NCBI RefSeq assembly: GCF_013371215.1
Contig: NZ_JABWMH010000003.1
Span: 310,001-374,000 of the forward strand
DNA: 64,000 nt
Direction of reading: 5' to 3'
Origin: Parasphingorhabdus flavimaris
Lineage (GTDB): Bacteria > Pseudomonadota > Alphaproteobacteria > Sphingomonadales > Sphingomonadaceae
Positions 1 to 64,000 of the stretch are shown piece by piece; positions within the stretch are counted from its first letter, which is position 1; each line of letters begins with the position of its first letter. The translations under genes and the position numbers were made by a program. The notes under the pieces were generated by a model. That model worked only from the letters and a program-made list of their open reading frames with translations, did not search any database and was not told the DNA's origin.

Positions 1-2091
1 GGCGACCTTGTCAATTGCATCGAGATTATCACCCGACACCTTGATCCCGATCGGGCTTTTAATTCCCGTCGAGAGCATTTCGATACGGTTGCGGATCGGC
101 GGAATCCAGAAATTGGCCAGTCCGGGAACCCTGACCGCTTTGTCGAGCTCCTCAATCAGCTTGTCCGACGTCATGCCCGCGCGCCATTCTTCCTTCGGCT
201 TGAAATGGATGGTCGTCTCGAACATGGTTAGCGGAGCAGGATCAGTTGCTGTATCGGCGCGCCCAGCCTTACCGAACACTGTTTCCACTTCAGGCACCGA
301 TTTTATCAATCGGTTGGTCTGTTGAAGCAGTTCTGAGGCTTTCGCCGGAGATAGCCCCGGCAGGGCATTGGGCATGTAAAGCAAATCGCCTTCATCCATT
401 TGCGGCATGAACTCGCCGCCAAGCTGGCTGATCGGCCAAGCGCTGGTAGCAAAGATGAGCAGCGCGATCACGAGCAGTTTTTTCGGGCTTTTGAGCGACC
501 AGTCGAGTGCTGGCCTATAGATTTTCATGAGGAAGCGACTGATCGGATTTTTCTCTTCGGACGGTATTTTTCCGCGAATGAAATAGCCCATCAAAACCGG
601 TATCAAGGTGATCGAGAGAATGGCAGCCCCCGCCATCGCGTAGGTTTTTGTGAATGCCAGTGGGGAGAATAGCCGTCCTTCTTGCCCTTCCAGGGTAAAG
701 ATCGGCAGGAATGAAAAGGTGATGATGAGCAGGCTGAGGAAAAGCGCCGGGCCAACTTCAACCGCTGCATCGACGATCAGCTGCCATCGCTTTTCGCCCG
801 GCATTTCGGCGTCCGGGTTGTCATTCTGCCATTTTTCAAGATGCTTGTGCGCATTCTCAATCATGACAATGGCGGCATCGACCATCGCGCCAATGGCAAT
901 GGCAATTCCGCCAAGCGACATGATATTAGCGTTAATCCCCTGAAAGCGCATGACCAGAAATGCGATCAATATACCAAGCGGTAGGGTTAGAATAGCCACG
1001 AGCGCAGAGCGCGCGTGCCAAAGGAACAATGCGCACACAATTGCAACGACGATAAATTCTTCGAGCAATTTCGTGGTGAGATTATCGACCGCCTTGTCGA
1101 TCAGTTCGGAACGGTCATAGGTCGTCACAACCTCGACTCCGGGCGGCAGGCTCTGCTTGAGCGTCGCAAGCTTCGCTTTCACCCCGGCAATAGTCTCGCG
1201 GGCGTTTTTACCGGAGCGCAAGATGATGACGCCGCCAGCCACTTCGCCTTCACCGTTCAGTTCTGCTATCCCGCGTCTGATTTCGGGGCCTATTTGAATC
1301 CGCGCAATATCACCCAAGGTGACGGGAATACCGCCGCGCGCGGTTTTTAAGGGAATGGCCCGGAAATCATTTAGATTTTCCAGATAGCCGTTGGCCCTCA
1401 CGATATATTCGCGTTCGGCCAGTTCCACGATCGAACCGCCGACTTCCTGATTTGCGTTCTGGATCGCCTTGATCACGCTGTCTTGGTCAATCCCCAGAGA
1501 CACCATCCGGTCAGGATCAAGCACAACCTGATATTGTTTCACCATACCGCCAATGGACGCGACTTCCGCAACGCCGGGAATGGTCTGCAATTCATAGCGG
1601 AGGAACCAGTCCTGCAACGAGCGAAGCTGGGACAGGTCATTGCGCCCGGTTCGGTCGACAAGGGCATATTCATAGATCCAGCCGACACCGGTTGCGTCTG
1701 GCCCCAGCGTCGGGACAACGCCGGTCGGCAGATCGGCTTGAACCTGATTGAGATATTCCAGAACCCGCGAACGTGCCCAATAGAGATCGGTGCTGTCATC
1801 AAACAGCACATAGACATAGCTGTCTCCATTGAATGAATAGCCGCGCACCGCGCGTGACCCCGGAACCGACAGCATTGTGGTTGTGATGGGATAGGTAACC
1901 TGATTTTCGACGATCTGCGGAGCCTGTCCGGGATAGGGGGTGCGAATAATGACCTGCACATCGGAAAGGTCCGGCAGGGCATCGACCGGCATGGTTCTGA
2001 CGGCCCAGATACCCGACGCCAGCAATGCCGCCATTATGAGCAGGACAAATATGCGCGCATTTACGCTGAGCCGTATGACCTTTTCGATCAT
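1..2091 (-). CDS. cusA: CusA/HME4-type heavy-metal RND efflux pump (3' end outside window)
   Basis: Inner-membrane RND proton antiporter that exports Cu(I)/Ag(I) with an adaptor and an outer-membrane channel. The minus strand is open from an ATG at 2091 to the window edge (697 codons), so roughly the C-terminal third is missing. The N-terminus [15 protein letters not shown] is typical of the family. The charged TM4 motif reads [17 protein letters not shown], the form found in Cu/Ag pumps (HME4) rather than the DFGxxVDG form of CzcA. The start overlaps the cusB stop by four bases (ATGA), which implies translational coupling. It is the third gene of a cusC-cusB-cusA operon read leftward. Family assignment is firm; Cu/Ag specificity is inferred from the motif and the neighbours. 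Confidence 0.95.
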
Positions 2092-3578
2092 TGGTTGGCC
2101 TCTGCGCGGCTAATGCTGGTGATGGTTGATCCGGTTTCCATTTGCATGAAGCGGAAGGTCACGCGGTCGCCTTTTTTAAAGCCGCGCAACAAACCCGGTT
2201 TGGCGAGTTTGAAGTCCATCGTCATGGCTGGCCATTTGAGGGCAGGCACGGGTTCGTGCGACAAGGTGACCGCGCCGCTTGTGATCGCTTCAATTCTGCC
2301 GGATGTTTGATAGCCGGACATTTTCTTGGGCGCGCTTTTCTGCTCACCCTCAATCGGACGCACTTTGATCCCTGAAAGGCTCGCTTCTGAATCGACCAGA
2401 AACTGGCCAGAAACAATTACTTTTTCACCTGGTAATAGGCCGGCCAATATTTCCGTCTGTCCGCCGCCTTCGCGGCCTATTTTGACCTCTGCCGGGCGAT
2501 AGCGACCCTTGCCATTCGCTAGCATTACCAAGTTGCGCGTTCCGGTTGCGATAATCGCTTCGGTGGGGACCAGAATAGCAGGACTGCCCGTGTCACCCAT
2601 ATCTACGGTAGCGAACATGCCGGGACGAAGTCGTCCGCCTTTATTGGCTAGTTCGATCCGTCCGGTGAGCGTTCTGCTGCCGCTTTCGACGGAAGGCAAA
2701 ATCGCAATGACTTTGCCCGCAAACTCCATATCGGGGAAGCTTTGCAGTTCAGCAACGGCGCGCTGCCCTACCCGTATTTCCGAGGCCCTTGCTTCGGGAA
2801 TGGCAACATTCAGCCATACGGTATTCAGTCCGTTAATCTGTGCCAGCGGCTGGCCTTCAGCCAAGGTCATACCTTCTCTTACGCTCAGGCTTTCGATCAC
2901 CCCGCCGATGGGCGCGGACACCGTGTAAACGCTTTGCTGCCTTCCACTTCGCTCTACCCGGCGGATCAGATCGTCTGGCATGCCCAGCAGCCGCATCCGT
3001 TCCTTTGCCGCTGTGGCAAAGTGGTCATTGCCGCTTCGTGCTAGCGCAAGATATTCTGCCTGTGCGCCGCCCCAGTCGGGCACCAATATGTCAGCCAAGG
3101 GAGCTCCAGCGGGCACAATGTCGCTGGGAGCACGGCGATAGGTGCGCTGGACAAATCCGCCCGACCTGGCCTGAACAATGGCGATATCGCGTTCGTTAAA
3201 CTCGATTGTTCCCGTTACACGGAGCTTGGACTCAATTTTTCCAACCAACGCCTCAGCGGTGCGGATACCCAGATTTTGCGCAATATCCGGAGAAATGGTG
3301 ATCCCCGGCTCGCTGGCATTCCCATCACTGGCTTCGCCAGCATATTTGGGAACAAGCTGCATATCCATGAACGGAGACTTGCCCGGTGCGTCAAATTTTT
3401 GCTGGGGAAACATCGGATCATAATAATAGAGGATATCCCCGTCGCCCTGCGTAGTCGCGGTTTTACTGCTATCGCCCGCCCCGCCAGTGCCGAGCCAATA
3501 TCCGCCACCGCCCGCGGCCAGAACCGTAGCAAGAACAAGCACGCGCCATTTATTGTCTTGGATGGATGTCAGCGTCAT
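2088..3578 (-). CDS. cusB: CusB-type RND periplasmic adaptor with C-terminal CusF-like domain
   Basis: Membrane fusion protein linking the CusA pump to the outer-membrane channel. The 496-residue product has an N-terminal hydrophobic segment (about 12-30). A stretch resembling the YHS-like metal-binding segment of CusB proteins follows (about 48-80, [20 protein letters not shown]) with Met and Phe in place of the usual Cys. Barrel-sandwich and beta-barrel adaptor domains come next. A C-terminal CusF-like domain (about 420-490) carries [18 protein letters not shown], with the His, Trp and two Met that bind Cu(I)/Ag(I) in CusF. Free CusF is therefore replaced by a fused chaperone domain. It overlaps cusC and cusA by four bases on each side, so the three genes are co-translated. 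Confidence 0.95.
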
Positions 3579-4852
3579 GGCTGGTTCCTCTCATAAGTAT
3601 ATTTGATGCGAACTGTGTCGCGAACCAACGTGGCTTCCCGGTCGAGCAGATCGATTTCCGCCTCTGCGAAGGTCACGGCTGCATTGAGCGCCGTGTCCAG
3701 ATCAACGCGGCCGGCGCCGTAGCTAACCCGTTCCAGTTCAGCCTGTTTTTTGGCCAAGGGTAAAAGTGTGTTTTTGGACCGTTCCCAGTTTTCCCGGTAA
3801 GACCGGTTTGCAGCGAGATCGCTGGAGAGCTCTGCGTGCAATTGCCTTTCCAGATCATTGGCTTCCAGCCGGGCTGCGCTGGCTTCCAAAATTCGCGCGT
3901 CGATGATCGGGTTTTGCCGCTTTTTTGCAAATAACGGTAGATCGATCGTTACACCAACCGAGACATATTCGCCATATTCCGGCCGGCGATGCACATAAGA
4001 GGCATTCACACTGAAGTCGGGTCGCTTGTTCGCCCGCGCCAGTTCCACGTCGGCGTCGGCCCGTTCGACTTTCGCATCCTGAATGTCCAGAATGGGTAGC
4101 TCCTTGATCGTGCTGACAAGAGCATCCCGGTCAATGGTGAATTCAGGGAGCGTCCCTTCGGTTTCGGGGCTTTCGACGCCGGTCCACCGAGCGAGCATTG
4201 CCCGTGCCTTTTCAATATCAGCGGCACGCAGCGAGCGCCGGTCAGCTAGTTTCGCGATCAGCCGTTCCGGCTCGAACGCTTGAGCTGGACGTGTGGTCCC
4301 TGATTCAAGGCGCGCGCCAACCGTTGCCGACACTTCATTGAGGCTTTGCTGCAAAACTTCCAGTATTTGGAGCCGCCGCTGGGCGTAATAGAGATCGATC
4401 CAGGAAAGCGCAGAATAAAGCTGCACATCCTGAACCAAAGTTTCCTTATTGGCTCTAGCCACTGTTATGTCCGCCATCGCCTGACCTGCCCGGGCGCGTC
4501 TTTTTGCGCCATTGGGAATATCCTGGCTGATACCGATCCTTTGCCTGGGAAATCCGTCACGACCCGGCCGCGGAGAAATCTCGAATGGGCCAGCAATTCT
4601 CCGATCCATTATGTCGACGCTGAGTTTCGGATCTGGAAGTTGATCGGCCGCAATCGCGGCGCTCTGCGCCGCTTCAACAACGAGCGACCGGGCCTCTATT
4701 GCTGGCGTCGCTGTCTCTGCCAGTTCGACCGCTTCTGCGAACGTGAGTGGTTCGGCTTGAAGGGAAAAGACGGGGACATATAGCGCTAAGGCCGGCAATG
4801 CCAACAATGGGCGCCGGGATCTTGCCTGGCGGGTTTTCGGTCGATATTTCAT
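3575..4852 (-). CDS. TolC-family outer-membrane channel of the Cus system (CusC-like)
   Basis: Outer-membrane efflux channel for the CusBA pump. The 425-residue product begins with a basic N-terminus and a hydrophobic signal (about 13-34, LLALPALALYVPVFSLQAEP), followed by LTFAEAVELAE, the usual opening of the first TolC repeat. Long alpha-helical heptads, and a second repeat around residue 215 onwards, fit an OEP/TolC trimer subunit. It is the first gene of the leftward cus operon; its stop overlaps the cusB start by four bases. A palindrome 58 bases upstream of the ATG is a candidate operator. Whether to call it CusC or a more general TolC homologue cannot be settled from sequence alone. 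Confidence 0.9.
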   Translation of the reverse strand: MKYRPKTRQARSRRPLLALPALALYVPVFSLQAEPLTFAEAVELAETATPAIEARSLVVEAAQSAAIAADQLPDPKLSVDIMDRRIAGPFEISPRPGRDGFPRQRIGISQDIPNGAKRRARAGQAMADITVARANKETLVQDVQLYSALSWIDLYYAQRRLQILEVLQQSLNEVSATVGARLESGTTRPAQAFEPERLIAKLADRRSLRAADIEKARAMLARWTGVESPETEGTLPEFTIDRDALVSTIKELPILDIQDAKVERADADVELARANKRPDFSVNASYVHRRPEYGEYVSVGVTIDLPLFAKKRQNPIIDARILEASAARLEANDLERQLHAELSSDLAANRSYRENWERSKNTLLPLAKKQAELERVSYGAGRVDLDTALNAAVTFAEAEIDLLDREATLVRDTVRIKYTYERNQP

Positions 4853-4909
4853 TATGCTTGCTCACTAAAATAGTAGGGCGAACATGCCGTCATCGGTGGC
4901 GGCAATTTT

Positions 4910-4924
4910 TAACCTTGGAGGTTA
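4910..4924. promoter_or_regulatory. Palindrome TAACCT-TGG-AGGTTA upstream of the cus operon
   Basis: A perfect inverted repeat with six-base arms and a three-base centre lies 58 bases upstream of the first cus gene (start 4852). Its position fits an operator or activator site for the leftward cus operon. It does not match the CueR consensus well, and no two-component cus regulator is encoded nearby, so the protein that binds it is unknown. The rest of the 4853-5042 interval shows no gene. Confidence 0.4.
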
Positions 4925-5042
4925 GATGTTCGAAAGTTTGCGGGCTTGCTTCTCGCCGGTATGCCAGAGCAATTTCACAGAAATCGGACAGAGATCGCAA
5001 GAATATCGTCACCCTAAAAAAGGCGGTATTCGCGATCTGCGT

Positions 5043-5399
5043 TCAAGCAATAATGGGAGGCTTTATCTCGGGAATGCTATGCATGCCAGTTGGGTTTCCA
5101 AACAGACGGCGCGTGTGGGACATAGCTTTAACGGCGATTGTTTCGGCGAAAGCTGGGCTAGCTAGAAAAGTCGTAGTTGTCTGAGAACATTGCAGCATCG
5201 CCGCGCAATCTGACCCACAACAATCCTTGGATTCATTGCCGTTTGTGGACGTTTCATTCATACCCGGTTCGCTGCAATGGGACATTTCCACACTACCAGC
5301 ATCGCTTTTCGCTAGGGATAGGCAGGACATCGGACTGGCGATTCCCTGTCCAGCTAAGGCAAGTCCAAGAAGAACGAATAGAAAGAGCTGTTTAAACAC
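5043..5399 (-). CDS. Small exported Cys/Met-rich protein of unknown function in the copper cluster
   Basis: I do not recognise a named family. The frame runs from 5531 (ATG) or 5399 (GTG) to a stop at 5043. I prefer GTG 5399 because it starts exactly at a clean signal peptide (VFKQLFLFVLLGLALAGQG, cleavage near GIASP). The ATG at 5531 has a better Shine-Dalgarno-like AAAGGG but adds 44 atypical residues. The mature part contains SKDCCGSDCAAMLQC, a tight cluster of four Cys plus Met, suggesting periplasmic metal binding. It is read leftward, upstream of and in the same direction as cusCBA, but about 190 bases separate them. A similar small Cys/His protein precedes the czc operon (32998-33363). 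Confidence 0.65.
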   Translation of the reverse strand: MFKQLFLFVLLGLALAGQGIASPMSCLSLAKSDAGSVEMSHCSEPGMNETSTNGNESKDCCGSDCAAMLQCSQTTTTFLASPAFAETIAVKAMSHTRRLFGNPTGMHSIPEIKPPIIA

Positions 5400-5623
5400 G
5401 AACCGAGTGTCCGGTGTTTTCCGATCCCCGTCAACCCAATCTTTGACCGAGATGATGGCGGTGAGGCAAGTCTTTGCGCCACTGTCCCACGGTAATGTGA
5501 ATTGCCCACTTTCGCGATACTGAAGCCACATTGACAATGCCCTTTCTAGGCGAATAACCGGAATAACCTATTACCTTACAGAACCTTGTTGTTCGCGGAC
5601 CTACGCCAACCTCGTGCGGTTCA

Positions 5624-6313
5624 TCAGCACAGGCTCGCTGCATCCACACCTTGACTGGCCAACATTTCGTTCACATTTGCTGCAATCACACCGTAACTGA
5701 CATTTCCGAACAGCTTCTGGCGGCCTTCGTTGATCACATATGTTGGACTGCCCTCGATCCCGTGTAGCTGAGCAAGGTCATAATCCTTTGTGAGCTTTGC
5801 AATGGCTTCACCGGTTTTGAATTTATTCAATATATTGTCAAAATCGACATGCAAGAGCCCTGCTATTTCTCGTTGCACATCCCAATCCGAGACATCCTCT
5901 GCTCTTGTAAAAAAGGCAGAGCGCAGTTCCCGCGCGGCGAGGATGGATGGTCGTTCAGCAACAGGGGCTTTGGATATGAAGCCCTCTTGCTCGATCAATT
6001 CCACCGCCTTGATGAACAGATGTGGGCTCGCCGATGAGCGCGGCCGTGTCTTTGCCCAGGTATCGCTGTGAATCGGCAAATTCTCGAATTTCCCGGCGAT
6101 GCCTTGGACATGGTTCGCATAACCATCAAAACCGCCCCGGTCTGTCCATTGAGACGCGATTTTTGTCCATGTATCCGGGAATACAGAGCAGAAATGGATG
6201 TTGATAGTTATCCGATCACCAAACTCTGCTGTAAGCCGATCAAAATTGCTCTGGGAGGCATAGGCCCATACGCAAAGTATATCTGAAAAATGGTCAATTT
6301 GAGCGGTTGGCAT
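5624..6313 (-). CDS. DsbA-family thioredoxin-fold oxidoreductase (FrnE/isomerase-like)
   Basis: Thioredoxin-fold protein of the DsbA/2-hydroxychromene-2-carboxylate isomerase group. I chose ATG 6313 (MPTAQIDHFSDILC), which starts right at the first beta strand; a TTG at 6361 would add 16 residues without homology. The product is about 229 residues with no signal peptide, so probably cytoplasmic. The active-site position reads ILCVWAYASQSN: it keeps the first Cys and Trp (CVWA) but has Ala instead of the second Cys, so it cannot form the usual CxxC disulfide. The cis-Pro loop is visible near the C-terminus as IEGSPTYVIN. It stands between copper-protein genes; the substrate is unknown. Confidence 0.85.
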   Translation of the reverse strand: MPTAQIDHFSDILCVWAYASQSNFDRLTAEFGDRITINIHFCSVFPDTWTKIASQWTDRGGFDGYANHVQGIAGKFENLPIHSDTWAKTRPRSSASPHLFIKAVELIEQEGFISKAPVAERPSILAARELRSAFFTRAEDVSDWDVQREIAGLLHVDFDNILNKFKTGEAIAKLTKDYDLAQLHGIEGSPTYVINEGRQKLFGNVSYGVIAANVNEMLASQGVDAASLC

Positions 6314-6482
6314 TGCGACTGTCTTTCTGAAAGGCTGATAACCACCAGCCGCTATTACCAATGTGCAACGGGAAGCTCGGCGGCAAACTATTCAATGCGG
6401 GAATAGTGCATAGAAAGTGGGAAGAACCCGGCTTGTTCACTAGCTTGGCTTCTTCCCGCTTAATTGACCGCGGTCCTTTGCG

Positions 6483-6938
6483 CTATTTTTTTGGCGGCAT
6501 CATCAGTTCCTGCTGCATCATCAGGCTTTCCATCATCTCATGCATCATACCCATATGCTGCTTCATTTTCTCCATATGTGCTGGGTCCATCTTCATCATG
6601 CCACCCTCGGCGATCTTGGCCTTCATTTTTTCTTTATGTGCCGGGTCCATCGCCATTGGCTTCTTTCCCTGTGCCATCATACCGCCTTCGGCCATCTTGG
6701 CCTTCATAGACGCCATATGGGCTTTCATCATGGCCATGTTTTCGGTCATGAGCTTTTCTCGCTCTGCAGGCGTCTTGGCGTTCTGGGCTCGCTCCATCAT
6801 CTGTTGATGCGCGGAATGATCGCCCATCGGCATGGCATGACTCTGCATGGCGGGCTTCGGTTCCGGGGGCGCTGCGTAGGCCGCACAGCCGGTCAGCATG
6901 GTGAAAACAGCGACGGTGGCAAGGTAGGGAGTTCTCAT
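6483..6938 (-). CDS. Methionine/histidine-rich lipoprotein, probable copper binding
   Basis: The 151-residue product starts with a lipoprotein signal peptide (MRTPYLATVAVFTMLTGCAA, lipobox LTGC). The mature chain is extremely rich in Met, Lys and His (for example MAMMKAHMASMKAKMAEGG). Two imperfect repeats of the form KMKAKIAEGGMM followed by MDPAH and EKMK show internal duplication. A Shine-Dalgarno AAGGAA lies upstream of ATG 6938. Clusters of MxxM and MxxH suggest Cu(I)/Ag(I) binding in the periplasm, as an inference from composition and from the neighbouring copper ATPase genes. No catalytic domain is visible. It is not homologous in an obvious way to the other Met-rich protein at 10593-10934. 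Confidence 0.85.
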   Translation of the reverse strand: MRTPYLATVAVFTMLTGCAAYAAPPEPKPAMQSHAMPMGDHSAHQQMMERAQNAKTPAEREKLMTENMAMMKAHMASMKAKMAEGGMMAQGKKPMAMDPAHKEKMKAKIAEGGMMKMDPAHMEKMKQHMGMMHEMMESLMMQQELMMPPKK

Positions 6939-7134
6939 GTATAATTTCCTTTTTGTGTAGTTGCCCTCATGGAGGACGAAATCGGCGGCGCGACATTATA
7001 TTTTCACCAGTAAATACTGGGGTCAGAGGAATTATTCGCTCGAACTTCTGCTCGTCAATCAGCGCGTTTGATCATGTATTATGGTTTGGATTACAGGCGA
7101 CATCTCGCATGATTGGCACCTCGATCCGTCGTCG

Positions 7135-7392
7135 CTAAGCAAGCAAGCGATTATAGGTAGCGGTAATCGCCCAGACGAATAGCCCGGAGAAAACACTCCA
7201 CGTGACAAGCCCGACAAAAAAGCCTGTCCAATGCAATGACCAGCCCATACCCTCAAAATTCGAGTGGACCATATGACCGCTCATTTGCATCATACCGCCA
7301 GGGGCCAAGATGACAAAAAGACTGCATAATATCCACGCAACTCCGAAGATAATTGCAGTGGCTAAACCAAGCTTAATGGCATCGAACTTCAT
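7135..7392 (-). CDS. DUF5676-type small two-TM membrane protein
   Basis: The 85-residue protein has two predicted membrane segments (about 7-30 and 52-78) joined by a Met/His-containing loop (GGMMQMSGHMVHSNFEGM). This matches the small membrane family often found beside copper/silver P-type ATPases (DUF5676), whose role is not known. It lies directly after the copper ATPase gene in the same leftward direction. A second protein of the same family (9857-10144) lies on the other side of that ATPase, so the pump is bracketed by two paralogues. The Met/His loop suggests a role in handing copper to or from the pump, but this is inference. Confidence 0.8.
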   Translation of the reverse strand: MKFDAIKLGLATAIIFGVAWILCSLFVILAPGGMMQMSGHMVHSNFEGMGWSLHWTGFFVGLVTWSVFSGLFVWAITATYNRLLA

Positions 7393-7497
7393 TTCGCTCT
7401 CCTGATTGAAAACCAGCCGCCCCGAAAATCGGAGACATCTTGCAACCAGTTACCAACTGACAATAACAGGCCATCCCTTCTACGCTCATAGGTAATA

Positions 7498-9864
7498 TTA
7501 CTGAGCCAGCGCTTTGCGGCGCAAGCGCAAGGCGTTAGCGATTACCGAAACAGACGATAGGCTCATCGCCGCCGCCGCGATCATCGGGCTGAGTAAGATG
7601 CCGAACCACGGATAGAGAATGCCTGCCGCAACCGGCACACCAAGCCCGTTATAGATAAACGCAAAGAACAAGTTCTGTCGGATATTACCCATTGTTAGCT
7701 GACTGAGGTGGCGTGCCTTGGCTATGCCACCCAAATCACCCTTGACCAGCGTGATACCCGCGCTTTCCATCGCCACATCGGTGCCAGTGCCCATCGCAAT
7801 TCCCACATCGGCCTTGGCGAGAGCGGGAGCGTCATTGATGCCGTCTCCTGCCATTGCGACTATTTTACCCGCCGCTTGAAGCTCGCTGATGACCCGGTGT
7901 TTGTCTTCGGGTGACACATTGGCGTGGATTTCATCGATCCCTATCATCTTGCCAACGGCTTGCGCGGTGGCTTCGGCATCTCCGGTTAACATGACCACGC
8001 GGATATTGGCTTTGTGCAGCGCTTTGATCGCTTCTGCCGTGGTCGGTTTGATCGGATCGGCGACACCGATAAGACCCGCCGGTTTGCCATCGACGGCCAC
8101 AAACATAACGGTTTGCCCTTGTGATCGGCCGTCCTGCGCCTTGGCAATCAGGTCCGCGCTCTCGGCACCGAGCCGGTCCATCATTTTTTCATTGCCGATG
8201 GCGACGCGCTTACCGCGTGCGCTGGCTTCAACCCCTTCGCCGGTCACCGACTGAAAATCGGTTGCCGCATCAAACGAAAGCCCCTTTTCCTTTGCGCCGG
8301 TTACAATTGCGGCTGCCAGCGGATGTTCACTCGCCATTTCGATTGCGGCCACAAGCGCAAGCATTTCGTCGCTGTCAAAACCCTTTTCCGGTTCGACCGA
8401 AACCAGTTTAGGCTTGCCCTCGGTGAGCGTGCCGGTTTTATCGACCACGATTGTGTCAATCTTCTCGAGAGTTTCGAGCGCCTCGGCATTTTTGATCAAA
8501 ATACCGTTTTGCGCGCCCTTGCCGGTGCCAACCATGATCGACATCGGCGTGGCAAGGCCAAGCGCACAAGGACAAGCGATGATAAGGACCGCGACCGCGT
8601 TGACTAAGCCATAGGCCAGCGCCGGTTCTGGCCCCCAAATGGACCATATAATGAAAGTGGCAATAGCGATCAGAACCACCGCGGGCACAAACAGGCCAGC
8701 AACCGTATCAGCCAGTTTCTGGATAGGAGCACGGCTGCGCTGTGCTTCGGCGACCATCTGGACGATCTTGGCGAGAAGCGTATCCTTACCAACGCGTTCG
8801 GCGGTCATGATAAAGCTGCCAGTCTGGTTGACCGTGCCGCCGGTGACAACATCACCTTCAGCTTTCGCAACCGGTATTGGTTCCCCCGTAATCATTGATT
8901 GATCAATCGTGCTGGACCCCTTGGCAATGGTGCCATCAACGGGAACTTTATCGCCCGGACGGACGCGCAAGCTGTCGCCGCTCTGCACCAGGTCGAGAGA
9001 TATTTCCTCTTCCGAGCCATCCGCGCCAACGCGCAGCGCAACTGGCGGTGCCAGTTCAAGCAACGCGCGCAACGCACTTGATGTCTGTCCGCGCGCTTTC
9101 AGTTCCAACACTTGCCCCAATAACACCAGGGTCGTGATGACAGCCGCTGCTTCGTAATAGACAGCCACGCCCCCATCATGGCCGCGGAATGCTGCCGGGA
9201 AAATGCTAGGAAACAGCGTCGCAACCAGACTGAAGCCATAGGCAACTGCCACGCCTAGACCAATCAGCGTGAACATATTGAGGTTCATGGTTTTAAGCGA
9301 ATTCACGCCGCGCACAAAGAACGGCCACGCGCCCCACAGAACTACTGGCGATGCCAGCAAAAGCTGCAACCATTGCGATACTCCCGGCTCAAATAAACCT
9401 TCAAACGGCCTGCCCGGAATAAGGTCGCCCATCGCGTAAATAAAAAGCGGGATGGAAAACAACGCACTGACCCAGAAGCGCTTGCGCATATCGAGATATT
9501 CGGGATCGGGGCCAGTATCGAGACTAAAGGTCTCGGGTTCAAGTGCCATCCCACAGATCGGACAGGAACCCGGTCCTTCTTGCCTAATTTCTGGATGCAT
9601 CGGGCAGGTGTAGATCGTGCCCGCTGGAACATTTTCTGATACTTCGCGGTGCTTTCCAGTGAGGTAATGCGCTGGGTCGGCGATAAATTTGGTTTTGCAT
9701 CCGGCTGAACAGAAATGATAATCCCGAGCCGCATGATGCGCATGATGCTCGCTCTTGCTCGGATCAACATCCATACCGCATACGGGGTCTTTTACAGTCC
9801 CTACAGCAGTCTCTTTGTCTTTGCAGCAGCACGATTTGGCGGTCTCACTATCATTCTCAGACAT
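7498..9864 (-). CDS. copA: Copper-translocating P1B-1-type ATPase (CopA/SilP-like)
   Basis: ATP-driven Cu(I)/Ag(I) exporter of the inner membrane, about 788 residues from ATG 9864 (the upstream TTG at 9879 is unlikely). The N-terminus carries a Cys cluster (SCCCKDKE) and a YHS domain ([12 protein letters not shown]). A heavy-metal-binding segment follows (about 85-112: YTCPMHPEI and [10 protein letters not shown]). The core motifs are all present: TGE in [11 protein letters not shown], the metal site [11 protein letters not shown], the phosphorylation site [11 protein letters not shown], and the hinge [10 protein letters not shown]. No classical HMA domain is present. The gene starts eight bases inside the end of the preceding DUF5676 gene, so they are coupled. 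Regulation is probably by the divergent CsoR protein through the G-tract site at 10176-10193. Confidence 0.97.
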
Positions 9865-10144
9865 GATCAGCACCTGCAACCTTGCGGCCTATCCACGCGC
9901 GCAGCGGGATAACCAACAATGCAATATACCATCCATAGAGAAAGCTACCGACCGCGCCTGCAAGAAAACCTTGCAAAGTCAGCCACTCAAATCCGGGCAG
10001 CAACGGCGCCCAAGACTCATGCATATGCATTGACTGCGGCGCTAAAAGACCAAAGCCAATGCAGATGAGGTAGCTGAAAAGCAAAAACAGGCTCAGGGTC
10101 CAGCCCCATATGAGGATTTGTTTGCGGTTTGAAACATGCGTCAT
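9857..10144 (-). CDS. DUF5676-type small two-TM membrane protein, first gene of the copA operon
   Basis: The 95-residue protein has two membrane segments (about 10-33 and 58-82) separated by a loop with MHMHESW, the same layout as the paralogue at 7135-7392. It is the first gene after the CsoR-controlled promoter and its stop overlaps the copper ATPase start by eight bases, so the two products are made together. The family's function is unknown. A Shine-Dalgarno GAGGAG lies just upstream of ATG 10144. The conserved placement beside the pump and the Met/His loop point to a copper-related accessory role. Confidence 0.8.
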
Positions 10145-10175
10145 TTCTAGCTCCTCTTGATCATTAACAAAATAT

Positions 10176-10193
10176 ACTATAGGGGGGTATAGT
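10176..10193. promoter_or_regulatory. CsoR/RcnR-type operator ACTATA-G6-TATAGT
   Basis: A run of six G flanked by perfect six-base inverted arms lies midway between the divergent copper operon (start 10144) and csoR (start 10273). This is the layout of known CsoR/RcnR sites, a G-tract bordered by an A/T-rich dyad. It most likely allows CsoR to repress both the DUF5676-copA operon and its own gene until Cu(I) binds. The dyad also contains TATACT and TATAGT, which resemble -10 elements, so repressor binding would cover the promoter. Confidence 0.8.
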
Positions 10194-10272
10194 AGTAAGG
10201 CGGCGAAGTGTCAAGGTTGATGCCGCCGCTTCTTTAGATTGATCACGCTCCAAAATTTGGCATAAGGGCATC

Positions 10273-10545
10273 ATGACAGACAAATTCACCAAAGAAATCG
10301 TGCGCATGCGAAAGATCGAGGGTCAGGCGCGCGGAATAGCTAAAATGATGGAAGATGATCGCTATTGTATCGATATCCTCCAGCAATTCTCCGCGATGGA
10401 AGCCGCCCTGCGCTCTACCAAAATGAAAATTCTGGAAATCCATACCAATCATTGCGTCGAGGAAGCTTTGACCTCGGGCAGCAAAGCTGACCAGAAAGAG
10501 AAAGTTGCGGAATTGGTGAACCTGTTCGGCAAGATGGGGAAATAG
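10273..10545 (+). CDS. csoR: CsoR-type copper-sensing transcriptional repressor
   Basis: A 90-residue all-alpha DNA-binding repressor of the CsoR/RcnR (DUF156) family. The opening EIVRMRKIEGQARGIAKMM is the DNA-contacting helix. The Cu(I) ligands fit the CsoR pattern: one Cys in DRYCIDIL, then His and Cys in IHTNHCVEEAL. The conserved Tyr and Glu positions that tune CsoR are not obvious. The gene is divergent from the copper ATPase operon, with a clear G-tract dyad in between. A perfect stem-loop overlapping its stop codon separates it from the convergent metal-binding protein gene. The first Cys is preceded by Tyr (YCID) as in true CsoR rather than the formaldehyde sensor FrmR. Confidence 0.93.
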   Translation: MTDKFTKEIVRMRKIEGQARGIAKMMEDDRYCIDILQQFSAMEAALRSTKMKILEIHTNHCVEEALTSGSKADQKEKVAELVNLFGKMGK

Positions 10546-10588
10546 TCTGGCCCGAAGAATCGTAAAGCGGAGCTCCGAGCCAGACTAT
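10542..10588. terminator. Bidirectional terminator-like stem-loop between csoR and the Met-rich gene
   Basis: ATAGTCTGGC at 10542-10551 pairs perfectly with GCCAGACTAT at 10579-10588, around a 27-base loop that itself contains GGAGCTCC. The left arm includes the csoR TAG stop codon. It sits between two convergent genes (ends 10545 and 10593), where a shared terminator is expected. There is no long T-run, so it may need Rho or act mainly as an RNA stabiliser. Confidence 0.6.
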
Positions 10589-10592
10589 TCTC

Positions 10593-10934
10593 TTATTCAG
10601 GCGCGTCTTTTTTGGGCTCCATCATGCTATGATCCATCTTCGAATGGTCCATCTTCGGATCCATAGCTGGTTGCGCTTTGTCACTCGCATCCGGGGCTGA
10701 CATTTTAGAGTGATCCATTTTGCTGTGGTCCATCTTCGAGTGATCCATCATCTGGCAGGACATTTTGCCATCGGCACCCTTCATCATCATGCCCGGCATT
10801 TTCATACCGTCTTTCATCATTTCGCATTTCTGCATCGCAGGCGCGCCGGCTTTCGGTGCCGTATGGTCATGAGCCAATACCGCCCCGCCAGACGTCAGAG
10901 CCATGGCTCCCAAAAATAGTGTAAGCTTTTTCAT
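10593..10934 (-). CDS. Exported Met/His/Asp-rich protein with MDHSKM repeats
   Basis: The 113-residue product has a signal peptide (MKKLTLFLGAMALTSGGAVLA) and a mature chain dominated by MDHSKMDHSKM-type repeats and MPGMMM clusters. Such Met/His repeats bind Cu(I) and Ag(I) in proteins like PcoE, SilE and the Met-rich part of CopA/CopB, so a periplasmic copper-sponge role is likely. The same repeat type appears in the multicopper oxidase and CopB encoded at 13.8-16.8 kb, so it is a shared local motif. The protein is otherwise disordered and lacks a fold I can name. It is the last gene of a leftward set with DUF411 and DUF2231 proteins. Confidence 0.85.
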   Translation of the reverse strand: MKKLTLFLGAMALTSGGAVLAHDHTAPKAGAPAMQKCEMMKDGMKMPGMMMKGADGKMSCQMMDHSKMDHSKMDHSKMSAPDASDKAQPAMDPKMDHSKMDHSMMEPKKDAPE

Positions 10935-10959
10935 GATATTTCCTTTCTTGGTTTAAATT

Positions 10960-11427
10960 TCAATTGTAACTAGCGAAAACGCGTTGGCCGCTGTCGCCAA
11001 ACGCTATAACTTGATAAGGCTGGGTTTGGTTTTGATATTCCATTCCAGGCGAGCCGACCGGCATTCCAGCGACGGCAAGGCCCTTCACTCCAGTAGGTTT
11101 TTCCCGCAGTAATTTGGCAATAGCATCGGCGGGCACATGCCCTTCGATAACATATCCCTCAACAATCATGGTATGACAGGATCGCAACGTTTCCGGCACT
11201 GCGTTCGCGTCTTTGACAGCGCTCATATTTAGGCTGTTCCGTGTTTCCACATCCTGTTTCATATTCGTTTCAATATGCTCGGCCCATTTTTCGCAGCAGC
11301 CGCAGCCCGGGTCGCGGAACATCACAAGCGGGGCAGCTTGAGCGGCGCTGGTGCAGGCAGCGAGCAAGCCAAAGAGCACCGATGCCAAAAGCGGGTTTTT
11401 CTTCAGTTTGCGGATGTGATTGAACAT
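10960..11427 (-). CDS. DUF411 metal-binding protein
   Basis: The 155-residue protein starts with a signal peptide (ending near TSAAQAAP). The mature domain opens with APLVMFRDPGCGCCEKWAEH, the Cys signature of DUF411, a thioredoxin-like family found in copper and silver resistance operons. A conserved SCHTMIVEGYVIEGHVPADA segment follows, with further Cys and His. Function is known only as periplasmic metal binding linked to copper resistance. The gene lies between the Met/His-rich protein and the DUF2231 membrane protein in the same direction, spaced by 25 to 55 bases, which fits one operon. Confidence 0.92.
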   Translation of the reverse strand: MFNHIRKLKKNPLLASVLFGLLAACTSAAQAAPLVMFRDPGCGCCEKWAEHIETNMKQDVETRNSLNMSAVKDANAVPETLRSCHTMIVEGYVIEGHVPADAIAKLLREKPTGVKGLAVAGMPVGSPGMEYQNQTQPYQVIAFGDSGQRVFASYN

Positions 11428-11482
11428 CTATCTTTCCTTCGGGTAATAACGAGCCATCTGCTCGATTTGGAGCTTGGCGTGT

Positions 11483-12244
11483 TTAGAAATTCATATGATT
11501 CATGCCGCCATGCATGAATGTGCCGCCCAGAAACGCTTGAATCAGCACGCCGATCGTCAATAGGCCCAGCAAGACGGCGAACAGTATTTCTTCGCTGCGA
11601 TTGTGGTGAAAACGGCGTAGCCCGGCCCATGCCAACAGCACCGATCCGATTGCGACGGTCATTCCTAGATAGCGATGCGTGGTGAGGATCAGGTTGCGGT
11701 CATAAAGATAGAAACCACCAGCAAACCAGCCAAAAAACGCTGCGGCTACTGCGCCCAGGGCACCAATGACGAGCATAATTCGCGCTGCCGAACGCCAGTC
11801 AGGCTTACCGCGCGCAACACCAAACGCTTCGGCTGCAAACGCGGCAACAATCATGGCAATTGGAAAATGGATGACAACCGTATGAAGTTTGCCCAGCCAG
11901 ATGAACAGGCGCTCACCAAAGCTCTTATTACTATTATCTGCCGCTTCGCTATGATCCATCATGCCTCCATGGCCGTCACCCATACCTTCTAAGTGGTTGC
12001 CTTCCGGCGCCACGGGGGCTGATCCATCGGGTATCATCGGCATCGTGCCATCATCCATCATATCCTGCATATCGGCGTTCTGCGCAGCTTCACCGGCTCC
12101 GTTAGCTTTTTCATGATGGTCTGCGCCAGTTCCCGGACCAGCGCCCATCTCGGTCGGATCGCCGTGCGCAAGAGCAGGAACGCTGAGCGAACTGAGACCA
12201 ATTGCAATGCACATCATAAATTTGCGAAACTTCTTAATTGGCAT
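11483..12244 (-). CDS. DUF2231-like integral membrane protein with His/Met-rich N-terminal region
   Basis: I chose ATG 12244 because AGGAAGGG stands seven bases upstream and the protein then starts with a signal peptide (MPIKKFRKFMMCIAIG, cleavage near VPALAHG). The 253-residue product has a Met/Asp/His-rich periplasmic stretch (about 25-105). Four membrane segments follow (about 117-140, 152-172, 185-203, 218-245), with GKLHTVVIHFPIAMI at the first, as in DUF2231. A His-rich end (GGMNHMNF) closes the chain. It resembles membrane subunits found with copper-resistance genes; whether it carries heme or moves electrons is unknown. It is divergent from the sigma-factor module and leads the leftward DUF2231-DUF411-MDHSKM set. 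Confidence 0.85.
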   Translation of the reverse strand: MPIKKFRKFMMCIAIGLSSLSVPALAHGDPTEMGAGPGTGADHHEKANGAGEAAQNADMQDMMDDGTMPMIPDGSAPVAPEGNHLEGMGDGHGGMMDHSEAADNSNKSFGERLFIWLGKLHTVVIHFPIAMIVAAFAAEAFGVARGKPDWRSAARIMLVIGALGAVAAAFFGWFAGGFYLYDRNLILTTHRYLGMTVAIGSVLLAWAGLRRFHHNRSEEILFAVLLGLLTIGVLIQAFLGGTFMHGGMNHMNF

Positions 12245-12408
12245 CTCAGCCCTTCCTGTAAAAAATTTGAGGTCGCGCATTGCCGTGTCCTTGATGACCG
12301 CTAACCAATAATACGCAGCGATAATGGCCACCCCTCAAAAATAATTTCGAGGGCAAAGCTGTCCAGCATGCGTATAAAGAACAGAAACGACGAAATGGGA
12401 TAATATCA

Positions 12409-12705
12409 ATGCCGCTATCTGACACTAAACTTGATGCGATGCTTGCAAGCTTGCGGGCCGATCAATCAACCGAGGCGCTGGCAAGCGATGATGGTTTCCA
12501 CAATGATGTCTGGCTCCGTGTCGGCGAAATGAATAGCAGCCGGCTTTCGCGCCAGAAAAGTCTACTGGCGGCGCTGATGTTCGTGACCGCGCTGGGCGCT
12601 GGGTTTGGAACGGCCGATCAGCCTGCGCTGGCGATGAACCAAACCAGCCCTTTGATTGGCGGTGCGGATTACTCGCCCGCCAACCTTCTTCACGTTTCAC
12701 AGTGA
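12409..12705 (+). CDS. Small membrane anti-sigma protein, CnrY-like by position
   Basis: A 98-residue protein with a cytoplasmic N-terminal half (about 1-48, MPLSDTKLDAMLASLRADQ), one membrane segment (about 50-68, LLAALMFVTALGAGFG) and a short periplasmic tail. This is the layout of CnrY/NccY-type anti-sigma factors, whose cytoplasmic end holds the ECF sigma factor. Sequence similarity to CnrY is too weak to prove by eye; the call rests on topology and on the order anti-sigma, CnrX-like sensor, ECF sigma, the same order as cnrYXH. The gene is divergent from the DUF2231 gene, with 164 bases between. Confidence 0.75.
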   Translation: MPLSDTKLDAMLASLRADQSTEALASDDGFHNDVWLRVGEMNSSRLSRQKSLLAALMFVTALGAGFGTADQPALAMNQTSPLIGGADYSPANLLHVSQ

Positions 12706-12718
12706 CGGTGATGAGCAT

Positions 12719-13156
12719 ATGAAATTCGGACCAATACAAATTATCCTTCTCGTCCTGCTGGCGCTTGGCGCAGGCTGGATCGGTTCCCTCGGTGCCAAAC
12801 ACTGGAGCCAAAGCGACGACCAAAATGTTGGGGTCCACAGCTTCGTTCACGAAGAGCTTGATCTTGATAAGGCACAAGAGAAGCAGCTTGCAGAGCTGGA
12901 AAGTGATTTCGGGATCAGGCGGCAGGCACTGGACCTCGCGCTGCGATCGGCCAATGCCGATCTTGCCGCTGCCATCGAAGAAGAACATCAATACGGCCCC
13001 AAGGTTTCTACCGCGATTGAAGCGGTGCATGTTCAAATGGGATTGTTACAAAAAGTCACTGTCGAACATCTCTTCAAGATGCGCGCTTTGTTAAATCCCG
13101 ACCAGCAAAGGGCGTTTGACGAGCGGGTATCAAACTCGCTGACCGCAGGGTATTAA
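12719..13156 (+). CDS. CnrX/ZraP-like periplasmic metal sensor
   Basis: Start ATG 12719 gives 145 residues. A single N-terminal membrane anchor (about 5-25, IQIILLVLLALGAGWIGS) is followed by a helical periplasmic domain. It has GVHSFVHEELDLD near the start, an HxxxH pair as in CnrX metal sites, and LDKAQEKQLAELE and LNPDQQRAFDERV segments typical of the heavy-metal-resistance (CnrX/CzcE-like, CpxP-related) four-helix fold. In CnrYXH, CnrX senses Ni/Co and releases CnrH from CnrY. Here the module sits among copper genes, so the sensed metal may be copper. The stop abuts the sigma factor start codon. Confidence 0.85.
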   Translation: MKFGPIQIILLVLLALGAGWIGSLGAKHWSQSDDQNVGVHSFVHEELDLDKAQEKQLAELESDFGIRRQALDLALRSANADLAAAIEEEHQYGPKVSTAIEAVHVQMGLLQKVTVEHLFKMRALLNPDQQRAFDERVSNSLTAGY

Positions 13157-13735
13157 GTGCAAAAGTCGCAGTCTGACGCGCAAGTTCCGGAAAATGCGCT
13201 CATCGCAGAGGCTGCAAAAGGTAGCAAAACTGCATTCAACCGTGTGATGAACCAGCAAGCGCCCCGGCTGCAAAATATCGCCCTGAGAATGATGGGCAAC
13301 AGTTCAGATGCCGAAGATGCCGTTCAGGAGGCGCTGGCAGCTGCTTGGTTCAAGCTCGCCAGCTTTGATTTGTCGCGACCCATTTCTCCGTGGCTCACCC
13401 GGATTACAGTCAATAAATGCCGCGATCTTTTGCGTAAACGTCGGATCAGGCAGTTTTTTGAATTTCACAGCGACAATGAAGCTGGCATGATAGTAGCTGA
13501 CGATGCACCTGACCCAAGTGCAGAATTGCAGGCGCGTCAGGCGCTTGAAGTCATGCAAAAAGAGATCACTCGCTTGCCAGCGACATTGCGTGAGCCGTTT
13601 GTTCTGGTCACTTTTGGCGAGAATAGCCAAGCCGAGGCGGCGCATATTCTCGGAATATCTGAGAAAGCCGTCGAAACGCGAATTTACCGTGCCCGCAATC
13701 GCCTGCGAGAAATTTCTGAAAAATTTGAGGGGTGA
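13157..13735 (+). CDS. ECF RNA polymerase sigma factor (CnrH-like position)
   Basis: A 192-residue ECF sigma factor starting with GTG directly after the CnrX-like stop. Region 2 is seen at about 30-95 (DAEDAVQEALAAAWFKLASF, then PWLTRITVNKCRDLLRKR). Region 4 is at about 130-185 (LPATLREPFVLVTFGE, then AEAAHILGISEKAVETRIYR), with the helix-turn-helix in the last part. No extra C-terminal domain is present. The gene order matches cnrYXH and nccYXH, where the sigma factor turns on the efflux genes when metal is sensed outside. The downstream multicopper oxidase genes are the nearest candidate targets. Confidence 0.93.
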   Translation: MQKSQSDAQVPENALIAEAAKGSKTAFNRVMNQQAPRLQNIALRMMGNSSDAEDAVQEALAAAWFKLASFDLSRPISPWLTRITVNKCRDLLRKRRIRQFFEFHSDNEAGMIVADDAPDPSAELQARQALEVMQKEITRLPATLREPFVLVTFGENSQAEAAHILGISEKAVETRIYRARNRLREISEKFEG

Positions 13736-13787
13736 AGGAGTCTCCTCCGTATTGAGAAGCATATCGGTTTAGTAATCAGGATCACAT

Positions 13788-15611
13788 ATGCTTTCTCTTC
13801 CCCGTCGCCGCTTCCTTTCATCTGCTCTGCTTGCTGGCGGCGCGGTCGGATTTTCCTCTTCCATGCCTGCTTGGGCACGCGGAGCAATGGCAGGTTCGGT
13901 GCGTAAGGGCATTGACGAAGTTTCAGGCTCAAGCATTGATCTTGCCATCGGACGCGGTCAATTTTCAACGGGCGGACGCAGCGGTCATGCAATCGCGGTG
14001 AACGGCACCGTGCCGGGGCCGCTGGTAAGGTTACGCGAGGGGCAGGATGTCCGACTGAATGTTACCAACAACCTCGATGAGGATAGCTCAATTCACTGGC
14101 ACGGCATATTGCTTCCCTTCCAGTTTGATGGTGTTCCGGGCGTGTCCTTTCCCGGTATCAAGCCCGGCGAGACCTTCACAGCGCCCTTCAAGGTGCGCCA
14201 GAGCGGCACCTATTGGTGGCACAGCCATTCGGGGCTGCAGGAACAGATGGGGCATTATGGCCCAATCATCGTCGATCCTGCAGGGTCAGACCCGGTAGCT
14301 TTTGATCGCGAATATATCATCCTTCTCAGCGAATTTACGCCGATGCACCCACATGTCATCATGAAGAAGCTGAAACATGCTGATGGCTATTTTGACTATC
14401 AGAAAACCACTGCCACTGATGATCGCAAATTGAGCGGCAAAGAACGCCGAATGTGGGGCAAAATGCGGATGTCACCCACCGACATACTTGATGTGTCGGC
14501 GGCAACTTATACTTATCTTATCAACGGGCACGGCCCTGCCGATAATCTAGAACTGCTTTTCAACCCTGGAGAAAGGGTGCGGCTTAGGATTATCAATGGC
14601 AGCGCAATGACCTTCTTTAATCTGCGGATCCCAGGCCTGCCGATGACGGTGGTGCAGGCCGATGGCCAAAATGTCATGCCAGTAGAAACCGATGAATTAC
14701 AGATCGGGGTTGCAGAAACCTATGACGTCGTTGTCCAGCCAACCGCGGACAAGGCCTTCACCTTCGTAGCAGAATCTATGGACCGCTCGGGCATGGGCGT
14801 TGCTACCTTGGTTCCCCGTGCAGGAATGCGCGCCGAAGTCCCGGCCCTGCGCGATCCGCCAATACTGACGATGGCTGACATGGGGATGGCGGGCATGGAT
14901 CATGGAGCATCGGGTGGTGCGCCAGCAAGCGGCATGGACCATTCGCAAATGGATCACAGCAAGATGAGCGCTGATGAGATGGCCAAGATGGATATGCCCG
15001 GGATGGATATGAGCGGCGGTGATGGCATGGCCGGTGTGGACATGAGCGGTATGAAAATGCGCGACACGTCGATGCTGCCGTCCGATGTAAAAGTCGGTCC
15101 TGGCCTAGACATGGTTTCAATGAATGCGGCGGACCGCATGGGCGATCCCGGAATCGGACTCGACAAAGTCGATCACCGTGTCCTCAATTACAAGCAGCTC
15201 GCGGCTCTGATCCCGAGCACGGACCACCGCAAGGCCTCGCGCAACATGGAAATCCATCTAACCGGCAGCATGGAACGCTATATGTGGTCGTTCGACGGCC
15301 AGAAATTCTCAGCCGTCTCCGATGAACCAATCCGCTTCGCCTATAATGAGCGCGTTCGGGTGAAACTCGTCAACGACACGATGATGGCGCACCCGATCCA
15401 TCTGCACGGACATTTCTTTGAACTGGTCAATGGTCAAAAGAACCAACCGCTCAAGCATACCGTGATTGTTCAACCGGGCGGCAGCGCCAGTTTTGACCTG
15501 ACCGCCGATGAACCGGGCGACTGGGCGTTTCACTGTCATTTGCTTTATCACATGCACGCAGGGATGTTCCAGATTGTCACGGTTGCCTCACAATCGGGAG
15601 CGGACGCATGA
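13788..15611 (+). CDS. pcoA: Copper-resistance multicopper oxidase (CopA/PcoA)
   Basis: Periplasmic multicopper oxidase that oxidises Cu(I) to Cu(II). The 607-residue product starts with a twin-arginine signal (PRRRFLSSALLAGG) for folded export. All four copper-ligand motifs are present: HWHGILLPFQFDG, GTYWWHSHSG, HPIHLHGHFFEL and FHCHLLYHMHAGMF, the last with the type 1 copper Cys. Between domains 2 and 3 lies a Met/Asp/His-rich insert (about 360-425, with MDHSQMDHSKM and GMDMSGGDGM) that probably binds extra copper, as in PcoA. A Shine-Dalgarno AGGA lies upstream. The stop overlaps the copB start by four bases. Confidence 0.97.
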   Translation: MLSLPRRRFLSSALLAGGAVGFSSSMPAWARGAMAGSVRKGIDEVSGSSIDLAIGRGQFSTGGRSGHAIAVNGTVPGPLVRLREGQDVRLNVTNNLDEDSSIHWHGILLPFQFDGVPGVSFPGIKPGETFTAPFKVRQSGTYWWHSHSGLQEQMGHYGPIIVDPAGSDPVAFDREYIILLSEFTPMHPHVIMKKLKHADGYFDYQKTTATDDRKLSGKERRMWGKMRMSPTDILDVSAATYTYLINGHGPADNLELLFNPGERVRLRIINGSAMTFFNLRIPGLPMTVVQADGQNVMPVETDELQIGVAETYDVVVQPTADKAFTFVAESMDRSGMGVATLVPRAGMRAEVPALRDPPILTMADMGMAGMDHGASGGAPASGMDHSQMDHSKMSADEMAKMDMPGMDMSGGDGMAGVDMSGMKMRDTSMLPSDVKVGPGLDMVSMNAADRMGDPGIGLDKVDHRVLNYKQLAALIPSTDHRKASRNMEIHLTGSMERYMWSFDGQKFSAVSDEPIRFAYNERVRVKLVNDTMMAHPIHLHGHFFELVNGQKNQPLKHTVIVQPGGSASFDLTADEPGDWAFHCHLLYHMHAGMFQIVTVASQSGADA

Positions 15612-16765
15612 AATCGCTGATAATCATTCTCGCGGTCGGTGTATCCGCACCTGCAATGGCGCAACATCAAGGCCATGACATGAGCATGCCAGGGATGACA
15701 ATGCCCGCGCCAAAAGCAAAGCCCGAACCAAAGCCAACGCTAAAACCCAAGCCTGCGTCTGTTGCGCCGAAGCCCGCGCTTGCCAAACCACAAGCCAAGG
15801 CTGCGCCAAAAGCCAAGCCTGCAAAAATTCAGCCCGGCCCTCCCAACACGGTCCCCACCGAAGCGCCAATGGTGATGGACCATGGTAGCATGGATCATAG
15901 TCAAATGGACGAGCAGCCAGCGATGGCGGATATGGATCATTCGACAATGGATCATGGCCAGATGGATCATGAAGCTATGGATATGCCAGGTAATGACATG
16001 GCCGATATGACGGCGCCCATGGCTGACGAAACACCTCCTCCCGAAGCTGGTAGAGGGCCTGCGCGTGCTGCCGATGCGATATGGGGAGCTGACGCTATGA
16101 GCGGCTCCAGGAAGCAGCTGGCGGCGGAAAATGGCGGCATGAAAACGCTTTGGGTGATGGCTGATCGCGCTGAATATCGTGTGCGAGATGGCAAGAACGG
16201 CTACTTGTGGGACGGTCAGGGCTATTATGGCGGCGATATCGACAAATTCTGGTTCAAGAGCGAAGGCGAAGGCAATTTCGGCGAAAAGATAGAAAGCGCA
16301 GAGGTGCAGGCGCTATGGAGCCATGCCATTGCACCATTTTTCGATTTGCAAGCGGGCGTGAGGCAGGATTTTGCGCCGCGCGACCGGACCTATGCAGTTA
16401 TTGGAATACAGGGTCTTGCGCCTTACCTGTTCGAAATCGATGGGGCAGCATTTTTGTCTGACCGGGGCGATTTGACTGCGCGCTTCGAGGCTGAATATGA
16501 CCAGCGCATAACGCAGCGACTGATCCTGCAACCCCGCGCAGAACTCAATCTTGCGGCGCAGGATGTTCCTGAATTGGGGATTGGCGCGGGGATCGATGCT
16601 GCTGAACTGGGAATACGCTTACGATATGAATTTGCCCGCGAGTTTGCGCCCTATATCGGCATCGAACAGGAATGGAAAGTTGGGCAAAGCGCCAGATACG
16701 CGCGGGCGGGCGGAGAAGATCCCAGCGTCACCAATTATGTTATCGGGATTAGATTCTGGTTCTAA
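15608..16765 (+). CDS. copB: Copper-resistance outer-membrane protein CopB/PcoB
   Basis: Outer-membrane protein paired with the multicopper oxidase. The 385-residue product has a signal peptide (MKSLIIILAVGVSAPAMA), then a long low-complexity region (about 20-155) with Lys-Pro-Ala repeats (PKAKPEPKPTLKPKP) and Met/His motifs (MDHGSMDHSQMD). The conserved C-terminal beta-barrel domain follows (about 155-385: YRVRDGKNGYLWDGQGYYGG, and ending VTNYVIGIRFWF with a terminal Phe, the usual outer-membrane signal). The Lys-Pro segment resembles a periplasm-spanning stretch. It is co-translated with the oxidase through an ATGA overlap. Confidence 0.95.
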   Translation: MKSLIIILAVGVSAPAMAQHQGHDMSMPGMTMPAPKAKPEPKPTLKPKPASVAPKPALAKPQAKAAPKAKPAKIQPGPPNTVPTEAPMVMDHGSMDHSQMDEQPAMADMDHSTMDHGQMDHEAMDMPGNDMADMTAPMADETPPPEAGRGPARAADAIWGADAMSGSRKQLAAENGGMKTLWVMADRAEYRVRDGKNGYLWDGQGYYGGDIDKFWFKSEGEGNFGEKIESAEVQALWSHAIAPFFDLQAGVRQDFAPRDRTYAVIGIQGLAPYLFEIDGAAFLSDRGDLTARFEAEYDQRITQRLILQPRAELNLAAQDVPELGIGAGIDAAELGIRLRYEFAREFAPYIGIEQEWKVGQSARYARAGGEDPSVTNYVIGIRFWF

Positions 16766-16773
16766 TATTTTTA

Positions 16774-16782
16774 GGGGGGGGG
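16774..16782 (+). repeat. Nine-G homopolymer in the ribosome binding site of the next gene
   Basis: Nine consecutive G form part of the Shine-Dalgarno region, which ends three bases before ATG 16786. A tract of this length can slip during replication; changes would shift the spacing between the ribosome binding site and the start codon. No other G tract this long was noticed in the window. Confidence 0.85.
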
Positions 16783-16785
16783 AGT

Positions 16786-17259
16786 ATGGAATATATTGGT
16801 TTGGCGCTAATTTTGACGCTTTCTACAATTTCTTATCAAGCTGTGGCGCACGATAAAGACGCAGAATCTGCATCTATGATGGGGACACCTGAAAGCACGC
16901 TCGAAGCATATCGAAGCGGCATAGAAAGTCTCGATGATACCAATATGCCCCGCCTATTCACGGATGACGCGCTGGTATTTGAAAATGGAAAAGCGGAGGG
17001 CAGCTTTAGCAATTATCTTGCCCATCATCTCAGTCCTGAACTCAAAGAGTTTGAGAGCTTTACATTCAACAATGAGACTATCGATATATCTGTCATAGGT
17101 GAAACAGCAATCGCCTGGGAAACCTATACATATACGATAGTGCTAAAGGATGGCCGGATTATCGAAAGGCAAGGCGTTGCCACTGCGGTTCTCGTGAAAC
17201 GAGACGAAAGCTGGAAAATTGCTCAATATCACTCATCTTCCCGCACGCCCAAGAAATAG
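16786..17259 (+). CDS. Exported NTF2-like (SnoaL/DUF4440-type) protein
   Basis: The 157-residue product has an N-terminal signal (MEYIGLALILTLSTISYQAV) and a cone-shaped NTF2-like domain. The cues are TLEAYRSGIESLDDTNMPRL, LFTDDALVFENGKAEG and AVLVKRDESWKIAQYHSSSR, the standard start, middle and final strands of this fold. The family includes small enzymes and binding proteins; nothing shows a specific substrate. Homologues are often found in copper and silver resistance clusters beside PepSY proteins. It follows copB by 20 bases in the same direction and is preceded by a nine-G tract in its ribosome binding site. Confidence 0.85.
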   Translation: MEYIGLALILTLSTISYQAVAHDKDAESASMMGTPESTLEAYRSGIESLDDTNMPRLFTDDALVFENGKAEGSFSNYLAHHLSPELKEFESFTFNNETIDISVIGETAIAWETYTYTIVLKDGRIIERQGVATAVLVKRDESWKIAQYHSSSRTPKK

Positions 17260-17306
17260 CATGGCAAGACAGCAATAAAACCGATGCCTTTTTGGGAGGA
17301 GATAGC

Positions 17307-18035
17307 GTGACACAAAAGACCCATATACGGGCGAGTAAAATTCATAAATGGCTCGCGCTCTTTATCGGTGCACAGTTGCTGCTCTGGTTTGCAAGCGGCG
17401 TTATTATGAGCGTTGTGCCAATCGAGACGGTCCGCAGCGAACATCTTGTCGCGCGAGAGCCTGAACAACTCAATAGCCTTGTTGGGCTAGTGACACCTGA
17501 AAATTTGGGTCGCGAAATATCGGGGAACGTGGTTTCCTTGCGATACCGTAGTGTCTTAGGCAGGCCTGTTGCTGAACTTGAAAATGGGCGAGGCGAGACA
17601 TTCCTTTACGATGCCAAAACGGGCATCAAACGTAGCCAAATAACGTCAAAAGAAGCCGGGTTAATAACGTCTCGCGCTTGGATAACCGGTCGCCCCAATA
17701 TTGCGGCCGTCGAAAAGGTTGTGACCGGCTCCACAGAATATCGAGGCGCGCTTCCTGCTTGGCGAGTTGATACCGAGGATGACGTTTCTGTCTATATTCC
17801 GCTATCGACTGGCGAGATTGCAGCGGTGCGTAGCACAACTTGGCGTGTTTATGATTTCTTCTGGGGTCTGCATATCATGGACTGGAAAAACCATGAGAAT
17901 TTCAACAGCTGGTGGCTCGTCATTTTTGCATTGGGCGGCCTGACTATGGCTCTTTCTGGATTGTTACTCATCATTAAGCGATGGCCGTTTCGGCGAAGTC
18001 GTAAGGGCCGGAACCTTCACACTACTCACGCGTAG
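17307..18035 (+). CDS. PepSY-domain membrane protein
   Basis: Start GTG 17307 is set by GGAGGAG just upstream. The 242-residue product has a short cytoplasmic start (HIRASKIHKWLALFIGAQ) leading into the first membrane segment (about 14-38). A periplasmic PepSY region follows (about 45-190, with FLYDAKTGIKRSQITSKE). WGLHIMDWKNHENFNSWW precedes the second membrane segment (about 208-228). This is the layout of PepSY-associated TM proteins, including those linked to iron reductases. The role is not known; in copper clusters they are thought to handle redox or metal transfer. It lies between the NTF2-like and DUF305 genes in one probable operon. Confidence 0.88.
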   Translation: MTQKTHIRASKIHKWLALFIGAQLLLWFASGVIMSVVPIETVRSEHLVAREPEQLNSLVGLVTPENLGREISGNVVSLRYRSVLGRPVAELENGRGETFLYDAKTGIKRSQITSKEAGLITSRAWITGRPNIAAVEKVVTGSTEYRGALPAWRVDTEDDVSVYIPLSTGEIAAVRSTTWRVYDFFWGLHIMDWKNHENFNSWWLVIFALGGLTMALSGLLLIIKRWPFRRSRKGRNLHTTHA

Positions 18036-18086
18036 TCTGGCCGTATTAAAAACACTTGCGCCTGATAAAAATAGGGAGAGGAAAAC

Positions 18087-18611
18087 ATGGGTAAATACAC
18101 ACGTTTCATCGTCATGATACTGACTTCAACGCTTGCGATGTTCGGGCTGATGTATCTCAACACCTATGCATTCGACCACGTATATTTTAGTGAGACACGC
18201 ACATGGATGGCAATCTACATGGGCGCTGCGATGGCGATTATCATGTTGTTATTTATGCTTGGCATGTATGATGATAAGCGCAAGAATGCGATGATATTGG
18301 GCGGCGCAGTTCTCATATTTGCCGGCTCCTTGTTTCTTGTCCGATCGCAGGATACGGTTTCCGATCAGGCGTGGCAAAAGGCGATGATACCTCATCATAG
18401 CATTGCCATACTGACAAGTGAGCGCGCCAATATTGAAGATAAAAGAGTGCGCGAGCTAGCCGATGGAATTATCAGAGCCCAACGGAGAGAAATCAAAGAA
18501 ATGGAATGGTTGATCAACGATATCAATCAAAATGGCAAGGCAACGACAGATGCAGAAGCCTCGGCGCGCGCCGTCCCAAAATTTGAAGGCGAGCTAAATC
18601 CCGCCGACTAA
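18087..18611 (+). CDS. DUF305-domain membrane protein
   Basis: The 174-residue protein has three membrane segments (about 7-28, 40-60, 68-88) followed by a shortened DUF305 domain (about 92-155). The cues are DQAWQKAMIPHHSIAILTSE and LADGIIRAQRREIKEMEWLI, the two conserved helices with their paired His and Met-Glu signature. DUF305 proteins belong to the ferritin-like family and are common in copper and silver resistance islands. The N-terminal three-TM arrangement is seen in many of these. It is the last gene of the rightward copper operon that begins at 13788 or earlier. Confidence 0.92.
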   Translation: MGKYTRFIVMILTSTLAMFGLMYLNTYAFDHVYFSETRTWMAIYMGAAMAIIMLLFMLGMYDDKRKNAMILGGAVLIFAGSLFLVRSQDTVSDQAWQKAMIPHHSIAILTSERANIEDKRVRELADGIIRAQRREIKEMEWLINDINQNGKATTDAEASARAVPKFEGELNPAD

Positions 18612-18920
18612 CGCTAATGCTCACATCATTACAAACGTCCGAGTAGTTATCTATAAAGCCATTTTTTTCTGATGCCCGTCTGTTAGTTCTGATGTTGGAT
18701 CAATATTGAGAGTTGAGCTGCTGTAGTTGCGAAGATTGAAACTATATGGTTGGAGATGCTAACCGTAGACTAGCAAGCGGTGCCTGCTTCCACTCAACTG
18801 AACATTGGAAGCCGCCATATCGCCAACGGCCCAATAGCAGTCGGTCCGATACGCGCCCATTTGAAGACATTAGCGTCTGGGCTGCCATAACCCGATAGCG
18901 GGCCTAAGGCCGAGCCATAT
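18612..18920. other. Intergenic region between the convergent DUF305 and merR genes
   Basis: No coding frame is convincing here. The part from 18718 to 18817 matches a second copy at 21745-21844 and is listed as a repeat. The stretch 18860-18910 is GC-rich with short inverted bits (GCGTCTGGGC, CCCGATAGCGGG) but no clear terminator with a T-run. Confidence 0.6.
18718..18817 (+). repeat. Left copy of a 100-bp direct repeat bracketing the mer module
   Basis: Aligned without gaps to 21745-21844, about two-thirds of positions agree, and the last 18 bases (GAACATTGGAAGCCGCCA) are identical. Both copies are in the same orientation and lie just outside the mercury genes, one on each side. This could be the trace of a mobile cassette or two members of a dispersed intergenic repeat family. 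Confidence 0.75.
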
Positions 18921-19319
18921 TCAGTGAAACATTGCATCAACGATGGCGCAGTCCGGGACTTCTCCGCCATCGCATTTCTGCGCCATGTCCGACAATGTTT
19001 GCTCCAAACGTTTCAGGTCGGATATTTTCTGTTGAATAGTGGTAATGTGATTGTTGGTTACGGCCAGCACTTCGCCGCACGTATATTCGTTGGAATCGAC
19101 CAGGCCGAGCAGGCCTCTCAGCTCTGCAATTGAAAAACCGAGTTCCCGTGCGCGCAGAATGAAGCGTAACCGCGCCTGATCATCGGACGAATAGACCCGG
19201 TGACCACTGCTCGTGCGATCTACGGCGCGTAACAGCTCGATATTCTCGTAATACCTTATCGTTTCGATGTTACATCCGGCGATTTTCGCCAGTTTTCCGC
19301 GCTTGACAGATGGTTGCAT
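18921..19319 (-). CDS. merR: MerR-family metal regulator, mercury type
   Basis: A 132-residue regulator with an N-terminal winged-helix domain (LAKIAGCNIETIRYYENIEL, then GHRVYSSDDQARLRFILRAR), a dimer helix, and a metal loop. Three Cys fit mercury sensing: one in NEYTCGEVL and the pair in KCDGGEVPDCA. The gene is divergent from merT, with 64 bases between. The shared interval holds a dyad CTGTAG-TTA-CTACAG in a 19-base spacer, the signature of MerR-activated promoters. ATG 19319 has AAGGA upstream. It probably represses and activates the merTP-reductase operon. Confidence 0.92.
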   Translation of the reverse strand: MQPSVKRGKLAKIAGCNIETIRYYENIELLRAVDRTSSGHRVYSSDDQARLRFILRARELGFSIAELRGLLGLVDSNEYTCGEVLAVTNNHITTIQQKISDLKRLEQTLSDMAQKCDGGEVPDCAIVDAMFH

Positions 19320-19328
19320 AAAAAGTCC

Positions 19329-19359
19329 TTGTTCCTGTAGTTACTACAGAGAGTATAGT
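19329..19359 (+). promoter_or_regulatory. MerR-activated promoter of the mer operon
   Basis: A -35 like TTGTTC (19329-19334) and a -10 like TATAGT (19354-19359) are separated by exactly 19 bases. The spacer contains the dyad CTGTAG (19335-19340) and CTACAG (19344-19349). The long spacer with a central dyad is the hallmark of promoters that MerR proteins unwind on metal binding. It points toward merT and lies just upstream of merR on the other strand. Confidence 0.88.
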
Positions 19360-19383
19360 CGTCTCCATCGAAGATCAATCGCA

Positions 19384-19782
19384 ATGAAAGAGTATATTTT
19401 GCCAGGGACTATCCAGACAGAAATGCCTGCTCCATCACCGGACAAACGCAGTTGGTGGGCTGTTGGCGGCATCTCCGGGGCTATATTGGCATCGTCCTGC
19501 TGCATCGCACCACTCGTCCTTGTAACACTTGGAGTTAGCGGAGCGTGGATCGGAAATCTAACTGCGCTCGAACCCTATAAGTGGTATTTTGTGTCAGTGA
19601 CCCTCGGGTTTCTGGCTGCGGGTTTTTGGCATGTCTATTTTCGGACAAAACCTGCCTGTGAAGAAGGCTCATATTGTGCCCGACCACAATCCACCATCGT
19701 CACGAAAACCGCTCTCTGGGTGGGAACATTGCTCATCGCTCTATCCATCACAATCGATTGGTGGGCACCGTATTTTTATTAG
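19384..19782 (+). CDS. merT: Mercuric transport protein MerT
   Basis: Inner-membrane Hg(II) importer. From ATG 19384 the product has 132 residues with three membrane segments (about 23-42, 62-82, 109-126). The key Cys pair is in ILASSCCIAPLVLVTLG in the first segment, and a second Cys pair is in the loop (KPACEEGSYC) as in MerT. The upstream ORF extension has no ribosome binding site. It is the first gene of the mer operon and precedes merP by ten bases. Delivered Hg(II) would pass to the reductase-like protein encoded downstream. Confidence 0.93.
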   Translation: MKEYILPGTIQTEMPAPSPDKRSWWAVGGISGAILASSCCIAPLVLVTLGVSGAWIGNLTALEPYKWYFVSVTLGFLAAGFWHVYFRTKPACEEGSYCARPQSTIVTKTALWVGTLLIALSITIDWWAPYFY

Positions 19783-19792
19783 GAGAAAGATT

Positions 19793-20146
19793 ATGAAACC
19801 TGCTTACATCATTTTTACAGTCGTTGTCGCTCTTGGAGCAGGCGGACTGGGAGCGGTGGCATTGTTGCCGACGTCCGGTGCTCAAGCCGTTGCAGAAGCG
19901 GCATCTCAGAATGCCCCAAAAACTGAAACATTCGATATCGAAAAAATGACCTGCGCCGCCTGTCCGATTACAGTCAAGAAGGCGATGGGCAAGGTCAGCG
20001 GCGTGTCTTCTGTCGATGTCGATTTTCAGGCAAAAACCGCAACAGTGACCTTTGATCCCAAACTGGCAAATGCATCCGCAATTGCTTCTGCATCGACCAA
20101 CGCCGGTTATCCAGCCAGCATAGTGGCTGATGGAGCGGATCGCTGA
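19793..20146 (+). CDS. merP: Periplasmic mercury-binding protein MerP
   Basis: Start ATG 19793 is fixed by AGGAGAAAG. The 117-residue product has a signal peptide (YIIFTVVVALGAGGLGAVAL) and an HMA domain (about 42-112) with the metal site KMTCAACPITVKKAM, the usual GMTCxxC form. It would bind Hg(II) in the periplasm and pass it to MerT. The stop codon TGA overlaps the next start (TGATG) by one base, which couples it to the GDCCVxC protein. Confidence 0.93.
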   Translation: MKPAYIIFTVVVALGAGGLGAVALLPTSGAQAVAEAASQNAPKTETFDIEKMTCAACPITVKKAMGKVSGVSSVDVDFQAKTATVTFDPKLANASAIASASTNAGYPASIVADGADR

Positions 20147-20364
20147 TGCAGCCTCAATCCAGATTGACCTGCCCTGATTGCGGGCATCAGGAAACCGAGA
20201 CCATGCCGACCGATGCCTGTCAGTTCTTCTATGACTGCAAGGGGTGCAAGATTGTTTTGCGACCCAATGCGGGCGATTGCTGTGTCTACTGCTCCTTTGG
20301 CACCGTTCCGTGTCCGCCCATTCAGGAGGCTCAGGCATCTGGCGCAATCGCGTCCTGTTGCTGA
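20146..20364 (+). CDS. GDCCVxC-domain Cys-rich protein of the mer operon
   Basis: A 72-residue Cys-rich protein with the signature AGDCCVYCSFGTVPCPP, as in the GDCCVxC family often found in mer operons. Some family members have selenocysteine at one position; here all are Cys codons. A zinc-ribbon-like pair of CxxC motifs is also seen (LTCPDCGHQE and YDCKGCKIVL) and the chain ends in CC. The function is not known; mercury binding or delivery is the likely role. It is tightly coupled to merP (TGATG) and is followed 16 bases later by the flavin oxidoreductase gene. Confidence 0.85.
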   Translation: MQPQSRLTCPDCGHQETETMPTDACQFFYDCKGCKIVLRPNAGDCCVYCSFGTVPCPPIQEAQASGAIASCC

Positions 20365-20379
20365 GATTGAGGGATTCAA

Positions 20380-21738
20380 ATGGAAACACAAAAATTCGAT
20401 CTTGTTGTTCTGGGCGTCGGCATGGCGGCCGTCACCGCGGCTAACAAATGTGCGTCAGCTGGCTGGTCAGTCGCAGTCGTGGACGAGCTACCCTATGGCG
20501 GCACATGTGCCCTTAGAGGATGCGACCCCAAAAAGATGTTGAGGCGCGGCGCCGAAATATTCGACGCTGCTTCCTTGATGAAGGGCAAGGGCATAGAGCC
20601 CGGCAGCCTGGCTATCAACTGGTCGGACCTGATGGCGTTCAAGCGGACATTCACGGAAAAAATGCCGCCAAAAATAGAATCTGGACTCGATGTGAACGGT
20701 GTCACCACGTTGCACGGCAGCGCAAAATTTATCGGCAAAAATAAAATCGAGATTAGCGGTAATACGCTGCTGGAAGCGAAGAAGGTGCTGATTGCTACAG
20801 GTGCAAAGCCCCGAAAAATTGATTTGCCTGGGGCGCAGTATCTCATTGATAGCACAGAGTTTCTGGAACTGGAGAGCCTCCCGAAAAAGATCTTGTTTGT
20901 CGGTGGCGGGTTCATCTCCTTCGAGTTCGCTCATATCGCGGCGCGCGCGGGCAGCGACATTCAGATCATTGATCGCGGCGAGCGTGCGCTCAAGGGATTT
21001 GATCCCGATCTTGTCGATAAATTGCTGGAGCGAAGCAAAGAGGCAGGAATCGAGGTGGTTCAGAAGACCAGTCTCGTCTCCATCGCCCAAGAAGGTAGCG
21101 GCTATTCGGCTACCCTTGATGTCGACGGCAACACGCAAAAATATTCGGTTGATCTGATCGTGCATGGCGCGGGGCGCGTTCCTGCGATCGACTATCTCGA
21201 TCTGGACAAGGCGGGCGTCGATTCCAGCGCCCACGGCGTCAAAGTGAATGAATTTCTGCAAAGCATCTCCAATCCGTCAATTTATGCAGCGGGTGATGCG
21301 GCGGACACCAAAGGTGCACCGCTCACGCCGGTGGCCGTGTTTGAAGGCAAGGTGGCTGCGTCAAATATGCTGAAAGGCAATCATGCCAAACCGGACTATA
21401 AAGGCGTTCCCACAGTGGTATTTACGATACCCGAACTGGCGCGCGTGGGCATGCTGGAAGAAGAAGCAAAAGCGGCCGGTTACAAGCTGCGCATCGCGAC
21501 AAACGATACAAGCGGCTGGTATTCCAATCTTCGGGTGGGGGAGACCTGCGCTGCAACCAAAGTCATCATCGACGATGAAACCGACAAGATATTGGGCGCG
21601 CATTTGCTGGGGCCGGAATATGCCGAAATCATCAATTTCTTCAGTCTGGCGATGCGGCTTGATTTGACCACCAGCGACCTGAAAAAAATGGTGAGCGCCT
21701 ATCCATCGGTTGGTTCCGATATTGGCTCGATGTTGTGA
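20380..21738 (+). CDS. MerA-like FAD/NAD(P) disulfide oxidoreductase lacking MerA C-terminal Cys
   Basis: A 452-residue pyridine nucleotide-disulfide oxidoreductase. FAD binding is at VVLGVGMAAVTAANKC, the redox Cys pair is in GGTCALRGCDPKKML (CxxxxC), the NAD(P) fold is at ILFVGGGFISFEFAHIA, and a second FAD motif is IYAAGDAADTKG. The last residues read AYPSVGSDIGSML. True MerA ends with a vicinal Cys pair that takes Hg(II), which is absent here, and the HPT-E catalytic site of dihydrolipoyl and glutathione reductases is also replaced (AYPS). No N-terminal HMA domain is present. The position in the operon suggests mercury or thiol metabolism; the real substrate is unclear. Confidence 0.88.
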   Translation: METQKFDLVVLGVGMAAVTAANKCASAGWSVAVVDELPYGGTCALRGCDPKKMLRRGAEIFDAASLMKGKGIEPGSLAINWSDLMAFKRTFTEKMPPKIESGLDVNGVTTLHGSAKFIGKNKIEISGNTLLEAKKVLIATGAKPRKIDLPGAQYLIDSTEFLELESLPKKILFVGGGFISFEFAHIAARAGSDIQIIDRGERALKGFDPDLVDKLLERSKEAGIEVVQKTSLVSIAQEGSGYSATLDVDGNTQKYSVDLIVHGAGRVPAIDYLDLDKAGVDSSAHGVKVNEFLQSISNPSIYAAGDAADTKGAPLTPVAVFEGKVAASNMLKGNHAKPDYKGVPTVVFTIPELARVGMLEEEAKAAGYKLRIATNDTSGWYSNLRVGETCAATKVIIDDETDKILGAHLLGPEYAEIINFFSLAMRLDLTTSDLKKMVSAYPSVGSDIGSML

Positions 21739-21744
21739 GGTAAA

Positions 21745-21844
21745 CTGCTATAACTTTGAAGATCGAAATTAAATCGTTGGAGGTCGTTAAAGTGAACAAA
21801 CCGATGACCTCTGCTTTCGCACAACCGAACATTGGAAGCCGCCA
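21745..21844 (+). repeat. Right copy of the 100-bp direct repeat bracketing the mer module
   Basis: This copy starts seven bases after the oxidoreductase stop codon and ends with the same 18 bases (GAACATTGGAAGCCGCCA) as the left copy. The remaining interval up to 21984 (end of the convergent mntP gene) has no gene I can support. Confidence 0.75.
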
Positions 21845-21984
21845 GTCTGAAATGCGTCCAGTTGTTGTCGTTCCCGCGATCTGTTCTCGATACTGAAAGC
21901 TGAATTTCAGCGTATCAAACTTGCAGTCGCAGCCAAGATACACTGAAAATATAATCTCAGATCAATTGGCTTTATCCAAGGTAG

Positions 21985-22533
21985 CTAGTGTTCGACGAAG
22001 ATTTTGATTCCCAGGCCAATGAGAATGACGCCTCCTGCGACTTCGGCATGTCTCCCGATGCGCGAGCTTGCCATTCCGCCGATCATCACGCCCAAGCTGG
22101 AAAGCAAAGCTGTAACTGTCCCAATAATAACACAGGCCAGTAAAACCGGAAGGCCAAGAGCAGGCAGCATGATGCCGGCAGCAAAGGCGTCTATGCTCGT
22201 TGCTATCGCAGCCGTTCCCAGCGCCCAGCCTGAGAGACTGGACACCGCATCTCTTTCGTTCCTGCCCAGCGCTTCCCAAAGCATTTTTAACCCTAAACCG
22301 CTGAGCAGAATGAGAGCAATCCAGTGATCATAAGCGCTGATCTCCGAAACAAAAGCTATTCCAAGGGCCCATCCCAGAAATGGCATGATGCCCTGCGCTA
22401 CGCCAAATGCCATTCCCGTTCGAGTGGCGTGAAACATGGAATTATGTCCTGCAGCCCCTTGAGCAACCGCCACCGCAAAGGCGTCCATCGCCAAGCCCAC
22501 AGCAAGAGCTACAATGAGAAACAGGTTTTCCAT
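21985..22533 (-). CDS. mntP: Manganese efflux pump MntP
   Basis: Inner-membrane Mn(II) exporter of 182 residues with six membrane segments. The two internal repeats each carry the family's acidic motif: LAMDAFAVAVAQGAAG in the first and TSIDAFAAGIMLPALG in the fourth segment, with Asp in place to bind Mn. The C-terminus GGVILIGLGIKIFVEH is typical. Spacing of 21 bases from the end of the dmeF reading frame upstream suggests it belongs to the dmeR-dmeF transcript. No Mn riboswitch (yybP-ykoY) is visible upstream. Confidence 0.95.
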   Translation of the reverse strand: MENLFLIVALAVGLAMDAFAVAVAQGAAGHNSMFHATRTGMAFGVAQGIMPFLGWALGIAFVSEISAYDHWIALILLSGLGLKMLWEALGRNERDAVSSLSGWALGTAAIATSIDAFAAGIMLPALGLPVLLACVIIGTVTALLSSLGVMIGGMASSRIGRHAEVAGGVILIGLGIKIFVEH

Positions 22534-22554
22534 TTAATGCGCTTTCCCAGCCGT

Positions 22555-23514
22555 CTAAGCTGGATTCACTTCCACGGTGATATGAGAAAGCCCCACGGTT
22601 TCGGCCAGTCTCTCGCGATAAACAGCGGGGGCTGTATCACTTTCCGTAATGACTGCTACAATAGCGGCATGGTGTCCTGGACCCAGTTGTCAGACATGCA
22701 GGTCGGAGATTTTGTCTCCAGCTTCCTCGATGATCGAGCGGATTTTTGCTGAGACTGGGTCGCCCGCTTTTCTGTAATCCAGCATCGTTGAGCCGGTATC
22801 GCGCATCAAACCCCATGACCAGCGCGCAATGACAAGCGAACCGACGATACCCATGAGCGGGTCAAGCCATATCCATCCGTAGATGCTGCCGGCTATCAGC
22901 GCAATTATTGCCAATACCGATGTTAGAGCATCAGCCAGCACATGGAGATAAGCAGCGCGCAGATTTTGGTCCCGGCCATGGTGTTCAGCATGATGGTCGT
23001 GATCGTGGCTATGATCGTGATGATGGCTGTCCCCATGATGATGATCATGATCGTCGCGGAGAAACCAAGCACTGACCAGATTCACAATTAGGCCAATGAT
23101 GGCCACGAAGATTGCCTGGGGGAAGCTGATCGGGATCGGATTTGCCAGTCTGACGACACTTTCCCATCCTATCAGTAGCGCAACCAACGCCAGAACAATT
23201 GCGCTGGCGAAAGCTGCAAGGTCCCCCACCTTGCCGGTGCCGAATGTGAAGCGGGGGTTCTTGGCATTGCGGCGTGCATATAGATAGGCGAGCGCAGCGA
23301 TCAGCATCGCAGCGGCGTGCGTGGACATATGCCAGCCATCGGCGACCAGCGCCATCGAACCGTAAATTGTCCCGGCTGCAATCTCGACAACCATCATCAC
23401 GCTGGTCAGGGCAATAACGAACCAGGTCCGGCGTTCGTTCCGTTCGTGATTTTGGCCTAAAAATACGTGATCATGTTCGTGTCCGGCTTGAGTTGCAGCT
23501 TCGGAGGTTATCAT
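22555..23514 (-). pseudogene. dmeF: DmeF-type CDF metal exporter, interrupted by an in-frame TGA
   Basis: Co/Ni/Zn proton antiporter of the CDF family. The frame opens at 23514 and gives a normal protein: the metal site in LVADGWHMSTHAAAML, a long His loop between segments (HDHHHGDSHHHDHSHDHDHH) and LHVLADALTSVLAI. It then meets TGA at 22692-22690. The same frame continues for 44 more residues to a TAG at 22557-22555, reading QLGPGHHAAIVAVITESD and ending HITVEVNPA. This is the ordinary C-terminal domain. The TGA stands where the conserved Trp of DLHVWQLGPGH is expected, so TGG became TGA. The truncated 274-residue protein keeps all membrane segments but loses most of the cytoplasmic domain. 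Confidence 0.88.
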
Positions 23515-23786
23515 TTCAAATATGTCCGGATAACCTGGATCAGATCTGTCGCGCCTTGAGCGCGCGCTTCATCAGTGTCCGTTTCAGGATTGGAGACATG
23601 TTCGCGGACATGATCCTCAATCAATTCCACGGTAAGCCCATTTACGGCTCCTCGAACCGAGGCGACAAGATTGAGTATCTCACCGCAAGGAGCCTTGTTT
23701 TCCAAAGCCCGCTCAATGGCTTCTAGTTGCCCTTTAAGGCGGCTGACGCGCGCCAGAAGCTTTTTATCATCCGATGTATGTGACAT
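23511..23786 (-). CDS. dmeR: DmeR/RcnR-type metal-sensing repressor
   Basis: A 91-residue repressor of the CsoR/RcnR family. RcnR/DmeR-type Ni/Co ligands are present: His3 (MSHTSD), the Cys in NKAPCGEIL, and the His pair in IEDHVREHV. The CsoR Cu(I) pattern is absent. The stop overlaps the dmeF start by four bases (ATGA), so sensor and exporter are co-translated, as in dmeRF operons of alphaproteobacteria. A G-tract dyad lies immediately upstream of its ATG, so it probably represses its own operon. No Shine-Dalgarno is seen ahead of ATG 23786, which suggests a leaderless message. Confidence 0.9.
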   Translation of the reverse strand: MSHTSDDKKLLARVSRLKGQLEAIERALENKAPCGEILNLVASVRGAVNGLTVELIEDHVREHVSNPETDTDEARAQGATDLIQVIRTYLK

Positions 23787-23789
23787 AGC

Positions 23790-23806
23790 ATAGGGGGCTA
23801 CCCTAT
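23790..23806. promoter_or_regulatory. DmeR/RcnR-type operator ATAGGG-GGCTA-CCCTAT
   Basis: Perfect six-base arms flank a five-base centre, and the left arm continues into a five-G run. The site begins four bases upstream of the dmeR ATG on the opposite strand. On the minus strand TATAGGGT could serve as a -10 element, so the operator would cover the promoter and transcription would start near the ATG. Confidence 0.75.
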
Positions 23807-23906
23807 ATTCTGAATTTTGTAAAGGACCTGTTGAATCGCAATAGATTATGTCCCCCGTCAGCGATTGATTGAGTGTTCATCGCGTTGGCTTGGCGTGGCA
23901 GTGGTT

Positions 23907-24575
23907 TTAGATGTATTGCGCATCTGTTCTACTATTTTTCAATAGCCACAAACAGCACCAACTGAGCCCAAAAATCCAACCGCCCAGCACATCGCTTGGC
24001 CAATGGACGCCCAAGGCAATCCTCGACGTGCCGATCAAGACAGCCAATAATAGCGCACCACAAATCAGGGAAAAACGTGCATATCGGCCTGGCACGAGTT
24101 TAAATAGCGCCAGTGCGGTAAGGATATAGGCGATAGTCGAGTTCGCGGCATGGCCGCTTGGAAAACTCGCTGAATTGGGAACAGAAAGATATTCTACAAT
24201 CGCAGGTCGCGGCCTGCCGAAAAAATCTTTTAATAAGGATACTGCCCAAAATCCACTGAGAGACAAAGCGGGCAACAAGAATGCATTGAAATAGGCTTTT
24301 TTGGCGATCAGAAAGAATGATACGGCAAATATGACCAGAAGCAGGAAGGTTGAATCTCCCAAAAAGGTGATATTGCGGACAAATTGGAGCAGCCAGTCCG
24401 GGCCCATCAGTATATCCGAATTTCTCGGCGATCGAAAAGCAAGCAAAAGGGTTCTATCTATTGCATCTAAATGACCTTTCGCCACCTTCGACCAGAATAC
24501 CAAGAAAATTCCGGCTAGAATGAATGATGGTATCAATTCGAAACCGCGCTGAAATATCTTTAGACGAACGCTCAT
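23907..24575 (-). CDS. PAP2-family membrane phosphatase
   Basis: A 222-residue integral membrane protein with about six membrane segments. The three PAP2 catalytic motifs are present: KDFFGRPRP, SFPSGHAAN and SRIALGVHWPSDVLGGW, giving the Lys-Arg-Pro, Ser-Gly-His and Arg-His-Asp residues of the acid phosphatase site. It would dephosphorylate a lipid phosphate such as undecaprenyl diphosphate or phosphatidic acid; the substrate cannot be told from sequence. It is the last gene of the leftward czc operon (126 bases after the P-type ATPase). Confidence 0.9.
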   Translation of the reverse strand: MSVRLKIFQRGFELIPSFILAGIFLVFWSKVAKGHLDAIDRTLLLAFRSPRNSDILMGPDWLLQFVRNITFLGDSTFLLLVIFAVSFFLIAKKAYFNAFLLPALSLSGFWAVSLLKDFFGRPRPAIVEYLSVPNSASFPSGHAANSTIAYILTALALFKLVPGRYARFSLICGALLLAVLIGTSRIALGVHWPSDVLGGWIFGLSWCCLWLLKNSRTDAQYI

Positions 24576-24701
24576 ATCTTCACTCGTTTTTTGCGTTTTG
24601 GGTCAACCCTGCTTGATTGCATTAAACTCGGCTCAAATCTGATATTCAACAGGCTCTCGCTCTTCCATCCATGAGCACGACCGGCATGATGGCCGCACCG
24701 A

Positions 24702-26693
24702 TTAACTTTCCTTATATCCCAGCAGCCGCAAGGCATTTATGACCACGACAAGCGTCGATCCTTCATGCATCACGACAGCGGGGCCGATCCCCAGGCCGAA
24801 GAGTGTTGCCGGGATCAATACGGCCACCACGCCGAGACTGATCCAAAGATTTTGACGGATAATGCTACTTGTCGATCTGCTGAGACCAACGGCAAAAGGC
24901 AATGTTGCCAGATCATCTGCCATTAACGCGATATCTGCCGTTTCAAGCGCGACATCGGAACCGGCGGCTCCCATGGCTATTCCAACAGTCGCATTTGCCA
25001 TCGCGGGGGCATCGTTCACACCATCACCAACCATCGCCACTCCGCCCTGATCGCTCAGTTGAGCAATTTTCTCGACCTTGTCATCCGGCATTAGGTCACC
25101 AAAGGCTTCGTCAAGACCTACTTCCAGGGCGATCGCGTCGGCGACTTTCTGATTGTCGCCAGAAATCATCATCATCCGTGAGATTCCAATAGACCGGAGC
25201 TTGTTTATCACTTCGGACGCTGCAGCGCGGGGCGTATCCATGAGGCCGAGAACGCCAATAAATTTGCCGCCACGCCTGACAATCATGGTGGTGCGACCGC
25301 GTGAAGACATTTCGGTGACTTTTTGGGCGACATCTTCAGGAAGCGAATCCTGATCATCGTCGAGAAACAGCCCCGCTTTTCCTATCAAGACCTTTTCGCC
25401 ATTGATTTTGGCAGTAACGCCTTTGCCCGTTATGCTCTGAAAATTTGTAGCGATCAGATCCGATGATCCGAGGCGTTTTTCTGCAGCACGCACAATAGCT
25501 TGCGCCAGAGGGTGATCACTATGCACTTCGACAGCGGCAGAAATAGCGATGAGTTCGTCTGCTCCAATTTCTCCGAAAGGCACCGTTTCGACTAACTCCG
25601 GTTCGCCAATCGTAAGGGTCCCGGTTTTGTCAAAAGCGATCGAATCAAGCTTACCCAGCATCTCGAGAGGCGCGCCGCCCTTTATGAGAACGCCGCCCCG
25701 CGCTGCACGGGCAATCCCGCTTAAAACAGCGCTGGGTGTTGCAATAGCCAGCGCACAGGGGCTGGCGGCAACGAGGACTGCCATCGCCCTGTAAATGCTA
25801 TCGGAGACTGGCTCGTCTATCACCAACCAAGAAAATCCAGTTGCGATTGCAAGCAGAATGACAACCGGCACAAAAATCCGCTCAAACTTATTGGTGAAGC
25901 TCTGCGTTGGCGATTGACGCGTCTCCGCATCGTTCACCATTTCGACAACCCGGGCCAATGTGGTTTCCGACGCCAATCGGGTGACTTGCACTTCGAGGCT
26001 ACCGCTTCCGTTTATGGATCCGGCGAAAACCCTATGTTCGGATTTGACTTTATCGGCTGCTTTGGCCGCCGCTGCAGCATTGTCGACCGGACGCTTGTCG
26101 ACCGGGACGCTCTCACCGGTTATGGGAGCCTGGTTGACGCTGCTCGCCCCTTTGACAACAAAACCGTCTGCTGGAAGTCGCTCGTTGGAGCGGATGATTA
26201 CAATATCGCCGATTACCAACTCGGCCACGGGCAATCGCAATTCCTCTCCATCCCTGCGGACCACCGCCTCCTCGGGAGCAAGGTCAGACAGTGCGGATAT
26301 GGCATTGCGCGCGCGGGCCATTGCATAATTTTCAAGTGCATGGCCGATGCTGAACAGGAATAATAGAAATGCTCCCTCTGCCCATGCCCCGAGCCACGCC
26401 GCCCCGCCGGCGGCAACGATCATGAGAAAATCTATTTCAAATTTTCGATTTCTGATTTTTTCGAAGGCTTCCAATATCGTAAAATAGCCGCCGAAAAAAT
26501 AGGCCGCTACCAAAAACCAGAACCCAATATTCGCCGGCAGAAGATTGATTTTTGGTCCCAGCCATCCGGCAAGAAGGGTTGCACCGCAAAGGCCTGCAAA
26601 TACCATTTCTGCACGGCCACCAAGCAGCCTGTCGATTAGCCCTCCGTGCGAGTGATCCGAATTTTCCGAATGCTTGCTGTGCTCATCGGTCAT
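24702..26693 (-). CDS. P1B-4-type heavy-metal ATPase (SPC motif, cobalt/zinc class)
   Basis: A 663-residue P-type metal exporter. The intramembrane metal site is ASPCALAIATP: Ser-Pro-Cys defines the P1B-4 class (CoaT/CtpD), associated with Co, Zn or Fe export, unlike the CPC of copper pumps. The C-terminal HEGSTLVVVINALRLL is the matching TM motif. The phosphorylation site DKTGTLTIGEP, the ITGESVPVDK loop and the hinge GDGVNDAPAM are intact. No N-terminal metal-binding domain exists, only a His-bearing tail (SKHSENSDHSHGG). Its start overlaps the DUF190 stop by four bases, and it lies downstream of czcCBA, so an efflux team for divalent metals is likely. Confidence 0.95.
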   Translation of the reverse strand: MTDEHSKHSENSDHSHGGLIDRLLGGRAEMVFAGLCGATLLAGWLGPKINLLPANIGFWFLVAAYFFGGYFTILEAFEKIRNRKFEIDFLMIVAAGGAAWLGAWAEGAFLLFLFSIGHALENYAMARARNAISALSDLAPEEAVVRRDGEELRLPVAELVIGDIVIIRSNERLPADGFVVKGASSVNQAPITGESVPVDKRPVDNAAAAAKAADKVKSEHRVFAGSINGSGSLEVQVTRLASETTLARVVEMVNDAETRQSPTQSFTNKFERIFVPVVILLAIATGFSWLVIDEPVSDSIYRAMAVLVAASPCALAIATPSAVLSGIARAARGGVLIKGGAPLEMLGKLDSIAFDKTGTLTIGEPELVETVPFGEIGADELIAISAAVEVHSDHPLAQAIVRAAEKRLGSSDLIATNFQSITGKGVTAKINGEKVLIGKAGLFLDDDQDSLPEDVAQKVTEMSSRGRTTMIVRRGGKFIGVLGLMDTPRAAASEVINKLRSIGISRMMMISGDNQKVADAIALEVGLDEAFGDLMPDDKVEKIAQLSDQGGVAMVGDGVNDAPAMANATVGIAMGAAGSDVALETADIALMADDLATLPFAVGLSRSTSSIIRQNLWISLGVVAVLIPATLFGLGIGPAVVMHEGSTLVVVINALRLLGYKES

Positions 26694-27028
26694 TTCTGTT
26701 CTGCCGCTCGCGTGAGAACATCAACCTTTTCGAGGCTGACTAGCCCGATCCCCCGCAGATCGTCTAGCTGAGTGTAGAAATCTTCCAGTCGTGCCCGGGC
26801 ATCGATTATTTCGATCACCACCGGTGGATTATCGCCAATTCCGAACGCGTGATGTTCATGAACAATGGAAGACGAGGAGAACCCCAATATTCCTTTCAGG
26901 ACGGTGCCTCCGCGAAGGCCATAAGATCTGGCCCGATCAATAATGGTGGTAACAACTGTCTCGTCCCCATGCATTGCGGCTTCATCGGTATAAATCCGCA
27001 TGAGTGATATTTGTTGCGGCTTTTGCAT
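26690..27028 (-). CDS. DUF190 protein (PII-like fold)
   Basis: A 112-residue DUF190 protein; this family has a PII-like ferredoxin fold. The typical features are LMRIYTDEAAMHGDETVVTT, YGLRGGTVLKGILGFSSSS, the H-EHH-F segment and PPVVIEIIDARARLEDFY. DUF190 proteins are often placed next to CrcB fluoride channels or metal exporters; their ligand is not established. Here it is between czcA (13 bases away) and the P1B-4 ATPase (four-base overlap), so it may control pump activity through a small-molecule or metal signal. Confidence 0.92.
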   Translation of the reverse strand: MQKPQQISLMRIYTDEAAMHGDETVVTTIIDRARSYGLRGGTVLKGILGFSSSSIVHEHHAFGIGDNPPVVIEIIDARARLEDFYTQLDDLRGIGLVSLEKVDVLTRAAEQK

Positions 27029-27041
27029 TATGCACTCCTTC

Positions 27042-30000
27042 TCATTCTGGCTTTGGACGGAAACGTTGCAGGATTGGAAATTTGTCCAAAGAGGGCGTGA
27101 ATCGCTTGATATGCGGCCTCAAATCGGGAAATTCGCGCTCAAGCATCAACCGTGTCACGGCGGGCAACACGAAAAGCGTCAAAATCGTTGCGGTGATCAA
27201 ACCGCCGATAACCACGATCGCCAACGGCTTTTGCACCTCAGCGCCTGTGCCAGTCGCGATTGCCATCGGAACGAAGCCCAATGACGGCACGATGGCTGTC
27301 ATCAGAATGGACCTGTAGCGTTCGACTGCGCCAGAGTAGATGGCCTCAACCAATTCCACGCCAGATTCAAGACGCCCCTGAATGGCGGTCATCATCACAA
27401 GTCCATTGAGCACCGCCACGCCGGCCAGAACAATAAAGCCCACAGCAACCGAGATAGAGAATGGCAGACCCGTTGCTGCTAGCGAGAATATCCCGCCTGC
27501 AATTCCCAGAGGGACTGTGACAAATACTGCGGCAGCCATACGGAAGTTACCGAGAGCCATGACCAGCAGACCAAAGATCAACAGCGCTATGACAGGAACA
27601 ACAAGATTGATTCTTGCCTGAGCGGCCTGCAGGCTTTCAAATTGCCCGCCCCATTCGAGGATGACTCCTGATGGTAGAGCGACATCGCGCTCAATTTGGG
27701 ACTTCGCTTCGTTCACAAAGGAGCCAACATCGCGGCCTCGAACATTGAGCTGCACAACAACGCGCCGCTGTCCGTTTTCCCGGCTGATCTGATTGAGGCC
27801 TTCGGTTTCTTTCAGGGTAGCCAAGGATCGGAGTGGAACCGACGACCTTTTCCCGAAACCATTTTCCGGCAAAATAACTGGTAGCGCTCCGATAGCGTCG
27901 ATATCGTTACGCACTTCGCCAGGTAGCCTCACAACAATATCAAACCTGCGGTCGCCCTGAAATACCAGCCCGCTTTCGGCGCCGCCCAATGCGGCGCTGA
28001 CGGTTGCGGCCACTTCATCAACGGTGAGACCATGGGCTGCAATTGCCGAATTATCGAATTGCACGTCCAATGTCGGAAAGCCCTCGGTTTGCTCGACGCG
28101 GACATCCGCAGAACCTTCAATACCCGAAAAAACGGTCGCAAGCTGATTGGCAGTGGCCGACAGCTGCTCGAGGTCGTCGCCAAATACCTTGACGGCAACA
28201 TCACCCCGCACACCTGCAATCAACTCATTGAAACGCATTTCAATGGGCTGACTGAACTCGTAATTCTGGCCGATGAGATTGGCTAGTTTCGCTTCCATCT
28301 GTTCCACCAGCTCTGTCTTTGAAAGCGACGGGTCGGGCCATTCATCTTTCGGACGCAAAATGATAAATGCATCGGAAATATTGACCGGCATGGGATCGCT
28401 GGCCACTTCAGCTGTTCCGGTTTTTGAATACATGAAGCGGACCTGTGGAAATTTGGAAATCTCCCGCTCGATCTGTTTTTGCATTGAAACAGATTGATCC
28501 AGCGAAGTGGACGGTATTCGGATCGATTGAAGGGACAGATCCTGTTCGTCGAGTTGCGGCATGAACTCGCTACCGAGAAAGCCGAACATACCGATCGACA
28601 GTCCAAATACGGCAAGGCCTGCCAAGGTTGCCCGTCCGGGCCATTTCAGTGCTTTTCGTAATGCCGGTTCGTATTTGCTTTTGCTCCAGCTCACCATCCG
28701 AACCTCTTTTTCAGAAACACGGCCGCTTATCAGCAGAGCCAATAATGCCGGGACCAAGGTCAGTGAGAGAATAAACGCCGATATGAGCGCAAGCATTACG
28801 GTGATGGCCATCGGCGAGAAGGTCTTTCCTTCAACACCCTGGAAGGTGAGCAATGGCACGAAAACCAGCAAAATTATCGCCTGGCCAAATAGCGAAGGCC
28901 TGATCATTTCTCTTGTTGATGCGATCACTTCTTCCAGTCGTTCGCCTAGAGATAGAAGTCGCCCTTCTTCATGTTGCCGGCCTGCCATCCGGCGCAGGAA
29001 ATTTTCCACGATGATAACACTGCCGTCAACGATCAAGCCGAAATCAAGAGCGCCCAAGCTCATGAGATTTCCCGAAACGCCAAATCGATTCATGCCGATT
29101 GCCATCATCACAAAGGAAACGGGAATGACGAGCGCGGTAATCAGCGCTGCCCTGAAATTGCCAAGGAGCAGGAATAGCGCGACGATAACCAACAAAGCTC
29201 CCTCGGTCAGGTTTTTTTCAACCGTGCTGATAGTCGCATTGACCAGTTTCGAACGGTCCAGAACGACTTCTAATTTTATGTTGGGAGGCATTGTCTTGAC
29301 GATTTCTGCAAGCCTTTCACCGGTTGCAGCGGCAACCGCACGGCTGTTTTCACCAAGCAGCATCAATGCGGTTCCGACAACGACTTCTTCGCCATTCTCG
29401 GTTGCCGCGCCGGTTCGCAAATCGCCGCCATTGCTGACGGATGCAACGTCACGGACGCGAACAGGAATGCCTTCGCGTGTCGCGATGATCGAATTTTCAA
29501 TTTCTTCCAGCGATTTGAGTCGTGCGTCTGCCCGCACCAGAAATGCCTCTCCGCCGCGTTCAACGAAGTTTGCGCCAACAGAAAGATTGACCCTTCCAAG
29601 CGCTTCGGAAAGATCGTCAAAACCGATACCGTAGGAAGAAAGCCGAGCCGCCGAGGGGGTAACGACAAATTGTTTGGCGTAACCACCAATCGAGTCAACA
29701 CCAGCGATGCCCTTGACGTTGCGCAATTGCGGTCCGATTACCCAGTCTTGAAGCGTGCGTAGATACGCCGCCTTTGAGACTTCATCGTTCAAGCGTTCAC
29801 CTTCGGGAGTCAGGTATGAACCATCAGATTGCCAGCCAGAACCGCCCGCAGCTTTTCCTTTTTCAAATGGCTCGTAGCTGACCGTCCACATCAAAACCTC
29901 GCCAAGCCCTGTGGATACCGGTCCCATTGCCGGTTCGGCAGTGGCCGGCAGGCTATTGCGAACAGTGGTCAGTCTTTCGGCCACCTGTTGACGAGCAAAG

Positions 30001-30311
30001 TAGACGTCGGCGCTATCGTCGAATATCGCCGTAACCTGCGAAAAGCCGTTCCGGGAGATGGATCGGGTCGTCTGCAGTCCCGGAATGCCCGCCAGCGATG
30101 TTTCAACCGGATAAGTCACCAAGCGTTCAATATCGAGCGGTGAGAGAGTAGGGTCGACAGTGTTGATCTGGACCTGATTATTGGTGATGTCAGGGACAGC
30201 ATCAATTGGCAGATTAACCAGATTAAAGACTCCGAGTGCCGCGACTGCAGCAAGAAACAATACGGTAAGATACCGATTGCGGACGGACATTTCGACGAGA
30301 CGTGCAATCAT
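27042..30311 (-). CDS. czcA: CzcA-type heavy-metal RND efflux pump
   Basis: Full-length 1089-residue RND pump for divalent metals (Co/Zn/Cd). The N-terminus MIARLVEMSVRNRYLTV and the charged TM4 motif ALDFGLIVDGSVIIVEN (the DFGxxVDGxVVxxEN form) identify the HME1 (CzcA) class, in contrast to the CusA-type pump at the left edge. Twelve membrane segments and two large periplasmic loops are expected, and the lengths fit. It follows czcB by 28 bases and is followed by DUF190 after 13 bases, in one leftward operon. Specificity between Zn, Co, Cd and Ni cannot be fixed from sequence. Confidence 0.97.
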   Translation of the reverse strand: MIARLVEMSVRNRYLTVLFLAAVAALGVFNLVNLPIDAVPDITNNQVQINTVDPTLSPLDIERLVTYPVETSLAGIPGLQTTRSISRNGFSQVTAIFDDSADVYFARQQVAERLTTVRNSLPATAEPAMGPVSTGLGEVLMWTVSYEPFEKGKAAGGSGWQSDGSYLTPEGERLNDEVSKAAYLRTLQDWVIGPQLRNVKGIAGVDSIGGYAKQFVVTPSAARLSSYGIGFDDLSEALGRVNLSVGANFVERGGEAFLVRADARLKSLEEIENSIIATREGIPVRVRDVASVSNGGDLRTGAATENGEEVVVGTALMLLGENSRAVAAATGERLAEIVKTMPPNIKLEVVLDRSKLVNATISTVEKNLTEGALLVIVALFLLLGNFRAALITALVIPVSFVMMAIGMNRFGVSGNLMSLGALDFGLIVDGSVIIVENFLRRMAGRQHEEGRLLSLGERLEEVIASTREMIRPSLFGQAIILLVFVPLLTFQGVEGKTFSPMAITVMLALISAFILSLTLVPALLALLISGRVSEKEVRMVSWSKSKYEPALRKALKWPGRATLAGLAVFGLSIGMFGFLGSEFMPQLDEQDLSLQSIRIPSTSLDQSVSMQKQIEREISKFPQVRFMYSKTGTAEVASDPMPVNISDAFIILRPKDEWPDPSLSKTELVEQMEAKLANLIGQNYEFSQPIEMRFNELIAGVRGDVAVKVFGDDLEQLSATANQLATVFSGIEGSADVRVEQTEGFPTLDVQFDNSAIAAHGLTVDEVAATVSAALGGAESGLVFQGDRRFDIVVRLPGEVRNDIDAIGALPVILPENGFGKRSSVPLRSLATLKETEGLNQISRENGQRRVVVQLNVRGRDVGSFVNEAKSQIERDVALPSGVILEWGGQFESLQAAQARINLVVPVIALLIFGLLVMALGNFRMAAAVFVTVPLGIAGGIFSLAATGLPFSISVAVGFIVLAGVAVLNGLVMMTAIQGRLESGVELVEAIYSGAVERYRSILMTAIVPSLGFVPMAIATGTGAEVQKPLAIVVIGGLITATILTLFVLPAVTRLMLEREFPDLRPHIKRFTPSLDKFPILQRFRPKPE

Positions 30312-30339
30312 AGCCGTTGCTCCAATGGGAATGTATTAA

Positions 30340-31491
30340 TCAATGTTCTGCTTCGCCGCGGCCAAGTTCAGATTTCAGGAGAAAGGCGTTTTTACCGGCG
30401 ATTTGTTCGCCGGACTTGAGACCGTCGACAATCTCGATTCTACCGCCGCTCTTCGCTCCGGTCGTAACGGACCGTGCACGGAAACCAGATTTGGTCTTTA
30501 CAAACACGACGTTGCGTCCTTCGACGGATTGGACAGCCTCTGCGGGAACAATCAATGCCGTAGACTGATCGCTTGTCGCCTGCTGAAGTATCCGCACCCG
30601 CACATATTCTCCGGGGACGAGTCTGGCGCCTGAAGCAGGGGCAAGCACGACAATGGCCGCTCTGTTTTCCGGATCGGCAGCTGGCGTAACCGCCAATACC
30701 CGAGCGGAGATTTCACCCTCGGGCGTTTCGACCGTGGCCGCTGCTCCAGTGCTGATCTTGCGCGCATCTTCCGCAGGAACTGCCGCCTCAATTTGAATAA
30801 GGTTCGGATTGGCGATACGGAAAAGCTCATCCTGTGCGGTGACATAGGAGCCGAGAATTGCCGGGCTTGACGTTATTCGGCCGCCAATCGGTGAGCGCAC
30901 AGCAATAAATCGTCCGCTGACACCTGACGCAGTGGCCGCCTGGCTTGCCCGTCTTGCTTCTGCGGCAGCCTGTTGATTTTCTGCTCTCGCCGTTTCAAGA
31001 TCTGCCCGTGCGGTGATTTTCTCATCGAAGAGGCGCTGCTCACGGTTCAGCTGCGACCGGGCAAGCGCGGCCCGAGAAGCTGCCGATGTAACTTCGGAAC
31101 TAATTGCGGCGGCTTCGCGGCTCTCTATGGTAGCTACTGTCTCGCCGCGCCGAACCGCATCTCCCAACCTCTTTTTGATGTTCGTGACCCTGCCTTCAGC
31201 GCCTGCACTCAATATGGCCTGCCCTTGGGGAGACGGTGCAACACTACCCTGCGCAATAATCTCGGCATCAAGCGAACTTGGAGCCACATCGAATATTCCG
31301 ATTTCAGAGGCGCGCAGCTGTTCTTCTGTCATTTCGACAACGCCCTCTTCTTCGGAATGATTTTCTTCTGTGGTGTTGGCAGCGCCCTGATTTTCCGCGC
31401 TACCGCCGGTTGAGCCATTGAAAATTACTCCCAGCACAACCGCAAACGCGATGGCCAGGCCAGCGATTATGATCCATTTTCTGTTGTTCAT
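30340..31491 (-). CDS. czcB: CzcB-type RND periplasmic adaptor
   Basis: A 383-residue membrane fusion protein for CzcA. It has one N-terminal membrane anchor (about 5-25, KWIIIAGLAIAFAVVLG), a Gly/Glu-rich linker (ENHSEEEGVVEMTEEQLRAS), a lipoyl half with NIKKRLGDAVRRGETVATIE, a coiled-coil hairpin (about 120-180), and beta-barrel and membrane-proximal domains (EIVDGLKSGEQIAGKNAFLL). No CusF-like extension is present. The neighbours are a small membrane protein two bases upstream and czcA 28 bases downstream. Confidence 0.95.
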   Translation of the reverse strand: MNNRKWIIIAGLAIAFAVVLGVIFNGSTGGSAENQGAANTTEENHSEEEGVVEMTEEQLRASEIGIFDVAPSSLDAEIIAQGSVAPSPQGQAILSAGAEGRVTNIKKRLGDAVRRGETVATIESREAAAISSEVTSAASRAALARSQLNREQRLFDEKITARADLETARAENQQAAAEARRASQAATASGVSGRFIAVRSPIGGRITSSPAILGSYVTAQDELFRIANPNLIQIEAAVPAEDARKISTGAAATVETPEGEISARVLAVTPAADPENRAAIVVLAPASGARLVPGEYVRVRILQQATSDQSTALIVPAEAVQSVEGRNVVFVKTKSGFRARSVTTGAKSGGRIEIVDGLKSGEQIAGKNAFLLKSELGRGEAEH

Positions 31492-31492
31492 T

Positions 31493-31702
31493 TTATATAT
31501 CCCTGCTCGAATTTTGTGACCGTCCCGCAGTCAAACTCTGGTTTTGTGGAGGCCCGCTGTCACCGGAAAAACTGGTTTCTGTAGTGACGCAATCTGGCAC
31601 CGCTATTGCGATCGAAGTCAGCATGAACAGGCCGGTTAGAACAGTCAGCATGGTGAAGATGCCAGCCAATATTATGACGTGATCTACTTCCAGTTTTCTC
31701 AT
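31493..31702 (-). CDS. Small single-TM protein between czcC and czcB, unknown function
   Basis: A 69-residue protein with an acidic start (MRKLEVDHVIILAGIF), one membrane segment (about 9-33) and a polar, Ser/Gly-rich C-terminal tail. It has no recognised domain. It is wedged without gaps between czcC (it starts one base after the czcC stop) and czcB (ends one base before), so it is almost certainly translated with them. It may be a small regulator or stabiliser of the pump. Its Cys in AVPDCVTTE could be periplasmic. Confidence 0.7.
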   Translation of the reverse strand: MRKLEVDHVIILAGIFTMLTVLTGLFMLTSIAIAVPDCVTTETSFSGDSGPPQNQSLTAGRSQNSSRDI

Positions 31703-32932
31703 CTATCTGGCCGCCAATCTCAGCAGTGTAATCACCGCCTCCGCTCTCGCTACCTTGGCTTCCAACAGGCCGAGTTCAGCCGTGTCTCTTGCTGCTGCAG
31801 CGTCCAGGACATCCAACAGGGTAAATTTTCCGTATTGATATCCCAGTTGGGCCAGCCTTGATGCTTCTTCAGCTTGGGGCAGTGTCTGGCTTTCCAGAGT
31901 TTCCACCCGGCTTTGCGTTGCTTCCAGTTGATTGCTGGCAATATTATATTCCCGGTTGATCGCTACCAACCGCAAAGCGCGACGCGCCTCAGCTCCGCGA
32001 ACGCTCGCTTCTGCCGCTTGAATGCTGCCCTGGTTGCGATTTCCAAACGGTATGGCAATCGAAGCACCCACGATGAACGCAGTATCCCCGCTTTCTTCAA
32101 AACGTCTGGCGCCGCCGCTTAACGTTAGATCCGGAACAGCATTTGCGCGTTCGCGCGTGACAATGGCACTGGCAGCGTCCCGGTTCGCTTCTGCGGCTTT
32201 GATCTGTAGGGATTGGGACAGGTCGGCCTCAAATTCTACGTCACCGCCGCTGAGCCAGACCGGCTCAACTTCCTGAGGTGGTGTTTGCGAGCCCCAAAGC
32301 GATGCAAGTAGCAATCTGGCGGAATATTCCTCTGCCCTTGCGGCTTCCAGTGCTGCTTCCGCTTCGCCAAGCGCAGCGTCAGCGCGCAATGCTCTAAGCG
32401 GCGGGTCACGGCCAGTTTCAACGAGGATTCTAGCAATTCTTGACAGCTCCCGGTTGCGACCGACGACGCGCGTTGCAAAGTCAAGGCGGCTCTGAGCAGC
32501 AACTGCTTCTGTATATGCCAAACGCACGGAGCTGGCCAATTCGGCCTGAGAGATAGCAGCTTCTACCTCTGCCAGGCTTGTCTGCGCTCGCGCCGCACGT
32601 GTTCTGGCTCCGCGTTTACCGCCGAGCTCCAATCTTTGCCCAACAGAAACTGTATATTCGGTTGAACGCAGGCCTTTGAAAACGCCGCTCCCGGCGACGT
32701 TTTCAACCTCTACCGAGACCTCGGGATTTGGTCCGAGGCTCGCTTGTTTTTGGTTTCCGCGCGCGATATCAATCTCTGCTTGGGAAATTTGCACGGCAGG
32801 CGATTCAGCTCCAGCGCGCACTAAGGCCTCGTTTAAACTAACACTCTGATCCTCGGCCAGAGCGGCAGTGGCAGGGCTCGCGGCAAATATCATTGCCGCA
32901 CAGAGGCGCAGGCGCGCCATTTTCTTCAACAT
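31703..32932 (-). CDS. czcC: CzcC-type outer-membrane channel (TolC family)
   Basis: A 409-residue OEP-family channel with a signal peptide (LRLCAAMIFAASPATAALA). The first TolC repeat opens at VSLNEALVRAGAESPAVQIS and a second near ADLSQSLQIKAAEANRD. Long helices rich in Ala, Arg and Glu follow. It would form the outer-membrane tunnel of the CzcCBA system. Its stop abuts the small membrane gene. Distance from the upstream Cys/His protein is 65 bases, so the promoter may lie before that gene. Confidence 0.94.
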   Translation of the reverse strand: MLKKMARLRLCAAMIFAASPATAALAEDQSVSLNEALVRAGAESPAVQISQAEIDIARGNQKQASLGPNPEVSVEVENVAGSGVFKGLRSTEYTVSVGQRLELGGKRGARTRAARAQTSLAEVEAAISQAELASSVRLAYTEAVAAQSRLDFATRVVGRNRELSRIARILVETGRDPPLRALRADAALGEAEAALEAARAEEYSARLLLASLWGSQTPPQEVEPVWLSGGDVEFEADLSQSLQIKAAEANRDAASAIVTRERANAVPDLTLSGGARRFEESGDTAFIVGASIAIPFGNRNQGSIQAAEASVRGAEARRALRLVAINREYNIASNQLEATQSRVETLESQTLPQAEEASRLAQLGYQYGKFTLLDVLDAAAARDTAELGLLEAKVARAEAVITLLRLAAR

Positions 32933-32997
32933 TTCTGAGAAATCCTCGCTTAACTAATTGAAATAACGCCATGAGTCTGGCGCAAGTCAGAATTAGT

Positions 32998-33363
32998 TCA
33001 GACGCGAGGTGGTCGTTTTAAACGGGATGAATGCGCAGACAGCGCAAATTGATCGGCATTGCTGCTGAAGCTGGAACTTACCAGATTCACTGAACCGTCG
33101 AAGCCCAGCAACCGTTCTGTGGTAACGCTGCCGTTATGGCAATGACCATGCGGACAGATTCCATGTTTACCGGCGTCATTATCCGAAGGGGCTTCATCCG
33201 AGTGTCCGGCGTCGGAAATCAACATCAGTTCGGCGTTTTGTGGTTCGCTGGCGCATTCAGCTGCTTCGGCTACCGTCATGCTCGACATAATCAGAACGAG
33301 CAAAACCGCCATCAGGCGAAAGAGCCCTGACGTTTTTTCATTTATGCCGCTGCGTTCATTCAT
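32998..33363 (-). CDS. Small exported Cys/His-containing protein heading the czc operon
   Basis: ATG 33363 gives 121 residues; the upstream TTG adds only four. A signal peptide (RLMAVLLVLIMSSMTVAEA) is followed by AECASEPQN and a His/Cys segment (DAGKHGICPHGHCHNGSV) that looks suited to binding divalent metal. The rest is low in complexity and ends RLKRPPRV. I do not know a named family. It precedes czcC in the same direction, 65 bases away, and resembles the Cys-rich exported protein ahead of cusCBA in general design only. It may be a periplasmic metal buffer or a sensor. Confidence 0.7.
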   Translation of the reverse strand: MNERSGINEKTSGLFRLMAVLLVLIMSSMTVAEAAECASEPQNAELMLISDAGHSDEAPSDNDAGKHGICPHGHCHNGSVTTERLLGFDGSVNLVSSSFSSNADQFALSAHSSRLKRPPRV

Positions 33364-33503
33364 GGTTCCGCCCAATACATTATCTCGTTAGTTCATCAAG
33401 TGCTTTTGAACAACATTTCCAATATTTCATGCAGTTAGATATGTAATATCATCAAATTTTGTGGTCTTTGATCGGTTTAAGAATTAGTAAAAATCACGAA
33501 GAA

Positions 33504-35420
33504 TTAAGTCTTCCTAGCATTATACCAATAGCCGATAGCGATGACTCCCATTGCCACAATCTGGGCCAAAATAGACTGAACCGCAGGGAAAATTCCCAAC
33601 ATCGAAATCTGCAGAAAATCAGGAAGCGGAGTCACGCTTATGAAACCGGCTTCCTGTAACGCAGCAATTCCTTTTCCGGTGAGAACCACTGTCAGCACGA
33701 CCATCAATGCTGAGCTGTAAGCGAAAAACTTACCTATCGGCAATTTCCGGCTGTAGCTTAGCATTGCCCAGGCAATGGCCATAAGCAAAAAGATCGCGGC
33801 TCCAGAGCCAACCAGAATGATCATACCATTGTCCGCAGTCCAGAGCGCCGCAAAAAACAGTATTGTCTCAAAGACCTCACGGTAAACGACAATGAATGCT
33901 AGCCCAAAGAGAAACCATGCAGATCCCCGCGACAATACTTTGCTCATTGTTTCGCGGATATAGCGTTGCCACTCATCGGCGCGGGACTTGCCGTGCATCC
34001 ACAAGCCCACAAAAAGCAGGATTACCGCTGCAAATAGCGAACCAAAGCCTTCGGTCAGTTCACGGCTAGCGCCGCTGATACCTATGAGATAGGTGGCAGC
34101 GAACCATGTGATGCCGCCTGCGAGAAGCGCCGTTATCCAGCCCCCATGCACATACAACATGACTTCGGGACGTTCGGCTTTGCGCAGAAACGCAATCATG
34201 GCAACCACGATCAGTAATGCCTCCAGCCCTTCGCGCAGCAATATCGTGAAGGCTCCTACGAAAGCCGATGCCTGGCTGGCTTGATCGGCGTCCAACGCGG
34301 ACTCTGCTTCCGAAAAAAGCCGATCAAGCGCGTCGATCCGGCTCTCCACCTCTGCTACAGGAAGATCGTCACCGATAGCAGCGCGGACACGGGCCATCGA
34401 GCGTTCAATGGCTTTTAGCAAAGAGGGATCGCGAGAGGCCAGCGCAGGTTCCAGAGGTTCAAAGCCGTCAAGATACGCAGATAATGCTAGAGTTTCTGCC
34501 TCGTCTTTTCTGCCTGCTTGATAAGCAGCAAAACTTTCTTTTAGTTTGGTCCGCGATAGTGCCAGAGAACCGCTTGAGGTAGCCCCAATGGCATCCGGGT
34601 GGTTCCGCAGGAATGCCATCACCGCATCTGCTTTTTCTGGTCCAATCTGCTTTCCAAGATTGGCAGGAGTCATGCTTGCCAGAGCTGCGAGATCAGGAAA
34701 CAGAGCGCGAATAGACGCGTCATTTTCCCAAAGCTCTTCTCCCTTGGATGCCTCAGCAAATGCAAAGCCGCCCACATAGGCGGCCATGTCCCAAAGATCC
34801 TGAGCAGGCAAATCGGCAAAACTCTGCATTGCTGTCCCGTCAAGCCCCTGACCTATAACCTGATAAAGTGCGAACAGGCTGCGTTCTCTTGCTCGAGCGC
34901 CATCGGTAAAAGCAATAGGAGCGGGGTCGAGCTGCTCTGCATTCGGCCCTTGGCCGTTACCAGACATGCCGTGGCAACTGGCACAATTTTGAGCATATAG
35001 CCGTTTGCCATTTTGTATGTTTGGTGCAATTTTGGGTGCAAGTGGAACAGGATAACTGCGTAGCAACTCCGTTGCCAGCAGGCGTGCCTGCCGCGCGACT
35101 TTATCCGGAGACGTTTTATTATCAATGGCCGCATTAAGCTCGTCACCTTTTGCAACCAGGTCGGCTCGACCCGGCTTTGGTGGCAGCTTTGCCAAACCGT
35201 CGACGACAGCTCCCGAAAACTCCTCCATTTCGGAATATTCAGCGTCGTTTGTCACCTTGCCTTTATCTACTGCGCCGGGATAATCGACCGCAATATAATC
35301 CAGCAATCGCCACAGCGTTTCAACCTCGGCAATTTTTACCTGCGCATAAGCCGGAATAGAAATGGCGGCCAGCATCAAGAGCGATATCAGAATGAATGAT
35401 ATTCTAGCAAAATGACGCAT
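33504..35420 (-). CDS. FTR1-family permease fused to a cytochrome c domain (PbrT-like)
   Basis: A 638-residue fusion from ATG 35420 (an ATG at 35444 would overlap the CDF gene). A signal peptide (ISFILISLLMLAAISIPAYA) leads to a helical periplasmic part and a c-type cytochrome domain (about 130-240) with the heme site NCASCHGMSGNG. Seven membrane segments of FTR1 type follow, with both REXXE iron-pathway motifs: LREGLEALLIV and VYREVFETILFF. In Cupriavidus the Pb(II) uptake protein PbrT has this kind of architecture. The gene is second in a leftward operon with a CDF transporter, under a MerR-type promoter. The substrate may be Fe, Pb or another divalent metal. Confidence 0.93.
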   Translation of the reverse strand: MRHFARISFILISLLMLAAISIPAYAQVKIAEVETLWRLLDYIAVDYPGAVDKGKVTNDAEYSEMEEFSGAVVDGLAKLPPKPGRADLVAKGDELNAAIDNKTSPDKVARQARLLATELLRSYPVPLAPKIAPNIQNGKRLYAQNCASCHGMSGNGQGPNAEQLDPAPIAFTDGARARERSLFALYQVIGQGLDGTAMQSFADLPAQDLWDMAAYVGGFAFAEASKGEELWENDASIRALFPDLAALASMTPANLGKQIGPEKADAVMAFLRNHPDAIGATSSGSLALSRTKLKESFAAYQAGRKDEAETLALSAYLDGFEPLEPALASRDPSLLKAIERSMARVRAAIGDDLPVAEVESRIDALDRLFSEAESALDADQASQASAFVGAFTILLREGLEALLIVVAMIAFLRKAERPEVMLYVHGGWITALLAGGITWFAATYLIGISGASRELTEGFGSLFAAVILLFVGLWMHGKSRADEWQRYIRETMSKVLSRGSAWFLFGLAFIVVYREVFETILFFAALWTADNGMIILVGSGAAIFLLMAIAWAMLSYSRKLPIGKFFAYSSALMVVLTVVLTGKGIAALQEAGFISVTPLPDFLQISMLGIFPAVQSILAQIVAMGVIAIGYWYNARKT

Positions 35421-35436
35421 TAGGTTCGCAATTCTC

Positions 35437-36072
35437 TCAGGCATTTTGAAGCTGCATTTCGGCAACCGCGTTTTGTATGATTTGGTATGCTGAGTGAATG
35501 AAAAGCATCGCAATAACGGCAGCCACGGCGATATCGGGCCAGGCTTTTCCGGTCCACGCCACGAGACCGGCAGCACCTATTACAGCGACGTTTGCGATCG
35601 CGTCATTGCGGCTGAACAGCCATATGGCTTGAACATTTGCATCACCATCACGAAACTGTGACAGAACGTAAGCCGACGCTATATTTATCCCGAGCGCGAC
35701 AAAACCAATTACCCCCATAATACCGGCTTCTGGCATTCCCGGACTCATAGCCCGCCAGATGGCAAACCCGATCACGCCTATACCTAGCAGTCCGAGAAAA
35801 ATGCCTTGGACGAGCGCCACACGCGAACGCGCAAGCGCTGTCCACCCAAGTGCGAAAAGCCCGATCAGCGTGATTGAGCCATCACCCAGAAAATCGAGCG
35901 CGTCTGCCTTGAGTGCCTGACTATCAGCAACAAATCCGCCAATAATCTCGCATAGCCCAAACCCGATGTTGAGGATCACAACAATCCACAAAGCACGCCG
36001 GTATGCTGGATCATCCTGAGCCCTTACGGCATCACCAGCGCAGGCGCAGCCATCTTCATCATTCTTACTCAT
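35437..36072 (-). CDS. Compact CDF-family cation transporter
   Basis: A 211-residue six-TM transporter of the CDF type. The metal-site motifs are recognisable but altered: KADALDFLGDGSITLI in TM2 and IWLFSRNDAIANVAVI in TM5, where DxxxD would normally be. The N-terminus carries Cys and Asp (DEDGCACAGDAV). It lacks the usual C-terminal cytoplasmic domain, ending AVAEMQLQNA, which is common in this short subgroup. It is the first gene of the leftward operon with the FTR1-cytochrome fusion (16 bases apart). A MerR-type promoter with a 19-base spacer lies just upstream, and a merR gene is divergent. Confidence 0.88.
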   Translation of the reverse strand: MSKNDEDGCACAGDAVRAQDDPAYRRALWIVVILNIGFGLCEIIGGFVADSQALKADALDFLGDGSITLIGLFALGWTALARSRVALVQGIFLGLLGIGVIGFAIWRAMSPGMPEAGIMGVIGFVALGINIASAYVLSQFRDGDANVQAIWLFSRNDAIANVAVIGAAGLVAWTGKAWPDIAVAAVIAMLFIHSAYQIIQNAVAEMQLQNA

Positions 36073-36078
36073 AGGGTT

Positions 36079-36109
36079 GCTCTACAACCTCTAGTGACTG
36101 TAGAAGCAA
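36079..36109 (-). promoter_or_regulatory. MerR-type promoter of the CDF-FTR1 operon
   Basis: On the minus strand TTGCTT (36109-36104) and TAGAGC (36084-36079) are spaced by exactly 19 bases. The spacer CTACAGTCACTAGAGGTTG contains an imperfect dyad of the MerR type. It points to the CDF gene starting at 36072 and lies between it and the divergent merR gene at 36146. Confidence 0.75.
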
Positions 36110-36145
36110 GCAGTTTTTGCAAATGCAAGTCATTAGGAGGTTATT

Positions 36146-36610
36146 TTGGCAAAGATGATGATTGGCGAACTTGGAAATCGCACAGGCACCAAAGTGAATA
36201 CCATTCGGTATTACGAAGATATCGGGATATTGCCCCCACCTGTGCGGACAGATTCAGGGCGACGCACCTATGCTGAATGCGACGTAAAAAGACTATCTTT
36301 TATAAGGCATAGCCGCAGCTTCGGCTTTTCCCTTGCTGAAATTAGGTCGCTTCTAAGTCTATCAGATAGTCCAGAACAGGATTGCACTCTGGCATCGACC
36401 ATCGCAAAATCGCATCTTGAACGAATTGATATGAAGATAAGCCAGCTTGAAGGATTGCGGCATTCGCTCTTGGCGTTTGCGATATCTTGTTCCGGTGGGC
36501 GAGCGGAGAATTGCGAAATCATTGGTGCACTCTGCGAAGTTTCACTTCCCCAGCGGACCCCCGGTTCCACAGGCATCGGCGCAGCAATTATCAGGCCTGA
36601 TTTTTCATAG
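36146..36610 (+). CDS. MerR-family metal regulator (Zn/Pb/Cd type), TTG start
   Basis: Start TTG 36146 is chosen because AGGAGG ends six bases before it, while the in-frame ATGs are too far. The 154-residue product has the winged-helix domain (GELGNRTGTKVNTIRYYEDI, then GRRTYAECDVKRLSFIRHSR), a coiled-coil dimer helix, and a metal loop with Cys in EQDCTLAS and SCSGGRAENCEII, as in ZntR/PbrR/CadR-like proteins. A long C-terminal tail follows (about 130-154). It is divergent from the CDF-FTR1 operon and most likely controls its 19-base-spacer promoter. A second MerR gene follows 55 bases later. Confidence 0.9.
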   Translation: MAKMMIGELGNRTGTKVNTIRYYEDIGILPPPVRTDSGRRTYAECDVKRLSFIRHSRSFGFSLAEIRSLLSLSDSPEQDCTLASTIAKSHLERIDMKISQLEGLRHSLLAFAISCSGGRAENCEIIGALCEVSLPQRTPGSTGIGAAIIRPDFS

Positions 36611-36631
36611 ACAAAATTTGATTCGCCGACA

Positions 36632-36662
36632 CTTATGCACCCTGTAGTAACTATAGGATCAA
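36632..36662 (-). promoter_or_regulatory. Leftward MerR-type promoter between the two merR genes
   Basis: Read on the minus strand, TTGATC (36662-36657) and CATAAG (36637-36632) flank a spacer of exactly 19 bases, CTATAGTTACTACAGGGTG. Its dyad (CCTGTAGT and ACTATAGG with one mismatch, 36641-36657) is a classic MerR operator. It points leftward, away from the second merR gene and through the first one toward the CDF-FTR1 operon. No gene starts on that strand before 36072. Confidence 0.65.
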
Positions 36663-36665
36663 ACG

Positions 36666-37058
36666 ATGAAAATTGGAGCACTGGCAAAGGCGACAAAGAC
36701 AAAAGTTGAAACCGTCCGCAACTATGAGAAATTCGGCCTGTTACCGCCCCCAGCACGAACGACTTCAAACTACCGGGATTACGGAAGCGACCATCTCGCC
36801 AGGCTTCCGTTCATCCGCCGTGCCCGAAATCTCGGCTTTACCCTGAAGGCACTGCGCGAATTGCTGGAATTATCGGACAATCAAGATCAATCCTGTGAAG
36901 CAGTTGATGATATTGCGAGCAGGCACCTTGCCGAGATTGATCAGAAAATTGACGACCTGACCACGCTACGTTCTGAGCTGGATCGCTTGATTGGTGCTTG
37001 TCAGCATGGAACAGTAGGGGAATGCAAAATCATTGAGACGCTGGCACCGAGAATTTAA
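36666..37058 (+). CDS. Second MerR-family metal regulator
   Basis: A 130-residue regulator beginning MKIGALAKATKTKVETVRNY, with the wing region SNYRDYGSDHLARLPFIRRA and a dimer helix. The metal loop has Cys in DQSCEAVDD and GACQHGTVGECKII, fitting the Zn/Pb/Cd or Hg type. It differs clearly from its neighbour (about one-third identical by eye), so it is not a recent duplicate. A MerR dyad in a leftward promoter stands directly upstream of its start. Its target gene is unclear: nothing divergent is encoded next to it except the antisense of the first merR gene. Confidence 0.88.
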   Translation: MKIGALAKATKTKVETVRNYEKFGLLPPPARTTSNYRDYGSDHLARLPFIRRARNLGFTLKALRELLELSDNQDQSCEAVDDIASRHLAEIDQKIDDLTTLRSELDRLIGACQHGTVGECKIIETLAPRI

Positions 37059-37397
37059 AGATGGCAGAAAGGATCTGGCGCATCGCGAGTTCTGTCAACG
37101 AATTCCAGTATTTGCAAATATTCCCGTGACCGCTTTCGGCCCCGCCGGAGCTACATGTGAATGACCTAAACGAGGGCGCGAAGTAGCCATCCTATCGCAC
37201 TACTGATCCCCCAGGAGGCCACCCGCTTCCAATAAATATCGACCATAAATTGCGAAACATAGTCCTTTGTCCACGGTGCGGAATCTATCTTGCGACTAGC
37301 CAAGCAAAATTATCCGAAAAAATTATTCACCAGAACCTTTGGGTGTTTTTTTACCACGTCCTATAACCTTTAGATAACTATGTAATCGAGGTATATT
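37059..37397. other. Intergenic junction between metal genes and the mobilization region
   Basis: No gene is convincing in these 339 bases. The right half is AT-rich, with ATTATCCGAAAAAATTATTC and a possible -10 (TATAAC near 37365). A ribosome binding site GAGG precedes ATG 37398. It marks the change from tightly packed resistance operons to less compact mobile-element genes. Confidence 0.6.
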
Positions 37398-38405
37398 ATG
37401 GACAAAAACTATCCGGATGAGAACGCCAAAGGCCAAGTCTCACCGCCCGCTACTAAGAGGAAACCCCTATCAAAAGCTGCAAAAGAACGTCGCCGTATTA
37501 AAAAGCTGCAGCGCCAATATCCGACGGGTAAATTCTCTCAAATTGGTTCTGACCCTGAACCAGGTTTTCCAAATTTGCCACCGGAAGCCAATGCCTACAT
37601 TCTCAACGAACTACGCAGGACACTCCGGTCCGGAAGAACGGCCTACGGAAAAAACATGGCAAAGTCCGTCATGAAAGTTTTCGGCCGCTTGCCCAGCGAT
37701 GAACCTGCTGAACTTGAAAACTGGATCAATTGGCTTTGCCGGAACCGGGAAGAATTGATCAGCGGCAAATATTCTCCCAGTAAACTGAATGATGCATCGC
37801 AAGATCCTGAAGCGAGCAGAGCAGTCCTGGATGAAGGAAGCTCACTAAAGTCGGAATTTTCCGATATGCACAACCAACGTTCGGATCTCGGCAAAGCTCC
37901 AGAGAATTTGGCAATAACTGATGAGGCTCCACCCCCCAAGGGTCAAAATAGCTTGCCCGATCAGGACCATGATCAAATGAAAAACAATTTGACCGAGGGG
38001 GAAGAGGTCAAGCGTTTTGAAGACGTTCCAACGCCGACCGCAACTCAGGATCGCGGGGCAGCAACTTTGGACAAGGTGTCTAAAGAACCATCATACCAAC
38101 CTGCGAATTATGCGCCCAGCGATTCTGCCGTTCAACCGCATATCGAATATGTGGAGCATGCTACCAACGGGTCAGTCGCTAAAATGCCGGACAAATTCGA
38201 CTTTTATTTCAAGAAGGATGGTGCTGGCAAAGCAAACAAATTCTTTGGAAGCATCCGGTTTAACGAGAGCCTAGAACAAGTCCTCGAGAACGCTGGTGCT
38301 CTTGCGTCAGACAAAGCGGCCGTAGATGAGGTTTTAAACCGAGGCCCGACAGAGCGGGCTTATCTGATTAAAGCGATGCGCGAACTACAGGTCCCTTTAC
38401 CATGA
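37398..38405 (+). CDS. Unknown protein at the start of the mobilization region
   Basis: A 335-residue protein that I cannot place in a family. The N-terminus is Lys/Arg-rich (KPLSKAAKERRRIKKLQRQY), followed by a small predicted helical part (about 55-130, with NAYILNELRRTLRSGRTAYG and ELENWINWLCRNREELISG). A long polar, probably disordered stretch comes next (about 135-260). A C-terminal helical part (about 265-335) contains FDFYFKKDGAGKANKFFG and a closing RAYLIKAMRELQVPLP. The basic start suggests nucleic-acid binding. It precedes the MobC-like and relaxase genes in the same direction, so a role in DNA transfer or its control is possible. Confidence 0.75.
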   Translation: MDKNYPDENAKGQVSPPATKRKPLSKAAKERRRIKKLQRQYPTGKFSQIGSDPEPGFPNLPPEANAYILNELRRTLRSGRTAYGKNMAKSVMKVFGRLPSDEPAELENWINWLCRNREELISGKYSPSKLNDASQDPEASRAVLDEGSSLKSEFSDMHNQRSDLGKAPENLAITDEAPPPKGQNSLPDQDHDQMKNNLTEGEEVKRFEDVPTPTATQDRGAATLDKVSKEPSYQPANYAPSDSAVQPHIEYVEHATNGSVAKMPDKFDFYFKKDGAGKANKFFGSIRFNESLEQVLENAGALASDKAAVDEVLNRGPTERAYLIKAMRELQVPLP

Positions 38406-38544
38406 GAAACCATGTCCAAAAGGGGCCTAAACTTAAGCAGGATGAATGTGGGATTCCCACATTTTATTGCCATCGTGTCGCTACGCTTCGTGACGGCATG
38501 CAGGTTTTCAGTTCGTTACTAGATTTTAGCGGAGGAGAAATCTG
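38406..38544. other. Candidate oriT region upstream of mobC/relaxase
   Basis: The 139-base gap holds a perfect inverted repeat, AATGTGGGA-T-TCCCACATT at 38445-38463, and a second weaker one around 38477-38495 (GTCGCTACGCTTCGTGAC). Origins of transfer usually lie next to mobC/mobA and contain such repeats beside the nick site. No known nic sequence was recognised, so the oriT call is inference from position and structure. A strong GGAGGAG ribosome binding site closes the region. Confidence 0.5.
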
Positions 38545-39048
38545 ATGTCAGGCGGTTCCAAGCCGAAGCGGAAAGACCTTCGCACTTCGCGGCCCCGTAT
38601 CGTTGTCCATTTTGGAAGCAAAGAAGAGGTCGAGTTCGTTAAAAAGTCAGCGCAGGGTGCCTCAACCTCTGAATATTGCCGCGAGCGCATCTTATTGTCA
38701 AACGGCTTCCGAGATCCCGTATACGACATAACGTCGAGGTTGTTGGTTACAGTAAATCTCGTTCAGAATGATCTATTCACAATTTGCGACGTTATCCGGG
38801 CCCTTACTTCGTTGCGTAAAGCTATCCCGAAGCAATCCGATGGTAGGCCAATCCAAACCCCTGAGATGTCCCGTCTGATCCAGCAAGCGAGCGATGCAAT
38901 CGCCACAATGATTGAGAGAAACAGCGAGCGAATGGAGATAGATCACGATCTGGTCAAAATTTCTCGGGAGATCGTCAATTTACTGACCGACCGCGAGATC
39001 AACAATCGTTCTTCTGCGATCACTGACTGGCGTAAGCCGACGCCATGA
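38545..39048 (+). CDS. MobC-like relaxosome accessory protein
   Basis: A 167-residue protein with a basic opening (GGSKPKRKDLRTSRPRIVVH), a short beta strand and then helices (FGSKEEVEFVKKSAQGAS, TSEYCRERILLSNG). This matches the ribbon-helix-helix style of MobC proteins, which bind oriT and help the relaxase open the DNA. The later part is helical (EMSRLIQQASDAIATMIERN). Its stop overlaps the relaxase start by four bases (ATGA), giving coupling. The ribosome binding site is GGAGGAG. Similarity to MobC is modest and rests largely on its place next to the relaxase. Confidence 0.75.
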   Translation: MSGGSKPKRKDLRTSRPRIVVHFGSKEEVEFVKKSAQGASTSEYCRERILLSNGFRDPVYDITSRLLVTVNLVQNDLFTICDVIRALTSLRKAIPKQSDGRPIQTPEMSRLIQQASDAIATMIERNSERMEIDHDLVKISREIVNLLTDREINNRSSAITDWRKPTP

Positions 39049-41663
39049 TCATCAAAATCTGGCAATATCGCGATCAAATAAAAGATCTTGTAGGCGGAGC
39101 GGCAAAACAAGCGCGCAGCTTTGATATCGCGATAGGCTGCTCCTCATACATAATCGGGCTCGCTGCCTCGGGCGAGCACCATCATGCTTTTGTGACCGCA
39201 GAACGAGTTGGTGAATATGCAATAATGGACCCGGAAGGTGAGGGGTCGCATCGTATAGTAGAGCGATACGCCGACAATCTGTCTTCAAATAAGGTCCAAG
39301 ATCATGTCAGAGATATGGCCGTATATGCAGCTGGCGCAGGTCTCGACCGCCTTTGGCACATGACATGGAGCCATCGCAAAGGCGAAGCGGTCGACAGCGC
39401 ATCAATGAGGCGTCAGCGAGCAACGATCTGCCGTATAATGGGAATCGAAGAATGTCCGTCAGTAGGCGCATTTCACGGTGATACCCCAAACTCCCACGGT
39501 CATCATCTCTCTGTTTCTATCAATGCCGCAACTGGCGGCAATGTAAGTTTTGGATACGGCTGGTGGAAAGAAGCCGCACAAATCGCGATCGCTGTTTGTG
39601 AATATCAAGAGGGCCTCGGGCCCGAACCGAACAGGAGATATGTGGCAGACGAAACCGGCGTCTATCATACCTTCTCAGACATAAAAATTGCAGACGCGCG
39701 CGGTTCAATAATCAAAAATGCTGATGGGAAGGTTGACCATCAGCTCATTCATAGCATCCAGAGCCAGCATGAAATTATCTTTGATAACAACAAAGCGGGA
39801 CCAAAAGACCTCGCCGGTGAAGAATGGCCTATGTCAAGAGTTGCGCACATTCTTGCAGCACCCCGGATACAAAATGCGAAAGACTGGCCTGATCTCCACA
39901 GTAGGCTGGCGCGAGTAGGACTTCGCTATGTTAAAGTTGGTAACACAGCTGTTCTTGAAACCGTGCCGCAAAATGGAAAGCAGAAATCTTTAAAAATTGC
40001 AGCAGGAAAGGCTTACTCGAACGCAGCGTTAGGCAAGCTGCAGGCCAAGTTCGGCACACCCTATGTTCCGCCTTGTCCAAGCCTAAAAATCAGGCCGTTC
40101 GTAATGCCGCGCTTCGACAAGCCAACCACCGATGCGAAAAAGGAAAACTCGGCGGCAAGATGGGACCTTTCCCAGGAAGCAAAAAAACTCACCTCTCACA
40201 TGCAAACCGATAATCTTCATCGACAGGAAGATTATCGTGATGGCAAAAAGGGCGCAAATTACAATTATCTAGCAAGCAGGCAACGTCAAATGGCTGAAGA
40301 GGAGCTATCCGTTGCCAAGCAATTTGCTGTAGCCATCGGAGCGAGACGAGCCCGCCGCAAGCGATCGCCGGACACGGGCAAGCTGCTGCCAAAACCTACA
40401 ATATCCACACAATTTTTGGCAATTATATGGAGCAGGTTCAAGCCAGATAATGGAAAGGTCAAAGCTGATATCAAGGGCAAGTTGGCAAAGCGATACCAGA
40501 TTAAGAAGCGGCTTGGCCGGATTGAATATTACGAAGGTATGCGGCTGATGTTCGTAGAGACTCAAAACATGATCGCCATCAGATCAACTGCGCGGCGAGC
40601 GCAGATTGATGCGCTTCGTCTTGCCGCAGCGAAACTTTCATCGGTTCGAATTTTTGGCAAACCTGCTGCAATTGCCAACACTGTATTTTTGGCCGCTGAA
40701 CTTGGGCTGCAGCTCGAAGACCAGCAAAAGTCTTCCGGTGAAAAACACTGCGACAAGATTGAAAGGGAACGTCATCGCGGGATTCTAGAACGACACCGAA
40801 TTTGGCTCGATTTGGTTCCAAAACTCAGGATTTATCGGGATAAAGAGCGAGCAGCCAAACAAAAGCGGCGCAAGCAAGCTGAGTTGTTCACAGATTCCAA
40901 AATTGAGACTTTAGGAATGCGCAATCAGATCGCGCGGGAGGCGGCACGAAACAAACAATTGAACGATCCATTGCCAGGAAGGGCCAGCCGAATATTAGAC
41001 AATATGGATCGAAACACCTTGCTTCTGGCCTCTTCGCGGGGAACACGCGGCGGCTATCGCTATCTCGATGATCCTGCACTGTTTAATGCTTTTTCAAAAA
41101 CTCCTGAGGCGTTGCTTTTATCGGAAACACAAATGCGGCTCGAAGCAATCGAGCATATACAAATGGAGCAACGAAAATGGTTTTGCGCCGCTATGCATTC
41201 AGATCGGATCATTGTTAAGGAGGGCAAGGTTGAAATTTCCAAACCAGAGGATCACTGGGTTATGGCGTTTTACGAGCAACAAAAAGATGATCCGACGTTC
41301 AACCGCTTAATAGCAGTATCTTACCTGCGGCCAGACCGCTTTAAGTTTGATACTGATATACCGCCGGAAATTGTTACATGGCGCTCCGCGCGCGCTACCA
41401 ATAAACAACAAATGGCCGATTATATTGCCGATGAACTGCATCTGCGGGCAAGAACCGATAAGCGCGATCCTAAGAGCGGAGCCGAAGAATGCAGGCGGAT
41501 ATTTAATCTCATACCGTATGAAGCGCAGGCCTTGCGCGATACGCCGGGACATTTTCTCAGCCAGTATAAAAACTGGTCCTTTCGTAAACCTGACGAGAGT
41601 GAAGCTCAGTGGGAGCGTAGACGTAAACTAATTATCCGTAACAATAATTCTTGGGGCCGCTGA
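39045..41663 (+). CDS. Large relaxase (MobA/VirD2-like, three-histidine motif)
   Basis: An 872-residue DNA-nicking relaxase that would cleave oriT and lead the strand in conjugation. The catalytic His triad motif is clear at about 143-160: HGDTPNSHGHHLSVSIN, with HxD and HxH arrangement. The nicking Tyr is probably among the first residues (KIWQYRDQ), though the usual motif I is not obvious. The part between is unusual, with several Cys and GGWW-like segments, and the C-terminal half (about 360-870) is Lys/Arg-rich and helical without a recognised primase or helicase. Translation is coupled to mobC. Low similarity to standard MOB classes suggests a divergent family. Confidence 0.82.
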   Translation: MIIKIWQYRDQIKDLVGGAAKQARSFDIAIGCSSYIIGLAASGEHHHAFVTAERVGEYAIMDPEGEGSHRIVERYADNLSSNKVQDHVRDMAVYAAGAGLDRLWHMTWSHRKGEAVDSASMRRQRATICRIMGIEECPSVGAFHGDTPNSHGHHLSVSINAATGGNVSFGYGWWKEAAQIAIAVCEYQEGLGPEPNRRYVADETGVYHTFSDIKIADARGSIIKNADGKVDHQLIHSIQSQHEIIFDNNKAGPKDLAGEEWPMSRVAHILAAPRIQNAKDWPDLHSRLARVGLRYVKVGNTAVLETVPQNGKQKSLKIAAGKAYSNAALGKLQAKFGTPYVPPCPSLKIRPFVMPRFDKPTTDAKKENSAARWDLSQEAKKLTSHMQTDNLHRQEDYRDGKKGANYNYLASRQRQMAEEELSVAKQFAVAIGARRARRKRSPDTGKLLPKPTISTQFLAIIWSRFKPDNGKVKADIKGKLAKRYQIKKRLGRIEYYEGMRLMFVETQNMIAIRSTARRAQIDALRLAAAKLSSVRIFGKPAAIANTVFLAAELGLQLEDQQKSSGEKHCDKIERERHRGILERHRIWLDLVPKLRIYRDKERAAKQKRRKQAELFTDSKIETLGMRNQIAREAARNKQLNDPLPGRASRILDNMDRNTLLLASSRGTRGGYRYLDDPALFNAFSKTPEALLLSETQMRLEAIEHIQMEQRKWFCAAMHSDRIIVKEGKVEISKPEDHWVMAFYEQQKDDPTFNRLIAVSYLRPDRFKFDTDIPPEIVTWRSARATNKQQMADYIADELHLRARTDKRDPKSGAEECRRIFNLIPYEAQALRDTPGHFLSQYKNWSFRKPDESEAQWERRRKLIIRNNNSWGR

Positions 41664-41710
41664 CGCTTCAGCGGACATCTGTGTTGTAGAAGAAAAAATA
41701 CATTGAAAGT

Positions 41711-41768
41711 GCTTTGCCGGTGAAGCCGGCAGGTGAGAGGAAAAAAGAGCAGTAGCGCTCGGCAAAGC
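41711..41768 (+). promoter_or_regulatory. Structured leader with alternative pairings before the exonuclease gene
   Basis: A local hairpin TGCCGG-TGAAG-CCGGCA (41714-41730) shares its left arm with a long-range pair, GCTTTGCCG (41711-41719) and CGGCAAAGC (41760-41768), both perfect. The two structures exclude each other, and a third copy of GCCGG follows at 41772. This is the arrangement of an attenuator or regulatory RNA. It ends 30 bases before ATG 41799. No ligand or class can be named. Confidence 0.5.
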
Positions 41769-41798
41769 CTCGCCGGTTTCCCAACAGGAGAAACCAAA

Positions 41799-42689
41799 AT
41801 GAACATGTTACAAAACCAATCAGAGCTGGAGGAAATTTCCAGACGGCTTGACCGTGAAGAAGGCTACCGCGTGCTGCGCGCCGTCCCGAAACGCTTTTCT
41901 CATATGCCGGAAGACGGCGTGCCGCCCGATGGCAGATGCATTGCAATTTTAGACACTGAAACTTCGGGACTAAACGTTCATGAAGACAAGCTGATCGAAC
42001 TCGCGATTATGCTGGTGTGGGTGGATGATGACGGAGAGGTCAGCGGGCACATGGGGCCGGTAAGTTGGCTGCAAGATCCCGGAATAGAACTGGAACCGGA
42101 GATCACGTTGATCACCGGCCTTGCCAATCATCATTTGGCCCACAAGCAGATTGATGATGCAGCAGCATTGGGCTTCCTCGATCGAGCGGATCTGCTGGTC
42201 GCCCAGAACGCAAAATTTGATTTGGCTTGGATCGAGCAGCGCTATCCAAAACTGAAAGGCAAGGCCTGGGCTTGTTCCTGCAGCGAGATCGACTGGTTGA
42301 AGCTTGGCTACGAAGGACGCTCGCAACAACATCTGCTGGCTCAGCATGGCTGGTTTACCAATGCCCATAGGGCTGAGGCAGACGTCTGGTCATTGTTCTG
42401 GTTGCTGCAGCAGCGTCAGCGGGGGCCAGGCGACAGTCCGGTCCAGAGCCATCTGCAGCGTCTGCTGCAAGCTGCCGAGACGCCGACCGTGCTCGTTGAA
42501 GCGTTGCGCGCGCCATATTCTGCAAAGGATAAGCTCAAGGCTCGAGGTTATCGGTGGGATGCTGGGCGCCGCATCTGGTGCAAAGAAATGGCAGAGGAAA
42601 AGCTGGCTGTTGAACGCAGCTGGTTCCGAACCGAGGGACTTCCACTGTTCGGAGCTAAAACGATGACCGCAACTGAGCGTCACCGGTAA
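41799..42689 (+). CDS. DnaQ-like DEDDh 3'-5' exonuclease
   Basis: ATG 41799 (with AGGAG upstream) gives 296 residues. The three exonuclease motifs are present: IAILDTETSGL (ExoI, two acids), VAQNAKFDLAWIEQ (ExoII) and FTNAHRAEADVWSLFW (ExoIII with the His and Asp of the DEDDh class). A short C-terminal module follows with KLKARGYRWDAGRRIWCKEM, seen in other DnaQ-type proteins of mobile elements. It would degrade single-stranded 3' ends or proofread. It lies in the mobile element between the relaxase and another exonuclease-like gene. Confidence 0.88.
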   Translation: MNMLQNQSELEEISRRLDREEGYRVLRAVPKRFSHMPEDGVPPDGRCIAILDTETSGLNVHEDKLIELAIMLVWVDDDGEVSGHMGPVSWLQDPGIELEPEITLITGLANHHLAHKQIDDAAALGFLDRADLLVAQNAKFDLAWIEQRYPKLKGKAWACSCSEIDWLKLGYEGRSQQHLLAQHGWFTNAHRAEADVWSLFWLLQQRQRGPGDSPVQSHLQRLLQAAETPTVLVEALRAPYSAKDKLKARGYRWDAGRRIWCKEMAEEKLAVERSWFRTEGLPLFGAKTMTATERHR

Positions 42690-42717
42690 AAATTAATCAC
42701 AAGCCTCAACAACCACG

Positions 42718-42742
42718 GCCTGCCTTTCGGCGGGCTTTTTTT
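42718..42742 (+). terminator. Intrinsic terminator directly before the second exonuclease gene
   Basis: GCCTGCC-TTTC-GGCGGGC (one wobble pair) is followed by seven T, the classic Rho-independent design. The T-run ends only 17 bases before ATG 42760, so it must act either as an end for the upstream gene or as an attenuator for the downstream one. Confidence 0.8.
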
Positions 42743-42759
42743 ATGAAAGAAATATACTC

Positions 42760-43602
42760 ATGACCAACCCAACAGAAATTGAACGACAGCTGTCACGCGA
42801 AGCCAATCTATTTGCAGCGCGCGGCAGTGCAGCCCATCACGACAGAACCCGCACCTATATCGTTGCTGACTTTGAATATGGCTATGACCGGGACCGCCAT
42901 AACGGATATGGCGTAGCTGAAGGCAAAGACGCCGAGGAAAAGATACGTTGGCCGTTTCACCGCGTGGCGGCGGCATCTTGGTGCGTGATGCGCTTCAAGC
43001 GGGGTTCGGATATTCCCGAGATCCAAGGTCCGATTGTTCTCTCTGCCAATGACCACAGCGAAAAGGAAATGGTCTCTGTTTTCTTTGATGCCTTGGACCA
43101 GGAACCAGGCGCTGTGCTGGTGACATGGGGCGGGGAGCATAAGGATCTGGCCGTTCTGCGCCGAACCGCTGGTGAGCTTGATCTGATCATGCCCGGGCAG
43201 CTGCGCGAACTCTCGCCAGTCTCTGACCGTAGGATCGATCTATGCGGCGCCGTCTCGATCCGCGCGGAATCGGTTCATCTTCCGGAATATGCAGCAGCTT
43301 GCTCGATACCGGCAAAGCCGTCGCCATCCAAAACCATCGGCGAGCTGGTCGAGAAGGGGATGTGGGGGGATGTCGAGGAGCAGGTGCTGGCTGACGTCAT
43401 GACGACAGCGATCATCATGTTGCGCCATCTCAAATCCCACGGGCTGATCCGCTGCGCCATTCCAGCATGCAGTTTGGCGCTGGCAAATGCAGCGACGAGC
43501 GCGAACCCGGAGAGCGAGTTTCTGAGGCGAACGTTCAAGCCCTGGGCTCAGCTCAAAGATAGCACAGCCAATTATACCTGTCCGATCTACCGGGCAGCGT
43601 AG
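42760..43602 (+). CDS. RNase H-fold 3'-5' exonuclease-like protein
   Basis: A 280-residue protein with the three acidic motifs of DEDD exonucleases: TYIVADFEYGYD (ExoI), LVTWGGEHKDLAVL (ExoII) and EEQVLADVMTTAIIM (ExoIII, without the His of the DEDDh class). It resembles predicted 3'-5' exonucleases related to the PolB proofreading domain. The His/Asp in GGEHKDL may take part in catalysis. It directly follows the DnaQ-like gene with a terminator between them, so the pair may act together on DNA in the mobile element. Confidence 0.78.
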   Translation: MTNPTEIERQLSREANLFAARGSAAHHDRTRTYIVADFEYGYDRDRHNGYGVAEGKDAEEKIRWPFHRVAAASWCVMRFKRGSDIPEIQGPIVLSANDHSEKEMVSVFFDALDQEPGAVLVTWGGEHKDLAVLRRTAGELDLIMPGQLRELSPVSDRRIDLCGAVSIRAESVHLPEYAAACSIPAKPSPSKTIGELVEKGMWGDVEEQVLADVMTTAIIMLRHLKSHGLIRCAIPACSLALANAATSANPESEFLRRTFKPWAQLKDSTANYTCPIYRAA

Positions 43603-43612
43603 CTTCTATTCT

Positions 43613-43639
43613 ACGCTCCATCACGAGCGTGGACATTTT
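43613..43639 (+). terminator. Terminator after the second exonuclease gene
   Basis: ACGCTC (43613-43618) pairs with GAGCGT (43625-43630), followed by five T at 43635-43639. It lies 11 bases after the stop codon of the preceding gene. Confidence 0.6.
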
Positions 43640-43714
43640 TAAAGTCGAGCCGGCGTGATCACGGGCAGCGCTCTATTGACGACTGGCTCTACCAATATCT
43701 TCTAACCAATCCTC

Positions 43715-43747
43715 AAGCGGGCGGCATCTCAGGATGACCGCCCGCTT
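43715..43747 (+). terminator. Perfect stem-loop whose loop copies the next ribosome binding site
   Basis: AAGCGGGCGG pairs perfectly with CCGCCCGCTT around a 13-base loop. The segment GCATCTCAGGAT reaching into the loop (43724-43735) is repeated as GCATTTCAGGAT (43749-43760), which holds the AGGAT ribosome binding site for ATG 43768. It may be a terminator/attenuator or a protein-binding hairpin. Confidence 0.65.
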
Positions 43748-43767
43748 GGCATTTCAGGATAATTTTT

Positions 43768-44346
43768 ATGAAACTTCCCATATATTCGGAGCGGATCGTC
43801 ACCTTCTCCGTCGTCTATCATCCCTATCGCCGCAACACCGAACGGTTCATACGCGCCTTTGGTGCCTTCGAAGTCAATTTCCAGCCTGGTGATGACATAT
43901 TGTTCACGCGCCATCATCATACATATCCGGATAAGGATCGAACCGCTCCTTTACTGGAAATGACGAAGCTGCTCGATCAACAGACCGACTGCGTTTGCGC
44001 GGTTCTGGAAGCTCCGGGCGGGTCTCACCGGCCAAAAACCAAAGCCGACTTTGCGAAAAATGTCCTTGATGCACTGCCGATCTTCAATCTGGGTCTCCAC
44101 CGCAAGATCCATGTTCACCGGACAGAAGACCAATATGTCAGGGTCAGCGCCGAACTGTTTGGCATAACTTTGGCGTCCAAGATGGCCGGGCCGTCAGAAA
44201 AATCCCGGCGAGCAGCAGACCACGCTCAAGCGCTGTGGCTGTCCTGGGTGTTCAATTGCCTTGCTGAGGATCCGGATCAGGCGAACCTGGTTGCGGCCTT
44301 TCAGGCTTGGCGCTGCGTCGACGACCTGCGTCCCGTGATATTTTAA
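43768..44346 (+). CDS. Unknown protein of the mobile-element module
   Basis: A 192-residue soluble protein I do not recognise. It has several His and aromatic residues (SVVYHPYRRNTERFIRAFG, then ILFTRHHHTYPDKDRTAPL) and a central acidic part (TDCVCAVLEAPGGSHRPKTK). The later segment (KSRRAADHAQALWLSWVFNC) is helical. No catalytic motif is sure. It is preceded by a stem-loop and a short ribosome binding site (AGGAT), like the other genes in this block, and read in the same direction. Function unknown. Confidence 0.7.
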   Translation: MKLPIYSERIVTFSVVYHPYRRNTERFIRAFGAFEVNFQPGDDILFTRHHHTYPDKDRTAPLLEMTKLLDQQTDCVCAVLEAPGGSHRPKTKADFAKNVLDALPIFNLGLHRKIHVHRTEDQYVRVSAELFGITLASKMAGPSEKSRRAADHAQALWLSWVFNCLAEDPDQANLVAAFQAWRCVDDLRPVIF

Positions 44347-44434
44347 AGAACAGGCATTCGCGTAGCGGCCACTGACCTTCGGGGCAGCGTCTGCCGCGCG
44401 GCATCATCAATCAATAACAGCAGGAGCAGAAATC

Positions 44435-44440
44435 ATGTAG
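44435..44440 (+). other. Start-stop element: ATG followed directly by TAG
   Basis: A good ribosome binding site (AGGAG at 44422-44426, eight bases away) leads to ATG immediately followed by TAG, so no peptide is made. Downstream, GCAGCG and CGCTGC form a hairpin (44459-44477). Such start-stop sites can hold ribosomes and influence nearby RNA. Alternatively it is the scar of a deleted gene. The surrounding gap (44347-44546) has no other gene. Confidence 0.55.
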
Positions 44441-44492
44441 TAAACTCACCAAGACCCTGCAGCGGGCAAAACGCTGCACACATCATCAACCA

Positions 44493-44526
44493 AGTCGCTC
44501 GACATTTCGTCGTTGCGGCTTTTTTT
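44493..44526 (+). terminator. Intrinsic terminator before the HGGL-family gene
   Basis: AGTCGC-TCGAC pairs with GTCG-TTGCGGCT (one wobble and small bulge) and is followed by seven T. It ends 20 bases before ATG 44547 and repeats the arrangement seen before the neighbouring genes. Confidence 0.7.
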
Positions 44527-44546
44527 ATATCTAAAGGAAATATATC

Positions 44547-45227
44547 ATGGCGAAGAAGCCAACCAATAATCGCGCGCCGACAAAGGCCGAGCCCAACAAG
44601 CCTTATAAAATCGCGGGCACTTCCATCGTCCCGGCCCAGCTATTCCATGTTCCCTCGCTTCAGCCAAGAAAGGAGGGGCCGTGGCGCGATGAACCCGATA
44701 AGCTTTCATGGACTGATAAAGCCACCGGTATGCCCTGCATAATGCTCCGCGCCCGGCTTGGCACTTTATCAGGCTATGTCGCGGTAAACACCGAGCATCC
44801 TCTGTTCGGCTTCGACTACCGCGCTGTTCCAGCAGACCTTGGCATTCAGCCTCACGGCGGCCTGAACTACAGCGCGCCCTGCGATGAAGAAGCGGACGAA
44901 CGCGTTTCTGTCTGCCATATTTCACAGCAGCCCCGGGAACGGGTCCGCCATCCGCGCGGCAAGCAGGAGCATCCTCCATTCAGTGAAGAACTATGGTGGT
45001 TCGGGTTCGCCTGCGACAAATCCTACGATTTGGTTCCTGGCTGCTACCAAATCCATATGTCGGCTGAAAACGGGCAGACTTATCGCGGCGAGGATTACGT
45101 ATTCACCCAGTGCACAAATCTCGCGCATCAGTTGGCTGCGGCTGGTGGCGAGATGGGTTCGGGCGTTCCCATCGATACGAGCAGCTTTACCGTGCCGCCT
45201 GTCGGTCTTGATGCAGGGGAGAAGTAA
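44547..45227 (+). CDS. Unknown protein with GYVAV/HPLFG/HGGL/WWFGF signature
   Basis: A 226-residue protein. Signature parts are LSGYVAVNTEHPLFGFDY, PHGGLNYSAPC, LWWFGFACDKSYDLVPGC and TYRGEDYVFTQCTNLAHQL. I recall this pattern from many phage, plasmid and actinobacterial or proteobacterial proteins of unknown function, where a Cys/His/Asp set is conserved, suggesting an enzyme or metal fold. The first 50 residues are polar and specific to this copy. It is followed one base later by the next gene, with a GGGGAGAAG ribosome binding site inside its end. Confidence 0.75.
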   Translation: MAKKPTNNRAPTKAEPNKPYKIAGTSIVPAQLFHVPSLQPRKEGPWRDEPDKLSWTDKATGMPCIMLRARLGTLSGYVAVNTEHPLFGFDYRAVPADLGIQPHGGLNYSAPCDEEADERVSVCHISQQPRERVRHPRGKQEHPPFSEELWWFGFACDKSYDLVPGCYQIHMSAENGQTYRGEDYVFTQCTNLAHQLAAAGGEMGSGVPIDTSSFTVPPVGLDAGEK

Positions 45228-45228
45228 G

Positions 45229-46047
45229 ATGGACGAGAACATTCCATACGAAAAACGCCGCAATCCCAATCTGCCTTGGGGATACTGGATGGCAGCTCCA
45301 GGTGAAACCACAGGCGATCAGGTTCTGATCGATGAAGATGGCAGCCGGTGGGCGTCTGTTCGTGAATGTCTGTGGGTCAAGCGCTTTAACATGGCGATGC
45401 CCGAGCATCTTCCGTATATTGACCTCGAACTGGAGTTCCTGCTCACCTTTCTGGTCATCACGGAACGCCGGATCATTCGGGTTGAGGAGAAGGCCATTGA
45501 CATATTTGGTGACCATGACAGGGCCCGGTTCTACCAAAGCTGGCTGATCGACAAGAAGCTCATGACGTATGATCGGGGCGGTTGCCTATTTCCCGAACTC
45601 ACCCCGGAAGCCTTTGCTATCTTGCTGATGCTGGCCAATACACGCAGCCTGAGGAACCAACCGCTGCCGGTCGGCCTGCCGACGCTGGAGCGATGGCATG
45701 GGCTCGACCCGGAAGCCATGACGCCCGAATGGGAAGCAGCGCTGCAGAAACTGGAGCGCTATGCCGACCGGCTGCCATATCGGTTTGAGCGGGTGATGAT
45801 CGGCAAGCTTAATGCCATTAGGCTGGTCGGTGATGGACTGGGGCCGAACATCCCGCTCCGCCGGACCTTGTGGTCGCTCACCTTCCGGGATCAATATGCG
45901 CGGGACCGGTTCTACTACTGGCTTTGCCACCGCGTCGATCGGTGGAGCGATTGGGGGACGCGCGCTTGGGAAAATGGCCCCCGAGCGCTCAGCGAATATT
46001 TGCTGCAGCTGAAATTTGCAGATGAACCGGCCGTGATGCCAGACTGA
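45229..46047 (+). CDS. Unknown protein, last gene of the mobile-element module
   Basis: Start ATG 45229 is set by GGGGAGAAG and the stop of the preceding gene one base earlier; 272 residues. It begins NPNLPWGYWMAAPGETTGDQ, then has an all-alpha look with many Leu, Arg and Trp (LPYIDLELEFLLTFLVITER, then TLWSLTFRDQYARDRFYYWL). There is no known domain or signal peptide. It shares an operon with the HGGL-signature protein. Winged-helix or replication-type folds are possible guesses that I cannot support. Function unknown. Confidence 0.72.
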   Translation: MDENIPYEKRRNPNLPWGYWMAAPGETTGDQVLIDEDGSRWASVRECLWVKRFNMAMPEHLPYIDLELEFLLTFLVITERRIIRVEEKAIDIFGDHDRARFYQSWLIDKKLMTYDRGGCLFPELTPEAFAILLMLANTRSLRNQPLPVGLPTLERWHGLDPEAMTPEWEAALQKLERYADRLPYRFERVMIGKLNAIRLVGDGLGPNIPLRRTLWSLTFRDQYARDRFYYWLCHRVDRWSDWGTRAWENGPRALSEYLLQLKFADEPAVMPD

Positions 46048-46069
46048 CCAAGCAGCATGATGCCAAGAA

Positions 46070-46101
46070 CAACGGGCGGGCTCTTCGGAGGCCGTCCGTT
46101 G
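46070..46101 (+). terminator. Stem-loop after the last mobile-element module gene
   Basis: CAACGGGCGG pairs with CCGTCCGTTG (one wobble) around a loop with CTCTTCGGAG. It lies 23 bases after the stop codon. The T-run is weak (TCATTTACC). Confidence 0.6.
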
Positions 46102-46713
46102 TCATTTACCTAGGCGTAAATTTACCAAAAACCCGCTTCCCTCTAGTTCATCCGGAGCACCTCGCCATCTAGTCTCCCATGCTTCGTTAGCCTACAAGGT
46201 CAGGTGACCAATCGATTTACTCGGTCGCTGCGTTGAAAGTTACCTCTGAATCCGGAGCAGACATGCCCTGAGTTCGACTCCGGCATTTCCGACGTCGGTC
46301 CAGACAAAGCCGCAGGCCATGGTCCTCTTTTCAGATTAGCTTATTGAAAGCCGGCAGTCGCGAATCCACCTAGTAATTGCAGTTCTGGCGCGAGCAAATT
46401 CTGAGCGCTGGACGGCAGCTTTCAGAATCGAGAATGGGTCGAGGAGACGGCAACAATTGCGCGTAATTTCGGACCGACTGTAGTTGGGCCGGAAGCGACC
46501 ATAGAACATGATCGCCGTAGATGCACTTATGGAAAGCCGGGCGAAATCTGACAATCGACTTATACTTTCCGTCAATACTGGCTGCGTTGATTGCAGGCTA
46601 TCTCCGCCAGAGGTCAAATGCGGGTGTCGCGCCGATTTTTGCGTAACGAACAGAGGAACCTGCTCGCCAGCATCTCGTCACGGTTCGCCGAGGCAGCATA
46701 ATATAGTTGAACG

Positions 46714-46745
46714 GGGCGGTCTGGAAACATTTTTCCAGACCGCCC
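46714..46745. terminator. Perfect 14-bp hairpin downstream of the integrase
   Basis: GGGCGGTCTGGAAA and TTTCCAGACCGCCC pair without mismatch around a four-base loop. It is 142 bases past the leftward integrase stop (46887) and could end that transcript; A/T tracts inside the stem make a bidirectional terminator plausible. Confidence 0.65.
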
Positions 46746-46886
46746 AGTCAAAACGAATGTTCAAACCTACTGCCGGTAAAAACGAACGATCCCGCGCAAC
46801 GAGGTGCGCAGCGGCGCCTAAATTGTCTTCAAGCTCTCCATAAGCCTAGTCGCCAAAGGCATATTATGCAGTTCTGGCGGCAAATA

Positions 46887-48872
46887 TTATTTTACTCGCG
46901 CTTTTCTTGGCTCACGAAGTTTTGCAGGAAGCAAAGAAACAGGGAAGGGGTCCAGATGCTTCGTTACTTCCGGTATCGTTGCTACGGCATTACGCAACAG
47001 TGCCATATGCGCCTTCGAGTAACGTCCTTCAGTTTCCCCTTTGAGAGCATGGCCAGCAAAATCTGCTCTGATTTCAGATGGGATTCCAGCACCCTTCATT
47101 GAATCTATCGCGGTGTGACGAAATGCGTGCATTGCTTGGCCGCCTTTAAGAAATGCTAGTTCCTTGGCTATCTTGGTCCAAATACGTTTATAATAGGCAT
47201 CGCCCATCTGGCCCAAGCCGCTCTCAGCTACTAGCTCCGGAAATAGGGTCTTCTCTCCCGCTTCGCGTAGCGCCGTCACATAATCAATCAAGCCCAATCG
47301 CTGCAATTCCTTCGCCACCGGCACTTTGCGTGCCGAACTAATGGTCTTCACCCGGCGCACGTCATTGGCGCGAACGTTGAAGAACCAAAAACCATCTTCC
47401 GTTTCCACATCATTGACGTCCAGGCCGCAAATTTCATCGCGGCGCATCCCTGAATACCACGCGATCAGGGGCACGAAATACCACGCATCGTGAACGAGCA
47501 AATCGCCTGGCTGCATACGCCGCGCATGTGATTTTGAACCTGTCCATGGCGGGAGATTGAAAATCTCCCTGCCTTGCTCCACGGTATAGACCGATTGTAG
47601 TTCACGTTGGTTACGAGTGTCGTTCATAATGAATGCTCCATAGTCAAGTCGTCCCAATGGGTGGTGTTTGTTAAACCAGCCAGTGAGCTGGCGCAGGAAG
47701 CCCCAATGCCGGTTGGTCGTAACAACGCCCAACCCAAGTTCTTTTCGAGAAAGGTGCTCGGCCGGCTTAATTTTTGTATCTGTAACTCGCCCTTTCCGCT
47801 TCGCTTCTTTTTTCATCGCTTCTTCACCAGCAACGACTTTGGCTTCGGTTTCGTCGATGATTTGCCAGATCGTCATATCGCGATGCTTGGGGGATTTACG
47901 AAAGGAGGGGCCGTGCAGCTTTTCGAAACACTGGTCTAGTTTGACGAGATCGTCATGCGTGACGGTCGCCAGCGCTCGCCCGTCCATGACCTGCTCGAGA
48001 AGCATTGCAGGAAGTTCGAACTGGTTGCGCGTTTTCAAGGTCCAAGGTTCGCCTTTTTTTCGCGAATTGCCGTCCTTGCCGCCTGTGCGCGGATTATGCT
48101 CAAAAAATCTGAGCACTGCTTCGCTTGGTGTCATGGTGACCCACTCGTTAGCTACAGGCTGGTGAGAAGTTACGGTAGGTGAAGAATTTTGAGGGTTTAT
48201 TGGTTCATAACCCGCCACTTGGACCGGAGCATAAGCCGTGCTTGGATCGGCGAGAACGCGGCGGAATTCCCGGACTGCCTCAATGCGCGCCTGATTGACC
48301 ACTTTGCGCGCCATGGCTTCACGCAATACAGTTTCTTCCACGCCGATTTCGGCCAGTCTTGTGACGGCTGCCTCCTCAGCGCCATCCTGCTGAATTGATT
48401 CGGCAAGGTCCGACCAAGCCATGATGACAATGGGTTCATCGTCGTCGTCGGGATCTATCCGGGCGATCAGGAAATCATCGATTTTGCCTTTTACGACGCC
48501 GTCACTTGCTGCTGATTCGCTAGCGCCCAGACGCAGCGAGAGCGCTTTGTCTATATCGTCGTGATCTTCTGGAGGAATAATGTGGAGGTTTGCGTGCATG
48601 ACTTCGAGTCGATCGCGCTCAATCAGCATTTGGCGGCGATAGATTTCCGCCCGCTGAGCGCTGGTCAGTCCGTCGCTCCTAATATTCGTCATCATGTTCA
48701 TCGCGACCCTCTCGCAAATCAAAGTCAGCGCTGGAGCGAGTAACGCTGCATGCCTTCGATTCGTAGTCTTGAGGGACATCCTTAACCGAAAAGGCTTATC
48801 AAGCCCTAAACGTATGAGGCGGCGATAATAATAGGTGCCGTGCTTGCGAGTGACGTTTTGTATTCCGCACAT
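46887..48872 (-). CDS. Large site-specific tyrosine recombinase (integrase)
   Basis: A 661-residue integrase that would integrate and excise the element. The N-terminus (VTRKHGTYYYRRLIRLGL, then FRLRMSLKTTNRRHAALLA) is the DUF6538-like head of one integrase branch. The catalytic domain is at about 440-640: first Arg in WYSGMRRDEICGL, the His-x-x-Arg box in HAFRHTAIDSM, a second His in DFAGHALKGETEG, and the nucleophile Tyr in GRYSKAH. All catalytic residues are present, so it may be active. It lies at the right edge of the mobile region, next to the Tad-pilus chromosome segment, which fits an integrase beside its attachment site. Confidence 0.93.
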   Translation of the reverse strand: MCGIQNVTRKHGTYYYRRLIRLGLDKPFRLRMSLKTTNRRHAALLAPALTLICERVAMNMMTNIRSDGLTSAQRAEIYRRQMLIERDRLEVMHANLHIIPPEDHDDIDKALSLRLGASESAASDGVVKGKIDDFLIARIDPDDDDEPIVIMAWSDLAESIQQDGAEEAAVTRLAEIGVEETVLREAMARKVVNQARIEAVREFRRVLADPSTAYAPVQVAGYEPINPQNSSPTVTSHQPVANEWVTMTPSEAVLRFFEHNPRTGGKDGNSRKKGEPWTLKTRNQFELPAMLLEQVMDGRALATVTHDDLVKLDQCFEKLHGPSFRKSPKHRDMTIWQIIDETEAKVVAGEEAMKKEAKRKGRVTDTKIKPAEHLSRKELGLGVVTTNRHWGFLRQLTGWFNKHHPLGRLDYGAFIMNDTRNQRELQSVYTVEQGREIFNLPPWTGSKSHARRMQPGDLLVHDAWYFVPLIAWYSGMRRDEICGLDVNDVETEDGFWFFNVRANDVRRVKTISSARKVPVAKELQRLGLIDYVTALREAGEKTLFPELVAESGLGQMGDAYYKRIWTKIAKELAFLKGGQAMHAFRHTAIDSMKGAGIPSEIRADFAGHALKGETEGRYSKAHMALLRNAVATIPEVTKHLDPFPVSLLPAKLREPRKARVK

Positions 48873-49229
48873 GGGTGGTGGTATCCTTCCGTGGCACCCT
48901 GTCGTGGCGAACCACGACGGGGTAAGAGAAAGAAACCAAATATTTCAAGAGCTTATGTCATTGTTGGCTGGGGCTCCTGCCACCCCAACCAACTTTTCAT
49001 CGATCAGATCATTGGACTGCGGGTAGCAGACCACAAAGCGCAAGCTCGTCCTGGATACAGCAGGATCAGTGACGGCCATCGGCGTATTTCCGTCAGGAAC
49101 AGGGCCTGGCAAGGTGAATGAGACACCAGCTCTGAACAATCCGGCGGAAGGCAGTAAGCTATCATTAACCAAATAGGAGCATTGATTATTTTCCGGCCAA
49201 GCCATAGTCTCGGGAAACAGGTGTCAGAT
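48873..49229. other. Integrase-proximal intergenic region, probable right boundary
   Basis: 357 bases with no gene I can support. It contains the strong hairpin 48896-48923 and another GC-rich inverted stretch near 48967-48991 (GGCTGGGGCTCCTGCCACCCC). An opposite-strand frame (49205-48945) looks protein-like but has no start signal or known family; it may be the remnant of a chromosomal gene. Integrative elements of this type usually have attR or attL here, but no repeat partner is in the window. Confidence 0.55.
48896..48923. repeat. 12-bp stem hairpin with CGAA loop next to the integrase start
   Basis: ACCCTGTCGTGG pairs with CCACGACGGGGT (one G-T pair) around CGAA. It lies 24 bases upstream of the integrase ATG. 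Such a hairpin could be a recombination arm site, a terminator for a former neighbour, or a control element for the integrase. Confidence 0.55.
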
Positions 49230-50012
49230 ATGGGCAAGACGTTTGAAAAACTGAATCTGAAGAGCATAGCGCTCATGGGCAGTTTACACCGCAATCTGCG
49301 AACTATCGCGGTCGCGTGGATATTGGTGATGAGCTTTGCCTGCGGGTTGCGCTTGGCATTTTCGGCGACGGATATTGTTTTCGGCTGGTCGGCGGTGGCT
49401 GCCGTAGCGCCCTATTTCCTCGTCATAGCCTCACCGGTTGCCGTCCTGTTCTTGTTGTTGCGGATTTTCCCGGCCAATGGTCTGTTCGCTCAGCCAGAGA
49501 TACGGCTGGCGCGCTATGGCAGGTGGCGGGAGCTCAGCTGTCTGGAAGCCAACGGCCATCCGCTGTTCGGAACAACAGGCATGATGGCGTCGCTGGTGAT
49601 CGGAATGCTGATCAACGTGCCGTTTCGCAGCATCGAATTCTTGATGGCTATTCCCGCGCTGGGCAGCCATCCGCCCTTGTGGTTCAGCGATTTGTTCACC
49701 CTGATGGCCGCCGACCTTATCGTCATGAACGGCCTCTATATTACCGCTTTTGTCATGGCGATCCGCCATGTGCCATGGTTTCCGAGATTTCTTCTGCTGG
49801 TCTGGGGCGTTGATCTTTGTTCGCAACTGGCGATCGCGCAACTGGTCGCCGCAACGCCAAATGTCCCGGCTGCGGTATCGAGCGCGCTATCGGGACTGTT
49901 GGTCGGAAACCTGCAGAAAGTTTTGATCAGCGCGGCAATCTGGTTACCGTATCTGCTGCTGTCGGACCGCGTCAATCTGACCTATCGTCGGCGGGTGCGG
50001 GTTCAAACATAG
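49230..50012 (+). CDS. DUF2569-like integral membrane protein
   Basis: ATG 49230 is preferred (weak CAGGTG site); an upstream TTG adds 16 residues. The 260-residue product has several membrane segments (about 25-45, 60-85, 115-135, 155-180, 190-215, 225-245). The final part AAIWLPYLLLSDRVNLTYRR resembles the C-terminal signature of DUF2569 (a Trp, Tyr and Ser-x-Arg-Val pattern). The long hydrophilic loop (RLARYGRWRELSCLEANG) is unusual. Function unknown. It is the first gene on the chromosomal side of the element. Confidence 0.72.
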   Translation: MGKTFEKLNLKSIALMGSLHRNLRTIAVAWILVMSFACGLRLAFSATDIVFGWSAVAAVAPYFLVIASPVAVLFLLLRIFPANGLFAQPEIRLARYGRWRELSCLEANGHPLFGTTGMMASLVIGMLINVPFRSIEFLMAIPALGSHPPLWFSDLFTLMAADLIVMNGLYITAFVMAIRHVPWFPRFLLLVWGVDLCSQLAIAQLVAATPNVPAAVSSALSGLLVGNLQKVLISAAIWLPYLLLSDRVNLTYRRRVRVQT

Positions 50013-50136
50013 CTTGGCGGAAAATATCTATAACCAGGTTGCAAAAATTCTCGATCGAAGGCAAGGGCTTACAATAGTCGCCCTGTAATTTCATTGCGGA
50101 AAAGGCCGAGAGTGCTTTTTGCGCTCAGGGACTCTT

Positions 50137-51162
50137 ATGGAACAATTTATTTCAGGTCTAAGGCGTGACCGTTTGCCGATTATTATCGTTGCCGTTTTTA
50201 TTGTCGTCGCAACTGCTGTTCGCATTTATTACGGATTTGCCCCGTTTAAGCTGTCGTCTTTTTTAAACAATTCAGCGATCATCGCATCTGGGCTTTTTGG
50301 TCTCGCCAGTGTCTGGACATTATTCAAGCTGGTAAAGGAAAGACCCGACTCTCCGATAATATTTTTGCGAACGAACCCGGTTGTTCGGAATGTCTTTGCC
50401 AGACTTCCAGGGTTGCTGCCGATCCTGTTTGCACAGGCGCTGTTCATGCCAACGTTTTCAGCGATGAAGTTATTGGTGGGAAAAATGTTTCCTTATACTT
50501 GGGATCAATTGTTCATCTACTGGGACGTGGTTCTTCATGGTGACCATGCGTGGATATACTTGCAGCCATTTATTGGGCATGCTGCAATCACTTCCGGCAT
50601 AGCTCTGGTTTATCATATCTGGATATTATATCTTTATCTGGCATTTCCTATGGTCTGTTTTTGGCGCGGTAATCCAATACGCAGAGAGCAATTACTTGTT
50701 AGCTATTTTCTATGCTGGATTATTATCGGCGTCGTTATGGCTAATGGTCTGGCTTCCGTGGGGCCATTTGCTCTCGAAAGCATTAAGAGCGACCTGACAT
50801 TTACGCCTTTGATGAACTATCTTTATCAGGCTGGAGAAGTGTTTCCAGTATTGACTCTTGATGTTCAAGAGACGCTGCTGGTCTGGCATCAGTTACGCGA
50901 CGATGGCTTAGGGCGTGGGATTTCTGCCATGCCGTCAATGCATGTCAGCATAGCAATGTTGTTTGCGATTTTTGGTTGGCACGTATCTAAGCGCATTGGA
51001 TTGATACTCACAGTGGTTTTTCTTCTAATTTTGCTGGGCTCGGTCCACCTCGGATATCATTATGCCGTGGATGGCTATGTCGCCATTGTTGCAACTTTCA
51101 TAATCTGGATCACTGCAGGATTGTTCGTCAAGAGCAGCACATTCAAAACTTCCGCTCACTGA
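50137..51162 (+). CDS. PAP2-superfamily membrane protein (Aur1/inositol phosphotransferase-like)
   Basis: ATG 50137 with CAGGG upstream gives 341 residues. The protein has about seven membrane segments and the C-terminal PAP2 motifs in AMPSMHVSIAMLFAIFGWH and VHLGYHYAVDGYVAI, the Ser-x-His and His-x3-Asp residues used for phosphate transfer. The form SMH rather than SGH and the overall layout are close to Aur1/IPC synthase-like proteins, which in sphingomonads may act on sphingolipids. The substrate is not shown by sequence. Confidence 0.85.
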   Translation: MEQFISGLRRDRLPIIIVAVFIVVATAVRIYYGFAPFKLSSFLNNSAIIASGLFGLASVWTLFKLVKERPDSPIIFLRTNPVVRNVFARLPGLLPILFAQALFMPTFSAMKLLVGKMFPYTWDQLFIYWDVVLHGDHAWIYLQPFIGHAAITSGIALVYHIWILYLYLAFPMVCFWRGNPIRREQLLVSYFLCWIIIGVVMANGLASVGPFALESIKSDLTFTPLMNYLYQAGEVFPVLTLDVQETLLVWHQLRDDGLGRGISAMPSMHVSIAMLFAIFGWHVSKRIGLILTVVFLLILLGSVHLGYHYAVDGYVAIVATFIIWITAGLFVKSSTFKTSAH

Positions 51163-51524
51163 GAATGATCGAATATCATGCCCGACAGGCTGGCGACTCG
51201 GAGATGGATTCCGGCCAAACTAAACTAAAGTATTAAAACTATAGTAACTCATTGGGATATAACGAAATATATTGATTCGGACAGAAGCTAAGGCCCAGGG
51301 TTAACTGGTTAACAAAATCTTTACATAAAACTTTGTAAATAAACGATTATTTATGCCCCATTGACAAAAAAGCTGCCGGGGTCCTCTCTAGTAGCTGTTC
51401 ACGGGTTGGACTTGCTGCATCGGTCGTCTTTATTTCGACCACGGGTCGCAGACGTTCGGTAGCCCCCGCCCGATGGACTTGTAAGATGCTGGAAATGGTT
51501 TCGGCAGAAAAACGGGGATTAACT
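51163..51524. other. Upstream region of the Tad/Flp locus
   Basis: A 362-base AT-rich interval with no gene. It holds the 13-base inverted-repeat motif TTAACTGGTTAAC (51301-51313), repeated after the pilin gene, and short A/T boxes such as TTTACATAAAACTTTGTAAA, which could be the flp promoter. No sigma-54 consensus was found. Confidence 0.6.
51301..51313. promoter_or_regulatory. TTAACTGGTTAAC motif, copy 1, upstream of flp
   Basis: The arms TTAAC and GTTAA are inverted around TG. An identical 13-mer lies at 51728-51740, right after flp. Two identical copies flanking the pilin gene suggest a regulator-binding site. It is not the CtrA half-site spacing (seven bases). Confidence 0.5.
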
Positions 51525-51719
51525 ATGACTAAATTTTTGAAAAACTTTGCTATGGACGAAAGCGGCGCATCGGCGGCTGAATATGCGCTGATCCTGGCGA
51601 TTGTTGGTTCAGGCATTGCCCTTGCAGCGTTCGCTCTTGGCGGTGCAATTGAGACCGCGATCAGTGACGCAACATGTCAGATCGAAGCAGATGACACAGC
51701 TGGATTAGCAAACTGCTGA
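51525..51719 (+). CDS. flp: Flp-type pilin subunit
   Basis: Type IVb pilin of the Tad system. ATG 51525 gives 64 residues: a short basic/polar leader (MTKFLKNFAMDESG) cut after Gly by a prepilin peptidase, then the conserved ASAAEYALILAIVGSG with the Glu at position 5 of the mature chain, a hydrophobic helix, and a short acidic tail with two Cys (ATCQIEAD and ANC). It heads the tad operon. A strong hairpin follows immediately. No prepilin peptidase (CpaA/TadV) is encoded in the window. Confidence 0.95.
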   Translation: MTKFLKNFAMDESGASAAEYALILAIVGSGIALAAFALGGAIETAISDATCQIEADDTAGLANC

Positions 51720-51727
51720 TGATTTAA

Positions 51728-51740
51728 TTAACTGGTTAAC
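51728..51740. promoter_or_regulatory. TTAACTGGTTAAC motif, copy 2, between flp and cpaB
   Basis: Identical to the copy at 51301-51313. It starts nine bases after the flp stop codon and ends inside the first bases of the flp hairpin. Confidence 0.5.
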
Positions 51741-51779
51741 CCCACCAAGCTGTGTCGGGCGACAGCGGCTTGGTGGGGT
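51739..51779 (+). terminator. Perfect 12-bp hairpin between flp and cpaB
   Basis: ACCCCACCAAGC (51739-51750) pairs with GCTTGGTGGGGT (51768-51779) around a loop with its own inner pairing (CTGT and ACAG). No T-run follows. It is placed where a partial terminator or RNA-protecting hairpin would let flp be expressed more strongly than the assembly genes. Confidence 0.75.
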
Positions 51780-51833
51780 GCCACCAGTTATTAATCTAAA
51801 TATTCAGATTGCATTCCAGGGGGAAGCAGTGTC

Positions 51834-52754
51834 ATGCCGCAAAATCGATCTTTAATCGTATTGGGTCTCGCGATCCTTTTGGGACTGGCGGCGGTATTTG
51901 TCGCCAACAGCTATTTGAGCGGCGTCGAGCAGCAGGCGGAAACCGTCGACAAAACACTGGTCCGCGTCGCCGTGGCGCGTGTCCCGCTGGAATATGGTAC
52001 GGCCGTAACCACCGAAAATATCAAATTCGTTTCCTGGCCAAGAGCTTCACTGCCGGCCGGAACCTTTCCAAGCCGGACCGGGCTTGTTGTCCCCGGCGCA
52101 CCCCGCGTGGCGTTGCGTCCGATCGAGGTCAACGAACCGATCATGAAATCAAAACTTTCCGGCGAAGGCGGCAGGGCGTCGATATCCGCCGTCCTTCCCG
52201 CCGACAAGCGCGCCATTGCCGTCCGCGTGGGCGACGTGACCGGCGTTGCCGGCTTCGTTCTTCCTGGCGACAGCGTCGATGTGTTTATCACGAGGCAGGT
52301 CACAGACAGCAATGGCGACCAGTCGGGCCAGATCACCGATGTCCTGCTCCAGAACATCAAGGTCATCGCGATCGACCAGAATGCCAATGACAATGCCAAT
52401 CAGCCCAAAGTCAGCAAGACAGCGACCCTCGAAGTGGATCCGGTCGACGCGCAGAAGCTGGTTCTGGGTGAAACGGTCGGCAGCCTGTCGCTGGCACTGC
52501 GCAATGTCGCCAATCAGGACACCGAAGCGGTCCAGACTGTCAGCATCGATGATCTGCAGGATGGTGCCTATAGCGGCCGCTATCGTTCGCCATCCTCGAG
52601 CTATGCCAATTACACTCGGGCGCCGGTTTATCGCGTCCGCAGGAGCAGCGGCGGCGCTGCAAGACCAAAACGCCCATCAAACACAACCAGCGTGCAAATC
52701 GTGCGTGGAACCGGGGCGACAAATTACGAGGTGAAACGTCATGCTGGTTTCTAG
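51834..52754 (+). CDS. cpaB: Flp pilus assembly protein CpaB/RcpC
   Basis: A 306-residue pilus protein with an N-terminal membrane anchor or signal (about 5-27, LIVLGLAILLGLAAVFVANS), a SAF domain (about 40-110; VARVPLEYGTAVTTENIKFV), and the RcpC C-terminal part (about 115-240; VLPADKRAIAVRVGDVTGVA, then LPGDSVDVFITRQV). The tail is basic and Ser/Arg-rich (RVRRSSGGAARPKRPS). It works with the secretin in the outer-membrane gate of the Tad machine. Its last 14 bases overlap the cpaC start. Confidence 0.95.
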   Translation: MPQNRSLIVLGLAILLGLAAVFVANSYLSGVEQQAETVDKTLVRVAVARVPLEYGTAVTTENIKFVSWPRASLPAGTFPSRTGLVVPGAPRVALRPIEVNEPIMKSKLSGEGGRASISAVLPADKRAIAVRVGDVTGVAGFVLPGDSVDVFITRQVTDSNGDQSGQITDVLLQNIKVIAIDQNANDNANQPKVSKTATLEVDPVDAQKLVLGETVGSLSLALRNVANQDTEAVQTVSIDDLQDGAYSGRYRSPSSSYANYTRAPVYRVRRSSGGAARPKRPSNTTSVQIVRGTGATNYEVKRHAGF

Positions 52755-54225
52755 ATTGGGAAAAAGGCTGTCCGCCTGCACATTGCTGGCACTGGCATGC
52801 ACCACAGCAACCACTCCGCTGTTCGGACAGTCGGTCTATACCGCCGATCAGTATAGCGGCGCCCATGGCGGCCAGCTGGATGTCCCGCTGAACAAGAGCC
52901 AGATCCTCAACGTCGACCGGAATTTTTCGCGCGCGATGATCGGCAATGACGAAATTGCCGACATATTGCCGATGACCAACCGGTCGCTCTATGTGCTCGG
53001 CAAGCAAATGGGCACGACCAGCCTGACGCTCTATGACAGCAGCAACCGGATGATATCGGTCGTCGATGTCGCCGTTGGCCCGGATGTGGTTTCGCTGCGC
53101 CGGCAACTCGAACAGCTCATTCCCGGCGAGAAGGTCGGAGCCAATATATCCAATGATTCGATTGTCCTGACAGGCGTGGTGTCGAACGCGCCCGCGGTTG
53201 ACAGGGCCGTGCAACTGGCGCGGACCTACGCCGGCGACAATGTCGTCAACATGATGTCGGTCGGCGGTACCCAGCAGGTGATGCTCGAGGTCCGCTTCTC
53301 CGAGATGAACCGCCAGGTTGGCAAGCAGATGGGACTCAATGCGGCATTCATGTCGCGCAACGGGCGGTTTCAGGGCGGATTCGGGACCAATGCCCCGTCT
53401 ACCGCTCTCCTCACCAATCAGAATGGCAACCCGACGATCAATATCGGGGGAATATTGGAAAGCTTCGGGATTGTCGCAGGATCGTTCAATATCGGAAATC
53501 TGGATATTTTTGGTGCCCTTGATGCTCTGGAACGCAAAGGGGTTGTAAAAACGCTTGCCGAACCGACCCTGATCGCATTGTCGGGTGAAAGAGCATCTTT
53601 CCTCGCGGGCGGTGAATTCCCGGTCCCGATTGCGCAGAGCAATGGTGATGGCGGCAACGGCAGTGGCGGCATCACCGTCGAATTCAAGCCGTTCGGAGTA
53701 AGCCTTGCCTTCACCCCGACGGTTTTGGCCGATGGCGTGATCAACCTTGTCGTGGAACCGGAAGTCAGCTCGATCGATCCATCGGCGTCCATCAGTGTAA
53801 ACGGGCTGGTGATACCGGGCTTGCAGACCCGGCGGGCCAATACTACGCTTGAATTGCGCGACGGGCAGTCGTTTGCCATTGCCGGATTGATCCGTCAGGA
53901 TTTTCAGGACACGGTTCGACAGTTCCCGATCCTGGGATCCATTCCGATTATTGGTTCATTATTCCGCTCTACCAGCTTTGCAAAACAGGAAACCGAACTG
54001 GTCATCATCGTTACGCCGCGGCTGGTGCAGCCAATGAAGGCCGACATGGTCAGCCTGCCAACCGACCGGGTAAAGAATCCGACCGAGCTGGAATTGTTCC
54101 TGATGGGCCGGACCGACAAGGCAGTCGGGGTCGATCCGTTTGATCCAGACGCACCGCCACCAGAAGCCGACACAACCATTCCAGCAGAAGGCGGCTTTAT
54201 CGGGCCGAACGGATATGAATTTTAA
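52741..54225 (+). CDS. cpaC: Tad pilus secretin CpaC/RcpA
   Basis: The outer-membrane secretin through which the pilus passes. The 494-residue product has a signal peptide (LSACTLLALACTTATTPLFG), a pilus/MSHA-type N-domain (about 40-110; LDVPLNKSQILNVDRNFSRA), a BON-like region (about 115-175), and the secretin core (about 190-450; VMLEVRFSEMNRQVGKQMGL, RKGVVKTLAEPTLIALSGE, then PILGSIPIIGSLFRSTSF). The last motif is the family's hallmark. It ends with a Pro/Asp-rich tail and overlaps the small lipoprotein start by 11 bases. Confidence 0.96.
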   Translation: MLVSRLGKRLSACTLLALACTTATTPLFGQSVYTADQYSGAHGGQLDVPLNKSQILNVDRNFSRAMIGNDEIADILPMTNRSLYVLGKQMGTTSLTLYDSSNRMISVVDVAVGPDVVSLRRQLEQLIPGEKVGANISNDSIVLTGVVSNAPAVDRAVQLARTYAGDNVVNMMSVGGTQQVMLEVRFSEMNRQVGKQMGLNAAFMSRNGRFQGGFGTNAPSTALLTNQNGNPTINIGGILESFGIVAGSFNIGNLDIFGALDALERKGVVKTLAEPTLIALSGERASFLAGGEFPVPIAQSNGDGGNGSGGITVEFKPFGVSLAFTPTVLADGVINLVVEPEVSSIDPSASISVNGLVIPGLQTRRANTTLELRDGQSFAIAGLIRQDFQDTVRQFPILGSIPIIGSLFRSTSFAKQETELVIIVTPRLVQPMKADMVSLPTDRVKNPTELELFLMGRTDKAVGVDPFDPDAPPPEADTTIPAEGGFIGPNGYEF

Positions 54226-54502
54226 ATGCACCCTGATCTCCGCAGCGCTCGCTGCCGCGACCGTTGCCGGTCTTTCGGCCTGTACCGCCAACGACACCAC
54301 TTTTGGGGGCGCCGTCCGGCAAAATTACGCCGCGCAAATCGTCAATCCGGATCCGCAATATGAAGAGGCACAGACCACTGATGGCACTCTCGGAGCTGCT
54401 GCGGTCGAGCGCTATCGCTCGGACCAGGTCAAAAAACCGGTGAGCATCAGAACCACCAGTGGATCTGGTGGATCTGGTGGATCAGGTAGTGGTCCGAATT
54501 GA
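54215..54502 (+). CDS. Small Tad-locus lipoprotein (CpaD-position)
   Basis: ATG 54215 gives 95 residues. A lipoprotein signal (LISAALAAATVAGLSACTAN, lipobox LSAC) leads to a short mature chain (TFGGAVRQNYAAQIVNPDPQ, then EEAQTTDGTLGAAAVERYRS) and a Ser/Gly tail. It sits where CpaD (an outer-membrane lipoprotein helping the secretin) is found in other Tad loci, and GGAVRQNYAAQIVNP resembles part of CpaD-type proteins. It is much shorter than CpaD and may be a minimal form. The tail is coded by a 9-bp tandem repeat. Confidence 0.8.
   Translation: MNFKCTLISAALAAATVAGLSACTANDTTFGGAVRQNYAAQIVNPDPQYEEAQTTDGTLGAAAVERYRSDQVKKPVSIRTTSGSGGSGGSGSGPN
54461..54487 (+). repeat. Three tandem 9-bp units at the end of the lipoprotein gene
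   Basis: GGATCTGGT, GGATCTGGT and GGATCAGGT encode a Gly-Ser-Gly linker-like tail. Copy number could change by slippage without shifting the frame. Confidence 0.85.
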
Positions 54503-54525
54503 TCGCAAAAGAAAGGGAATGAAAA

Positions 54526-56082
54526 GTGAAGCGCGTGAAATGGAGCAAGTTCAGGGACGATGAGGGCGCAGCGGTTGCCCCGACAATCGCGCTGTCTTTA
54601 TTCGCTCTGATCGCGGTTGGCGGGGTCGGCTTCGACTATGCCCGGATGGCTGCAATGGATAGCGAGCTTCAGAATGCGGCGGACCAGGCAGCGCTTGCAG
54701 CGGCAACGCAACTGGATGGCCAGACCGGAGCCATGACCCGTGCCACGACCGCAGCGCAATCTCTGGTCACCAATTCAACTCTGTTCTCCAACGATAATGT
54801 CGGCAGCACGGCCATTTCCATTCCGACGGCCAATGTGGTTTTCTATGTCGACAAGGCCAAGGCAACGGTCGCCACCACGGATGCAGACGCTAATTTCGTG
54901 GAGATAACGACGGTTACGCGTACTGCCGATTTCGCGTTGACGCCAATTGTCGCGGCATTTTCATCCGGGCCGCTCGCTGCGATCGCTTTCGCTGGAGTGG
55001 GGTCGTCGATTTGCAAATCCCCTCCGGTGATGTTTTGCAATCCGAGTGAACCGCCCGGCAATTTGGACCAGAATTTTGGCTTTAACGTTAATTCGTATAT
55101 TGGATCAGGCTTGAATTTGGTTTCCGTGGGCAATGGCAGCGGCTCTTGGTCCCCCGGTAATTTTGGTTATCTCAGTAGTCACGGTGGAAGCAATGGCGTC
55201 CCGGGTTTGCGGGAGGCGCTCGGTTGGGACGCCCTGCCGGGCGATTGCATTTCCGGTTCGGGTGTTGATACAAAGCCTGGCGCGAGCGTGGATGTTACCG
55301 ATTCACTCAACACTCGTTTTGATGTTTATCAAGACGGCCCGACATGCCCCGCCGGCGGCACCTGTTCTCCCTCCGTAAACTCGGTCAAGGACCTGATCAA
55401 AAAACCGGGAACCAATGGCAATAGTTGCAAGATCCACAATCAGGGCTGGCAGGAATCATCGGCTCCCTATCTCGCTCCCTCGGCAACCACTGCAATGACG
55501 AACGCTCAGGCAGATGCCGTGAAATCAATGGGGCACCCGCGTGACATGTGCCATGCGATCAGCAGCAACGGGTCCTGCGCCGATGGTCGCCTTGGCGACG
55601 GGATTTGGGATATCAACGCCTATTTTCGCATTAACTACGGGTCGGGTTTCGCCTGGGCAACTGCAATGACTGCCGCATACGGGACCAGTGACGTTACCCG
55701 TTACCAGGTTTATTTGTGGGAAATTGCTCAGACAGGCACCCATTACCCTCGCGCCGCCGAAGGCAGCGGAATGAATACGCTTTATGCTCACCGTACACCG
55801 GTATGCGGCGGCCCTGGTTTGACTCCGGGCGCCAACACAGTCGATCGTCGCCGGCTTTCGGTAGCAGTGATCAATTGTGATGCAAATAATGTGAGCGGAA
55901 GCTCCACAGGTGTACCGGTCTTGAAATGGGTCGATCTTTTTCTCGTCGAACCTTCATATAATCGTGCGCGCACTGGTGCGGGCGATGTTTATGCAGAAAT
56001 TATCGGTGAAACCAGCGCTAGCGGTACCGGAGCAACCGTTGGGCAGACGGTGGCACGCAATGTGCCCTATTTGATCGAATGA
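54526..56082 (+). CDS. TadG-like pilus protein (Tad/TadE-type anchor)
   Basis: A 518-residue GTG-started protein. The N-terminal Tad domain (about 10-60) has a membrane helix and the typical EGAAVAPTIALSLFALIAVG and AAMDSELQNAADQAALAAAT. The remainder (about 150-518) is a large periplasmic part, with many Gly, Asn, Ser and Cys (SSICKSPPVMFCNPSEPPGN), no von Willebrand domain recognised, and end GQTVARNVPYLIE. It probably is a minor pilus or assembly component. It is the first of three pseudopilin-type genes; its stop overlaps the next by four bases. Confidence 0.88.
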   Translation: MKRVKWSKFRDDEGAAVAPTIALSLFALIAVGGVGFDYARMAAMDSELQNAADQAALAAATQLDGQTGAMTRATTAAQSLVTNSTLFSNDNVGSTAISIPTANVVFYVDKAKATVATTDADANFVEITTVTRTADFALTPIVAAFSSGPLAAIAFAGVGSSICKSPPVMFCNPSEPPGNLDQNFGFNVNSYIGSGLNLVSVGNGSGSWSPGNFGYLSSHGGSNGVPGLREALGWDALPGDCISGSGVDTKPGASVDVTDSLNTRFDVYQDGPTCPAGGTCSPSVNSVKDLIKKPGTNGNSCKIHNQGWQESSAPYLAPSATTAMTNAQADAVKSMGHPRDMCHAISSNGSCADGRLGDGIWDINAYFRINYGSGFAWATAMTAAYGTSDVTRYQVYLWEIAQTGTHYPRAAEGSGMNTLYAHRTPVCGGPGLTPGANTVDRRRLSVAVINCDANNVSGSSTGVPVLKWVDLFLVEPSYNRARTGAGDVYAEIIGETSASGTGATVGQTVARNVPYLIE

Positions 56083-56579
56083 TCATGGGACCGGTTATTC
56101 GCATTTTACGTCAAACAGACGGAGTGGCCGCCGCCGAAATGGCGCTGGTCACCCCATTGCTTATAACCCTGATGTTCGGCTCCTTTGAACTCGGCAATTA
56201 TTTTCTGAGCGAGCATGTCGTCGTCAAGGCCGTTCGGGATGGCGCCCGCTATGCCGGCCGGTTGTCATTCACAGAATATGATTGTTCTGCGCCCTCGTCT
56301 GACGCGATCGACAAGACCCGCAATGTGACGCGAACAGGGCAGGTCGCTTCGGGTGGGGCCGCACGTCTTACAGGCTGGACAAGCCCTGCAACCATTACAG
56401 TTTCTGTGAATTGTTCCGCAACAACCACCGGCGGAATCTATAAGGACAAGACCGGCGGCGCACCTGTGGTTACAGTATCGGCGAGCGTTCCTTACAGTTC
56501 ACTTTTGGGAACTGTCGGTCTCGCCAATCCCAGCCTGACTCTCAACGCGCAGTCGCAATCGGCGGTGCACGGCATATGA
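56079..56579 (+). CDS. TadE-like minor pseudopilin
   Basis: A 166-residue protein with the TadE N-terminus (RQTDGVAAAEMALVTPLLIT, then a membrane helix with FGSFELGNYFLSEHVVVKAV) and a small periplasmic part with two Cys. It would be processed by a prepilin peptidase and help start or stabilise Flp pili. It overlaps both neighbours by four bases, so the tadG-like protein, this protein and the next are co-translated. Confidence 0.9.
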   Translation: MIMGPVIRILRQTDGVAAAEMALVTPLLITLMFGSFELGNYFLSEHVVVKAVRDGARYAGRLSFTEYDCSAPSSDAIDKTRNVTRTGQVASGGAARLTGWTSPATITVSVNCSATTTGGIYKDKTGGAPVVTVSASVPYSSLLGTVGLANPSLTLNAQSQSAVHGI

Positions 56580-57199
56580 TCGCGCAATTCCAACAGTTCA
56601 TTCGGGACGAGCAGGGAGGCCCCGCAGCAGAATTTGCAATGGTTCTGCCAATTCTGTTGATATTCCTGTTGGGAACAATCGATGTCGGCCGTCTCATGTG
56701 GGACTGGAACAGAGCGGAAAAGGCCACTCAGATGGGCGTCCGCTTCGCTGTAGCCACTGAGATTGTGCCATCGGGATTGAATACATATAGTTTTGCGGTG
56801 GATGGCGGCATTCCTCAGGGGGACCCGGTGCCTCTGGCGAATTTCCCGGGATTGTCGTGCACTGGCACGACATCATCTGCGACATGTACCTGCAAGTCCG
56901 GAGGGACCTGTGCGTTTCCGCTCACCGGAAACCATATCGCATTCAACAATATCGTTGACCGCATCAATATGTTCAAATCAGATGTTACAACCGCCAATGT
57001 CATCATCGACTATGACTATTCCGGGCTTGGTTTTGCAGGCGACCCCAATGGACCTGACGTTGCCCCTCTGGTAACAATCCGTCTGCAAAACCTCGACTTC
57101 CAGCCGCTTCTGACCCAGATTTTCGGTGCCACCGTATCGCTTCCCGATTTCAGCGCTGCGCTGACGCTGGAAGACGGTCAAGGCACTTATTCGAACTAG
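56576..57199 (+). CDS. Second TadE/TadF-like pseudopilin
   Basis: A 207-residue protein with the TadE/TadF head (RDEQGGPAAEFAMVLPILLI, LGTIDVGRLMWDWNRAEKAT). The periplasmic part has paired Cys (LSCTGTTSSATCTCKSGGTC). It differs from the preceding TadE-like protein except in the N-terminal helix. It is translated by four-base overlap and ends ten bases before cpaE. Confidence 0.9.
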   Translation: MIAQFQQFIRDEQGGPAAEFAMVLPILLIFLLGTIDVGRLMWDWNRAEKATQMGVRFAVATEIVPSGLNTYSFAVDGGIPQGDPVPLANFPGLSCTGTTSSATCTCKSGGTCAFPLTGNHIAFNNIVDRINMFKSDVTTANVIIDYDYSGLGFAGDPNGPDVAPLVTIRLQNLDFQPLLTQIFGATVSLPDFSAALTLEDGQGTYSN

Positions 57200-57209
57200 A
57201 GGATGAACA

Positions 57210-58412
57210 GTGGGCATTTTTGATCATAACAAACCTGAACAGGAGTGGGCATTGTCGCTCGATAACAATCACATCCATCTGATATTGTCGGAAAAGGAAC
57301 TGGCTGCTTCAGAACTGTCTGATGCCGAAGGCGGCGCGGTGTCCCTGACCGTCGACATGCTTGACCTCGATGCACCGCTGCCGACCGATCTGCTCGAGGA
57401 ATCTCGAATTGTCGTTATCGAGGTGGATAATGAAGTTCCCTCATCAATCGACCGGATTTCGAATATAGGGAAAGCATTTCCCAACCTCCCGGTCATCGCT
57501 GCCGTCCGCAATGCAGCCTTGCCGCTCGTTCGGACCCTGCTGAAAAACGGCGTAGCCGATGTGGTAGAGCTGCCGCTGTCCTATTCCGATTTGTCGGAGG
57601 TGCTTCAACAAGTTCTGTCCAGCATGACGAAAGACCAGAAGGCAGAAACCAGTCCGGCCAAGGTCATTTCCGTAATCAAGAGCATAGGTGGTGTTGGTGC
57701 CAGCATGATCGCGACCCAGGCCGCCAGCCGATATGCGGAAATGCACCCCAATGATAAAGCCGGAACCTGCCTTTTTGATCTCGATCTGCAATTTGGGAGT
57801 ATAGCGTCTTATTTGGGGGTCAATCAGCCGCTCAACCTTTCGGATCTGCTCGATGCCGGTTCCCGGATTGACGGCGATCTGCTGCAATCAGTTGCATCCC
57901 ACCTCCCGACCGGCTTGAAGGTGATCCCCGCCCCGGCAGACATCATGCCGATGGAAGCCGTCAACGCAGAACAGATTTACCGGATCATCGACATTGCATC
58001 GCGCGAATTTGACACGATTTTCATCGACCTACCTGGTAACTGGACCAACTGGTCAGTCTCGCTGGTAGCACGGTCGGATATAGTTCTGCTTGTGGTGGAA
58101 TTGACTATCGCAAGTCTGCGACAGGCAAAACGACAGATCGCCCTTTTGGAAAGTCAGGGCATTTCCGGCGATCATGTTCAGGTTGTTGTCAACCGGGTCG
58201 AAAAAAAGCTGTTCCGTTCGATCAATCTCGAGGATGCGGAAAAAGCCATAAATTATCCAGTCCGGCACAGTCTGCACAATGATTATCCGTTGGTCAGCGC
58301 CGCTCAGGATCAAGGTGTGCTGATCGAGGAAATTCGTCGCAAGAGCAAAATCAGCAAAGATATAGAGGTCATATTGGAAAGTATTGACGAAACTCTGGGC
58401 AGGGCTGACTAG
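57210..58412 (+). CDS. cpaE: CpaE/TadZ-type ATPase-like pilus localisation protein
   Basis: A 400-residue GTG-started protein with an N-terminal receiver-like domain (about 15-125; SRIVVIEVDNEVPSSIDRI, LLKNGVADVVELPLSYSDL) and a ParA/MinD-like ATPase domain (about 145-380). The P-loop is degenerate: IKSIGGVGASMIATQAASR, with Ser in place of the usual Thr after GA, a common CpaE feature. FDLDLQFGSIASYLG is the Switch-like region. It directs Tad pilus machinery to its site in the cell. cpaF follows after two bases. Confidence 0.95.
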   Translation: MGIFDHNKPEQEWALSLDNNHIHLILSEKELAASELSDAEGGAVSLTVDMLDLDAPLPTDLLEESRIVVIEVDNEVPSSIDRISNIGKAFPNLPVIAAVRNAALPLVRTLLKNGVADVVELPLSYSDLSEVLQQVLSSMTKDQKAETSPAKVISVIKSIGGVGASMIATQAASRYAEMHPNDKAGTCLFDLDLQFGSIASYLGVNQPLNLSDLLDAGSRIDGDLLQSVASHLPTGLKVIPAPADIMPMEAVNAEQIYRIIDIASREFDTIFIDLPGNWTNWSVSLVARSDIVLLVVELTIASLRQAKRQIALLESQGISGDHVQVVVNRVEKKLFRSINLEDAEKAINYPVRHSLHNDYPLVSAAQDQGVLIEEIRRKSKISKDIEVILESIDETLGRAD

Positions 58413-58414
58413 TC

Positions 58415-59803
58415 ATGTGGCAAGTGCGCAAAACGAACGAATTGAAGCCGGGCTTCGGCGCACTCGAAGAAGTCGATGACGATGCCCGGGTCGCCGATAC
58501 TTCTCTAATGCAGGGCGACAAAGAGGTGCCAGCTGAAAATCTCGATCTTAAGGTCGAACTGCATCGGCGGCTTATCGATCTGATCAACCTTTCGGCGCTG
58601 GAAAAGATGTCCAGAGATCAGATCGAAGTTGAAATCGGAGAGATTGTTCACGAACAGCTCGCTCTTCAGCGTCATGCGCTGAACAAAGACGAACGCAAGC
58701 GTCTCGTCTCAGATATTCTCGACGAACTGCTGGGCTTGGGGCCGCTCGAACCGCTGCTGCAAGATCCCGCCATCACCGATATCCTGGTCAATGGCCATGA
58801 CATTGTTTTCGTCGAGAGACACGGGTTGCTCACCCGGACAGAAGTGCGATTCAAGGATGAAAAGCATCTGCTCCGGATCATCCAGAAAATCGTGTCTGCC
58901 GTCGGACGCCGGGTTGATGAATCGTCGCCATTCGTGGACGCCAGGTTGGCGGACGGCTCGCGAGTAAACGCGGTTGTGCCGCCCCTTGCTGTCGATGGTT
59001 CGCTACTTTCGATACGAAAATTTGCGAAAATTCCGATCAGTATGCAGCGGCTGGCAGAATTGGGCAGCGTCCCGGCCGAGATCGCCCAGGTTTTGCAGGC
59101 CGTCGTTCAGGCGCGCCGTAATGTCCTGATCTCCGGCGGTACGGGTTCCGGTAAAACCACTTTGCTCAATGCCATGTCATCCTTCATTGATGAACAAGAA
59201 CGCATCGTGACGATCGAGGATTCAGCAGAGCTGCAATTGCAGCAAATTCACGTCGCTCGGCTGGAAACACGACCGCCCAATATCGAAGGGCGCGGCGAGG
59301 TTTCTCAGCGTGACCTTGTCAAAAATGCGCTGCGAATGCGGCCGGACCGGATCATCGTTGGTGAGGTCCGCGCCGGTGAGGCCTTTGACATGCTGCAGGC
59401 AATGAACACCGGCCATGATGGTTCAATGACCACAGTTCACGCCAATACCGCCCGGGATGCACTGTCCAGGGTTGAACAGATGATCGGGATGAGCGGCATC
59501 GAAATCTCGCCACGGTCCGCGCGCGGACAAATGGCATCCGCGATCAATGTTGTAATCCAGATTGGCCGACTGGCTGATGGCAGACGGCGTCTTTTGAGCT
59601 TGTCGGAACTGACAGGCATGGAAGGCGACGTCATCACCATGCAGGAAATATTCCGCTTCCGGATGAAGGGGCGTGACGAGGATGGGACAGTTCTGGGCCA
59701 TTTCGAAGCAACCGGCATCAGACCCAAATTCATGAACGAATTGAGCGATCGCGGCCTGACCCTTCCTTCGGAATTATTCCGGCCAGAGAACAGGATTGAA
59801 TGA
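58415..59803 (+). CDS. cpaF: Tad pilus motor ATPase CpaF/TadA
   Basis: The secretion ATPase that powers pilus assembly. The 462-residue product has an N-terminal domain ([20 protein letters not shown]) and the catalytic core with Walker [19 protein letters not shown] (about 235-250), the Asp box [11 protein letters not shown], the HIS box [17 protein letters not shown] and arginines for hexamer contacts ([16 protein letters not shown]). Length and layout match family members. tadB starts one base after its stop. Confidence 0.97.
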
Positions 59804-59804
59804 C

Positions 59805-60806
59805 ATGACCCCTGCCATCATCCGACTATTTGTGCTGATCTTGATTTTTGCATCGGTATTTCTCGCTGCCGAAGCGACGATAAGTTGGATGCGGTCGCGC
59901 AGCGGCAGCAGTCGTGCGGTCAACAAGCGGCTAAAGATGATGGAAAGTGGCCTCGACCGCGACGTCGTTCTATCGCAACTGCGCCGGTCGACCGGAAGCA
60001 ATTTCGATTTCTTGCCTTTCGGACTCGGGAGCCTGGCCCATCGCTTCGAACGCATTTTGCAATCCAGCGGTATCAACATGCCAGTGAGAAATATTGTTTT
60101 TCTGATGTTGGCTGGCACCGGGTTGATTTTTGCGGTCACTCTTTTTGGCGCCGCTGCTGCAGGCTACAGCGTGTCTGCCGGTATCACCCAGCTGGCAATA
60201 GTCTTTTCGGCCGTGATGGGCATTGGTGTGCCTCTCGTTATCTTTACGCGCCTTAGCGACCGGCGAAGGGCCAAAATGCAGCAGCAATTTCCGGTGGCGC
60301 TCGATGTTTTCGTCAGGGGGCTGCGCGCCGGCCATCCGATTTCGGCGGCGTTGGACCTTCTCACTACGGAAATGCAGGATCCGATTGGCAGCGAATTCGG
60401 CATCGTGGTTGATGAAGTCAACTATGGCGCAGATCTGCGTGACTCGCTGCAGGGCATGGCGAACCGATGGGAAATGGAGGACATGCAGATGTTTGTAGTA
60501 TCCCTGTCTGTCCAGAGCGAGACGGGCGGCAATCTGGCGGAAATCCTTGAAAATCTTTCCGGTGTCATTCGGGAGCGCGCGAGCATGATGATGAAGGTCA
60601 GGGCGCTGAGTTCTGAAGGTCGGATGACGGCATTGATCCTTACGGCATTGCCGATACTCTCGTTCGCGGGTCTGTTTCTTGTAAAACCGAGCTTCTACCT
60701 GGATATCGCGACAGACCCCGCGTTCATCATTGGGTTTTCAGGTTTGGTCCTGCTCTATTTTATCGGGTTTTTTACGATCCGCCGACTGATCGATTTGAAA
60801 GTCTGA
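59805..60806 (+). CDS. tadB: Tad inner-membrane platform protein TadB
   Basis: A 333-residue type II secretion F-domain protein. ATG 59805 follows the cpaF stop by one base. It has N-terminal membrane segments (about 4-25 and 90-140), the T2SSF domain (about 165-295; FPVALDVFVRGLRAGHPISA, GGNLAEILENLSGVIRERAS) and C-terminal membrane segments (about 275-330). It works with TadC in the base platform on which the ATPase acts. Confidence 0.95.
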   Translation: MTPAIIRLFVLILIFASVFLAAEATISWMRSRSGSSRAVNKRLKMMESGLDRDVVLSQLRRSTGSNFDFLPFGLGSLAHRFERILQSSGINMPVRNIVFLMLAGTGLIFAVTLFGAAAAGYSVSAGITQLAIVFSAVMGIGVPLVIFTRLSDRRRAKMQQQFPVALDVFVRGLRAGHPISAALDLLTTEMQDPIGSEFGIVVDEVNYGADLRDSLQGMANRWEMEDMQMFVVSLSVQSETGGNLAEILENLSGVIRERASMMMKVRALSSEGRMTALILTALPILSFAGLFLVKPSFYLDIATDPAFIIGFSGLVLLYFIGFFTIRRLIDLKV

Positions 60807-60807
60807 T

Positions 60808-61779
60808 ATGTTTTCTGATCTAGCCCTTTCCGGAACCGTTCGCATCGCCGTTTTGGTAGGCGTGTTTGCACTCGTTTCTGTGGCAGTTATTCTATTATAT
60901 TCCTTCCTGTCTAAACGCGCTGCGGTGCAGTCGCGTCTGGGTGAAATGCAGCAGAGTGCTGGCAGCGCTTCGGGAACTGGGGGATTGCGCGCAGACTCGC
61001 TGAATAGCAGCTGGACACGATTGGCAGACGTCATCGAAAAGCGTGGTGTCTCGCTGGTTGACACGCGTGGCGATTCTCTGCGGACCAAACTGATCGCAGC
61101 CGGTTACAGATCTCCTGTAGCGCCGCGGATATTTACCTTGGTTCGACTGATCCTGACACTGGGTCTGCCGTTAATTTTCGTCTTGTTCACTTTGACTTCG
61201 GCTTCCCCGCCATCCTTGCTGAAGCTCTATCTGGTGGGACTGACTCTCGCTCTTGTTGGTCTGTTTCTGCCAAACCTGTGGGTTCAGGCACGGGCCGATC
61301 GGCGCGAGCAGAAAATCGTCAATGGCTTTCCTGACAGCCTCGATTTGATGCTGGTCTGTGTTGAAGCAGGTCTTGGACTGGAGGCGGCATTTGATCGCGT
61401 GGGACGCGAGATGGCGTTATCCTGCCCGCTCGTCTCGGAAATGCTGTGCCTTGCCGTGCTGGAATTGAGAGCTGGCAAGAGCCGTGAAGAAACCCTGCGC
61501 ATGATGGGCGAGCGCAATCAGATTGATGATATCCGGTCATTCACGACACTGCTTATCCAATCCGACAGTCTGGGGTCGAGTATCGGAACAACATTACGGA
61601 TTTATGCAACCGAGATGCGGGAAAAGCGCAGGATGCGTGCGGAAGAAAAAGCGCACAGACTGCCTGTTTTGTTATCGATCCCGCTCGTTGCATGCATGTT
61701 GCCGGTGATGATCGGTGTATTGATGCTTCCGGCTGCCATTCGTGTCATTCGCGAAGTTGCACCGGCATTGGCGGGGTGA
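60808..61779 (+). CDS. tadC: Tad inner-membrane platform protein TadC
   Basis: A 323-residue T2SSF-family protein and partner of TadB. It has membrane segments at about 10-32, 100-122, 128-150 and 290-315, and the F-domain in FPDSLDLMLVCVEAGLGLEA and LLIQSDSLGSSIGTTLRIYA, ending PVMIGVLMLPAAIRVIREV. It starts one base after tadB, in the same operon. Confidence 0.95.
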   Translation: MFSDLALSGTVRIAVLVGVFALVSVAVILLYSFLSKRAAVQSRLGEMQQSAGSASGTGGLRADSLNSSWTRLADVIEKRGVSLVDTRGDSLRTKLIAAGYRSPVAPRIFTLVRLILTLGLPLIFVLFTLTSASPPSLLKLYLVGLTLALVGLFLPNLWVQARADRREQKIVNGFPDSLDLMLVCVEAGLGLEAAFDRVGREMALSCPLVSEMLCLAVLELRAGKSREETLRMMGERNQIDDIRSFTTLLIQSDSLGSSIGTTLRIYATEMREKRRMRAEEKAHRLPVLLSIPLVACMLPVMIGVLMLPAAIRVIREVAPALAG

Positions 61780-61784
61780 GGAAT

Positions 61785-63266
61785 ATGAAAGCACAAAAAA
61801 TTCTATTGTTAATCACGGCCGGCGCGATGGCCAGCGGTGTAAATGCAAGGGATCGCAAGCTTGATATTGACGTCCAAATCAACAGCGATGCATCACAATC
61901 AGCCGCTTCGATGGAGCAAAGCCATTTCTTGATCAGAAACAGGCAATATGGCCTCGCAGTTGACGGTCTTCGTAAAATCATCCGTAGCCAACCCGACAAT
62001 GCCAAGGCCTACAGCGCCATTGCCGTCGCTTACGACGGTCTTGGCAGGCCCGATCTGGCACGCAAAAATTTTGAAATGGCTTTGGCATATGCGCCCCTTG
62101 AAGAAAGGCATTACCGCAACCTGGCGCGCCATCTGGATACCAATGGTGAACGAGCGCTTGCCCGCAATATTATGAACGATTTTGAAATCGCTCGGGCTCA
62201 GAAAGCGCAGGACAATGTCTCTCCAGTCATGGAGCCTGCCCTTGATATTACGGCATTGCTCACCCGGCTGGACCGTGAGAATCCAAGCGTTGCCTCGAAA
62301 ATCTTGGATGACCGGCCATCTGATCCAGCACCGGAGGCACCGGTCAAAAGAGATTCCGCCATCGTCATTGGAGATGACAGGTGGTCCTCCAAGTCTGCCG
62401 CAATATTGGAGCCGGATAACGTCGGCAATGGTACAAGTGGTGACAAAGGAGGTGGCCAAGACGCGACGACCGGCGGAACAGAACAAAGCTATGCCATTTC
62501 ATCGACCACTATCGATGATCTCGATGCTACCATTGCTGACATTTATAAGGGTCTGGGCATAGCGGATGCCGAGCTCGATGCGTCGATCCCCGATCCTGAG
62601 AAAGCTGAACCCCTGGAGCAGATCGCCAGATCGCACGCCAGCTTTAGCGATGAGCACAACGTCCAGACCGCCAGCATCCAATCCGAGCCAAATCTGGCTG
62701 ACTGGCTGAATAACCTCTCAGAGCACCAGGCAGATGGTGCGCGCGAGGTCCAATTGCTGGAGCGACAAAAGCCTTCCCGTTTCACGCCGATGGAATCACA
62801 AGTCAGTACCGGTAATTTTCAACTCGTGAGACAATCATTGGGTGAGGTTTTATTGACCTCAAAGCGAACCGATTTTCTGGCACCGAAGCCGGTTAGGTCA
62901 GCAAGCAGGGCGATGGACAGCCTGTCACAGCAAAAGCGCCTTGGCGCCCGGCAAGAGGATGCGGGCCACTATCTTGCAGCGATCCGGTCTGTAGTGGATA
63001 GCGGCGCAAATCGAACGGCGATGGCGTCAACCGATGTCCTTGCCACTCTGGCGATGAAACAGCTTGATGTGGCAATGGCTGATCTCGCGAAAAAGCGCCA
63101 CAGCCGCCTGCCGAGAATCGACCAGGGACCATCACGGCAATTGCGGACAATTGCAGCGATGCTGTACCGCGAGGCCGATGCGGCCCGAACCTTCCGACTT
63201 CCGCCGGCCAGGCAAAATATACGCGTCACCCTATTCTATCGGAACGAAGCTGCATGCGTGGCCTGA
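61785..63266 (+). CDS. TPR protein of the Tad locus (TadD-like N-terminal part)
   Basis: ATG 61785 (with GAGGAAT) gives 493 residues. A signal-like start (KILLLITAGAMASGVNA) is followed by TPR units (about 38-125; QYGLAVDGLRKIIRSQPDNA, AYSAIAVAYDGLGRPDLARK, NLARHLDTNGERALARNIMN). The long remainder (about 130-493) is polar and probably disordered, with no domain named. TadD of other Tad loci is a TPR lipoprotein needed for pilus assembly; the TPR part here fits, but the long tail is unusual. It overlaps the next gene by 13 bases. Confidence 0.82.
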   Translation: MKAQKILLLITAGAMASGVNARDRKLDIDVQINSDASQSAASMEQSHFLIRNRQYGLAVDGLRKIIRSQPDNAKAYSAIAVAYDGLGRPDLARKNFEMALAYAPLEERHYRNLARHLDTNGERALARNIMNDFEIARAQKAQDNVSPVMEPALDITALLTRLDRENPSVASKILDDRPSDPAPEAPVKRDSAIVIGDDRWSSKSAAILEPDNVGNGTSGDKGGGQDATTGGTEQSYAISSTTIDDLDATIADIYKGLGIADAELDASIPDPEKAEPLEQIARSHASFSDEHNVQTASIQSEPNLADWLNNLSEHQADGAREVQLLERQKPSRFTPMESQVSTGNFQLVRQSLGEVLLTSKRTDFLAPKPVRSASRAMDSLSQQKRLGARQEDAGHYLAAIRSVVDSGANRTAMASTDVLATLAMKQLDVAMADLAKKRHSRLPRIDQGPSRQLRTIAAMLYREADAARTFRLPPARQNIRVTLFYRNEAACVA

Positions 63267-64000
63267 GCTTTTTTCTTTTGCTGGTTTTCTTGCTTCAGAC
63301 CCCTGGCACGCTGTGGGCAACTGTAACCGAGCAGCATGCACAATCAGGCCGCGGCGCGATAATCGAGGCGGCCATCGAGGGCGGACGGCTAGTGCAAGCC
63401 TCGGAAATGTTGTCTGAAATGAGGAAGCGTCACCTGGATTCCGAAAAAGCCGAGCTGGAGATTCTCGAAGCGGAGCTGGCGATAACCCGCAAAGACGATC
63501 AGCGGGCGATCAAGCTATTTGCTAATCATTTATATCATCCGCAATATCTGTGCCGCGCCAAGGAGGGCAGTGGTATCGCACGTGCGCGGTCAGGTGAGTG
63601 GCAGGCCGCAATGGAACTTCTCGCCGATGTGACAATAAAATGTCCTGATCGATGGAAAGCCTGGAACATGATGGGCATATCACTGGCGCATTTTGGTAAA
63701 TTTCAGGCCAGCAGATATGCATTCGACACCGCACTTTTCCGTTCCGATTATTCTCCCGTCGTGCTCAACAATCTCGGCTACTCTCTGTTGGCCAGACAAG
63801 AATATGCAGAAGCTGCGGAGATTTTTGAAATGGCGATCGTCAAGCAACCTGAAAATGAAAGATTGCAGAACAATCTGGATATTGCGCGGGCTGCCATTGG
63901 TGAAGCGCCGAAGAGGTCCACGAAAGAATCACAATCACGCTGGGTCGAGCGGCTAACCAACAGTGGCTATGCGGCGCTTCTGACCGGGAACAAGCAGGCC
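63254..64000 (+). CDS. Second TPR protein, TadD-like (3' end outside window)
   Basis: The frame is open from ATG 63254 to the window edge (249 codons) and starts 13 bases before the end of the preceding gene. It begins with a signal peptide (LSFFLLLVFLLQTPGTLWA). TPR-type helices follow (about 45-210), for example WKAWNMMGISLAHFGKFQAS, SPVVLNNLGYSLLARQEYAE and EIFEMAIVKQPENERLQNNL, typical of TadD. Two adjoining TPR genes suggest a divided TadD role. The final part cannot be judged because it is cut off. Confidence 0.88.
   Translation, partial: MRGLSFFLLLVFLLQTPGTLWATVTEQHAQSGRGAIIEAAIEGGRLVQASEMLSEMRKRHLDSEKAELEILEAELAITRKDDQRAIKLFANHLYHPQYLCRAKEGSGIARARSGEWQAAMELLADVTIKCPDRWKAWNMMGISLAHFGKFQASRYAFDTALFRSDYSPVVLNNLGYSLLARQEYAEAAEIFEMAIVKQPENERLQNNLDIARAAIGEAPKRSTKESQSRWVERLTNSGYAALLTGNKQA

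Follow-up and report, generated by a model that had tools for sequence, protein, structure and literature searches.

The dmeF gene of Parasphingorhabdus flavimaris, which encodes an exporter of the His-rich Co/Ni CDF family, has probably suffered a recent, private nonsense mutation, leaving a truncated exporter that is most likely unstable or inactive; the gene itself is best seen as either a pseudogene of very recent origin or a weak allele. The mutation lies in the window, by which we mean the whole stretch of 64,000 nucleotides that was analysed, and concerns the following features.

22690-23514, minus strand: dmeF up to the premature TGA (274 amino acids, comprising all six membrane helices and the beginning of the C-terminal domain)
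22690-22692, minus strand: premature TGA at codon 275, an invariant Trp position (Trp in 34 of 35 loci, the remaining one being the window's own copy)
22555-22689, minus strand: remainder of dmeF, untranslated or rarely translated (44 sense codons and the ordinary TAG)
23511-23786, minus strand: dmeR, metal-sensing repressor (Trns_repr_metal; Pfam PF02583, 74.4 bits)
21985-22533, minus strand: mntP-like gene for a putative Mn efflux pump (Pfam PF02659, 139.9 bits)

Including its remainder, dmeF occupies 22555-23514 on the minus strand, with its ATG at 23514. At the stop this strand reads GACCTGCATGTC TGA CAACTGGGTCCA, where the TGA is at 22692-22690, and the frame then stays open for the 44 sense codons (QLGPGHHAAIVAV...HITVEVNPA) up to the TAG at 22557-22555. 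When the TGA is read as W, the protein has 319 amino acids. The NCBIfam equivalog for DmeF, NF033827 (cut-off 250 bits), gives this read-through protein 499.3 bits and matches it over profile positions 1-309 of 309, compared to 439.7 bits and positions 1-266 for the truncated protein. Since the tail raises the score and completes the profile, it is not a chance extension of the frame. The truncated protein itself still exceeds the curated equivalog cut-off, and so belongs to the DmeF family. Sequence and profile therefore agree with an earlier reading of this DNA made from the sequence only, according to which the frame stops at this TGA and then continues into the usual C-terminus.

That sequence-only reading also placed the TGA at a conserved Trp codon, and the homologues bear this out. 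Position 275 is Trp in 90 of the 90 loci that were aligned to the read-through protein, with no stops within the alignment. These loci comprise L005-L014, which are long matches (10 of the 30 loci found in a search of relatives), and the best 80 of 518 loci from a contig scan; the 80 are biased to Trp, as one of the six peptide patterns used in the scan, WQLGPGHH, contains that Trp. The 10 loci from the relatives search, like the genus and family matches, were chosen without a Trp-containing pattern. The set of 35 loci counted in the list above was assembled from genus matches, family matches and fetched genes, which are partly the same genes. In an alignment of 32 rows, drawn largely from the same contig scan, D271, L272, H273, V274, W275, G278, P279 and G280 are invariant. 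The GPG part of the motif DLHxWxxGPGH, which had been put forward for this site, is not universal beyond this alignment, as L011 has WQVSEKH.

Within the genus, a dmeF match (E<=1e-60) is present in 7 of 32 genomes, and six of the seven genes are open, an internal TGA occurring only in the P. flavimaris genome itself. In the family, 98 of the 397 genomes drawn have a match at the same threshold, in 105 rows, 100 of which reach residue 315 or beyond; the other five end between residues 178 and 226 and are uninformative on codon 275. A stop was reported in two of the 105 rows, namely our own copy and that of a genome labelled G276. The latter is rejected as a second interrupted dmeF, because the fetched gene has Trp and is open through residue 317; the TGA reported there is probably its normal end. 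Homologues that naturally stop at codon 275, which the sequence-only reading had itself named as a possible refutation, were looked for in the genus (32 genomes), in the family sample (397 genomes) and among the 90 aligned loci, and none was found. A conserved stop, as programmed UGA readthrough would show, is likewise absent from every other homologue examined.

The closest intact copies of dmeF lie in a block of DNA that is shared, almost unchanged, with other genomes of a collection holding one genome per species, and that contains the features listed here.

1-48995, no strand: part of the block common to genomes G003 and G028, almost unchanged (3 mismatches with G003, 5 with G028)
46887-48872, minus strand: tyrosine recombinase beside the shared right end (Pfam PF00589, 36.8 bits, cut-off 27.1; no matching NCBIfam family)
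39045-41663, plus strand: relaxase-like protein of the MobA/VirD2 type (Pfam PF03432, 29.3 bits, cut-off 24.6; NCBIfam NF041893, 60.5 bits, under the cut-off of 250)
31616, no strand: second private substitution, synonymous (codon 29, third base, in a small frame of the RND-pump region; codon read by hand)

Window positions 1-48,995 are colinear with both G003 and G028, without gaps. The similarity extends leftward beyond the window by 6.9 kb in G003 (4 mismatches in 55,906 bases) and by 3.8 kb in G028, where it comes near the end of the contig (6 mismatches in 52,799), so the block measures approximately 56 kb and has 99.99% identity to G003, and to G028 over 52.8 kb. To its left, colinear pieces of G003 are 75-85% identical (matches over 400 bases). 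A third genome, G015, is 100.0% identical in 2-kb bins from -12000 to 48000, except for 97.4% at 22000 and 99.8% at 30000; its identity is 91.2% in the bin at -14000 and 78-85% in bins further left. The left end of high identity hence varies by relative, lying 6.9 kb before the window in G003 and about 13 kb before it in G015. The right end of similarity is common to G003, G028 and G015, at 48,995 or 48,996, and the sequences differ beyond it.

The block carries a CzcA-type RND pump with its adaptor and outer-membrane partners, two heavy-metal P-type ATPases, a copper-resistance multicopper oxidase and a short CDF. From the domain matches, the identity and the common right end, we interpret the block as a metal-resistance element of an integrative and perhaps mobilizable kind, which would have moved among species recently. 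A search of a plasmid collection with the dmeRF region as query gave no match, and 24 kb of the block gave 12 records, all partial and with 69-82% identity, the best of which (Sphingorhabdus sp. YGSMI21) covers 21% of the 24-kb query. The short CDF (35437-36072, minus strand) has 211 amino acids and ends right past its membrane domain (Cation_efflux, 28-205), with no C-terminal domain. A 690-aa frame at 33504-35576 (minus strand) encodes a cytochrome c domain fused to an FTR1 iron permease domain. At 31492-31702 (minus strand), the genes for the outer-membrane and adaptor proteins of the RND pump are separated by a small frame of some 69 codons, which has a hydrophobic start and contains the private change at 31616.

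The DmeF proteins of G003 and G028 align with 100% identity to all 319 residues of the read-through protein, and have W at codon 275. Intact dmeF genes are thus found in six of the six other genomes of the genus that have the gene, and two of these show 3 and 5 differences, respectively, in the 48,995 bases they share with the window. The near-identity of the block (99.99%) in G003 and G028 makes the change in dmeF a recent one. Compared with G003, G028 and G015, this copy of the block has three private substitutions: the stop itself (22690), the one at 31616 and one at -677, before the window, which is a synonymous third-position change in a long minus-strand frame, also read by hand. For G015 the comparison was made base by base over 12711-32710 and at -677, and elsewhere in 2-kb bins. 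Positions 7686 and 16092 are changed in G028 alone, and the differences at 48992 (G028) and 48993 (G003), which sit at the junction, were left out of the private count. In 19 hand-picked ORFs (28,233 bases), nonsense changes make up 3.4% of all possible substitutions and 2.2% of transitions, and one nonsense change among three substitutions is accordingly a 7-10% event. Random substitution at this frequency means that the stop needs neither selection nor any special cause, and we set selection aside as unneeded.

We modelled the read-through protein with AlphaFold2 (32 sequences; mean pLDDT 73.2, pTM 0.59). The modelled membrane helices span residues 23-51, 54-82, 92-124, 131-152, 183-212 and 217-244, and the C-terminal domain consists of a helix (253-264), two strands (268-278 and 281-290), a further helix (296-303) and a last strand (309-318); pLDDT is about 70 in the block around residue 275. 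In this model the stop cuts the cytoplasmic domain in its first strand. The six membrane helices are all retained, and the strand 281-290, the helix 296-303 and the strand 309-318 are lost. The truncated protein therefore lacks a complete cytoplasmic domain, its profile match ending at 266 of 309 and the stop falling within strand 268-278. The sequence-only reading had offered a recent loss of the cytoplasmic domain as one explanation. Its recency fits a single private substitution in a near-identical block, but the domain is severed within its first strand rather than lost whole. Among characterized CDF proteins, MamM is described as inactive once its last 60 residues, including the last helix and strand, are deleted (PMC4994047), and rice OsMTP8.1 is described as keeping its function in one of seven C-terminal deletions (PMC4995437). 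Judging by these precedents and by the modelled position of the cut, truncated DmeF is probably inactive. This is not certain, since some CDF proteins are reported to have no C-terminal domain (PMC4994047), and one such CDF is encoded in the same block.

We also looked for signs of readthrough, with the UGA being decoded as an amino acid, which was another of the alternatives offered by the sequence-only reading. A pattern search for tRNA-Trp (one mismatch allowed) found one gene, with anticodon CCA, although the same pattern read backwards also gave one chance match in this genome. The tRNA-Trp is identical over 76 bases to its matches in G003, G015, G024 and G028; the survey was confined to tRNA-Trp rather than other possible suppressor tRNAs. 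Release factor RF2 is present (prfB, 503.8 bits, cut-off 370). With an unchanged tRNA-Trp and prfB in place, a reading of UGA as Trp through a changed tRNA-Trp or the loss of RF2 finds no support. None of the nine matches to the selB model in the genome exceeds the cut-off (best 193.2 against 242.25). The tRNA-Sec model gave seven matches, two of them over the gathering score, and ARAGORN calls all seven Ser, Leu, Gly, Tyr or Asn; there is no credible tRNA-Sec among the 150 of 465 first-look candidates that were scored, in a first-look search that also gave matches in all 14 control genomes. Selenocysteine recoding at this UGA is thus not supported. The searches for tRNA-Trp, RF2, selB and tRNA-Sec point neither to a changed code nor to dedicated recoding, and dmeR, too, ends in TGA. 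As background that plays no part in the argument, UGAC terminates weakly in E. coli. Low-level Trp readthrough may occur at the dmeF TGA, with nothing to suggest that it is programmed.

We infer that the TGA is real in the strain and that the function of the gene is lost. On this interpretation, dmeF would have been intact when the block was last exchanged among these bacteria, and one later substitution would have made a TGA of codon 275, the invariant Trp. Translation would then break off in the cytoplasmic domain, within its first beta strand, giving a protein of 274 residues with all six membrane helices and the rest of that domain missing. This protein would most likely be unstable or inactive, which would make dmeF a newly formed pseudogene or an allele of weak function. 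No second lesion that would confirm decay is present in dmeF.

Three other explanations have to be weighed against this recent nonsense mutation. A base-call or consensus error, or a mutation in the cultured stock, would mean that the codon is intact in the wild strain, the TGA being confined to the assembly or stock. The change is indeed a single base in a single assembly, the near-identical copies carry a sense codon, and just three private differences in about 56 kb is a number that errors could reach. However, the assembly, in 8 contigs, is 100% complete with 1.24% contamination, and the remaining two private differences are third-position changes that leave the amino acid unaltered, as is typical of real substitutions. 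Neither point is decisive, and we consider an error or stock mutation unlikely. Leaky decoding, in which the near-cognate tRNA-Trp infrequently decodes the TGA and yields some full-length DmeF without any special signal, strikes us as a poorer explanation still, and improbable. In E. coli, TGA is described as the leakiest stop, read mostly as Trp, and premature stops at one reporter position gave 0.7 to 6% of the signal, TGA giving the highest (PMC11126739). As the ancestral residue is Trp, the product of such decoding would be the normal protein. On the other hand, 14 of 40 TGA reporters in the same report passed the threshold, which shows that context matters (PMC11126739), the tRNA-Trp and RF2 of this genome look ordinary, and nothing supports the idea that a few percent of readthrough would suffice.

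The truncated protein could finally be a working exporter itself, differently regulated and independent of a complete cytoplasmic domain. The six membrane helices retained in the model and the existence of CDFs without a C-terminal domain, such as the one in the same block, speak for this. However, the cut falls inside a strand and part of the domain remains, MamM (PMC4994047) and six of the seven OsMTP8.1 variants (PMC4995437) were inactive after partial deletions, and among 100 family matches reaching residue 315, none but our own was found to stop here. We judge a working truncated exporter very unlikely. Even further down the scale, to the point of being hardly credible, is a tunable attenuator, with mostly truncated DmeF being made and more of the full-length protein appearing under stress by Trp readthrough; if this were true, translation fidelity would control the exporter in addition to DmeR.

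The sequence-only reading had also suggested that the strain is under weak cobalt/nickel pressure. Other metal pumps are present, i.e., the CzcA-type RND pump, the two heavy-metal P-type ATPases and two further CDFs, so it is plausible that redundancy has weakened this pressure, and these pumps may cover the loss of DmeF. However, this explanation is not specific, since G003 and G028 share the same pumps and block and have an intact dmeF.

The gene resembles the dmeRF operon of Sinorhizobium meliloti, whose dmeF mutant is described as more sensitive to cobalt and nickel (PMC6044271), in its family (NF033827), in the order dmeR then dmeF, and in its His-rich loop. The HX3H (62-66) and HX3D (191-195) sites are kept, with His and Asp invariant in the 32-row alignment. 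It differs in the stop at codon 275, which takes away most of the cytoplasmic domain, and in the mntP-like gene that follows. Like CDFs without a C-terminal domain, the truncated protein would have six membrane helices and no complete cytoplasmic domain, but its domain is cut in the first strand by a recent mutation, and is not absent by descent. With a single private substitution, near-identical intact copies and no second lesion, the case matches ordinary young pseudogenes in accessory genes, and we found no difference from these. It is ordinary recent gene damage. As biology it is minor: damage to one exporter, dated after the spread of a shared metal-resistance block. In practice, a family search scores the truncated DmeF well over the cut-off, and could report a working exporter. 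Near-identical blocks that differ by one stop also offer a clean natural comparison of whether DmeF needs its cytoplasmic domain.

The frame of dmeR is open and has a full-length match to Pfam Trns_repr_metal, which upholds the earlier statement that the sensor looks intact; its own stop is a TGA that overlaps the ATG of dmeF. The mntP-like gene starts 21 bases past the ordinary stop of dmeF, and is presumably co-transcribed with it. A scan for promoters and terminators over 21900-24000 gave 3 and 3 sites, respectively, compared to 1.6 and 1.8 in shuffled sequences, and was given no weight. At the dmeR-dmeF junction, 537 bases (23035-23571) account for 51 of the 56 positions at which the window and the G015 locus (L122) differ over 20 kb, and we read them as a short recombination tract. 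The seven sequences compared did not reveal a donor; in 701 bases around the tract, identity to G024 is 93.2% for G015 versus 91.7% for the window.
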